Source: a virus
Direction: 5' to 3' (one strand)
Length of the DNA stretch: 28,871 bases
Virus record (IMG/VR): IMGVR_UViG_3300049216_000630
Location: 1 to 28,871 of that record
Position numbers and translations under genes: made by a program
Part shown: positions 1-28,871 of the stretch, piece after piece
How the letters are laid out: the number at the start of each line of letters is the position of its first letter
How positions within the stretch are numbered: position 1 is the stretch's first letter
The notes under the pieces: generated by a model
Told to the model about the DNA's origin: nothing
What the model saw: the letters and a program-made list of their open reading frames with translations, nothing else
The model's database searches: none

Positions 1-345
1 CTAGCTGCGGGCGAGGCGCCGGGCGGTGAGGACCAGGAGGCGGCGGTCCTCGGTTGAGCAGGCGCGGTAGAGCCTGACCAGAGCCAGCTCATCGCCTTGC
101 AGGGACCCGGTCTCGCCGGAGACCAGATAGCCGAGCGATGTGTTAAGGACCTTGGCGATGCGCTCCATATTATCGCGGATCTGACCGGCGCGGTCGGTTT
201 CCCATTGGGCGATCGCGGAGCGGGAGACGTTGAGCTTTGCGGCAAACTCATCCTGGGTGAGGTTGGCGGCAAGCCGGAGGGCGCGGATGCGGGCGCCGAC
301 GGATTCGGCGGGGGCGGGTTTTTTCGACATGAGGGCTTTTACCAT
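1..345 (-). CDS. XRE-family HTH transcriptional regulator (probable phage repressor)
   Basis: A 114-residue protein with a lambda-repressor-like helix-turn-helix at about residues 17-72: 'VGARIRALRLAANLTQDEFA' leads into a recognition-helix region 'NVSRSAIAQWETDR'. The rest is a short alpha-helical tail with no peptidase domain, so LexA/CI-type self-cleavage is not expected. It is divergent from the GcrA-like gene at 435 and they share an 89-bp intergenic region with a palindromic operator. That suggests an autoregulated repressor of the rightward genes, although it could also be a general XRE regulator. ATGs lie at 343-345 and 328-330 on the complementary strand. Neither has a clear ribosome site, so the start is uncertain by five codons. 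The stop codon occupies the first three bases of the window, so the gene is complete. Confidence 0.85.
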   Translation of the reverse strand: MVKALMSKKPAPAESVGARIRALRLAANLTQDEFAAKLNVSRSAIAQWETDRAGQIRDNMERIAKVLNTSLGYLVSGETGSLQGDELALVRLYRACSTEDRRLLVLTARRLARS

Positions 346-376
346 GCGATTGCGGATGACGCCATGTTAGTATTTC

Positions 377-405
377 TTGACATATAAAGTTAGAATAACT
401 AACTT
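377..405 (+). promoter_or_regulatory. Probable sigma70-type promoter for the rightward regulatory gene
   Basis: A perfect TTGACA lies at 377-382. A weak -10 candidate, TAACTT, sits at 400-405 after a 17-base spacer. Transcription would start near 412, just ahead of the strong ribosome site at 421-428. The palindrome at 387-405 covers the spacer and the -10, so a bound repressor would block it. The -35 is convincing; the -10 is only 3/6 to consensus. Confidence 0.45.
387..405. promoter_or_regulatory. Palindromic operator candidate between divergent regulators
   Basis: Perfect inverted repeat AAGTTAG (387-393), five-base spacer AATAA, CTAACTT (399-405). It lies in the intergenic region between the XRE gene and the GcrA-like gene and overlaps the promoter candidate. 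Dyads of this size are typical targets for dimeric XRE regulators. The binding partner is inferred from position only. Confidence 0.5.
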
Positions 406-434
406 AACCAGCGTGAATTCAAAGGAGGATTGTC

Positions 435-767
435 ATGCCGAAGCCGAGGGATTGGACGGAAGATGCGGATTTGACCATCAGGTCGATGCGGGCGGCGGGG
501 GCGACCTGGTCGGCGATTGGGATGGCGCTTGGTCTATCGCGCAATACGGTGATTGAACGCGGGCGGCGGCTTTGCGCGGCCGCACCGGTGCGGGTGGCGG
601 TTTGCACAGTTGCAAGGCCGGTAAATGATGATCCAAATCGGGACCCGTTGCCAGCCGGGCATCCTCTGACCTGGGGGTTGTTATCCGATGCGGAATTTCC
701 CAAGCCGGAAGATGCATGGCGGGAGACTGCGCCGGCGGGTGAGACGGCGCGACGGCGAGCGGCTTGA
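435..767 (+). CDS. GcrA-like helix-turn-helix DNA-binding protein
   Basis: A 110-residue protein whose N-terminal third reads as a GcrA/Myb-like HTH: 'WTEDADLTIRSMRAAGATWS' followed by 'AIGMALGLSRNTVIERGRRL'. GcrA, the alphaproteobacterial cell-cycle regulator, begins with the same pattern of Trp-Thr, a Leu/Ile helix, 'AxxLG', 'SRNxVI' and a basic end. The rest is short, proline-rich and unrecognised ('RDPLPAGHPLTWGLLS'). The ATG has an excellent ribosome site, AAAGGAGG at 421-428. It is probably an early or regulatory phage gene; related HTH proteins occur in alphaproteobacterial prophages. The family is moderately certain and the role is inferred. Confidence 0.7.
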   Translation: MPKPRDWTEDADLTIRSMRAAGATWSAIGMALGLSRNTVIERGRRLCAAAPVRVAVCTVARPVNDDPNRDPLPAGHPLTWGLLSDAEFPKPEDAWRETAPAGETARRRAA

Positions 768-908
768 TACACCCTTGGTTGCGGCAGGTGTTGTTAGGAA
801 ATTCTTAGGTTGTGTCGGCTGCGATATGATTTGAGCTGGTCTGTTAGTGAAATTGACGCGCTGGCATCGGGCTGTGCCACGCGCGCGGGTTAAACAAGGA
901 GCGATTTG

Positions 909-1361
909 ATGACATTTATGATGACAACAAAATGTGAGCCTGTGGGGTGCCGGCTGGATGCGGAGGCGGTGTTGCTGCGGCTGGAGGATGCCGGGGCGAC
1001 ATTGCTCGCGATGCCTGACCGCGGGCCATCGACAAGGCTGCGACAGATGCGGTTTGAGATCGTGCATACGGCTTTGGAGGCTTATGGCTGGGAGACGCCG
1101 CCCTTGCGCGCACCGGCCCCGGGCTCGGGCGCGATTTCGGCGATGGATGAGGCGTTTGGCTGGCTGCGCTATATTCCCGATGGCAATTTCGTGATGCGGC
1201 GGATTGTGGGGGCGCGGGCTTTGGTGCACCCGCTGACGCGGCGGCATTTATTCACCTGGCGGCGGCTGGCGGCGGTGGTGGGGGCGGACCATAAATCCGT
1301 GCAGAGATGGCATGGCCAGGGCGTGAATATGATCGTGTTAGCCCTGGCGCGCGGCTGTTAG
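909..1361 (+). CDS. DUF6362-like phage HTH protein
   Basis: A 150-residue protein. The C-terminal part has 'MDEAFGWLRYIPDGNFVMRR', a region 'LFTWRRLAAVVGADHKSVQR' and 'WHGQGVNMIV'. This is the pattern I recall for DUF6362 phage proteins: 'MDE..GWL', arginine-rich, then an HTH ending in 'RW'. The start is ATG 909, with AAGGAG at 896-901 and seven-base spacing; a TTG one codon upstream is less likely. The stop overlaps by four bases the end of the convergent gene at 1358. By position before the terminase it could be a late-gene regulator or stand in for a small terminase subunit. The sequence shows only a DNA-binding-like C-terminus. Confidence 0.6.
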   Translation: MTFMMTTKCEPVGCRLDAEAVLLRLEDAGATLLAMPDRGPSTRLRQMRFEIVHTALEAYGWETPPLRAPAPGSGAISAMDEAFGWLRYIPDGNFVMRRIVGARALVHPLTRRHLFTWRRLAAVVGADHKSVQRWHGQGVNMIVLALARGC

Positions 1362-1861
1362 GGTCGGGTTGCCGGTTTTGCCGCCTCGGTAATGGCCTGG
1401 TTGAGGGCGTTGACGGCGGCGGTAAGCTCGGCCCGGGGGGAGGCGAGCTTGCCGAAGCCGAGGCGGTGGCGGCCAGGTTTGGGATGGTCGGGCGTGGTTT
1501 CGAGCATGAGGGCGGTGCCGGTGAGCCAGACGCGTGAGATGCTGGCGCGGGGGAAGGTTTCGGGCGCCGGGGCGGCCGGTTGCCGGTAGAAAATAATGCC
1601 GGTGGCGGAGATGCTGGCGCGGCGGCGGATGGCGGCATCGGCCCGGAATTTGCGCTGACCGGCGATGGCGCCGAACAAGGTGATGATGCCGGCCAGCGCC
1701 AATGCGCATGAGGCAAAGGCGAGCCATAGATTGGGGGCACCCGCCAGGCTGAACAGGATGGGGGCAGCAAGGCTGACGGCGATGAGGATGGCAGCCAGAA
1801 AGAGCGGCGGGTTGGCGGCTTGGGGGCCGGCATGAAGATGGGTGGCTTGGTCGGTATCCAT
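1358..1861 (-). CDS. Two-helix membrane protein of unknown function
   Basis: A 167-residue leftward protein. After a short polar N-terminus there are two hydrophobic segments (about residues 19-40 and 45-67), then a soluble C-terminal domain of about 95 residues with proline- and arginine-rich beta-like character. I do not recognise the soluble domain; the layout of two helices followed by a small soluble domain resembles bacterial PH-like membrane proteins, but no motif confirms this. It runs against the surrounding rightward genes and ends in a four-base tail-to-tail overlap with the DUF6362-like gene. It is probably a moron or host-derived gene rather than a virion component. Confidence 0.6.
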   Translation of the reverse strand: MDTDQATHLHAGPQAANPPLFLAAILIAVSLAAPILFSLAGAPNLWLAFASCALALAGIITLFGAIAGQRKFRADAAIRRRASISATGIIFYRQPAAPAPETFPRASISRVWLTGTALMLETTPDHPKPGRHRLGFGKLASPRAELTAAVNALNQAITEAAKPATRP

Positions 1862-2035
1862 GGGCGTGGCTTATATCACCGGGTGAGGGTCCATGACATA
1901 TTCGGCTTTTGCCAGGCTGGCAGCCTGCCGATTGCAGAGATTGTGGATAAGTGTGGCGGATTTACAATTTTCGGCCGGCGAATGATTCACTAGGATGCAC
2001 GCCTTGTTAATATTGCCAAGGTAAATTTTCAGACG

Positions 2036-2857
2036 ATGGTCAGGCTGCCGGGATTTTGCTGTTTGGGATTGCTGGGGCTGGCAGTGCTGCAGGCACCGGC
2101 TGCCCGGGCGGCTATTCCCGTGATTCAGGCGGCAGAGACCTCTGTCAGGCTCGGTTTAACGGCGGGTTATGGGTCCTATGCCGAAAACGTGTCGCCTCAG
2201 GACCGTGAAGATGGCGGGCTTGCCGGTTTGCGTGCGGGGGCGAGCGCGCTGATGCCGGGGCCGTTGGCGCGGTTTGGCATGCCGGATTTATATGCGGATG
2301 TGGAATATGATTTTTCCGCCGGGTTTTTGAATTATCGCGGCAATCTGAATGATGCTGCCCAGACGCCCTATAAGACCAATGACAACGCCTATTATAATAA
2401 TGTGGTGGTGCGGCTTGGCCCGGGTGTGCCGTTGGCGGGAGGCAATGAGTTTATTCCCTATATTGCCGGCGGATACCAGAACTGGTCCCGCAATATCGGC
2501 GGCAGCAATGGGTATGGCGAAACATACCAGGCCGGGTTGATTGGTGGCGGGTTGCGGTTTGATTTGACCAGCGGGCCGGCTTTGGTGATCAGCGCCTCGG
2601 CAGAAGGGTTTGCGGTGATTGGCGGCTCGGTCAATGTGCCATCGCTTGATTTTAACGGGCAGTTTGGCACCAGCGCGCAGGAGCGCGTTTCGCTGGATGC
2701 GGATTACCGGCTGAACAGCGCCTGGCATGCTTTTGCCGGGCTGGGGCTGACGCATTACACCTATACAGGCTCGAAGCCTGGGGCGCAGGGGATTTATGAG
2801 CCGCTGAGCACGACATTGCAGGTGAATTCATCATTTGGAATTGCTTACGGGTTCTGA
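2036..2857 (+). CDS. Outer membrane beta-barrel protein with signal peptide
   Basis: A 273-residue protein. The N-terminus is a Sec signal peptide: a basic start, a hydrophobic core 'GLLGLAVLQ', and a likely cleavage after 'APAARA' near residue 25. The mature part alternates amphipathic strands rich in Gly, Tyr and Asn ('RLGLTAGYGSYAENV', 'VPYDF'-like turns, 'FAGLGLTHYTYTG') and ends in 'SFGIAYGF'. A C-terminal aromatic residue after alternating hydrophobics is the usual outer-membrane assembly signal. It is a small porin or OmpA/Lom-like barrel placed just upstream of the terminase. It could be a lysogenic-conversion gene that alters the cell surface, as Lom does in lambda, or an interrupting host gene. 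The ribosome site is weak (AAGGT about 13 bases upstream). Confidence 0.7.
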   Translation: MVRLPGFCCLGLLGLAVLQAPAARAAIPVIQAAETSVRLGLTAGYGSYAENVSPQDREDGGLAGLRAGASALMPGPLARFGMPDLYADVEYDFSAGFLNYRGNLNDAAQTPYKTNDNAYYNNVVVRLGPGVPLAGGNEFIPYIAGGYQNWSRNIGGSNGYGETYQAGLIGGGLRFDLTSGPALVISASAEGFAVIGGSVNVPSLDFNGQFGTSAQERVSLDADYRLNSAWHAFAGLGLTHYTYTGSKPGAQGIYEPLSTTLQVNSSFGIAYGF

Positions 2858-2920
2858 TCTGATTTTGGCTTTGGTGGCTGGGGTTAAAATTATTTCTAAC
2901 TTTATGTTATTTTCTTCTTG

Positions 2921-2937
2921 CCCAGTTTCCCCAGTTT
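2921..2937. repeat. Short tandem direct repeat CCCAGTTT x2 upstream of terminase
   Basis: CCCAGTTT occurs at 2921-2928 and again at 2930-2937 (9-bp period), within an AT-rich 140-bp gap between the barrel gene and the terminase. The placement before the late operon would suit an activator or packaging site, but two copies of eight bases are weak evidence. I found no convincing late promoter in this gap. Confidence 0.3.
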
Positions 2938-2997
2938 GATCTATACGTCTTGGCATACTGGTTATCTAACAAAGCAGAGCGAGACCTGAATTTATAA

Positions 2998-4359
2998 ATG
3001 ACGGCGAACCCTGGATTTCTTGGGTTTGCCGAAACCGTTTTGCGTGACACTGACCAAAGACCGGCGCGCCACCATGTAGCACTGATAAACAGGCTTGATG
3101 CGGTTCTGGCTGGGAGATGTGACCGGTTGATGGTGCAGATGCCGCCTGGCTATGCGAAATCGACCTATGGATCCATTTTGTTTCCGGCGTATTTTCTGAG
3201 CCGGTTTGCCGGCAGCCAGATTATCGCGACATCGCATACCGCATCGCTCGCGGAACATTTCGGCCGGCAGGTGCGCCGGGTGATTGGCGAATATGGCGAG
3301 ATGCTGGAGCTCTCGCTTGAGCGGGAAAGCCGGGCGGCGGGGCGGTTTTCTCTGGCCAATGGCGGCGGGTATTTTGCTGCCGGAATCCGCGGGCCGATTA
3401 CCGGCAGGCGGGCGGATTTGATATTGATCGATGATCCGATCAAATCCTGGGCGGAGGCAGAAAGCCCGGTTTACCGGGATGCGTTATATGATTGGTACCG
3501 GGCTGAGCTGTTGGCGCGGCTGAAACCGAACGGGACCATCGTGCTGTTGATGACGCGCTGGCATGAGGATGACCTGGCCGGGCGGTTGATGCAGGGGCCA
3601 GGAAGCTGGGAGAGTTTGCGGCTGCCGGCTCTGGCGGAAAGAGATGATGTTCTGGGCCGGGCGGTGGGTGAGCCGTTATGGCCGGCCTGGCAGGATGCAG
3701 CGGCGATCGCACGCCGGCGGCGCGATGTTGGCGAGCGGGCTTTTGCGGCTTTGTACCAGCAACGGCCCAAACCGCCGGAAGATGCTTTGTTCAACACCAA
3801 GAAGATTTTCGTGCTGCCGGCGCCCCCTGAGGTGAAGCGAAGTTTGCGGGCATGGGATTTGGCGGCGAGCATCGCCGGTGCCGGGCGTGACCCGGATTAT
3901 ACGGTGGGGTTGAAGCTTGGGGTGACGCCGGCGGATCATTTCGTCGTGCTGGATATCGTCAGGTTCCGGGGAACGCCCGGGCAGGTGATGGCGAAGATAA
4001 AAGATACGGCGCGGCTCGATGGGATGGCGACGGTGATTGCGTTGCCGCAGGACCCGGGGCAGGCGGGGCTGGCGCAGGTGGCGTGGTATCGCGGTGAATT
4101 GGCTGGGTTTCATCTTGAGGTCGGCGTGGAATCAGGTGCCAAGCTGACACGGGCGATGCCGGCGGCGACTTTGATGGATGATGCGCGGATTGGGCTGGTG
4201 GCAGCGCCTTGGAATGACAGTTTTGTCGCCGAGCTGTTGGCGTTTCCGGATTCGCGCAAGGATGACCAGGTGGATGCGCTCTCGCGCGCGGTGAACACGT
4301 TGGCGATGACGCGCGGGACGCCGGCGCGGCGCGAGCATGTGCATTTGATGAGCCGTTAA
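2998..4359 (+). CDS. terL: Phage terminase large subunit (ATPase/nuclease)
   Basis: A 453-residue DNA-packaging motor protein. The ATPase domain has a Walker A-type loop 'MPPGYAKST' at residues 48-56, a Walker B strand 'LILIDD' at 141-146 and a coupling-type motif 'LLMTRWHEDD' at 183-192. The C-terminal RNase H-like nuclease begins 'LRAWDLAAS' (Asp287). Further acidic candidates are Asp352 and the 'KDDQVDALSR' cluster at 421-430, typical of the end of TerL nucleases. Length is normal for the family. It opens the rightward head module directly before the portal gene. No conventional small-subunit gene is recognised next to it. Confidence 0.95.
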   Translation: MTANPGFLGFAETVLRDTDQRPARHHVALINRLDAVLAGRCDRLMVQMPPGYAKSTYGSILFPAYFLSRFAGSQIIATSHTASLAEHFGRQVRRVIGEYGEMLELSLERESRAAGRFSLANGGGYFAAGIRGPITGRRADLILIDDPIKSWAEAESPVYRDALYDWYRAELLARLKPNGTIVLLMTRWHEDDLAGRLMQGPGSWESLRLPALAERDDVLGRAVGEPLWPAWQDAAAIARRRRDVGERAFAALYQQRPKPPEDALFNTKKIFVLPAPPEVKRSLRAWDLAASIAGAGRDPDYTVGLKLGVTPADHFVVLDIVRFRGTPGQVMAKIKDTARLDGMATVIALPQDPGQAGLAQVAWYRGELAGFHLEVGVESGAKLTRAMPAATLMDDARIGLVAAPWNDSFVAELLAFPDSRKDDQVDALSRAVNTLAMTRGTPARREHVHLMSR

Positions 4360-4383
4360 CGACGTAACGAGCAAAGAGATAAA

Positions 4384-5778
4384 ATGTTTGAAACGATTTG
4401 CGATACGGTGCCGGCCGATGGCGCGCTGCCGCCGCGGGTGCGGCGGTTGGATATTTTGCGGCGTGTGCTGGATGGTACGATTTATAATAACTTGCCGTAT
4501 GAATTTCATGAGGAGCGCAATGCGGCGGGTGAGTATATTCCGCTGCGCATGCGCAAGCCTTCGGTGCGGTATGGGCTGTGCCGGATTGTGGTTGAAGATT
4601 CGGTGGCGTTGCTATTCAGCAATGCGCATTTTCCGGCGGTGGACTGTGGCGATCATGCGGTTTCGCAGATCGTTGCTGACATCATCTCGGAGACAAGGCT
4701 GAATGAGGTGATGATCGATGCGGCGATCCGTGGCTCGGTTGGGTCGGTTGGGTTGCTGATGCGGATTTTGAACGGGCGGATTTTTGTTTCGGTTTTGGAG
4801 AGCTTGTATCTCACGCCGCAATGGGACCCGATGGCGCCGGATGTTCTGAAATCGGTAAAGGAGCAGTATCAGGTCCGGGGCGATGTGCTGATCGCGCAAG
4901 GCTATGAGACGATTGATCCGGCGACGATGTACTGGTTTCAGCGGGTTTGGACCGATGCTGATGAAAGCTGGTATTTGCCGTGGGCGGTGAATGATCCGCT
5001 TGCAGTGCCGGTGGCCGATGAGAGTCGCAGCACAAGACATGGGCTTGGGTTTGTGCCGATTGTGTGGATACGCAATTTGCCGGGCGGAGATTATGTTGAC
5101 GGGGCCTGCACGTTTCGTGCTGCGATCGAATCCAATATCGAGATTGATTATCAGCTGAGCCAGGCTGGGCGCGGGCTGAAATATAGCTCTGATCCGACCT
5201 TGCTGATCAAGGAGCCGGCGAGCTCGGATGGCGAGATTGTGAAAGGGGCTGGGAACGCCTTGGTCGTTTCCGAAAAGGGCGATGCGCGGTTGCTGGAGAT
5301 TGGCGGGACTGCGTCCGAGGCGGTGATTTCCTATGTGCGGACATTGCGCGAGCTTGCGATGGAATCGGTGCATGGCAACCGGACGAGTGCTGACCGGTTG
5401 ACGGCGGCGCAATCCGGCCGGGCGCTTGAGCTGATGAATCAGGGTCTGATCTGGCTTGCGGATAATTTGCGGATTTCCTACGGCGATGGCGGCATATTGC
5501 CGTTGATACGAATGATATTGAAGGCGTCCAATTTATACGCGCTGCAGGTCTTTGGCGGCGCGGTGCCGGCGCTTGACCCGGGGCAGAGATTGAGCCTGCG
5601 CTGGCCGCGCTGGTACCCGCTTTCAGCCGATGACAGGTTGAAGGAGGCGCAGGCGATTTCGCTGCTGACCAATGCCGGGCAGATCTCCCGCGAGACGGCG
5701 GTGAAGGCCCTGAGTGCGGCGCATGATGTGAGTGATATTCGGGCGGAACTTGATGCAATCAACGAGGATCGTGAATGA
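4384..5778 (+). CDS. Phage portal protein
   Basis: A 464-residue protein located between terminase and scaffold, as expected for the dodecameric portal through which DNA enters the capsid. Its composition fits an SPP1 gp6-like/DUF935-type portal: an early domain 'LPYEFHEERNAAGEY', a middle domain ending 'GLGFVPIVWIRN', and a long helical stem/clip segment 'LMNQGLIWLADNLRISYG'. A C-terminal segment 'LSADDRLKEAQAISLLTNAG' followed by 'ISRETAVKAL' is a recurring tail-end pattern of portals. The ATG follows AAAGAG. The stop overlaps the next start in an ATGA arrangement, indicating translational coupling. Confidence 0.9.
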   Translation: MFETICDTVPADGALPPRVRRLDILRRVLDGTIYNNLPYEFHEERNAAGEYIPLRMRKPSVRYGLCRIVVEDSVALLFSNAHFPAVDCGDHAVSQIVADIISETRLNEVMIDAAIRGSVGSVGLLMRILNGRIFVSVLESLYLTPQWDPMAPDVLKSVKEQYQVRGDVLIAQGYETIDPATMYWFQRVWTDADESWYLPWAVNDPLAVPVADESRSTRHGLGFVPIVWIRNLPGGDYVDGACTFRAAIESNIEIDYQLSQAGRGLKYSSDPTLLIKEPASSDGEIVKGAGNALVVSEKGDARLLEIGGTASEAVISYVRTLRELAMESVHGNRTSADRLTAAQSGRALELMNQGLIWLADNLRISYGDGGILPLIRMILKASNLYALQVFGGAVPALDPGQRLSLRWPRWYPLSADDRLKEAQAISLLTNAGQISRETAVKALSAAHDVSDIRAELDAINEDRE

Positions 5779-6170
5779 GTGAGGATGATGGCGACAAGGC
5801 GTTGGAAGGCTGGCAGTTGCGGGCCGAGCAGGCGGAGGCGGCGTTAGCCGAGGCGCAGAAGCTGACGGCGGAGAAATTATTGCGGGCTGAATTGAAGGCG
5901 GAAGCGATTCAGGCGGGGATGATCGATCTCGATGGGTTGAAGCTGCTTGATTTATCCGATGTGGCGGTCTCGGAGAGTGGAGAGATTGCTGATGCTGCCG
6001 CGGTGCTGGCGAAATTGAAACGCGCGAAGCCGTGGTTGTTTGGACAGGCGCGATCATCCTCCGCGGCGGCGCATGCGCCGAGGCCGGAGCCGCCGCGGGT
6101 GCGGCATGCCAATGAGCTGAGCCATGAGGAATGGGTGCTTGCCCGCGCGGCGTTATTGAAGCGCCGGTAA
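5775..6170 (+). CDS. Phage capsid scaffolding protein
   Basis: A 131-residue, charged and largely helical protein between portal and major capsid genes, which is the scaffold position. The first 55 residues form a probable coiled coil ('RAEQAEAALAEAQKLTAEKL'). These are followed by 'AIQAGMIDLDGLKLLDLSDV' and 'AVLAKLKRAKPWLFG', patterns typical of small phage scaffolds, and a basic C-terminus ('AALLKRR') that could bind the capsid protein. The start codon overlaps the portal stop by four bases. No protease domain is present here or in its neighbours, so the head probably matures without a separate protease, or the protease lies outside the window. Confidence 0.75.
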   Translation: MSEDDGDKALEGWQLRAEQAEAALAEAQKLTAEKLLRAELKAEAIQAGMIDLDGLKLLDLSDVAVSESGEIADAAAVLAKLKRAKPWLFGQARSSSAAAHAPRPEPPRVRHANELSHEEWVLARAALLKRR

Positions 6171-6201
6171 CTACAAAACCTAACCGAAGTTTTCACGCGT
6201 G

Positions 6202-6216
6202 CGGCGAGTCTCGCCG
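6202..6216 (+). repeat. Inverted repeat in the scaffold-capsid leader
   Basis: CGGCGAG (6202-6208) and CTCGCCG (6210-6216) are perfect complements around one base, giving at least a five-pair GC stem. Outer CGTGC and GCACG blocks (from about 6198 and 6224) could close a larger structure. It lies in the 91-base leader of the capsid gene, the longest gap in the head module, and may tune capsid expression or mRNA stability. There is no T-run, so a terminator is unlikely. Confidence 0.35.
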
Positions 6217-6261
6217 TGCTGATGCACGACCATGTCACAACTTAGATGAAGGATTTTGCCG

Positions 6262-7584
6262 ATGGGCATTCAGAATTTCCCGGCCGCTTTGCAGCCGATC
6301 ATTCAACAGGGTTTTCTTGAGCGTGAGTTTGAAATGTCGCTCAAATCTCGGCTTGGCTACCGGCTCATTGCCGACCGGGAAGATTTTTCAACCGGGATTG
6401 GTGAGACTTTGACCAAGACACGCGCCGGGTTGAAGCCGAGCGTGACGGTGCCGCTGGTGGCATCCAGCAACACCAATTTGGACAATGGGTTGACCTCGAC
6501 GAATTGGGGGGTCGAGCAATATACGATTACGTTGAATTTTTATGCGGCGACCCAGGATTTGAATATGGTCACCAGCCGCGTTGGGATTGCGACGCAGTTC
6601 TTGCAGAATGCCGCGACCAATGGTGAGCAGGCGGCGCGTAGCCTGGATGAGCTGGCGCGCAATGCGCTGTTCGCGCCATATTTCGGCGGCAATACGCGGG
6701 TGATTGCCACGCTGAGCTCCGCCGGGCCGAGTGTTGAGGTTGATGATGTGCGTGGGTTTCAGACGGTTTTTGTGAATGGCGTGCAGCAGAATGTTTCCAG
6801 CACCTATCCGCTGACGGTGACGGTGGGGTTGAACACGTATAATGTTGTGGGTGTGACGCCGGATGCGACGAATATCTCGACCGCGCCTGGTGGGGTTTCC
6901 GGTGCGCTGCTGTTTTCAGGTAATGTGACGGTCGCTGATGCGACCGCCACCAATCCGGTGAAGGCGGCGACGGGAAGCTCGATCGTGCGGCCGGCGAGCC
7001 GCGGGACGACGGCGGCATTGCAGGCGACCGATACGTTGACGATGGGCAATTTGCTGGATGCGGTGGCGTTGTTGCGGCGGAACGCTGTGCCGTTGGTTGA
7101 CGGGGTTTATAATTGCTATCTCGATCCGGTTTCGGCGCGGCAGCTTTTTGCGGATTCGGATTTCAAGCAATTATTCCAGGGGGCGACATCTTCCAATCCG
7201 GTATTCCGGCAAGGGATGGTGAGTGATTTTCTGGGCTTGCGGTTTATCACCACGACCGAAGCCTATGTGCAGAACCACCCGAGTATTGGGGGGCTTTATG
7301 TCAGGCGGCCGATTGTGTGCGGACAGGGCGCACTGATCGAGGGCGATTTTGCCGGCATGGCGGCGGATGATGTGGCGCCGAAGGATAGTTTGGTGAACAT
7401 CATCGATAATGTGGCGATGGTGACGCGCGAGCCGATTGACCGGTTGCAGCAGATCATCGCGCAAAGCTGGTACTGGATTGGCGGGTTTTGTGCGCCCTCC
7501 GACACCACGACCACGCCGACCACGGTGCCGACGGCAACGAAAGCGAATTACAAGCGCGCTGTGATGATCGAGCATATTGGTTAA
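6262..7584 (+). CDS. Major capsid protein (HK97-like fold)
   Basis: A 440-residue protein directly after the scaffold, with the size and composition of an HK97-fold capsid subunit. The N-terminal arm includes 'FLEREFEMSLKSRLGYRLIA'. A long helix 'SRVGIATQFLQNAATNGEQA' near residue 120 matches the spine helix. The end includes 'DSLVNIIDNVAMVTREPIDR'. A beta-rich, Thr/Val/Gly-rich segment at about residues 160-235 looks like an insertion domain on the capsid surface. ATG 6262 is preferred over the TTG at 6256 because GAAGGA at 6248-6253 is eight bases from the ATG and only two from the TTG. Confidence 0.9.
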   Translation: MGIQNFPAALQPIIQQGFLEREFEMSLKSRLGYRLIADREDFSTGIGETLTKTRAGLKPSVTVPLVASSNTNLDNGLTSTNWGVEQYTITLNFYAATQDLNMVTSRVGIATQFLQNAATNGEQAARSLDELARNALFAPYFGGNTRVIATLSSAGPSVEVDDVRGFQTVFVNGVQQNVSSTYPLTVTVGLNTYNVVGVTPDATNISTAPGGVSGALLFSGNVTVADATATNPVKAATGSSIVRPASRGTTAALQATDTLTMGNLLDAVALLRRNAVPLVDGVYNCYLDPVSARQLFADSDFKQLFQGATSSNPVFRQGMVSDFLGLRFITTTEAYVQNHPSIGGLYVRRPIVCGQGALIEGDFAGMAADDVAPKDSLVNIIDNVAMVTREPIDRLQQIIAQSWYWIGGFCAPSDTTTTPTTVPTATKANYKRAVMIEHIG

Positions 7585-7596
7585 GGGGCGAGGCGC

Positions 7597-7905
7597 ATGG
7601 CAACAGGTTCAACGCAACCATTCCGGCCAGCTGGCACGCTGGCCTTGGCGGCCTCAACCAGTTCGGCGAATGCTGCACTTGTGGGCGGCGGTGGGGCGGT
7701 GCTGGTTTATAATGCTTCAAGTGCCACGGCGTTTTTTCGGCTGGGTGCGGCGAGCGGGTTGACGGCGCTGACCAGCGATACGCCGGTGCCGCCGGGGGCA
7801 AGGATGCTGGTGGATGGCGGGCCGTTTGTGAACACGGCAGCAGCGATTCTCTCAGCCGGTACGGGCACCGTGTATTTCACCTTGGGCGACGGGGATACGT
7901 ATTGA
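7597..7905 (+). CDS. Small head-associated protein, possible decoration protein
   Basis: A 102-residue protein right after the capsid gene, with AAGGGG eight bases before the ATG. It is rich in Ala, Gly, Ser and Thr and looks all-beta: 'FRPAGTLALAASTSSANAAL', then 'GAVLVYNASSATAFFRLG' and an end 'GTVYFTLGDGDTY'. I do not recognise a named family. Genes of this size and composition placed directly after the capsid gene commonly encode head decoration or head-fibre proteins; that role is inferred from position. The next gene starts two bases after its stop codon. Confidence 0.6.
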   Translation: MATGSTQPFRPAGTLALAASTSSANAALVGGGGAVLVYNASSATAFFRLGAASGLTALTSDTPVPPGARMLVDGGPFVNTAAAILSAGTGTVYFTLGDGDTY

Positions 7906-7906
7906 T

Positions 7907-8302
7907 ATGTCGCAATCCGTACCGGGAAGTTTCACTGATGCGCAGAAGGCAGATATTCGGCGGTTCTGCGGGTACCCGGCCTATGGCGCGACAGCGGCAG
8001 GGTTCAGTAATTGGCGGTTTTTTCAGGCCTATGGGACGCTGGAATACCGGCTGAATCATCTCGCACCGGCGGAAATTGCGGTGACTCTGCAATATGTCTC
8101 CACGCTCGCGACATTGGAGGCGGCGATTCCGCCGGCTTCGATGAATCTGGATACTGAGAGTGCGGCGGCGTGGACTCATAATAGCAATGAAATCGCCGAC
8201 CGGGCGAATTTATTCGATGGCTGGCGGCGGCGGTTATGTGGGTTTTTAGGTGTTCCGCCCGGCCCGGCTTTGAACAGTGCCGGCATAACATTGGTGGTGT
8301 GA
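7907..8302 (+). CDS. Head-tail connector (adaptor-like) protein
   Basis: A 131-residue mostly helical protein in the position of the phage neck adaptor (HK97 gp6-like). It begins 'FTDAQKADIRRFCGYPAYG', a typical adaptor opening where a helix leads into a 'CGYP' turn. A hydrophobic middle region ('AEIAVTLQYVSTLATLEAAI') is followed by a helix with 'WRRRLCGFLGVPPGP' near the end. Adaptors form a ring under the portal. Spacing of two bases to the preceding gene and one base to the next shows tight coupling within the neck operon. The role is inferred from position and the opening motif. Confidence 0.6.
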   Translation: MSQSVPGSFTDAQKADIRRFCGYPAYGATAAGFSNWRFFQAYGTLEYRLNHLAPAEIAVTLQYVSTLATLEAAIPPASMNLDTESAAAWTHNSNEIADRANLFDGWRRRLCGFLGVPPGPALNSAGITLVV

Positions 8303-8303
8303 G

Positions 8304-8948
8304 ATGGATGGTGTGCGGCTGGCGGACCGGCTCTCCTACGGGGCGGGGTGTGCGGCGCGGCGCCTGGGGTTTCTGCATGATGCGTATCGGCCCGAGGGGG
8401 CTGAGGCGCCGGTGGACCTCGCCAGGCGCTTCATGCGCCTCGCGGTGGCGTTTGTCTCGCCTGGTGGCGGTGTGGGCTCACCTGGCGGGTTTGGGGTGCC
8501 CTACCGGCAGGCCTGGGCGGATTGGAGCTATCTGCAGGTTGGTGACTATCTGGCGGGGCCTGAGGGCTGCGTGTTTGTGGCTGCGATTGAGCCGCCGCGG
8601 CCGATGCTGGTGGTGATGACCAATGCGGTGTTGAGCCTGTGGCGGCCGGCGGGGGCTCAGCTTGCTGGGGCAAACCCTTATGGCGCGCCGCTGGCGGTGA
8701 ATTTGACGCCGTTGCTTGAAGGATTTCCGGCAAGTTTGCTGGTGGGCGGGCTGGGTGACCGGACCCGGGCGGGCCTCGCCGATGATACGCGGGTGCCGGG
8801 ATTCGTGGCGCTGCTGCCGGCGGTGGGCTGCGTGCAGCCGCGGGTTGCGGATATTGCGACCAATGAGCGGGCCGAGAGATTTCTGGTGACATCGGCTGAG
8901 TCCGTTGGTGGCGTCTGGCGGTTATCGCTCGTGCAGGCGGTGAGCTGA
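8304..8948 (+). CDS. Neck protein, possible head-tail stopper
   Basis: A 214-residue protein between the adaptor-like and terminator-like genes. It is GC-extreme (46 of 60 bases are G/C at 8761-8820). The middle has 'YRQAWADWSYLQVGDYLAGP' and a following beta-rich segment 'VFVAAIEPPRPMLVVMTN'. The phrase 'DYL.GPEG..FVAA.EP..P' is reminiscent of proteins in this slot of alphaproteobacterial phages that deal with head-tail closure. I cannot name a family with confidence, so the stopper role rests on gene order. The stop and the next start share one base (TGATG). Confidence 0.5.
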   Translation: MDGVRLADRLSYGAGCAARRLGFLHDAYRPEGAEAPVDLARRFMRLAVAFVSPGGGVGSPGGFGVPYRQAWADWSYLQVGDYLAGPEGCVFVAAIEPPRPMLVVMTNAVLSLWRPAGAQLAGANPYGAPLAVNLTPLLEGFPASLLVGGLGDRTRAGLADDTRVPGFVALLPAVGCVQPRVADIATNERAERFLVTSAESVGGVWRLSLVQAVS

Positions 8949-9775
8949 TGGCGGATCAATCGGATGTTGAGACGGCACTCGTCTCGATCATCGCCAATGC
9001 GCTCTATCCGAATGGGACAGCGGCGCTGAGTGTGATCGGGGCGACGTGCCGGGTGTTTCGTGGGGTGCCGAGTGCGCCGGCTTTGGATGCGGATCTGGCG
9101 GCTGGTTTTGTCAATGTTTCAGTGTTGGCCACGGCTGAGGTGAAGAATGTGACGCGCTATCCACGGATATGGCAGACCGTGACGCCGGTCCCGGCAAGTT
9201 TGACAGTGCAGGTTGGTGCGAATACGGCGAGTTTTGCTGGCAGTTGCGCCGTTGGGCAGCTGGCCGGTGTGGCGGTGAATGGGGCGATTTTTCCCTATGC
9301 GGTGCAAGCGAATGACTCCCCTGCCACGGTTGCAAGCAATATTGCGGCGTTGCTGCGCGAAGCGGGCTGGCTGGTGGATTATGCTGGAACGACGATTACC
9401 GTGCCAGGGGCGGAGATGTTTACCGCGCGGGTGGTGAGCGGCGCGATTGCACTGCAGGAGATCAAGCGCCAGCAACAAGAGTTTTCAATCACCTTGTGGT
9501 GCCCGGACCCGGCGAGCCGGGATGCGGCGGGTGGATTGATCGACCAGGCGCTGGCAAGTTTGCAATTTTTGGCACTCGCCGATGGGTCATCTGCCAGGCT
9601 GATATTTTCCGGTAGCGATGTGCAGGACAGCAACGCTGATGCGGCACTTTATAAGCGCGTGCTGCATTACCAAGCGGAATACCCGACGACTTTGAGCCAG
9701 ATCACGCCGGCGATGCTGTTTGGCAGCAACGGGTTTTCGGCGAATGCCGAATTTGTTGATACATTTAACGTTTAA
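8948..9775 (+). CDS. Tail terminator/completion-like protein
   Basis: A 275-residue protein just before the sheath. The first part, 'DVETALVSIIANALYPNG', resembles the opening of minor tail/terminator proteins. The end, 'SNADAALYKRVLHYQAEYPT', has the Tyr-Arg-beta-strand pattern often seen in tail terminators. An insert of about 60 residues in the middle ('ASLTVQVGANTASFAG' and on) looks like a small beta domain. Terminators cap the growing tail tube and join it to the head. It overlaps the previous gene by one base. The assignment comes from position and composition. Confidence 0.55.
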   Translation: MADQSDVETALVSIIANALYPNGTAALSVIGATCRVFRGVPSAPALDADLAAGFVNVSVLATAEVKNVTRYPRIWQTVTPVPASLTVQVGANTASFAGSCAVGQLAGVAVNGAIFPYAVQANDSPATVASNIAALLREAGWLVDYAGTTITVPGAEMFTARVVSGAIALQEIKRQQQEFSITLWCPDPASRDAAGGLIDQALASLQFLALADGSSARLIFSGSDVQDSNADAALYKRVLHYQAEYPTTLSQITPAMLFGSNGFSANAEFVDTFNV

Positions 9776-9784
9776 GGACAGACA

Positions 9785-9925
9785 ATGACATTTCAGCTGG
9801 TGGTCTTGAAACCGTTTCAGAGTTTCAAGCGAGGCGATGTGATTACCGATAGCGCCACGGTTGCAAGGATATTGGCGGGGCCGGAAGCGAGTTTCGTTGT
9901 GCGCGTTGCGACGAAGGGAGGCTGA
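9785..9925 (+). CDS. 46-residue conserved-type microgene upstream of sheath
   Basis: An ORF of 47 codons with AAGGA at 9774-9778, six bases before the ATG. Its stop is three bases ahead of the sheath ATG. The product starts 'MTFQLVVLKPFQSFKRGDVI' and continues 'TDSATVARILAGPEASFVVR', a compact beta-type sequence. Small proteins with a 'pF..y..Gd.Itd...v..il' pattern occur at this place in other alphaproteobacterial contractile phages, as I recall them. The function is unknown. Its ribosome site, tight spacing and regular protein-like composition argue that it is real, although automated callers often miss genes this short. Confidence 0.65.
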   Translation: MTFQLVVLKPFQSFKRGDVITDSATVARILAGPEASFVVRVATKGG

Positions 9926-9928
9926 GCC

Positions 9929-11482
9929 ATGCCGATTTATGCACAAGGGGCGCTGAATACGACGGCGCTGATCGTACCGGATTTATATGTGCAGATTGTG
10001 CCGCCGCAGAGCCTGCTGCTGAATGGCGTGCCGACAGATGTTCTTGGCATTGTCGGCACCGCGAGCTGGGGGCCGGTGGGTGAGCCGGTGATCATCGGCG
10101 CGATGAGCGAATATGCTGCGAGCTTTGGTGCGGTGATGGCGCGCAAATATGATATGGGCACACAAGTTGCGACCGCGGTGCAGCAGGGCGCGGCGAATTT
10201 CCGCTGCGTGCGGGTGACCGATGGGACGGATAGTGCGGCATCGCTCTCACTGTTCGGGGCAGCGAATTTTACCGCTATTTATACCGGCAGCCAGGGCAAT
10301 GCGCTGACATTGAGTTTGGCGTCTGGCTCGGCTGCGAACTCATGGCGGTTCACGGTCTCGATGCCGGGGCTGAGCCCGGAGGTGTTCGATAATATTCCGG
10401 GCTCGGGGGCGGTGTTCTGGAATAATCTTGTCAATGCCGTGAACCATGGCAATGGGGTTTTGCGCGGCCCTTCAAATCTGGTGGTCGCGAGCCTGCTTTC
10501 GGCGAGTGCGGCGCCGGTTGCGGGGACGTATCCGTTTTCCGCCGGCACGCCGGGCACTGATGGCGCGGCGACGATCAACGTGGCGAAACTTGTGGGCGCG
10601 GACGTGTTGCCGCGTACGGGCATGTATGCGCTGCGCGGCCAGGGTTGTTCCATTGCGTTGCTGGCCGATGCCGATGATGCCACGCAGTGGAGCGTGCAGG
10701 TGGCGTTTGGTTTGAGTGAGTCGGTGTATATGATCTTTACCGGGCCGGCGGGTGATACGATCACCAATGCGGTGGCGGTGAAGGCGACTGCCGGGATTGA
10801 TACCTATGCGGCCAAGATGATGTTTGGTGATTGGGTGTATTGGTATGACCAGGCAAATGCGCTGACCCGGCTGGTATCGCCGCAGGGATTTGTGGCGGGG
10901 CGGCTTGCGAATTTATCGCCCGAACAGTCATCGTTGAACAAGCCGCTATATGGGGTGACCGGCACGCAGAAATCCGGCCAGCCAGGGCAGGGCACCGCAA
11001 CGACTTATGCGACGGCGGATTTATCGGCATTGCTCTCGGCCGGAATTGATGTGATTGCCAATCCGCAGCCGGGTGGCAATTACTGGGGCGTGCGGGGCGG
11101 GCATAATGCGTCCTCCAATGCCGCGATCAATGGTGATAATTATACGCGGCTGACGAATTACATTGCACGGACATTATCGGCCGGCATGGGTGCTTATGTG
11201 GGGCAGCTGGTGAATGCGACTTTGTTTCAGAATATTCGTTCGACCCTGCTGGCATTTTTGAATGGGCTGCTGAGCCAGGGGATGCTGGGCAGCACTGATG
11301 GATCTCTGCCCTTTGCGGTTGTTTGTGATACCACGAATAATCCCGCGAGCCGAACTGGTTTGGGTTATGTGCAGGCGGATTGCCAGGTGCAGTATCAGGC
11401 GATCAACGAGAAATTCATTGTCAATGTGCAAGGCGGGCAGACCGTTCAGGTAAGCCGGCAGAGCACTGCGGTGAGCGGTTAA
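9929..11482 (+). CDS. Contractile tail sheath protein
   Basis: A 517-residue sheath subunit, which makes this a contractile-tail phage. The N-terminus 'YVQIVPPQSLLLNGVPTDVL' followed by 'GIVGTASWGPVGEPVII' is the usual sheath opening. The body includes 'QGAANFRCVRVTDGTD', and 'GTDGAATINVAKLVGADVLP' recalls the sheath pattern 'GTDG'. The C-terminal domain ends 'YVQADCQVQYQAINEKFIVN' and 'VQGGQTVQV', the conserved handshake-strand region. GGGAGG at 9917-9922 is a strong ribosome site. Length is typical. It is followed 13 bases later by the tube gene. Confidence 0.93.
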   Translation: MPIYAQGALNTTALIVPDLYVQIVPPQSLLLNGVPTDVLGIVGTASWGPVGEPVIIGAMSEYAASFGAVMARKYDMGTQVATAVQQGAANFRCVRVTDGTDSAASLSLFGAANFTAIYTGSQGNALTLSLASGSAANSWRFTVSMPGLSPEVFDNIPGSGAVFWNNLVNAVNHGNGVLRGPSNLVVASLLSASAAPVAGTYPFSAGTPGTDGAATINVAKLVGADVLPRTGMYALRGQGCSIALLADADDATQWSVQVAFGLSESVYMIFTGPAGDTITNAVAVKATAGIDTYAAKMMFGDWVYWYDQANALTRLVSPQGFVAGRLANLSPEQSSLNKPLYGVTGTQKSGQPGQGTATTYATADLSALLSAGIDVIANPQPGGNYWGVRGGHNASSNAAINGDNYTRLTNYIARTLSAGMGAYVGQLVNATLFQNIRSTLLAFLNGLLSQGMLGSTDGSLPFAVVCDTTNNPASRTGLGYVQADCQVQYQAINEKFIVNVQGGQTVQVSRQSTAVSG

Positions 11483-11495
11483 GGGAGAGCAGGAT

Positions 11496-11924
11496 ATGCC
11501 GTATAATACGTTTTCTGTTGGCAATGACTGCCAGATTGTGGTGATGGGGCCGTTCGGGCGGGTTGATCTGGCGCATGTGACGGGGTTTGAGGCCGCACAG
11601 GTGACGCAGGCCGTGCGGGTGGACCGGATGGATGGTGTGCAGCTGGGGGCGGAGTTGCCGAAAGGCTGGCAGGGCATGTTTACATTGGACCGCGGGTCAT
11701 CGGCGGCGGATGATTTTATTGCTGCGATCGAGGCGGCTTATCTGGCGGGGCAATCGATTGGTGCCGGTACTTTGTATCAGTATGTGAATGAGCCTGATGG
11801 TTCAACCTCGACTTATCAGTTCAGCGGCGCGGTGTTCAAGCTGACATCCGCCGGCGCGTACCGGGGGGATGCGCCAGTGGCGCAAAGGTTGCAGTTTTAT
11901 GCCTCGAGCCGGGTGCGGGTTTGA
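11496..11924 (+). CDS. Tail tube protein
   Basis: A 142-residue protein directly after the sheath, the standard position for the tube subunit that forms the inner channel of a contractile tail. It is beta-rich: 'FSVGNDCQIVVMGPFGRVDL', a loop, then 'GWQGMFTLDRGSSAADDFIA' with the single helix expected of tube proteins. The last strands are 'YQFSGAVFKLTSAGAYRGD'. AAGGGAG at 11481-11487 lies eight bases before the ATG. Its stop overlaps the next start by one base (TGATG), coupling tube and chaperone translation. Confidence 0.85.
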   Translation: MPYNTFSVGNDCQIVVMGPFGRVDLAHVTGFEAAQVTQAVRVDRMDGVQLGAELPKGWQGMFTLDRGSSAADDFIAAIEAAYLAGQSIGAGTLYQYVNEPDGSTSTYQFSGAVFKLTSAGAYRGDAPVAQRLQFYASSRVRV

Positions 11925-12226
11925 TGGAGCGGGTGATTACGGATAAGGCCGGGCGAAAGTTGACGCTGCGGAAGTTCGGCGTGTTGGAGACGTTGCGGCT
12001 GTTCAAGGCGCTCGGGCCGGAGCTTTCAGCGAATAATGCCTATATAGGCGTGGCGAGCTTCGCCGGTTCCGTTGCTATGATTGATGATGTGCCGATGCCG
12101 TTGCCAGCAAACGAATTGGCCGTTGAAGCGCTGATTGAGCGGCTGGGCGATGACGGCATGGAAGCGGTGATGGCGGCCGACAAGCCGGCATCGATGAAGG
12201 ACGTGGTTGCAGACGCGGGAAACTGA
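11924..12226 (+). CDS. Tail assembly chaperone, short (G-like) form
   Basis: A 100-residue protein at the site of the tail assembly chaperone, after the tube. It starts at ATG 11924. The sequence 'DKAGRKLTLRKFGVLETLRL' followed by 'FKALGPE' is a typical chaperone opening, where a beta hairpin leads into a helix. The remainder is helical and acidic ('LAVEALIERLGDDGMEAVMA'). The final sense codons are GCG GGA AAC before TGA, and they form a -1 slippery heptamer. The short form should be the major product, with a minor extended form made by frameshifting. Such chaperones bind the tape measure protein, yet no full-length tape measure gene follows. Confidence 0.8.
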   Translation: MERVITDKAGRKLTLRKFGVLETLRLFKALGPELSANNAYIGVASFAGSVAMIDDVPMPLPANELAVEALIERLGDDGMEAVMAADKPASMKDVVADAGN

Positions 12227-12239
12227 GCCGGCACCCGGC
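12217..12239 (+). promoter_or_regulatory. Programmed -1 ribosomal frameshift site with stimulatory hairpin
   Basis: GGGAAAC at 12217-12223 is read G GGA AAC in the chaperone frame, an exact X XXY YYZ heptamer. Lambda G/GT uses GGGAAAG. Slippage places GGG and AAA in the -1 frame. The zero-frame TGA follows at once (12224-12226). From 12227, GCCGG, a CAC loop and CCGGC (12235-12239) form a five-pair GC-only hairpin. The -1 frame is closed upstream by TGA at 12151 and stays open to 12396. Confidence 0.85.
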
Positions 12240-12396
12240 ACTGACGGATTGTTTGTATCTTGTTAGATGCGGGGTGCCTTATGATGTGGCGTTTGGGCTG
12301 GATGAGGCGGAGCGGATGGCTTATGTTGTTGTACTGGGGCGCTTAAGTGGTTTGCAGTTTGATTGGCGGCAGCTACGGTGGGATGAATCGCTTTAA
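12223..12396 (+). CDS. -1 frame extension of tail assembly chaperone (T-like part of GT fusion)
   Basis: After slippage at 12217-12223 translation would continue from CTG at 12223 for 57 codons to TAA at 12394-12396, giving a fusion of about 157 residues with the 100-residue chaperone. The extension reads as real protein: 'HPALTDCLYLVRCGVPYDVA', then 'FGLDEAERMAYVVVLGRLSG' and a Trp/Arg-rich end 'FDWRQLRWDESL'. It lacks its own ribosome site and a good early start codon, which fits expression only by frameshifting. By analogy with lambda gpGT the extension would recruit tube subunits to the tape measure-chaperone complex. Confidence 0.8.
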   Translation: MSRHPALTDCLYLVRCGVPYDVAFGLDEAERMAYVVVLGRLSGLQFDWRQLRWDESL

Positions 12397-12430
12397 TCCT
12401 TATTGAACGAAGTCCGGCTAAACGTTTGAT

Positions 12431-13393
12431 ATGAGAAAAATTCTGTTCTTAGGCTTGGCGTTTTTATGTCCCGTTTTTTTGGCAGCCGTCATTGCGTTTT
12501 ATCGTTATGACGGCATGTATGGCATTAACACCGTTCTGCATGGCGGAGCGACACGGTGGCTTACGATGCGGGGTGATGATACGTTTCTGCCGATGGAAAT
12601 TCAGTGGGCGCTTGCCGGCCAGCCGCCCGAAGCGACTTCCGGGCCGCTTGCCTGGCGGCTGATTGAGCCGGGGCTTGACGTTTCGGAGCTGCCCGTGCTT
12701 GCGCGCGGGCGCCAAGTTGATGATATATTGCTGACGCGGATTGACCCTGCGAGGTTTCGATTTGTATTGCAGAACAGGGCCTCGGGGGATCGCGACCTCG
12801 CCGGCTGGATGAGCGCATCAAAGCCAGTTGTTCTGATCAATGGTAGTTATTTTTCACCCGGCGGGCAGCCGGATACGCCATTTTTAAGCGAAGGCCGGCT
12901 GATCTCGGCGCGGAATGACCCGGCGGCGCAGGGTGCGTTTGTCGCCGGAGCGGCTCCGGCGGTGGTGGAGGCTCTAAGGGATGGCGATTGGCGCGACGCA
13001 TTCCACGGGGCGGGGAATGCGCTGGCGACGTACCCGTTGTTGATTGGGCCATATGGGTATAATAGAGCCATTCAAGAAAGCCATTGGGTGGCTAACCGCA
13101 GTTTTGTGGGTGAGGATGGTAATGGCCGGATTATTCTGGGTACAACGAAAGATGCGTTCTTCTCGCTCGCCCGGTTTGCAGAATTTCTTCATGCGGCGCC
13201 CCTGGGGTTGAGGATGGCGTTGAACCTGGATGGCGGCCCGGTGGCCTGCCAGGCAGTAGATACGCCTGAATATCAACGGCGTTTTTGCGGGGAGTGGGAG
13301 ATACGCGACCACAGCGGCTGGTTCAAGGTATTAAAGATGCCACCGGGAAGCTGGATACAGTTGCCGGTTGTTTTGTTGGCGTATCGAAAGTAA
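12431..13393 (+). CDS. Membrane-anchored phosphodiester glycosidase (NAGPA-like) domain protein
   Basis: A 320-residue protein. Residues 4-23 are one hydrophobic helix after 'MRK', so it is an uncleaved anchor or signal peptide with the domain outside the cytoplasm. The domain carries motifs of the phosphodiester glycosidase (NAGPA) family in order: 'VVLINGSYFSPGG' at 133-145, 'ATYPLLIG' at 199-206, 'NRSFVG' at 222-227 and 'MALNLDGGP' at 262-270. The family removes sugars from phosphodiester linkages; here that could act on an envelope polymer, which is inference. Base composition matches the phage neighbours, unlike the next genes. It sits where the tape measure gene is expected and has no clear ribosome site. 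Confidence 0.75.
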   Translation: MRKILFLGLAFLCPVFLAAVIAFYRYDGMYGINTVLHGGATRWLTMRGDDTFLPMEIQWALAGQPPEATSGPLAWRLIEPGLDVSELPVLARGRQVDDILLTRIDPARFRFVLQNRASGDRDLAGWMSASKPVVLINGSYFSPGGQPDTPFLSEGRLISARNDPAAQGAFVAGAAPAVVEALRDGDWRDAFHGAGNALATYPLLIGPYGYNRAIQESHWVANRSFVGEDGNGRIILGTTKDAFFSLARFAEFLHAAPLGLRMALNLDGGPVACQAVDTPEYQRRFCGEWEIRDHSGWFKVLKMPPGSWIQLPVVLLAYRK

Positions 13394-13415
13394 TCTTTAT
13401 AAGTGTAAATGATAT

Positions 13416-13827
13416 ATGATGATAGCGCGAGATGTCACGGAGTTTTTAGCTTTGTGGCCTATTTTGGCTATTCCAGAATTTTTTATCTTGCTTACTTTGT
13501 CAAAGGTTTTTCGCGCAGGTGGATCAAGTAAATCCAAACTATTTCTTTGCTCACTGCCAGGTATTTTGATTGCTTTTTCGTGGTATAGTTCTGTAGGAAT
13601 TTTTTTTGATCCCGGCCATTTGCTGTGGACTTTAGTCATTGCTCCGACAAATATATTTTCACCTGTCGCATTTCTATATTCGATTATATCCGAGTTTTTT
13701 ATTCAAAAAATATGATTTTGCAGCGCGGGGGAAAAAGATCGAAATTTTACTCGTGATATTTTTGTTGTTTCTTTATTCATACGAACAACTGATTGTGATC
13801 CTATCGGCTGGCGATGCCGCAGAGTGA
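13416..13827 (+). pseudogene. Frameshifted four-helix membrane protein (cassette copy 1)
   Basis: Two overlapping frames together make a full-length paralogue of the membrane protein at 14055. Frame one (13416-13715) gives 'WPILAIPEFFILLTL' and 'PTNIFSPVAFLYSI', matching 'WPILCVPEGIILYTI' and 'PTNILAPLALIYSI' in copy 2. It then hits TGA at 13713. The other frame supplies the missing last helix, 'ILLVIFLLFLYSYEQL', matching 'MLLLIIMLVLYLYDQV'. Removing one base from the A6 run at 13705-13710, or from T6 at 13695-13700, restores the reading frame. It may be a decayed gene, an assembly error or slippage-dependent expression. The local sequence is AT-rich: 19 of 60 bases are G/C at 13441-13500. 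Confidence 0.7.
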
Positions 13828-13849
13828 TACATAAAAAGGTAAGGTGAGC

Positions 13850-14053
13850 ATGTCTAATCTTGATCCTCCACCATACGATAAAAATGCATTAGATTATATT
13901 TCAAAAAATGTGCGGGTCATTAAAAGCATAAGTGCTCAACTTAGTGTTTCATCTACTGCGGTAGCAGCGAGCATTTCTCGTGAAATCATACGAGCCGACG
14001 GTGAAATAGTCGCTGGAGCCTTGCTAATTTATCTCACCTTGATTGGCTTATGA
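13850..14053 (+). pseudogene. Truncated N-terminal stub of the cassette effector (copy 1)
   Basis: A 67-residue ORF with AAGG five bases before ATG 13850. Residues 12-51 match the N-terminus of the 249-residue protein at 14482: 'STAVAASISREIIRADG' here against 'PEAVAGSMAREISRADG' there. 'NALDYISKNV' also parallels 'DALKYVSENV'. The similarity stops right after 'RADG', and a short hydrophobic tail of about 16 residues ends the ORF. The remaining 190 residues of the copy are missing. It could be a pure relic, or a retained small protein in which the shared N-terminal domain still works alone. Confidence 0.65.
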
Positions 14054-14054
14054 A

Positions 14055-14456
14055 ATGATATTTCATCTCGAATCGCCGACCGATTTTGTGGCCTCATGGC
14101 CAATCCTTTGTGTTCCTGAAGGTATTATTCTGTATACTATTACAAAGTATTTCGGCTTTGAACCATCTCGTATACGGATGCTTCTATGCATTTCCTTGCC
14201 CGGATTGGTTTTAACAATTTTATGGGTGGCTCTCTTTAGCCAAGAATTTGACGAATTTTTTTTGGCCAGTATTGTTTTTATTCCGACTAACATACTGGCG
14301 CCGTTAGCTTTGATTTATTCGATCGCCCGTCCCTTCGTTGTTTCAGATGGTCATTCGCGCGCCTGTTCGAACTTCACAATGTTATTACTTATAATAATGC
14401 TTGTCTTATATTTATATGATCAAGTCACTGTATTCGCGGATCCTGGTGACTCTTAA
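14055..14456 (+). CDS. Four-helix membrane protein, cassette copy 2 (immunity- or holin-like)
   Basis: A 133-residue protein, nearly all hydrophobic. Probable membrane helices lie at about residues 11-32, 39-60, 66-91 and 106-126, with short polar links ('EPSRIRM', 'VVSDGHSRACSN') and an acidic end 'ADPGDS'. The start is taken as ATG 14055, two bases after the stub's stop. There is no ribosome site, so it may depend on coupling to the stub. I do not recognise a named family. Pairing with the soluble protein at 14482, and its retention in two copies, suggest an immunity protein for an envelope-directed toxin. A holin next to a lysin is the main alternative. Confidence 0.65.
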   Translation: MIFHLESPTDFVASWPILCVPEGIILYTITKYFGFEPSRIRMLLCISLPGLVLTILWVALFSQEFDEFFLASIVFIPTNILAPLALIYSIARPFVVSDGHSRACSNFTMLLLIIMLVLYLYDQVTVFADPGDS

Positions 14457-14481
14457 CTGAGCGTTACTGTGAGGTCAAAAG

Positions 14482-15231
14482 ATGTCGGCCTATCCCCCTC
14501 AGGCTTACCATTCTAATCTAACGCCCCAAGACTATAATGAAGATGCGTTAAAATACGTGAGCGAAAATGTGACATCGATCAACGAGACCGCTAACCGCCT
14601 CGGAGTATCGCCTGAGGCTGTAGCTGGGAGCATGGCGCGGGAGATTTCACGAGCAGATGGCGCAGCCCCGTATAGTGGAATAGGTCACAGTCTTGCTGTT
14701 TGGAAAGCCCTGAATTTTACTTCCCAACAAGAATTTGCCCGAAATTACGCAGGAGACCTTAAACAAATCAATAAAGATAAAGGTGCATTTGATGGGGATA
14801 TAGGTTTCATAAAAAGAGTTTTGCATCCAACGCTTTCCGACATCGGACTTGGCGCGATTAAAGTATTAACCGCATTTCAGATCATCAAACAATATCAAGA
14901 TACTCCGCAAGGCAAAGCCCTTGGTTTGGATGAGTGTAAACTGACCGATTTGAAGACCATCGTTAATAATCTGAATGATCGTAGTCACTCACTCAGCATT
15001 AAGATTGCCGGGCTTGTCGTCTTGAATGGCCAAAAGTTTTTCGGCGACGAATCCATCGATGGCATTCCTTGGCCAAAGCTTACGAAGGAACAGCAGGATA
15101 CGGCGCTGACCGCTTACTATACGACTGGCGAGCACGCAATTAGCGTGGATATGGAGCAAAATGAATTTCGTCCTTATACGCCGGGACCGGAAAGGTGGCC
15201 AGGTTGGGCCGTGGATTTTGTTTGGTCATAA
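14482..15231 (+). CDS. Effector-like cytosolic protein, possibly lysozyme-like (cassette copy 2)
   Basis: A 249-residue protein with GAGG at 14471-14474, seven bases before the ATG, and no signal peptide. Residues 41-60 read 'GVSPEAVAGSMAREISRADG', resembling the helix of lytic transglycosylases and lysozymes that carries the catalytic Glu ('G(V/I)xPxLxAAIxxxES'); Glu54 would be that residue. 'HPTLSDIGLGAIKVLTAFQI' at 115-134 could be the matching substrate-groove segment ('D.G.G...'). A later part, 'YYTTGEHAISVDM' and on, is unrecognised. The muramidase reading is a hypothesis from short motifs. The start of this protein is duplicated in the stub at 13850. The gene is AT-rich and foreign-looking. 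Confidence 0.55.
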   Translation: MSAYPPQAYHSNLTPQDYNEDALKYVSENVTSINETANRLGVSPEAVAGSMAREISRADGAAPYSGIGHSLAVWKALNFTSQQEFARNYAGDLKQINKDKGAFDGDIGFIKRVLHPTLSDIGLGAIKVLTAFQIIKQYQDTPQGKALGLDECKLTDLKTIVNNLNDRSHSLSIKIAGLVVLNGQKFFGDESIDGIPWPKLTKEQQDTALTAYYTTGEHAISVDMEQNEFRPYTPGPERWPGWAVDFVWS

Positions 15232-15922
15232 TTATTCAAACCTGAATGCGATATTGACGAAAGGCAGATCGTTTCGGCTTTCGGTTGCCCCGGTGCCGCG
15301 GCCAAAGCCGCAGCAACAGGCGTCATCCAAGTACATGAAACATGCCGAAGCTGGAGATATTCTTGCTCCGGTGGGAAGAATTTTAGATGCGTTGCCGGCG
15401 GACCGTCACTCTGTTGTTCATACAATGGCGAACGCCACAAATGCGCCGGCCACAAAATATATTGCCAGACCCGGAGGGCTGCCGCATGCGTTAGCGCAAG
15501 GCGCAAATTATGCCTTTCATTCTGCGGTGACGCAGCGCGGCAGCAAACATGTGGCAGTTGCGCAAGGGCGGCCGAGTGATTTGAATCCCGAGTTTATCCG
15601 GGCACAAAAAAATGTATTGCCGGCGCTGTACATGTCACTAACAAGCCAGCGCGAGGTGCTACCTTCGATAGCGCCCGCGGCCGGTCGGCCAGGGGTCATG
15701 TCAACGCAACAATTAACGCGCCATCATTCAATGGCGATTTCGTCAAGTGATTGCCAGGATTCAATAGCAGCGCATTCTATGGCAAAAAAAATCGGCAAGC
15801 AAAATTTGCGCTTGGCAATGAGTGATTTGCTGAACGCTCAGGCGCGTTTGCCGCCTTCGGGGCCGACCGCGTTTGATCCGCGGCTGACGCCGGCCTGGGC
15901 GGGGCTGAAACTGCCGCAATAG
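15161..15922 (+). CDS. Unrecognised protein, possible C-terminal remnant of a tape measure protein
   Basis: A 253-residue ORF that overlaps the end of the 14482 gene by 71 bases in another frame. GGAG at 15153-15156 lies four bases before ATG 15161; TTG 15254 is an alternative. It is Ala-, Pro-, Gln- and Ser-rich and low in structure-forming segments ('PVPRPKPQQQASSKYMKHAE'). The end, 'ARLPPSGPTAFDPRLTPAWA' followed by 'GLKLPQ', resembles tape measure C-termini in related prophages as I recall them. A gpU-like gene follows, which is the usual neighbour of a tape measure. Base composition returns toward phage-like GC from about 15280. A remnant joined to the inserted block is likely but not proven. 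Confidence 0.45.
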   Translation: MNFVLIRRDRKGGQVGPWILFGHNYSNLNAILTKGRSFRLSVAPVPRPKPQQQASSKYMKHAEAGDILAPVGRILDALPADRHSVVHTMANATNAPATKYIARPGGLPHALAQGANYAFHSAVTQRGSKHVAVAQGRPSDLNPEFIRAQKNVLPALYMSLTSQREVLPSIAPAAGRPGVMSTQQLTRHHSMAISSSDCQDSIAAHSMAKKIGKQNLRLAMSDLLNAQARLPPSGPTAFDPRLTPAWAGLKLPQ

Positions 15923-16079
15923 AGGGTGTGCGGCGACGCCTGAAGCGATTGCGTGAGTGGTGGCGCAAGCGGATCACCGATCTGGCAGTCTGAGTTTTTG
16001 CCCAACCGAACGAAGCACCACTGTTCCCGGGCTGACAGGCGAGTGGGCGGAGAAAAAATACCGCAATAAGTGAGGCTGC

Positions 16080-16772
16080 ATGAGCATGATTTATGTGACC
16101 CTGGGGGATGTGACCTTCCAGGATTTCGAGGTGCCTGAGCGGATACGCTTTGGCGGCGAGCAGCGTACCGCCGTGCATGAATTGATCGGCGGTGGCCGGG
16201 TGGTGGATGTGCTGGGCGGGCAGCCGGCGGAGATTGGCTTTCACGGAATTTTCTCCGGTACTGATGCGGCAGCGCGTGCGCAATCACTTGATTCTGCCCG
16301 TGCCGCTGGGGCTGTTCTTGCGCTTGGCTGGGATGGGTTTTTTTACCATGTGGTGATTGCGGACTTTGAGGCGGCTTATGAAAAGCCGTTCTGGATTCCA
16401 TTTCGTATCACCTGCCTTGCGGTCTCTGATAGTGCAATCGCGGCGGCGGCGATTGTCATTCCGGTGGGCAGCCTGATCAGCTCTGATCTGGCGGTGGTGG
16501 CGCAATGGGCTGGTGCTGCGGGGCTTTGCACGCAGAATTTTAATGCCGCGAATGCTGTGGCGGCACAGGCTGGGTGCGATATGGCTGTGAATGTGGCAGG
16601 TGCAAACTTAATCCGAAATATGGACATCGTTAATAATCCGACGACGCCGGATGCCGCGGTTACAGCACTTGCCGGGGTGAGCCAGAATAGCGGAAGGCTG
16701 GCGGCGGCTTGCTATGCCGGCGGATATCTGGCGCGGGCGGTTCAGAACATCGGGCTGGGAGATCTGGCATGA
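16080..16772 (+). CDS. gpU-like tail/baseplate protein
   Basis: A 230-residue protein. The first 120 residues resemble P2 gpU/T4 gp53-type tail proteins. They have 'ERIRFGGEQRTAVHELIGGG' and 'VDVLGGQPAEIGFHGIFSG', then a helix and a strand pair 'FWIPFRITCLAV'. P2 gpU likewise has 'rigk..a.qflG.g.....l.G...pe..gg'. The C-terminal half is Ala/Gly/Asn-rich and helical, a family-specific extension. It would join the tube end to the baseplate hub. The ATG overlaps the end of its leader at 'GAGGCTGC' and the stop overlaps the LysM gene in an ATGA. It resumes the phage operon after the cargo block. Confidence 0.65.
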   Translation: MSMIYVTLGDVTFQDFEVPERIRFGGEQRTAVHELIGGGRVVDVLGGQPAEIGFHGIFSGTDAAARAQSLDSARAAGAVLALGWDGFFYHVVIADFEAAYEKPFWIPFRITCLAVSDSAIAAAAIVIPVGSLISSDLAVVAQWAGAAGLCTQNFNAANAVAAQAGCDMAVNVAGANLIRNMDIVNNPTTPDAAVTALAGVSQNSGRLAAACYAGGYLARAVQNIGLGDLA

Positions 16773-16948
16773 CGATCACCGTGATTGGCGGCAATTTGTT
16801 CAAGCTGGCAGCGCAGTATTTGAATGACGCGACGCAATGGGTGCGGATTGCACAGGCGAATGGGTTGTCTGATCCGGTGTTGAGCGGGATGGTGGTGTTG
16901 AAGATTCCGCCGGTTGACCCGACGGCAGGGGGCGGGATTGCCGGTTGA
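16769..16948 (+). CDS. LysM-like tail protein X
   Basis: A 59-residue protein with the LysM-type core of phage tail protein gpX: 'GGNLFKLAAQYLNDATQWVR' followed by 'IAQANGLSDPVLSGMVVLKI' and 'PP'. The pattern of Leu-Ala-Tyr, 'W..IA..N', then a 'D....G..L.IP' strand is diagnostic. In baseplates this small domain sits between hub and tube and stabilises the junction. The start codon overlaps the gpU-like stop by four bases. It lies next to the hub gene, which begins before its own stop. The short length is normal for gpX. Confidence 0.85.
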   Translation: MTITVIGGNLFKLAAQYLNDATQWVRIAQANGLSDPVLSGMVVLKIPPVDPTAGGGIAG

Positions 16949-17918
16949 GCTGCCGACGCTGCAGATCACGGTCGGGGATATGCCGGTGCGCGGCGCTGTC
17001 TCGGTCCGGATTGAGCAGGCGGCGTTCTTCAGGGCCGGCCGCTTTGCGGTGAGCCTGGCCATGGGTGCGCCCCCACTTTGGGGTATTGCTGATTACGCGC
17101 GATTGAGTTTGCAAACGCTGACGATCTCGGTCGCGACCTCTGGATTTGGGTTTCTCACACTGATCACCGGCCAGATTGATAATGTGGTGATTGATTGCGC
17201 AGCGCAGCGCGCGACGCTGAGCGGGCGGGATTTATCGGCACGTCTGATCGATACTGAAACGGCCGAAAGCTTTCTCAACCAGACCGCGAGCGATGTGGCC
17301 ATCACCATTGCCGGCCGGCATGGATTGGTTGCGGATGTGGTGCCGACGACGGCGGTGATTGGGCAGTATTATGAGCTGGACCATGCACGCAGTGCCCTGA
17401 TCACGCATTCGCGGATCGGCAATGAATGGGACTTGCTGGTTTGGCTGGCGCAGGCGGAGAATTATTTTGTCTCGGTGAGCGGGATCAATTTGTATTTTGG
17501 GCCGATGCCGGTGATATCGCCTGTGGCGATTGATGTCGGTGATTGCTTGGATGTCTCGATCGATATCGCATTGGCGTTGCCCAATTGCGCGGCGGTGAAA
17601 TCATGGAATAGCCGGGATAAAATGGCGGTCACTCAGGTGGCCGGCACTGGTTCGAGTGTGACGACATTGGTCAAACCCAATCTGAGCAGTGCGCAGGCGC
17701 TTGATCTGGCGACGAGCCATCTGGCGGCATTGGCGCAGCATGTGACGATTTTGGACTTGAAACTTCCGGGCGAATTAAACCTTGCACCGGGCGGGATGAT
17801 TTATCTTACCGGGACCGGATCGGCACTCGACCAGGTCTACGTGATCGAGGAGATCGTTCGTGAGATCGATGTTTCGCACGGATTTGTCGAAACAATTCGC
17901 GGTTATGCGGCGAGCTGA
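16938..17918 (+). CDS. Baseplate hub protein, gpD-like (late control D family)
   Basis: About 326 residues from TTG 16938, which gives 'MPVELPTLQITVGDMPVRGA'. An upstream TTG (16914) and an internal ATG (16980) are alternatives. The 16938 start keeps the family's N-terminal strand. 'GFLTLITGQIDNVVIDCAAQ', 'ATLSGRDLSARLIDTET' and 'HSRIGNEWDLLVWLAQAENY' match the gpD pattern in which a shell domain is followed by 'GRD....L.D' and a ring helix. gpD trimers form the hub below the tube and carry the spike. It follows the LysM gene with an 11-base overlap and precedes the spike gene, the usual order. Confidence 0.85.
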   Translation: MPVELPTLQITVGDMPVRGAVSVRIEQAAFFRAGRFAVSLAMGAPPLWGIADYARLSLQTLTISVATSGFGFLTLITGQIDNVVIDCAAQRATLSGRDLSARLIDTETAESFLNQTASDVAITIAGRHGLVADVVPTTAVIGQYYELDHARSALITHSRIGNEWDLLVWLAQAENYFVSVSGINLYFGPMPVISPVAIDVGDCLDVSIDIALALPNCAAVKSWNSRDKMAVTQVAGTGSSVTTLVKPNLSSAQALDLATSHLAALAQHVTILDLKLPGELNLAPGGMIYLTGTGSALDQVYVIEEIVREIDVSHGFVETIRGYAAS

Positions 17919-17930
17919 CGGAGCAAAAGG

Positions 17931-18476
17931 GTGGAGCGATTTTGGAATCTGGTGAAGGCCCGTGCCGGTGGCATGGATGGGCTGGCCGGTGTGGCGCGGT
18001 TTGGCTTGGTCTCTAGTTTCGATCCGAATAATTATGCCGCGCGTGTTTTGATTCAGCCGGAGAATGTTCTCTCCGGCTGGCTGCCGGTCCTTACTGCCTG
18101 GGCGGGTAATGGCTGGGGGTTTGCAACGCCGTTGACGCCGGGTGACCAGGTGCTGGTGATCTCGCAGGAAGCGCAATCCGAGCATGGGGTGATTATCGGC
18201 TCGGTCTGGTCGGCGGTTGATAAGCCGGTTCCGGCGCCAAGTGGCGAGCTATGGTTACAGCATCAATCTGGCAGTTTTGTGAAATTGCATAATGACGGGA
18301 CGATTGCGATGCAGGCGAGCCAGGTGACGATTACCGGGAATTTGATTGTGAGCGGTGATATTTCCGATCAGAACGCCAGCCACGGGACGGTGGCAAATCT
18401 CCGGAACGCGCATGATACGCATACCCATGCTGATCCGCAGGGCGGCACTACCGGAACAGCCTCGGTGATTGTGTGA
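17931..18476 (+). CDS. Baseplate spike protein, gpV-like
   Basis: A 181-residue protein from GTG 17931, with GGAG at 17920-17923. An OB-fold-like N-terminal domain ('ARFGLVSSFDPNNYAARVLI', 'GWGFATPLTPGDQVLVIS', 'GVIIGSVWS') is followed by beta-helix-type strands: 'GSFVKLHNDGTIAMQASQVT' leads into 'ITGNLIVSGDI'. Residues 161-172, 'HDTHTHADPQGG', hold a His-x-His of the type that binds an iron ion at the tip of P2 gpV. It is the membrane-piercing spike of the contractile tail. The stop overlaps the gpW start. Confidence 0.88.
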   Translation: MERFWNLVKARAGGMDGLAGVARFGLVSSFDPNNYAARVLIQPENVLSGWLPVLTAWAGNGWGFATPLTPGDQVLVISQEAQSEHGVIIGSVWSAVDKPVPAPSGELWLQHQSGSFVKLHNDGTIAMQASQVTITGNLIVSGDISDQNASHGTVANLRNAHDTHTHADPQGGTTGTASVIV

Positions 18477-18838
18477 TGGCTGATCTTGCTTTGGTGTTTG
18501 GTGGTGATCTCTCGGCTGGGCCGACCGGAGATGTGCTGCTCGCTGATGGTACGGGGTTGACGCAGCAGCGTGTATTGCGGCGGTTGCTAACGAATGCTGG
18601 CCATTATATCTGGCAACTTCGCTATGGCGCGGGGCTGGCACAATTTGTCGGCAGGCCCGGTGCGCCTGCGGTGATTGCGGGTGTTGTGCGAACGCAAATG
18701 CTGCTGGAGGCGGCGATTGCGGCGACCCCAGCGCCCGCGGTGAGTGCCCGTTCAGCGGTGGATGGCAGTGTGAACCTGACTGTTCAGTACGCTGACGCGC
18801 AAGGCGGCGGGACGGATATTTTAAGCTTTTCCGTATAG
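18476..18838 (+). CDS. Baseplate wedge protein, gpW/gp25-like
   Basis: A 120-residue protein starting at ATG 18476, inside the TGA of the spike gene. 'DLALVFGGDLSAGPTGDVLL' and 'GLTQQRVLRRLLTNAGHYIW' are the standard features of gpW/gp25 wedges, in which a strand pair leads into a helix with 'RR.LLT..G'. The following 'GAGLAQFVG' and the end 'VQYADAQGGGTDILSFSV' complete the fold. These proteins are shared by contractile phages, type VI secretion and other contractile injection systems and seed sheath polymerisation. The neighbours gpV and gpJ support the call. Confidence 0.85.
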   Translation: MADLALVFGGDLSAGPTGDVLLADGTGLTQQRVLRRLLTNAGHYIWQLRYGAGLAQFVGRPGAPAVIAGVVRTQMLLEAAIAATPAPAVSARSAVDGSVNLTVQYADAQGGGTDILSFSV

Positions 18839-18846
18839 GAATTTTC

Positions 18847-19971
18847 ATGCAGCTCTCATTGCAGAATTTTACCACGCTGGTTGAAGGCATGGCGGCCTCG
18901 GTGCAGGGGGCAGCCGTTGCGCTGCTGGATCTGACAGTCGGCTCGGTATTGCGGGCGATCCTTGAAGCAAATGCATCGGTGGCTTTGTGGCTGCAATGGT
19001 TGATTGTGCAGGTGCTGGCGACCACGCGGCTGGCGACAAGCACGGGAGCGGATTGCGATAGTTTCGGCGCGGATTTTGGCTTTACCCGTTTGCCCGCAGT
19101 GGCGGCGACAGGGCAGGTGACATTCGCGCGGTTCACGCCGAGTATTGCGGCGTTCATTCCGGTTGGCACGGTTGTGTCAGTGCCTGGTGGCAGCGCAAGT
19201 TTTCTCGTGGTGGCAGATCCGGCAAATGCCGCTTATAATGTTGCAAGCTCCGGATTCACATTGGCGGCAGGTGTGGCGAGCCTGAACGTGACGGTGGCGG
19301 CGCGCAGTGGTGGAACGGCGGCGAATGTTCAATCAGGCGCGATCTCGGTGATCGGCACCGCGCTGCCTGGCATTGATACCGTAACGAATGCCGCGGCGTT
19401 CACCGGCGGGATTGACCCGGAAAGCGATGCGGCGTTTCGCGCCCGGTTCGGCAATTATCTGGGGAGTCTTTCGAAGGCGACGGATACTGCCATCGGTGCG
19501 GCGATTGCCGCCATTCAGCAGGGTCTGAGTTTCACGATTTCGGAAAATATCAATCAGGCCGGTGCGGTGCAGGCTGGGCATTTTGTCGTCACGGTGGATG
19601 ATGGTTCTGGCGCGCCACCGGCGGGTTTACTGAGCAGCGTGCAGGCAGCGGTGAATGCCGTGCGCCCGGTGGGATCGAGCTTTGCAGTGCAGGGGCCAGC
19701 GGTGAGTTTGGCAAATATCTCGCTTACCCTCACCACTGCGAGTGGCACGTCCCACCCGGTGGCGGTGGCGGCTGTGGCGTCGGCCATCGAAACCTATATT
19801 GCGGGGCTGGGGATTGGGCATAATCTGAATTATACCCGGCTGGCGCAGGAAGCTTATGCGGCCTCGGCCGATGTAGTGAATGTCTCGAATATTCTGCTGA
19901 ATGGCGCGGTGTCTGATCTGGTGCCGCCGCTCTTCGGCGTGATCCGCGCCGGCACCGTGACGGTGGGCTGA
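18847..19971 (+). CDS. Baseplate wedge protein, gpJ-like
   Basis: A 374-residue Baseplate_J family protein. It opens 'LQNFTTLVEGMAASVQGAAV' and has 'GTVVSVPGGSASFLVV' strands. It carries the family landmark at about residues 187-201, 'GGIDPESDAAFRARF', and a downstream domain 'GHFVVTVDDGSGAPPAGLLS'. The last 70 residues contain 'ETYIAGLGIGHNLNYTRLAQ', the usual C-terminal strand-helix arrangement. gpJ forms the wedge arms around the hub. AGGA at 18837-18840 is the ribosome site. The gene lies two bases ahead of the gpI gene. Confidence 0.9.
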   Translation: MQLSLQNFTTLVEGMAASVQGAAVALLDLTVGSVLRAILEANASVALWLQWLIVQVLATTRLATSTGADCDSFGADFGFTRLPAVAATGQVTFARFTPSIAAFIPVGTVVSVPGGSASFLVVADPANAAYNVASSGFTLAAGVASLNVTVAARSGGTAANVQSGAISVIGTALPGIDTVTNAAAFTGGIDPESDAAFRARFGNYLGSLSKATDTAIGAAIAAIQQGLSFTISENINQAGAVQAGHFVVTVDDGSGAPPAGLLSSVQAAVNAVRPVGSSFAVQGPAVSLANISLTLTTASGTSHPVAVAAVASAIETYIAGLGIGHNLNYTRLAQEAYAASADVVNVSNILLNGAVSDLVPPLFGVIRAGTVTVG

Positions 19972-19973
19972 CC

Positions 19974-20633
19974 ATGATTGGCGATACCAATGACATGCTA
20001 AGCCGCATCAAGGCGATGCTGCCCGGACGCTGGTTTGGCGATGCCACGCCGGTGCTTGATGCGCTGTTGAGCGGACCCGCGGCGGCGTGGAGCGGGCTTT
20101 ACGCGCTTCTTGGATTCGTAAAGCTGCAATCGCGCCTTGCCACTGCCACGGGCGTGTTTCTGGATATTGCCGCGGCGGATTATTTCGGTGCCAATCTGCC
20201 ACGCCGTAATGCCGAGACGGATGCGGTGTTCAGCCAGCGCCTGCGTGCGAACCTGATCGCGCCGCGGGCGACGCGCGCCGCGCTGACACTGGCGTTGCTG
20301 AATGAGACGGGCCGCGCGCCGGTGATTTTCGAGCCGCTGAACGTAAGCGATACGGGTGGGTATAATTCGGGGTATCTGGGTTACGGTGTTGCCGGTGGCT
20401 GGGGAAGTTTTTCTCTGCCATTTCAGTTTTTTGTGAAAGCCTATCGCCCGAATGCGAGCCCGGTTGCCAATGCCGGCGGTTATGGGGAAGGTCCTGGTGG
20501 ATATAACAAGGCGCCGATGTTTTATGCGAGCCTCGCGGATGTTTCCGGCCCGGTGACCGATGCCGATATTTACGCGGCCGCGAACGCGGTTCTCCCGGTG
20601 GCGACGACGGCCTGGATGAAGATCTCCAACTAA
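19974..20633 (+). CDS. Baseplate protein, gpI-like
   Basis: A 219-residue protein directly after gpJ. It starts 'DTNDMLSRIKAMLPGRWFGD' and continues 'PVLDALLSGPAAAWSGLYAL', the helical opening of gpI-type proteins that join wedges to tail fibres. It then gives 'FLDIAAADYFGANLPRRNAE' and 'FSQRLRANLIAPRATRAALT', with the typical 'D..F..RL...L' and 'AT...L' spacing. A Gly/Tyr-rich segment in the middle ('GGYNSGYLGYGVAGGWG') probably forms the exposed contact with fibres. The position between gpJ and the first fibre gene supports the role. Confidence 0.75.
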   Translation: MIGDTNDMLSRIKAMLPGRWFGDATPVLDALLSGPAAAWSGLYALLGFVKLQSRLATATGVFLDIAAADYFGANLPRRNAETDAVFSQRLRANLIAPRATRAALTLALLNETGRAPVIFEPLNVSDTGGYNSGYLGYGVAGGWGSFSLPFQFFVKAYRPNASPVANAGGYGEGPGGYNKAPMFYASLADVSGPVTDADIYAAANAVLPVATTAWMKISN

Positions 20634-20654
20634 CGATTGCAATAAGGATCAAGC

Positions 20655-21908
20655 ATGGATCGGAATATTGTCTATCCGGGGAGCATTCCCCTGGATACGG
20701 ATATACTTGGGCTGAACCGGAACGCGATGGTCGGCATTGCGGCGCTGACCGCGGCGGCGCTTGGTAATAATGCGGTGGTTGATGGGCTGGCCTGCACACC
20801 GACAGCGCCTGCCTCTCTCACCGTGAATATCGGTGCTGGGAGTATCACGCAGTTATCGCCGCTCGATCCGAATGGCTATGGCTCGCTCGCGGCGGATCTC
20901 ACGGATCAGATCGTCAAGACCGGAATAAATCTACAGAGCACGAGTTTTACGCTGACAGCGCCGGCAACGTCTGGGCAGTCGATCAATTATCTGATCGAGG
21001 CGGCATTCTCCGAAGCCGATGCGTCTGCCGTTGTGCTGCCTTATGTCAATGCGGCCAATCCCTCGCAGCCTTATTCCGGGCCGAGCAATTCCGGCACCGC
21101 GCAGAACACCCAGCGCACGCAGCGTGTGCAGTTGCAGTTAAAGCCAGGGGCAGCGGCGGCGGCTGGTTCGCAGAGCACGCCGGCGGTGGATAGTGGCTGG
21201 GTGGGGCTGTATGTGATCACGGTGAATTACGGCCAAAGCGCGATCACCGCGGCGAATATCACGGTCGCGGTGGGCGCGCCGTTTCTGAACTACAAATTGC
21301 CAAATCTGCGGCCTGGTTTTGCGGCGATGCAGGTATTTACATCAAATGGCACCTTCACCGTGCCGAATGGCGTGACCTGCGCGCATGTGATCGTGATCGG
21401 TGGTGGTGGCTCTGGCGGGTATCACAGCACCATGCCTGGCGCTGGCGGTGGCGCCGGCGGTTCGGCCGAAGGAATTGCGACCGGGCTGGTGCCAGGTACC
21501 GCAATTGCGGTGACTGTGGGCGCCGGCGGTGCCGCACCTTCAAGCCCTGCCACGGGCAATGCAGGCGGTACGTCGAGCTTTGGAACGATGATGTCGGCAA
21601 CGGGAGGATCTGGAGGTACCGGTGGCACGGTGACGCAGTTTGCCATGGCCGGGGGTGCTGGCGGTACCGGCACTGGCGGGCAGATCAATCGCGGTGGTTC
21701 CTACGGCGCTGATGGGATCGTCGTGGCATGCCGTGGCGGTGATGGCGGTGGGCCTGGCAACGGCCGGGCTTCCAGCGGCGCGCTTGCTGGTATAAGTGCC
21801 ACGGGGTTTGGCGGCGGCGGTGGCGGCGGTGGCACGACGACAACCGGCAGCCCGGTCGGCTCCCCGCCAGGTGCTGGTGCGGCCGGCATCGTCATCGTCA
21901 AATATTGA
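20655..21908 (+). CDS. Tail fibre protein with glycine-rich C-terminal domain
   Basis: A 417-residue protein with AAGGA at 20644-20648. The N-terminal 200 residues are baseplate-binding and beta-rich: 'MDRNIVYPGSIPLDTDILGL', then 'APASLTVNIGAGSITQLSPL'. The C-terminal half is dominated by Gly, Ala and Ser runs ('GGGGSGGYHSTMPGAGGGAG', 'GFGGGGGGGGTTTTG') and ends in 'AAGIVIVKY'. This is the layout of glycine-rich adhesin domains of tail fibres, where glycine runs stack as a polyglycine-helix sandwich and a 'GI(V/I)I(V/I)xY' strand closes the domain. It probably binds a host receptor; variation is expected in the loops between glycine runs. Confidence 0.75.
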   Translation: MDRNIVYPGSIPLDTDILGLNRNAMVGIAALTAAALGNNAVVDGLACTPTAPASLTVNIGAGSITQLSPLDPNGYGSLAADLTDQIVKTGINLQSTSFTLTAPATSGQSINYLIEAAFSEADASAVVLPYVNAANPSQPYSGPSNSGTAQNTQRTQRVQLQLKPGAAAAAGSQSTPAVDSGWVGLYVITVNYGQSAITAANITVAVGAPFLNYKLPNLRPGFAAMQVFTSNGTFTVPNGVTCAHVIVIGGGGSGGYHSTMPGAGGGAGGSAEGIATGLVPGTAIAVTVGAGGAAPSSPATGNAGGTSSFGTMMSATGGSGGTGGTVTQFAMAGGAGGTGTGGQINRGGSYGADGIVVACRGGDGGGPGNGRASSGALAGISATGFGGGGGGGGTTTTGSPVGSPPGAGAAGIVIVKY

Positions 21909-21923
21909 GAGAGGTTACATGTG

Positions 21924-22406
21924 ATGAGCACGCCGGCGAACCATATCTGGCATCCTTCCAATGCGCGTTATTTGCAGATTGACGGCTTCGTGCCCACACC
22001 GCGCGGGCCGCAGATTCCGCCCGCCAAGCCGCTTGCCTGGCCGGCGAAGGACCCGGGCGATACGCTTGATTACGTTTTCGATATAACGCCGGCATTGACG
22101 GCGAATCCCGGTGATGGAATCGCGACATTGGATGTGGCCATTTCGCCCGCTAATCCGGGTGATCTGGTGCTTGCCTCATCGAACGCCGATGGTCCGCGCG
22201 CGGTGCTGTGGTTAAGCGGCGGGCAGGCGCAGACGAATTACACGGTGACTGTGAACATCACCACCGCTGGCGGCCGGGCGCTGGCGCGCAGCATCGCGCT
22301 GCCGGTTGTCGCACTTGCATCCGTTCCAGCACCTGCCTCGGCTTTGACCACGCCGACCGGCCAGGCGCTGACCGACCCGACCGGCACGCCACTCACCACT
22401 TTCTGA
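21924..22406 (+). CDS. Phage fibre-tail adaptor-like protein
   Basis: A 160-residue protein (start ATG 21924, or GTG 21921 with GAGAGAGG six bases upstream). The first 50 residues are Pro-rich ('TPRGPQIPPAKPLAWPAKDP'). A single beta-sandwich domain follows: 'GDTLDYVFDITPAL', 'GIATLDVAISP', 'AVLWLSGGQAQTNYTVTVNI' and 'TTAGGRALARSIALPVV'. The pattern 'KDP.D.LDY', 'WLSGG..g..Y.vt..itTa.GR...rsi.lpV' is the one I recall for phage fibre-tail adaptor proteins. It lies between a fibre and a tailspike gene, fitting a part that anchors a receptor-binding protein. The name rests on memory of the family pattern. Confidence 0.65.
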   Translation: MSTPANHIWHPSNARYLQIDGFVPTPRGPQIPPAKPLAWPAKDPGDTLDYVFDITPALTANPGDGIATLDVAISPANPGDLVLASSNADGPRAVLWLSGGQAQTNYTVTVNITTAGGRALARSIALPVVALASVPAPASALTTPTGQALTDPTGTPLTTF

Positions 22407-22413
22407 GGTTCCC

Positions 22414-24969
22414 ATGCCCACGATAGGACAATTGCCGCCGGCCAGCTCGGTCTCGGATACTGATGAGCTGCCGATTTTTCAAAATGGCCAGACCTTGGCG
22501 GCAACGCGCGCGCAGTTTCTGGCGGGCGTGCAGCCAGTGCTCAGCATGCCGCAGAATACCCTGCTCGGCGGTGTCGGGCCGGGCACGGCGGCGCCGGTGC
22601 CGATTACGATCGGTGCAAATTTATCAATCTCGGGAAACGTCTTGTCCGCCAGCGCTTCACCTTTTGCCATTGGTGGATTGCCGGCGGGCGCGCTACCAGG
22701 CGCTGCCGATACCGTGCCGCTGGGCCAGGCGGGTGCGAATGTTGGGGTCAGCTACGCCAATTTCATGGCCGGCATTGCCAATGTGCCCGGCCTGCCGGCG
22801 GGGGCGATGCAGGCGACGGCCGCGGGTGCGACGGTTGCGCGCACAGTCTCGGCCTTGGCGGCAAACGCGGTTGCGATCGAGGATTTTGGCGCGGCTGGCG
22901 ATGGCGTGACCGATGATAGTGCGGCGCTGCTGGCGGCAATCGCCTCCGGCAATCCGGTTCGGTTTGGGGCGAAGACTTACGCGATTGCGGGTGAGTGCGA
23001 CATTAGCGCCACCACCTGCACATTGCTTGGTGTGCCTGGCCTGACGCAGCTCATCCGACCCGCGCAATCCAGGCTCGGCACATCATTCACCGCCGCCTGG
23101 ATCAATATTTCCTCAGTTAATACTTATATCGATGGCATTATTTTTGATGCCAATGCGAGCATCATCACCGATAGCTATGCGGTGGTACTGCAGGGCACAT
23201 GCCTGAAATCGATGATCTCGCGTTGCCAGTTCCGCAATGCCAAGGGGCCGGTTCATGGCTCCGGGCTGACGGTGCTGGCGAGCGACCCCGCGATCAGCCA
23301 GCACCATATTTCCGATTGCGAATTCTACAATAATATCGGCAATGGCGTGACGATTTTTGCGACCGATGCGCTCAGCATCACCAATTGCCATGCCCATGAC
23401 AATAGCGGCAATGGTATCAGCGTGGACAGCGAGGACCCGACATTTACGCTGAAGGTCCGCGAGATTCATATCGCTTCCAATACGTGCTGGAATAATACTT
23501 GCGGCATCATCGTTGGGAATTTCAACACCACGAATACGGGCAACCTCATTTACGGCAATGCCAACCCGGATATTCTGGGTGCCGTGATCGCCACCAATAA
23601 TTGCTATGCCAACCGCGAATACGGCATTTATATTTCCGGCCGCAACATTCTGGTCTCTGGTAATCTATGCACAAATAACAGCTCGATCTCGATCGGCGGG
23701 GCAGGGATTTTATGCGATACCGGCTATTGCAAGGTGAGCGGCAATATGATCACCGGTGCCTCCGCATTCGGGATTGATTGTGGCGGGTCGATCTATACCG
23801 AGGTTGCGGATAATTACGTCAACGGGGCTCTGTACGGCATCAATATCGGTGGCGGGCAATATTGCACGGCGCGCAATAATTTCGTGCAGGATTCTCTGGC
23901 GATCGGGATTGCGGTGCAGAATGTCGAATCCAATGGCGGCGGGATCAATTTCAATCTGACTTGCACCGGTCTCTCGATTATCGGGAACTGGATTACCTAT
24001 GCCGGTGAGGTTTACGGTATTTATATTCGCGATGCGCCGCAGAATATTCTGGTGGCTGATAATATCATTTATGCGAATCCGGGCGCTGATCTCACCCATG
24101 CGCTCTCGGCCTATACTGACAGCATCGTGCTGCGTGGAAATTCATTGAATTATACCGAACGTTGGGCAGTGAACCCGACTCTGGTGAATGGCGTTTATAC
24201 GCTGGTGGTGCCGGATATTGCCGATGCCGTGAGCATCTCGCAGGCAACGGCGCCGGTTGCGAGCATCATGACCGCAAACGCGCAGGCCACGGCTGGGCAG
24301 GTGATTTATTGCAAGGTCACCAATGGCGGTAGCGGCTATACAAGCGCGAGTGTGAAAATCACCGGTGCCGGCAGCAATGCCACGGCAATCGCCTGGATTT
24401 CGAACGGTGCCGTGCTTGGCATTCAGATGAGCAATTTTGGCTCAGGCTATGGGCCTGGCACCACGGTGAGCATTACCGGCAATGGCACCGGCGCCACCGC
24501 AACGGCGCAGGTGGGTCTGCCGGTATGGGCAAACCGCAAGCTGACAATCGATTGTTTAACGCGCGTGAGTTTTGCGCAATCCGGCAGCTCACCCGCGCAA
24601 AGCAACTGGACCGGGGCGCCGGTGACGATACCGTCGGGGGCCAGCATTGATTGGATCGGCGCCAATGGCGGCTGGCGGGCGATGCGGTTTACGCAATCGG
24701 ATTATGTCTCCCCGAACGGCGATGGTAGCGTCGCGATCCGGACCCAATCGGGCGATATTTCATTGCATCCGGCGGGTACCGGCATGGTGCGGTTGATCTC
24801 CGATACCGAATCGGTCGGGGCTGTTGAGCTGATCGGGCGCGGTTCGCCGCTGAATGTGATTTCAGCTCCTGCGGGCTCGACATTTCGTAATCTCAATGGC
24901 GGTGCCGGTGCCACATTCTGGGTCAAGCAGGCCGGAACCGGCACAGCGAATTGGGTTGCCATAGCGTAG
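22414..24969 (+). CDS. Tailspike with pectate-lyase-like right-handed beta-helix
   Basis: An 851-residue protein. Residues 1-80 are a tail-anchor region ('MPTIGQLPPASSVSDTDELP') also found in the 25078 fibre. Residues 153-172 hold the opening of the pectate-lyase superfamily beta-helix, 'IEDFGAAGDGVTDDSAALLA'. From about 230 to 580 come many short rungs with Asn ladders and Gly turns ('ISDCEFYNNIGNGVTIF', 'ITNCHAHDNSGNGISV'), the mark of a parallel beta-helix. A later region has two related units ('GGSGYTSASVKITGAGSNAT', 'GSGYGPGTTVSITGNGTGAT'). It probably binds or cuts a surface polysaccharide; catalytic residues cannot be assigned from sequence alone. Confidence 0.85.
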   Translation: MPTIGQLPPASSVSDTDELPIFQNGQTLAATRAQFLAGVQPVLSMPQNTLLGGVGPGTAAPVPITIGANLSISGNVLSASASPFAIGGLPAGALPGAADTVPLGQAGANVGVSYANFMAGIANVPGLPAGAMQATAAGATVARTVSALAANAVAIEDFGAAGDGVTDDSAALLAAIASGNPVRFGAKTYAIAGECDISATTCTLLGVPGLTQLIRPAQSRLGTSFTAAWINISSVNTYIDGIIFDANASIITDSYAVVLQGTCLKSMISRCQFRNAKGPVHGSGLTVLASDPAISQHHISDCEFYNNIGNGVTIFATDALSITNCHAHDNSGNGISVDSEDPTFTLKVREIHIASNTCWNNTCGIIVGNFNTTNTGNLIYGNANPDILGAVIATNNCYANREYGIYISGRNILVSGNLCTNNSSISIGGAGILCDTGYCKVSGNMITGASAFGIDCGGSIYTEVADNYVNGALYGINIGGGQYCTARNNFVQDSLAIGIAVQNVESNGGGINFNLTCTGLSIIGNWITYAGEVYGIYIRDAPQNILVADNIIYANPGADLTHALSAYTDSIVLRGNSLNYTERWAVNPTLVNGVYTLVVPDIADAVSISQATAPVASIMTANAQATAGQVIYCKVTNGGSGYTSASVKITGAGSNATAIAWISNGAVLGIQMSNFGSGYGPGTTVSITGNGTGATATAQVGLPVWANRKLTIDCLTRVSFAQSGSSPAQSNWTGAPVTIPSGASIDWIGANGGWRAMRFTQSDYVSPNGDGSVAIRTQSGDISLHPAGTGMVRLISDTESVGAVELIGRGSPLNVISAPAGSTFRNLNGGAGATFWVKQAGTGTANWVAIA

Positions 24970-25023
24970 AGCTTGATCGCTTCAAATGCGACCCAGCTCT
25001 ACTTTGTATCTGAGGGCGATTTA

Positions 25024-25060
25024 CGCTTCAGGCGCGCTCACCTGAAGCGATTGCGCCTGA
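25024..25060 (+). repeat. Two overlapping, mutually exclusive hairpins upstream of a fibre gene
   Basis: CGCTTCAGG (25024-25032) pairs with CCTGAAGCG (25041-25049), nine pairs around an eight-base loop. TCAGGCGC (25028-25035) also pairs with GCGCCTGA (25053-25060), eight pairs. The two stems share 25028-25032 and cannot form together. They lie in the 108-base gap before the fibre start at 25078. No T-run follows, so this is not a standard terminator. Confidence 0.5.
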
Positions 25061-25077
25061 GCCATAAGGAATTTCAT

Positions 25078-27234
25078 ATGACGACGATTGCCCAGCTGCC
25101 CGCTGCTGCCAGCGTAGGCGCGAATGATCTCTTGCCGCTCAGCCAGGCCGGCTTGCTGTATTCGGTGAAGATCTCACAAATTACTTCGGATTTGCAGCCA
25201 ATCCTGACTGTGCCGACAGGCGAATTGCTGGGACGGCAAAGCACCGGCGCCGGTGCGCCGGAGATGATCAGCATCGGGGCCGGCATTGTCATGTCGGGCA
25301 GTATGCTGAGTGCGAATGGCGCTGACCATGCGTTATACCCGCTGCAAGCAGCGATGGCGCTGACCGATGATGTGGTGATCAGCAATGCCGGAACACCTGG
25401 CTTGCTGCCGGTAACTTCATTGCGCGGGTTGTTCTCAGCGGGTGCTGGTGTCAGCATTAATTCAACCGGTGTGATCACGCTCACAGCCGCCGGCGCTGCC
25501 GGCCCCACCGGGCCTGCGGGGCCCACCGGTGCCGCGGGGCCTGCGGGCCCGCAAGGTGTGGCGGGGCCGAGCGGCCAGGGGCTGGTGGCACCGGCGGCGG
25601 CCAATTCCGCAAGCTCGATCGGCGGGTCAGATTATGTCGCCATCTGGCAGAACGGCACGAATATGTGGATGCCGTATACCCAGTTTATCGGCGGGCAGAC
25701 GATCAACCAGCTCCCCGCCGCGGGGCCGGCCGCGGATAGTGATTCGCTGCTGGTGGCGCAAGGATCCAACGCGCTGAATGTACAAAGCTTCGGCGCTATA
25801 TGGACCTATTTGCAAAACAAGCTCACCAGCGTGAAGACCGGCGTGGTTGAGTTGACCGCGAACACCGTGCTTGATGGTTCGGCGCATAATGACCGGATTC
25901 TGGTGGCAAGCGCGCCACTCACGCTCACCGCGAATTTTGCCAATATGGGCTCGGGCTTCACTTGTACGCTGATCAATTTAAGTTCCGGTAATGTAACTTT
26001 TGGCGCCGGTATCTCATCGGGTTCCGGTGGCACCACCTTGCCGCCTGGCGGCTCCACCCAGCTGATCGGCTTTTCCTATTCCGGTGGATCCGAAGTGTGG
26101 TGGAACGGCATTGTGCCGAATGCGGCGACGCTGACAGTGGCCTCGATCACCGCGCCCGCACCGGGGGTGAGCTTCACGATTTCCGGCGGGATTTTCAATG
26201 ACGCGCCGACGGCTTTGGATTATTCGACCAATGGCGGCGTCACCTGGCTCACCGCACCCAGCCCGGTGATCACCGCCAATGCGTATAGCTTCACCGCGGC
26301 TGGTTTGAATGCCGGCACTTATGTCATTCGCGTGCGCGACCATGCGAATGTTGCGGTCACCGGCGTTTCCAATTCCTTCACCATCGTGCCGCCATCGGTG
26401 AGCATCAACACGCTGCCGGCTGCGAATATCGTGAATGCCGCGATGGCGGTTTCCGGCACTGTGCTGCCTGGCAATAATGCGGTGCAGGTTGGGCTTTCGG
26501 CCAGCGCCAGCACAGCGCCCACCAGCTGGGTGAATGCGACTGTGACCAATGGCAGCTGGACGGCGAGCGTGACGCCGACGGCGACCGGCACTGTCTATGT
26601 CTGGGCCGAACAGACATCAACGCCGAGCGTGCAGGCGGTCTCAGCCGCCATCAGCATCGTTGCCGCATCACTCACCCTGGCAGTGCCCGCAACGGCGACA
26701 GCCGGCACCGCCATCACCATCACCGGCACGGTGAGCCCGGTTGCGGATGTGGTGAATTTGCAGCTGAGCACGCAGAACACCATCGCGCCGCAAACCGGCT
26801 GGAGCGCTTCGGTCAATAATAACGGCAATTTCTCAATCTCGCTGACGCCAAGTGCCGCGGGCACTGTATATGCCTGGGCGCAGGACCCGGTTTCAGGTGT
26901 CGCGGCGGTCTCCTCGGCCATCACGGTCGCGGCGGCGGCGAGTGTCACATACACGATCAATAATCCCGGCGGCACATATACACATGGGCTTGGGGTGATA
27001 CCGTTGAACGGCAATGTCACACCGGCGCAGGTGATCGCGACACAGGTCGCACTCTCAACCTCGAATACCATCGTCCCGACATCTGGCTGGCAGGCGGCGA
27101 GCAATATCAACGCCAACACGCTCTGGGCGATTTATTATCCCATGCCGAATATTGCCGGCAATTACTACGTCTGGGTGGAAACCACCACAGGCGCGGCGCA
27201 GCTCGTCAGCAATTTCACCATCGCGGTTTCCTGA
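25078..27234 (+). CDS. Tail fibre with collagen-like segment and Ig-like repeats
   Basis: A 718-residue protein; AAGGA at 25066-25070 supports ATG 25078 rather than an upstream start near 24973. The N-terminus 'MTTIAQLPAAASVGANDLLP' parallels the tailspike's anchor. A collagen-like stretch of about ten Gly-X-Y triplets follows at roughly residues 139-168. A second anchor-like motif, 'TINQLPAAGPAADSDSLLVA', begins near 208. From about 345 there are four beta-sandwich repeats of about 85-90 residues, recognisable by 'GTVYVWAEQTS', 'GTVYAWAQDPVSG' and 'GNYYVWVETTTG'. Collagen triplets make a trimeric stalk and Ig-like units usually bind surfaces. The stop overlaps the next start by one base. Confidence 0.8.
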   Translation: MTTIAQLPAAASVGANDLLPLSQAGLLYSVKISQITSDLQPILTVPTGELLGRQSTGAGAPEMISIGAGIVMSGSMLSANGADHALYPLQAAMALTDDVVISNAGTPGLLPVTSLRGLFSAGAGVSINSTGVITLTAAGAAGPTGPAGPTGAAGPAGPQGVAGPSGQGLVAPAAANSASSIGGSDYVAIWQNGTNMWMPYTQFIGGQTINQLPAAGPAADSDSLLVAQGSNALNVQSFGAIWTYLQNKLTSVKTGVVELTANTVLDGSAHNDRILVASAPLTLTANFANMGSGFTCTLINLSSGNVTFGAGISSGSGGTTLPPGGSTQLIGFSYSGGSEVWWNGIVPNAATLTVASITAPAPGVSFTISGGIFNDAPTALDYSTNGGVTWLTAPSPVITANAYSFTAAGLNAGTYVIRVRDHANVAVTGVSNSFTIVPPSVSINTLPAANIVNAAMAVSGTVLPGNNAVQVGLSASASTAPTSWVNATVTNGSWTASVTPTATGTVYVWAEQTSTPSVQAVSAAISIVAASLTLAVPATATAGTAITITGTVSPVADVVNLQLSTQNTIAPQTGWSASVNNNGNFSISLTPSAAGTVYAWAQDPVSGVAAVSSAITVAAAASVTYTINNPGGTYTHGLGVIPLNGNVTPAQVIATQVALSTSNTIVPTSGWQAASNINANTLWAIYYPMPNIAGNYYVWVETTTGAAQLVSNFTIAVS

Positions 27235-28871
27235 TGACGTTTGTGTTTGCAGCGCCGGGCGCCGTGCTGGCAACCGGGGTGAATCAGCGCGCCTTGATCG
27301 CGGGCTTGCCCGTGGGCGGTGGTGCCGCGGCGGGCAGTTTCACCGGCCCGTTTCCGTCCGTCATTGCCGGGCTTTCCGGCTGGTGGGATGCCGGGCTGCT
27401 GGGCGGCTTGCGTGATGCGAATGGCGCAAACATTGTGGCGGCGAATCAGCTTGTCGGTTCGGTGTTCGATAAATCCGGCAATGGCCTGGCGCTCACGCCG
27501 TATCATATCACGGCCGATACCTCGCCGGCTGCGACCCTGGCTGTGCCGAGGCTCAACGGTTATCTCGGCGGCATCGGCGCGCCGGATGCGACGATTGCGA
27601 CTTATGCGCCGACATTGGATGCTGATTGGGGATTATCGCATTCGGGTTTTGAACTGGGCGCCGGCAGTGGCTGGACGCGGTATCTGGTCTGGACCAGACC
27701 GAATCTGCGCCAGGCGACCTATTATGGCAATGCCGCGCCGATCCCGCTGATCCATTGCGCGGCCAGCGGCACGACGATTTTGCAGGCTGATAGCGCCGGC
27801 GCCAACCTCACTTTGTTTCCCGGCACGGCGAGCCAGATTATTCTGAGCGCGACTCTGGCAAGGCGGCATACCCATGCGCTGATCCTGCGCAACACGCCGG
27901 GTGCCGGGGTTGATGCGTGGCTCGATGGCGTTCAGGTGGCGAGCTTGGTGCCCAATCCTCTTGCCGCCAGCGCCAATGCGCAGGTTTTGCTATTGCATGA
28001 CGGCACCGCCCAGGGCTCGGCGCAATGCTGGTTTCATGAAGCGGCAAATTGGGAACATGCGCTTAACGCGAATGATATAAATTTATTGATCGCCTGCCAG
28101 TCCCGCTGGGTGCTGGGGGCGCGCCGTGGCGTGAATCTGCTGGTGATGGGGCAATCCAACGCCGCCTGGTTTGTGGAATCCGGTGGCGCGCTGGCCATGG
28201 CGCAGGGTATTGCGTGGTATTGCGGCGCGGCATCCTATCAGGTGAGCTCATCGCTTTCCGGCACCTATAATGCGCCGACGCGTTATTCGATTATTTTCGG
28301 TCATCCGATTTCCAATTCCTCACCCCCTTTATTTCCCACCGGCAGCGCGAATGGCACGTTCATCACCAATCCCGGCGATGGGTCCGATCCTTCAAGCTGG
28401 GCCGCCGGGCCGGATTTTGCCGCACTCACGGCGTATCTTACCGGCAGCTCCGCCATCGTCTCAGCGATTGATGAAGCCGATATCGCCTTCATCGTCTGGC
28501 CGTGGTCCGAGCAGGACAGCACGATGCCATATGCGAATAAGTCGCTGTATAAATCGACGGTTTTGCGGTTACTCTCGCTCACCCGCAATCTGCTGGGGCG
28601 AACAGCGGCGAATTTGCCGCTGCTGGTTTGGCGCGCGATTCCCTATGAGACCATTGATGGCGTGCAGATGGTGCGCGAGGCCATCAGCGATCTTGCCGCG
28701 GTTCCTGCCAATAACATCATCAGCTTCATCAATCAGACCGCTGATTCAAACCCGCTGAATTCAAGCTATGATCCATCGACCGGTTTGTTTTCCGGCGGCG
28801 ATCCGCAGCATCGCGACCAGCCGGATTTGTTGCGCTATGGCAGAATCGGTGCGCATGCCGCGGGCCGGGCT
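27234..28871 (+). CDS. Lectin-like + SGNH/GDSL-type esterase tail protein (partial, runs off the window)
   Basis: An uninterrupted frame of 546 codons from ATG 27234, which shares its A with the preceding TGA, to the window edge. The start 'PFPSVIAGLSGWWDAGLLGG' opens a concanavalin/LamG-like domain ('FDKSGNGLALT', 'HTHALILRNTPGAGVDAWLD', 'GVQVASLV') over about residues 40-270. The second domain is an SGNH hydrolase of the sialate-esterase-like kind: 'NLLVMGQSN' with nucleophile Ser308, 'VWPWSEQDS' at 421-429 in the place of the family's 'WxQGExD', and 'GGDPQHRDQPD' with Asp523-His526 as the Asp-x-x-His end. It probably deacetylates host surface polysaccharide. The gene is nearly complete but its stop lies beyond the window. 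Confidence 0.8.
   Translation, partial: MTFVFAAPGAVLATGVNQRALIAGLPVGGGAAAGSFTGPFPSVIAGLSGWWDAGLLGGLRDANGANIVAANQLVGSVFDKSGNGLALTPYHITADTSPAATLAVPRLNGYLGGIGAPDATIATYAPTLDADWGLSHSGFELGAGSGWTRYLVWTRPNLRQATYYGNAAPIPLIHCAASGTTILQADSAGANLTLFPGTASQIILSATLARRHTHALILRNTPGAGVDAWLDGVQVASLVPNPLAASANAQVLLLHDGTAQGSAQCWFHEAANWEHALNANDINLLIACQSRWVLGARRGVNLLVMGQSNAAWFVESGGALAMAQGIAWYCGAASYQVSSSLSGTYNAPTRYSIIFGHPISNSSPPLFPTGSANGTFITNPGDGSDPSSWAAGPDFAALTAYLTGSSAIVSAIDEADIAFIVWPWSEQDSTMPYANKSLYKSTVLRLLSLTRNLLGRTAANLPLLVWRAIPYETIDGVQMVREAISDLAAVPANNIISFINQTADSNPLNSSYDPSTGLFSGGDPQHRDQPDLLRYGRIGAHAAGRA

Follow-up and report, generated by a model that had tools for sequence, protein, structure and literature searches.

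The tail locus and its -1 extension

The stretch of DNA analysed here, called the window, is the whole IMG/VR record IMGVR_UViG_3300049216_000630 (28,871 bases), and appears to be a phage-like element from acid-loving bacteria of the family Acetobacteraceae. The gene order runs from terminase through portal, capsid, sheath (phrog_23), tube and chaperone to the interval 12431-15922, which is followed by a conserved baseplate-side gene, by the hub, spike and baseplate genes, and by the fibres. Apart from that of the sheath, these names are presumptive, being given partly from position and general knowledge, and those of the baseplate are partly positional. The features in and around the chaperone gene are the following:

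9929-11482, plus strand: contractile tail sheath (phrog_23, E=8e-51)
11496-11924, plus strand: tail tube, named from position and conservation (phrog_12993, unknown function, E=8e-37)
11921-12226, plus strand: zero-frame tail assembly chaperone (G-like), 101 aa, with its TGA stop at 12224-12226
12217-12223, plus strand: slippery heptamer G_GGA_AAC, adjoining the chaperone stop, its heptamer class kept in relatives
12223-12396, plus strand: T-like extension in the -1 frame, 57 codons and TAA (open frame 12223-12393, TAA 12394-12396)
16080-16772, plus strand: conserved baseplate-side tail protein, at which the tape-measure slot ends (phrog_21362, E=1e-39)

The chaperone gene lies 3' of the sheath and tube genes. 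In searches against PHROGs its product matches phrog_20383 (E=8e-19) and, weakly, phrog_508 'tail assembly chaperone' (E=0.075); across the family phrog_20383, of unknown function, matches 44/44 members and phrog_508 matches 4/44, again weakly (best E=0.0047). An AF2 model of the chaperone (pLDDT 88) resembles the 'Tail assembly chaperone' of Bacillus phage Gemini (BFVD probability 0.98, E=0.024), and a fold search of the PDB with the same model gave no match.

Relatives were gathered from IMG/VR by means of the chaperone, the tube and the extension, and also from phage records. A tube profile search of GTDB genomes located them in Acidocella, Acidiphilium, Acidisphaera, Rhodopila, Acidicaldus and other Acetobacteraceae; most of the relative loci are metagenomic. 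Because these sequences are related to each other, the locus counts given below are non-independent tests.

The motif GGGAAAC is unremarkable by itself, with 5 occurrences in the window against 3.24 expected; the heptamer together with the extension stands far above chance because both are conserved in the relatives. A heptamer of the X_XXY_YYZ type is found at the chaperone end in 137/138 distinct loci, in the forms GGGAAAC (125 loci), AAAAAAC (10), CCCAAAC (1) and AAAAAAA (1), GGGAAAC or AAAAAAC accounting for 135 of the 137. The two codons that make up its last six bases are uncommon in the window, where GGA is used for 38 of 423 Gly (9%) and AAC for 40 of 176 Asn (23%), and both are invariant in the GGGAAAC loci (125/125). 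The zero-frame stop directly follows the heptamer in 127 loci; in a further 10 it lies 3, 18 or 36 nt farther downstream with the heptamer intact, and therefore the stop is not the reason for the retention of the heptamer. L161 is the sole relative lacking a recognisable heptamer, and in it the chaperone frame still abuts that of the extension.

The extension encodes 57 residues (LSRHPALTD...FDWRQLRWDESL), and among the relatives its length is 45-72 aa (137 loci, mostly 54-62). Its median dN/dS is 0.24 in the -1 frame versus 1.19 and 1.77 for the two remaining frames, values which indicate purifying selection on the extension as read in the -1 frame, and in no other. An earlier note, made from the letters of the window alone, had described G_GGA_AAC on the chaperone stop together with an open 57-codon -1 extension, and had read them as a GT-type programmed frameshift signal that simple gene calling would miss. 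Both elements are present in the sequence as it stated, and their conservation among the relatives, as given by the heptamer counts and the -1 frame dN/dS above, supports the GT-type reading. The signal has thereby withstood a check that the note itself had named as able to refute it, namely a lack of conservation in homologues.

The Komagataeibacter phages phiKX1 and phiKX2 (LC644975, LC644976) illustrate how easily gene callers miss such a signal. Their sheath, tube, chaperone (phrog_20383) and T extension are homologous to those of the window; unlike the window, they carry the heptamer AAAAAAC, and their annotation lists the extension as an independent gene, in phiKX1 a hypothetical one. 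An extension with a CDS of its own, as annotated in phiKX1, would also agree with a relic, or with a reading frame translated separately by re-initiation. Against this, purifying selection acts in the -1 frame from the first codons and the heptamer is fixed in register, so that we find this explanation hardly credible.

The long-range RNA stem

The first pointer to a structure behind the heptamer came from the codons GGG GTG, about 48 nt downstream, which are almost invariant at silent sites and pair with GGCACCC. The resulting long-range stem, GGCACCC(C)/(G)GGGTGCC, has 7-8 bp and begins 6 nt past the heptamer. Its parts, and the local hairpin with which it competes, are located as follows:

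12224-12229, plus strand: spacer of 6 nt, starting with the zero-frame stop codon, of constant length in all aligned relatives
12230-12236, plus strand: 5' arm of the stem, GGCACCC, pairing with 12272-12278
12237-12271, plus strand: loop of 35 nt, folding further in single sequences, with no conserved inner helix
12272-12278, plus strand: 3' arm of the stem, GGGTGCC, with compensatory silent changes
12227-12239, plus strand: local hairpin GCCGG-CAC-CCGGC of the earlier note (GCCGG 12227-12231, CCGGC 12235-12239), judged a by-product

In an ungapped alignment the six core pairs of the stem are intact in 130/130 distinct sequences, and 96.2% of the cells in the stem columns are paired, compared with 45-54% when the columns are shifted by 1-3. 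Double compensatory changes occur at two column pairs, a pattern equalled in 0/500 shuffles, and by sequence they belong to at least three lineages (the L028 group, L103 and L101). The best single evidence for the stem, in our view, comes from the Gly codon, whose silent third base changes in step with the partner arm: where the partner codon is that of Pro or Ser the Gly codon is GGG (125/125), with Ala (GCC) it is GGC (4/4) and with Thr (ACC) it is GGT (1/1). The Val codon in the arm is GTG in 129/130 sequences, the lone exception pairing with an altered partner. Moreover, the Arg, Gly and Val codons of the arms are near-fixed at silent sites, whereas the same residues elsewhere in the extension have mixed codons.

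Out to 150 nt, no other 6-bp helix is shared by all 134 sequences compared (100%). The stem is part of the MFE fold in 130/131 sequences, and for the window sequence the RNA fold has a z of -4.1. A conserved inner helix or pseudoknot was sought out to 150 nt and none was found, and an Rfam search of 11900-12450 returned no family at E<=1. With 6 nt, the covariation-supported stem stands within the usual distance of 5-9 nt between a heptamer and its structure (PMC7618472).

The signal can also be recovered without reference to the proteins. A DNA-only pattern search in which the gap was left free between 30 and 40 nt gave at least 119 stretches, and among the matches listed all of the distinct stretches examined (74/74) have the 62-nt span and the T domain. 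The same stem is present in phiKX1, behind AAAAAAC and in an extension that is 35% identical. It was met again by an RNA-model match in a phiKX1-like prophage of another genome (L203, 1500-1570), where AAAAAAC precedes a GGCACCC/GGGTGCC stem. Applied to 385 genomes of the class, the RNA model gave, besides the query genome, one clear match (G364, a phiKX1-like prophage), all remaining matches being weak or false.

The earlier note had counted as part of the signal the GCCGG/CCGGC hairpin that begins 3 nt past the heptamer. This hairpin is indeed present in the window and forms when just 40 nt are folded, but its role as stimulator did not hold. Most relatives are without it, single-sequence folds give it in just a handful of loci, and together with an adjacent small predicted helix it pairs in 48.8% of cells versus 49.1% in shuffles (65.5% of cells for the hairpin helix alone). 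In addition, a spacer of 3 nt is short, and of the two competing structures, hairpin and long-range stem, it is the stem that appears in the MFE fold. On account of its lack of conservation and its shuffle-level pairing we rejected the local hairpin, and we consider it very improbable that it acts as the stimulator; the alignments make the long-range stem the better-supported candidate.

Two further observations concern other possible stimulators. In L073 (8885-8931) the heptamer is CCCAAAC, the long-range stem is lost and a strong local GC hairpin is found (-36 kcal/mol for 40 nt), possibly a natural replacement of the stimulator. A Shine-Dalgarno-like upstream motif occurs in a minority of loci only, and was for that reason rejected as a conserved upstream stimulator.

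Proposed frameshift mechanism

Frameshifting in tail-chaperone genes is a textbook case of recoding, and the -1 signals of bacterial dnaX and of IS elements consist of a heptamer with a downstream stem-loop at a short spacer. These last signals differ from the present one in the genes concerned, in the long loop found here and in the upstream Shine-Dalgarno-like motif, which is not conserved here. The -1 frameshift of the lambda G/GT tail chaperone (Xu, Hendrix and Duda, reviewed in PMC5009743) uses the heptamer G_GGA_AAG (PMC7618472). The two systems are alike in having the chaperone gene near the tube gene, an X_XXY_YYZ heptamer near its 3' end, and a short -1 extension followed by the tape-measure slot. 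They differ in the A-site codon, which is AAC here and AAG in lambda, in the conserved, covarying long-range stem located here at 6 nt, and in the element itself, a contractile one of Acetobacteraceae whose slot protein is short and partly low-complexity.

We propose that a stem-stimulated -1 frameshift yields G and GT products at this locus, an explanation that we hold to be very probably correct. Most ribosomes would terminate at the TGA at 12224, giving the 101-aa chaperone (G-like), while a minority would pause with the long-range stem, 6 nt 3' of the heptamer, at the mRNA entry channel. Both tRNAs would then slip together from GGA AAC to GGG AAA, and CTG (12223-12225) would be read next, the resulting G-T fusion ending at 12396. 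On the analogy of gpG and gpGT in lambda, the length-setting protein of the tail lumen would be coated by G, with tube subunits brought in by the T part. The heptamer, the extension and the stem are present and selectively kept in the relatives; the occurrence of the slip and its stimulation by the stem we infer from the sequences, and the ratio of the products, like the roles of G and GT suggested by the analogy, is presumed. For comparison, the product ratio in lambda is 30:1 (PMC5009743), and a frameshift level of 6-7% was given for the two tail-chaperone genes tested in another study (PMC3711429).

Some observations weigh against parts of this mechanism. The identity of the stem arms is partly a protein constraint, since both lie in conserved codons (RHP, GVP), the covariation amounts to about three independent lineages, and a loop of 35 nt is unusual for a simple stimulator. 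L161 is without the heptamer and L073 has a different hairpin. In E. coli, AAC in the A site is less slippery than AAG. The coincidence of the arms with conserved residues would also suit a slip brought about by the heptamer alone, as described for lambda, the inverted repeat then serving another purpose, such as regulating how the downstream genes are transcribed or translated, or acting as a protein-binding site; a review describes the frameshift of certain tailed phages as seemingly proceeding without stimulatory signals (PMC5009743). However, the spacing of the stem is constant at 6 nt even where the next gene differs or the stop has moved, and the stem contains silent compensatory changes, so that an unstimulated slip seems to us unlikely.

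The stem also bears on the possibility that the two products arise by transcriptional slippage instead of ribosomal frameshifting. Some relatives have runs of A6C or A7, but the GGGAAAC of 125/137 loci is no homopolymer, and a ribosomal slip accounts better for an RNA stem placed behind the site; we judge slippage during transcription to be very unlikely.

Frameshifting of the lambda G/GT type was already known, and what is new in the stem-stimulated frameshift proposed here is an RNA stimulator supported by covariation in the sequences. With more than 130 natural variants in one family, covariation points to the candidate stimulator, silent substitutions tracking the changes in their partners, and the natural compensatory pairs make the use of RNA stimulators in phage tail frameshifts directly testable. 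The RNA search model R1 finds the signal where gene callers overlook the extension.

The tape-measure slot and the nature of the element

Between the extension and the baseplate-side gene at 16080, a homologue of which is present in phiKX1, lies the slot in which a tape-measure gene would be expected by comparison with lambda. In the window it contains the following gene, in two parts:

14482-15231, plus strand: N-terminal part of the slot gene, similar to intact 470/496-aa homologues
15161-15922, plus strand: C-terminal part of the slot gene, including its conserved C-terminus ..ARLPPSGPTAFDPRLTPAWAGLKLP

The reading frame of this gene (14482-15922) is broken between 15161 and 15231 and close relatives have intact copies; the break in the record may be either an assembly error or a real mutation. 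Most relatives have a protein of 250-512 aa in the slot, which is empty in about 18 distinct loci. The slot proteins have a common C-terminus (..ARLPPSGxTGFDPRLTPAWAG..), and its profiles from two clades match each other in every member tested. When whole genomes were searched, a gene with this C-terminus was found in 14/14, the empty-slot genomes included. Its place was read in three of the empty-slot genomes, those of A. facilis, A. aromatica and Acidocella sp. clean1021, and in each of them the gene follows the lysis-like genes at the element's 3' end:

L191 9789-10565, L192 (reversed) 7853-8695 and L193 9264-10097: relocated gene, 3' of endolysin- and holin-like genes

The order tube, chaperone, extension is followed in most loci by a slot gene that is a tape-measure candidate, and in some this gene is relocated. 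The earlier note had taken the tape measure to be missing, probably through a recent replacement, or else supplied elsewhere. The arrangement is family-wide, and a recent loss is contradicted by the presence of the conserved C-terminus in all 14 genomes, in the slot or relocated; complete loss of the tape measure was dropped on the same ground. Supply from elsewhere agrees with the gene at the 3' end of the element in several Acidocella relatives, its identity as a tape measure being itself putative.

As to this identity, the C-terminal profile, searched against 3451 ORFs, has the phiKX1 tape measure as its best match, at E=0.12. In phiKX1 and phiKX2 the slot is unlike that of the window and contains, besides other genes, one for a protein of 742 aa that resembles tape measures (phrog_28, E=1e-6). 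The profile link between the slot protein and this 742-aa protein is no more than suggestive. The slot protein of the outgroup clade has a Pro/Ala-rich middle and an N-terminus, AYEIG(I/V)xL, that by eye is like that of the phiKX1 protein. The slot proteins do not have the form of long helical lumen proteins, being 250-512 aa long with a Pro/Ala-rich or low-complexity middle in many, and the AF2 model of a 496-aa homologue has a mean pLDDT of only 39. With PF10145, the tape-measure model of Pfam, there was no match in 16 related virus records, Pfam and PHROGs gave no usable family for the slot proteins, and a search of the literature by title gave no phage case of a tail without tape measure. 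The slot protein may be either a measure of tail length or a cargo.

The slot gene joins one C-terminus to at least three unrelated N-terminal domains, as compared between the window gene (14482-15922) and L002, L003, L007, L016, L018, L029, L031, L033, L034, L036, L038 and L041, and in some loci small membrane-protein genes lie upstream of it. From the sequences, this layout is a modular, payload-like one.

The distribution of the element in bacterial genomes was also considered. In Acidocella, 22/38 genomes have a single RNA-model match per genome, and across the family a tube homologue is found in 64/150 genomes, mostly in single copy. Four Acidocella species share a chromosomal site (L191, L192, L193, L194, L195, L196, L197, L201), flanked on one side by genes for a Kup-like transporter, a CCA-adding-enzyme-like protein and a small HTH protein, and on the other by that for ribosomal protein L20 (all named by eye); no integrase was noticed in the Acidocella flanks read. 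The structural genes of the element are under purifying selection. The element looks vertically inherited in Acidocella, and is possibly domesticated.

The single matches in 22/38 genomes, the shared flanks and the absence of a noticed integrase, together with the purifying selection, the three or more unrelated N-termini and the upstream membrane-protein genes, hint at a vertically inherited, contractile phage-derived machine, gene-transfer-agent-like or tailocin-like. In such a machine, which we put forward as a tentative and rather doubtful possibility, the tape measure would be a modular payload, with a constant C-terminal tail-docking domain and exchangeable N-terminal domains, and the stem-stimulated frameshift would keep tail assembly in balance. 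Similar Acetobacteraceae phage-like contigs, likened here by description, have been reported from Sphagnum metagenomes, as part of a 'core virome'; these contigs have P2/Mu-like baseplate genes, occur in Acetobacteraceae chromosomes as well, and were discussed as cryptic prophages or co-opted elements; the description of those contigs does not bring in a frameshift, a stem or the tape-measure question (PMC12142844).

Two features of the interval between the chaperone and the slot gene may be added. At 12431-13393 the window encodes a phosphodiester glycosidase (NAGPA, PF09992, E=8e-13), a gene found in part of the relatives only and located downstream of the slot gene in L012. In the segment 13416-14053 there is another small membrane-protein gene, the second, together with an ORF of 69 codons (13844-14053) in which the N-terminus of the slot protein is repeated (76% identity to L002), a layout that looks like the trace of a cassette exchange.

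What the first reader, a model, noticed from the sequence alone, without database searches (positions are those of the whole stretch)
12397..16079. Tape measure locus replaced by cargo in an otherwise complete contractile-tail operon
Every expected tail part is present in order (terminator, sheath, tube, frameshifting chaperone, gpU, gpX, gpD, gpV, gpW, gpJ, gpI), but there is no long helical tape measure ORF after the chaperone. Instead there is a phosphodiester-glycosidase-like gene, an AT-rich duplicated cassette and one 253-residue ORF with a tape-measure-like end. Either the prophage lost tail-length control, it borrows a tape measure, or the locus has become a cargo slot.
Basis: partly seen in the sequence, partly recalled or inferred. 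Interest (0 to 1): 0.75.

Follow-up and report, generated by a model that had tools for sequence, protein, structure and literature searches.

The report
Phage tape-measure gene became toxin slot
In a phage-like element kept in the chromosomes of acid-loving bacteria, the gene that normally sets tail length has shrunk to its end piece, and in the form seen here that end piece carries swappable, probably antibacterial toxin domains next to their immunity genes.

Summary
Between the frameshifting chaperone and the next tail gene there is no tape measure protein (TMP); there is a phosphodiester-glycosidase-like gene, a duplicated AT-rich cassette, and ORFs ending in a TMP-like tail. Corrections: 14482-15231 and 15161-15922 are one gene in relatives (470 and 496 aa), frame-broken here; the cassette is twice an immunity-like gene plus a toxin-like gene, the first toxin a stub.

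Phages and prophages with a related sheath carry 633-807-aa TMPs at this spot. In the window's group only the last ~43 residues remain (profile E 4e-9 and 5e-10 in two steps). Of 75 complete slots in that group, 25 are empty, 29 hold a short protein ending in the TMP tail, 18 hold one of three unrelated N-terminal domains, 3 other. The same-class immunity-like gene lies upstream in 22 of 22 rows (12 independent of the queries). Closest elements carry different cassettes.

The element sits at one chromosomal site in five Acidocella genomes, with no integrase nearby, and is under purifying selection even where empty. Best reading: a domesticated contractile particle whose TMP locus became an effector slot. 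Delivery, toxicity and tail length are inferred. Toxin cassettes were seen only in virus-database contigs, not in named genomes.

The parts
1..345 (-). XRE-type regulator at the element's border, 85-96% identical in 10 of 11 related virus records
   Evidence: PF01381; same gene beside the element in Acidocella genomes
2998..4359 (+). terminase large subunit
   Evidence: PF17289, PF03237; PHROG 38
4384..5778 (+). portal protein
   Evidence: PHROG 145, E 2e-14
6256..7584 (+). major head protein
   Evidence: PHROG 1357, E 7e-36; no Pfam match
9929..11482 (+). tail sheath, used to find relatives
   Evidence: PHROG 23, E 8e-51
11496..11924 (+). tail tube (by position and conservation)
   Evidence: PHROG 12993, no function given
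11921..12226 (+). tail assembly chaperone, zero frame
   Evidence: weak match to PHROG 508 tail assembly chaperone, E 0.075; found in 145 of 157 loci, window copy included
12217..12223 (+). slippery heptamer GGGAAAC before the stop, -1 frameshift site
   Evidence: conserved in 76 of 78 loci examined, 24 of 25 empty ones
12220..12396 (+). -1 frame chaperone extension
   Evidence: translation and conservation
12431..13393 (+). phosphodiester glycosidase (NAGPA) gene, hydrophobic start, part of the class A cassette
   Evidence: PF09992; found only in loci with class A parts, 5 loci
13416..13827 (+). first class A immunity-like membrane gene, frame-broken (ORF 13416-13715, rest in another frame)
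   Evidence: comparison with the intact 137-aa L003 protein
13844..14053 (+). stub of a first class A toxin domain
   Evidence: 76% identity over 67 residues to the start of the L003 effector
14043..14456 (+). second class A immunity-like membrane gene
14482..15231 (+). class A toxin-like domain, possibly lytic-transglycosylase-like; reading frame breaks near 15190
   Evidence: 53% identity to L003; weak GH23-type fold matches
15161..15922 (+). basic linker plus TMP-derived tail of the same gene
15797..15919 (+). TMP-derived C-terminal tail (last 41 residues)
   Evidence: profile comparisons
   Evidence: PHROG 21362, E 1e-39, unknown function
16914..17918 (+). tail or baseplate-hub-like protein
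   Evidence: PHROG 52 E 1e-17, PHROG 177 E 8e-4
17931..18476 (+). baseplate gpV-like
   Evidence: PF04717
18847..19971 (+). baseplate gpJ-like
   Evidence: PF04865

Best explanation
The window is a domesticated, contractile-tailed phage-like element of the Acidocella branch of Acetobacteraceae. Its tape measure gene has been cut down to the C-terminal end, which I infer docks to the baseplate hub. In the window's group, exchangeable effector domains sit in front of that end: here a class A, probably peptidoglycan-cleaving domain. The upstream gene is the cognate immunity gene that protects the producer. Inferred mechanism: the effector is held in the tail lumen by the TMP tail, is injected on contraction, and damages the target's cell wall. 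Shown by sequence: TMP-tail homology, cassette structure, cassette exchange, one conserved site in Acidocella, purifying selection in empty elements. Inferred: docking, loading, injection, toxicity, immunity and catalysis; that the window itself sits in such a chromosome.
For: Relatives with the same sheath family carry 633-807-aa proteins here; the two scanned against PHROGs match PHROG 28, tail length tape measure protein. Profile chain: slot tails vs distant-clade short proteins E 4.9e-10, those vs true TMPs E 4e-9 over the last 45 columns, direct 2.7e-5. A TMP profile hits the slot proteins of G007 and G009 at both ends and those of G006 and G008 at the C-end, never the body. 75 complete near-clade slots: 25 empty, 29 tail only, 18 with class A, B or C domains, 3 other. 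Same-class immunity-like gene upstream in 22 of 22 rows; the query genes came from 10 of these, the other 12 are independent. Of 18 distinct complete effector ORFs, 17 end in the TMP tail (the exception is L203). Sister elements differ in cassette (L177 class A with L186 and L004 class B, support 0.99; L207 C with L017 B and L211 B with L180 C, support 1.0). Orphan immunity-like gene (L180), stub toxin (window) and double cassette (L189) as in polymorphic toxin loci. Class B toxin and its immunity-like partner occur together outside phages in Rahnella (partner matched by profile, E 1e-6; Pantoea only E 0.007; unrelated control E 0.14). Same site in 5 Acidocella genomes; no integrase (PF00589) within 100 kb on the element's contig in any of the 5; one sheath copy in 13 of 13 genomes; endolysin; dN/dS under 0.25 in 48 of 53 gene comparisons between empty elements.
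Against: No toxin cassette in any of the 22 complete near-clade slots from named genomes (11 tail, 10 empty, 1 other); class B in 0 and class A in 1 (partial) of 397 family genomes, so hosts of toxin-bearing elements are unknown. Classes A and B match no Pfam or NCBIfam family above its cut-off; the class A model is weak (pLDDT 57, Foldseek best E 1.1). Class C-like transglycosylases are common elsewhere in the family (58 of 397 genomes), and 8 of 8 fetched, with 2.5-3.5 kb of context, show no class C partner. The window's own effector is frame-broken; L004 is broken inside the domain and L203 stops short of the tail. 25 elements keep no cargo. No experiment.
Confidence: 0.68

Rival explanations
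1. Ordinary TMP-borne cell-wall enzymes: the N-terminal domains are muralytic domains that help the particle through the wall of its next host, and the upstream genes protect against premature lysis or are unrelated morons.
For: A class C relative carries Pfam SLT above its cut-off; class A resembles MltE and goose-type lysozyme weakly; lytic transglycosylases in TMPs are reported for enterococcal phages (PMC10194240, highlights in a search listing only).
Against: Class B is not recognisably muralytic. A same-class upstream partner in 22 of 22 rows, orphan and stub copies, and swapping between sister elements are unusual for an infection enzyme. 25 elements lack the domain altogether, so it is not needed for the particle itself.
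Confidence: 0.15
2. Decaying prophage: the TMP was lost, and the slot collects debris without function.
For: Two frame breaks and a stub in the window; broken L004 and L203; many empty slots; a transposase-like ORF in L099.
Against: dN/dS under 0.25 in 48 of 53 comparisons between empty elements, frameshift site kept in 24 of 25 empty elements, 17 intact effector ORFs with tail, conserved site over Acidocella species.
Confidence: 0.1
3. Gene transfer agent or PBSX-like particle with a minimal tail: the slot protein is simply a short TMP and the added domains are accessory.
For: Terminase, portal and head protein kept under selection; one chromosomal site; regulator and endolysin, no integrase within 100 kb. 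Peat-moss contigs matching Acetobacteraceae genome regions without excision or replication modules are described in PMC12142844 (passages and section 16 read).
Against: Does not explain empty slots or toxin-immunity pairing. DNA content of particles unknown. It is compatible with the best explanation rather than excluded by it.
Confidence: 0.07

Closest known systems
TMP-related effectors of contractile injection systems: Tme (Streptomyces davawensis, PMC11126660; passages read) and Sle1 (S. lividans and other actinobacteria, PMC13277306; abstract and passages read)
   Same: Effector related to a phage tape measure, encoded within the tail-like cluster, with a variable functional domain; one Sle1-type relative has an adjacent immunity gene.
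   Different: There the TMP-like part precedes a C-terminal functional domain; here only the TMP C-terminus is kept and the toxin-like domain is N-terminal. No DUF4157-type domain was seen in the slot proteins scanned. Here the cluster keeps terminase, portal and head genes, and the hosts are Gram-negative acidophiles.
Tape measure proteins of phage phiKX1 and of Rhodovastum, Aquitalea and Pantoea plasmid prophages
   Same: Same locus, same sheath family, homologous C-terminal ~43 residues, and homologous N-terminus in the distant clade.
   Different: 633-807 aa against 0 to about 360 aa for near-clade slot proteins without a toxin domain; the body of the TMP is missing.
Polymorphic toxin systems and T6SS-type effector-immunity pairs (class recalled, not from a call)
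   Same: Swapped toxin-like modules on a constant part, cognate partner gene, orphan partner copies and toxin stubs.
   Different: The constant part is a phage TMP tail and lies C-terminal; the presumed carrier is a phage-like particle.
Phage-derived regions in Acetobacteraceae of peat moss (PMC12142844; passages and section 16 read)
   Same: Acetobacteraceae genome regions with gpV/W/J domains and no excision or replication module; plausibly the same elements, not checked by sequence.
   Different: The main text does not contain 'tape measure' (0 occurrences); no toxin slot in the parts read.

Membership tests
Phage tape measure protein | long ORF between chaperone and baseplate genes, length in proportion to tail | tested here: not met
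   Near-clade slots without toxin hold 0 to about 360 aa; the longest toxin-bearing ORF is 512 aa, of which about half is the toxin-like domain. Tail length itself not testable
Phage tape measure protein | homology to TMPs | tested here: met
   C-terminal ~43 residues only for the window group; both ends in the distant clade
Polymorphic toxin-immunity system | variable toxin domains on a constant region | tested here: met
   Three classes plus a possible fourth (L196) on one tail
Polymorphic toxin-immunity system | cognate immunity gene next to the toxin | tested here: met
   Position and class match in 22 of 22 rows, 12 independent of the query genes; neutralisation not tested
Polymorphic toxin-immunity system | toxicity to bacteria | not testable with these tools
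   needs an expression assay
TMP-related CIS effector (Tme/Sle1) | DUF4157 core domain, or N-terminal TMP-like part with C-terminal functional domain | tested here: not met
   No such Pfam match in the slot proteins scanned; order is reversed
TMP-related CIS effector (Tme/Sle1) | loaded in the particle | not testable with these tools
   needs particle proteomics
Gene transfer agent | fixed chromosomal location, structural genes under selection, no autonomous excision | tested here: met
   One site in 5 Acidocella genomes, dN/dS, no PF00589 integrase within 100 kb; serine recombinases not searched
Gene transfer agent | packages random host DNA | not testable with these tools
   needs particle DNA sequencing
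Tailocin | headless: no terminase, portal or capsid | tested here: not met
   Terminase, portal and major head protein present
GH23 lytic transglycosylase (class A domain) | fold and catalytic glutamate | tested here: inconclusive
   15 of 16 entries listed are GH23-type, best Z 7.6, Foldseek E above 1; E47 invariant in 4 sequences; its catalytic role is inferred

The most novel reading that the evidence does not exclude
Acidocella and relatives keep a head-bearing contractile particle that assembles with no tape measure at all (25 of 75 slots empty, three of the empty genomes without a TMP detectable by two profiles), while the frameshifted tail chaperone, normally the TMP's partner, stays conserved. 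In sister lineages the vacated tube lumen is a general docking site for interchangeable antibacterial toxins fused to the TMP tail. Tail length would then be set by something other than a tape measure.
Probability: 0.42. Interest if true: 0.86.

Novelty: new variant of a known kind. Interest (0 to 1): 0.73.

Why it matters
It suggests a stepwise route from tape measure to effector: full TMP, then TMP ends joined by a Pro/Ala-rich middle, then tail alone, then tail plus toxin, or nothing. Empty elements in culturable strains (Acidocella facilis, A. aromatica, KAb 2-4) make a long-standing question testable: can a contractile tail be built, and its length fixed, without a tape measure? If the toxins are delivered, the ~43-residue tail would be a short loading tag for contractile particles.

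Tried and rejected
Borrowed TMP: a profile of five true TMPs (A7) and PF10145 were run on 13 host genomes. Neither hit in 6 of 13 (G002, G003, G004, G010, G011, G012). PF10145 passed its cut-off in G001 and G013 on other contigs and was below it in G006. A7 found a TMP on another contig in G005 and weak second places in G007 and G009. Against the test: A7 also missed the short slot proteins of G004, G005, G010 and G011, so it does not see the tail alone; PF10145 rings in only 7 of 14 control genomes.

Relocated TMP inside empty elements: the gene map of L086 leaves no room; the 3-kb insert in L093 and L153 and the insert in L099 (transposase-like by reading the translation) are not TMP-like.

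Naming the toxins: Pfam, NCBIfam, PADLOC, PHROGs and PDB sequence searches gave nothing above a cut-off for classes A and B. The class B model (pLDDT 59) has no significant fold match. The Hint match in the Devosia relative is below Pfam's cut-off.

Toxins in family genomes: class B 0 of 397, class A 1 of 397 (partial), class C 58 of 397. The class B call had no positive control. Of the 58 class C genomes, 52 are not among the sheath matches; in 3 of the other 6 (G075, G119, G212) both places are listed and lie on different contigs, in 3 they could not be compared.

Immunity partners outside: BLAST found no class B partner upstream in Pantoea or Rahnella; the profile did in Rahnella, hardly in Pantoea.

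Literature: searches listed no paper, among those shown, on toxin domains on a TMP C-terminus in Acetobacteraceae; only the held open-access library was searched.

Rows dropped: of 216 loci 162 remained after removing equal tube starts, 128 with a closed slot, 34 open and not counted. L183 equals L182 and is left out, so 75 near-clade slots (tube identity at least 73.5%) and 22 toxin rows. L179 has no chaperone in its contig and is not among the 22. L218 and L220 (90% shared words) are both kept. Elements of isolates may be counted under their IMG/VR copy.
Full report
What is there. The window is a whole IMG/VR record of 28,871 bases. It holds an XRE regulator, small HTH-like and DUF6362 genes, terminase, portal, major head protein, sheath, tube, chaperone, baseplate genes and fibres. 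The chaperone ends in GGGAAAC followed by TGA, with a -1 frame to 12396. Between 12397 and 16079 no ORF exceeds 320 aa. The stretch holds NAGPA (PF09992), then AT-rich DNA (38-44% G+C) with two membrane-protein ORFs related to each other, a stub, and two overlapping ORFs.

The two overlapping ORFs are one gene. In L003 and L030 the counterpart of 14482-15231 plus 15161-15922 is a single ORF of 470 and 496 aa. The window changes frame near 15190. The first membrane gene is also frame-broken. Whether these are lesions or sequencing errors cannot be told here. The stub 13844-14053 is the start of a second copy of the same gene.

Relatives. The sheath finds 80 kept viral loci (of 293) and 76 genome loci, titled mostly as Acidocella, other Acetobacteraceae or Rhodospirillales. 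In 113 loci with both chaperone and the 16080 homologue, 23 have a gap of 87 bases or less. In the near clade (75 closed, L183 left out as a copy of L182): 25 empty, 29 with only a protein ending in the TMP tail, 18 with class A, B or C domains, 3 other. The three others are L196, a possible fourth cassette, and L038 and L097, which carry variant tails. In the 52 distant slots the gap is 720-6212 bases; most of those shown hold proteins of 245-485 aa, while L143 (767) and L144 (690) look like full TMPs.

The tail comes from a tape measure. Phages and plasmid prophages with a related sheath carry proteins of 633-807 aa at this spot; the two scanned against PHROGs match PHROG 28, tail length tape measure protein, E 1e-6 and 3e-5. 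Distant-clade slot proteins keep a TMP-like start, a Pro/Ala-rich middle and a TMP-like end. Profile comparisons link the near-clade tail to the distant proteins (E 4.9e-10), those to true TMPs (E 4e-9), and directly (E 2.7e-5). A TMP profile run on 13 genomes hit the slot proteins of G007 and G009 at both ends and of G006 and G008 at the C-end.

Effector cassettes. Of 18 distinct complete effector ORFs, 17 (3 class A, 8 class B, 6 class C) end in the TMP tail; L203, a near copy of L204, stops short of it; L004 is broken inside the domain; L213 keeps only a remnant with tail. In 22 of 22 rows the same-class partner gene lies upstream (3 A, 12 B, 7 C). The partner queries came from 10 of these loci, so 12 are independent; the partner in L204 is a fragment. 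The class A partner is a small membrane protein, the class B partner a larger membrane protein, the class C partner starts with a signal-peptide-like stretch (read by eye). NAGPA occurs in 5 loci, all with class A parts, so I count it as part of that cassette; its role is unknown. L189 has two cassettes, each with a tail; L180 has an orphan class A partner behind a class C cassette. On a tree of 88 loci, close neighbours carry different classes: L177 (A) with L186 and L004 (B), support 0.99; L207 (C) with L017 (B) and L211 (B) with L180 (C), support 1.0. So cassettes are exchanged. Empty slots fall in at least two places of that tree.

What the domains may do. Class C: a Nitrogeniibacter relative (37% identity over 170 residues) has Pfam SLT above its cut-off, so a transglycosylase is likely. 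Class A: a shallow AlphaFold model (4 sequences, pLDDT 57, pTM 0.57) has no significant Foldseek match, but 15 of 16 entries listed by the second aligner are MltE, SltB or goose-type lysozymes, Z 7.6 at best, which is inside the range the tool warns about. A Glu is invariant in all four sequences. A Devosia relative carries the domain before a sub-threshold Hint match. Class B: no match in any library or fold search; relatives sit in large proteins or open frames on Pantoea, Rahnella, Paraburkholderia and Rhizobium plasmids. The Rahnella upstream protein is related to the class B partner by profile (E 1e-6), the Pantoea one doubtfully (E 0.007), an unrelated control not (E 0.14). That pair outside any phage context supports a toxin-immunity reading.

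The element is domesticated, at least in Acidocella. Each of 13 genomes has one sheath copy (these genomes were chosen because they hold it); 173 of 397 sampled family genomes have a sheath match of any strength. In five Acidocella genomes the element lies beside the same regulator and, on the host side, a family 2 glycosyltransferase and a histidine phosphatase, with a Kup transporter in four of the five (Pfam names from one genome). Downstream are conserved fibre genes and a GH108 endolysin. The 19-kb flanks taken from Acidiphilium (G006) and Acidisphaera (G007) do not show that glycosyltransferase. Integrases (PF00589) occur in all five Acidocella genomes but none within 100 kb of the element on its contig. 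Five pairs of empty elements give dN/dS of 0.035-0.66, under 0.25 in 48 of 53 comparisons (highest: L086/L102 gpU 0.66 and gpD 0.59). In 9 of 11 related virus records tested the regulator is the outermost gene, 3 bases from the record's end, as in the window, which suggests trimmed chromosomal pieces; L031 continues into the same glycosyltransferase (72% identity).

The chaperone puzzle. GGGAAAC is kept in 76 of 78 loci examined, including 24 of 25 empty ones. A chaperone whose usual client is the TMP (recalled) thus outlives it. Either it serves tube assembly directly, or another protein has taken the client's place.

Limits. No toxin cassette was seen in named genomes (0 of 22 near-clade closed slots). 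Class A and B are nearly absent from 397 family genomes (1 and 0). Class C-like enzymes are common outside the slot (58 of 397) and show no partner gene in 8 of 8 short loci fetched. Particle formation, loading, injection and killing are untested. TMP searches cover draft genomes, a diverse family, and a profile that misses the tail alone.

Known or new. TMP-related effectors are known from Streptomyces injection systems (PMC11126660, passages; PMC13277306, abstract and passages). There the functional domain is C-terminal; here the kept part is the TMP C-terminus and the toxin-like domain is N-terminal, a head module is kept, and many members have lost the protein completely. I file this as a new variant of a known kind.

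Noticed in passing
L129, L139, L130, L116 (slot region): In a distant clade the slot is 3-6 kb and holds, behind a short TMP-end protein, related small ORFs and DUF4129 or DUF4279 proteins, perhaps another effector or immunity array.
   Followed up: partly
L196:7375-9419: Possible fourth cassette: lipoprotein-like 145-aa ORF, 212-aa ORF, then linker and TMP tail in another frame.
   Followed up: partly
window 12431-13393: NAGPA gene travels with the class A cassette only (5 loci); its job (second protection factor, envelope change) is unknown.
   Followed up: partly
window 16080-16948: The 16080 ORF and the overlapping 16709 ORF match the two ends of one PHROG family (21362, positions 5-142 and 262-317 of 321), so they may be one split gene.
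   Followed up: no
L034:13444-14562: Pectate-lyase-like ORF (PF12708) inside the slot behind a class C cassette.
   Followed up: no
L093 and L153, between portal and the 5775 homologue: A 3-kb insert with ORFs, one of which reads like an SGNH-type hydrolase (by eye).
   Followed up: no
window 27234-28871: Open-ended 546-aa ORF after the fibres with no Pfam match.
   Followed up: no
window 1-345: Within the Acidocella group the border regulator is as conserved as or more conserved than the virion genes (85-97%; 48-55% to Acidisphaera), which hints at a host role or tight control of the element.
   Followed up: no
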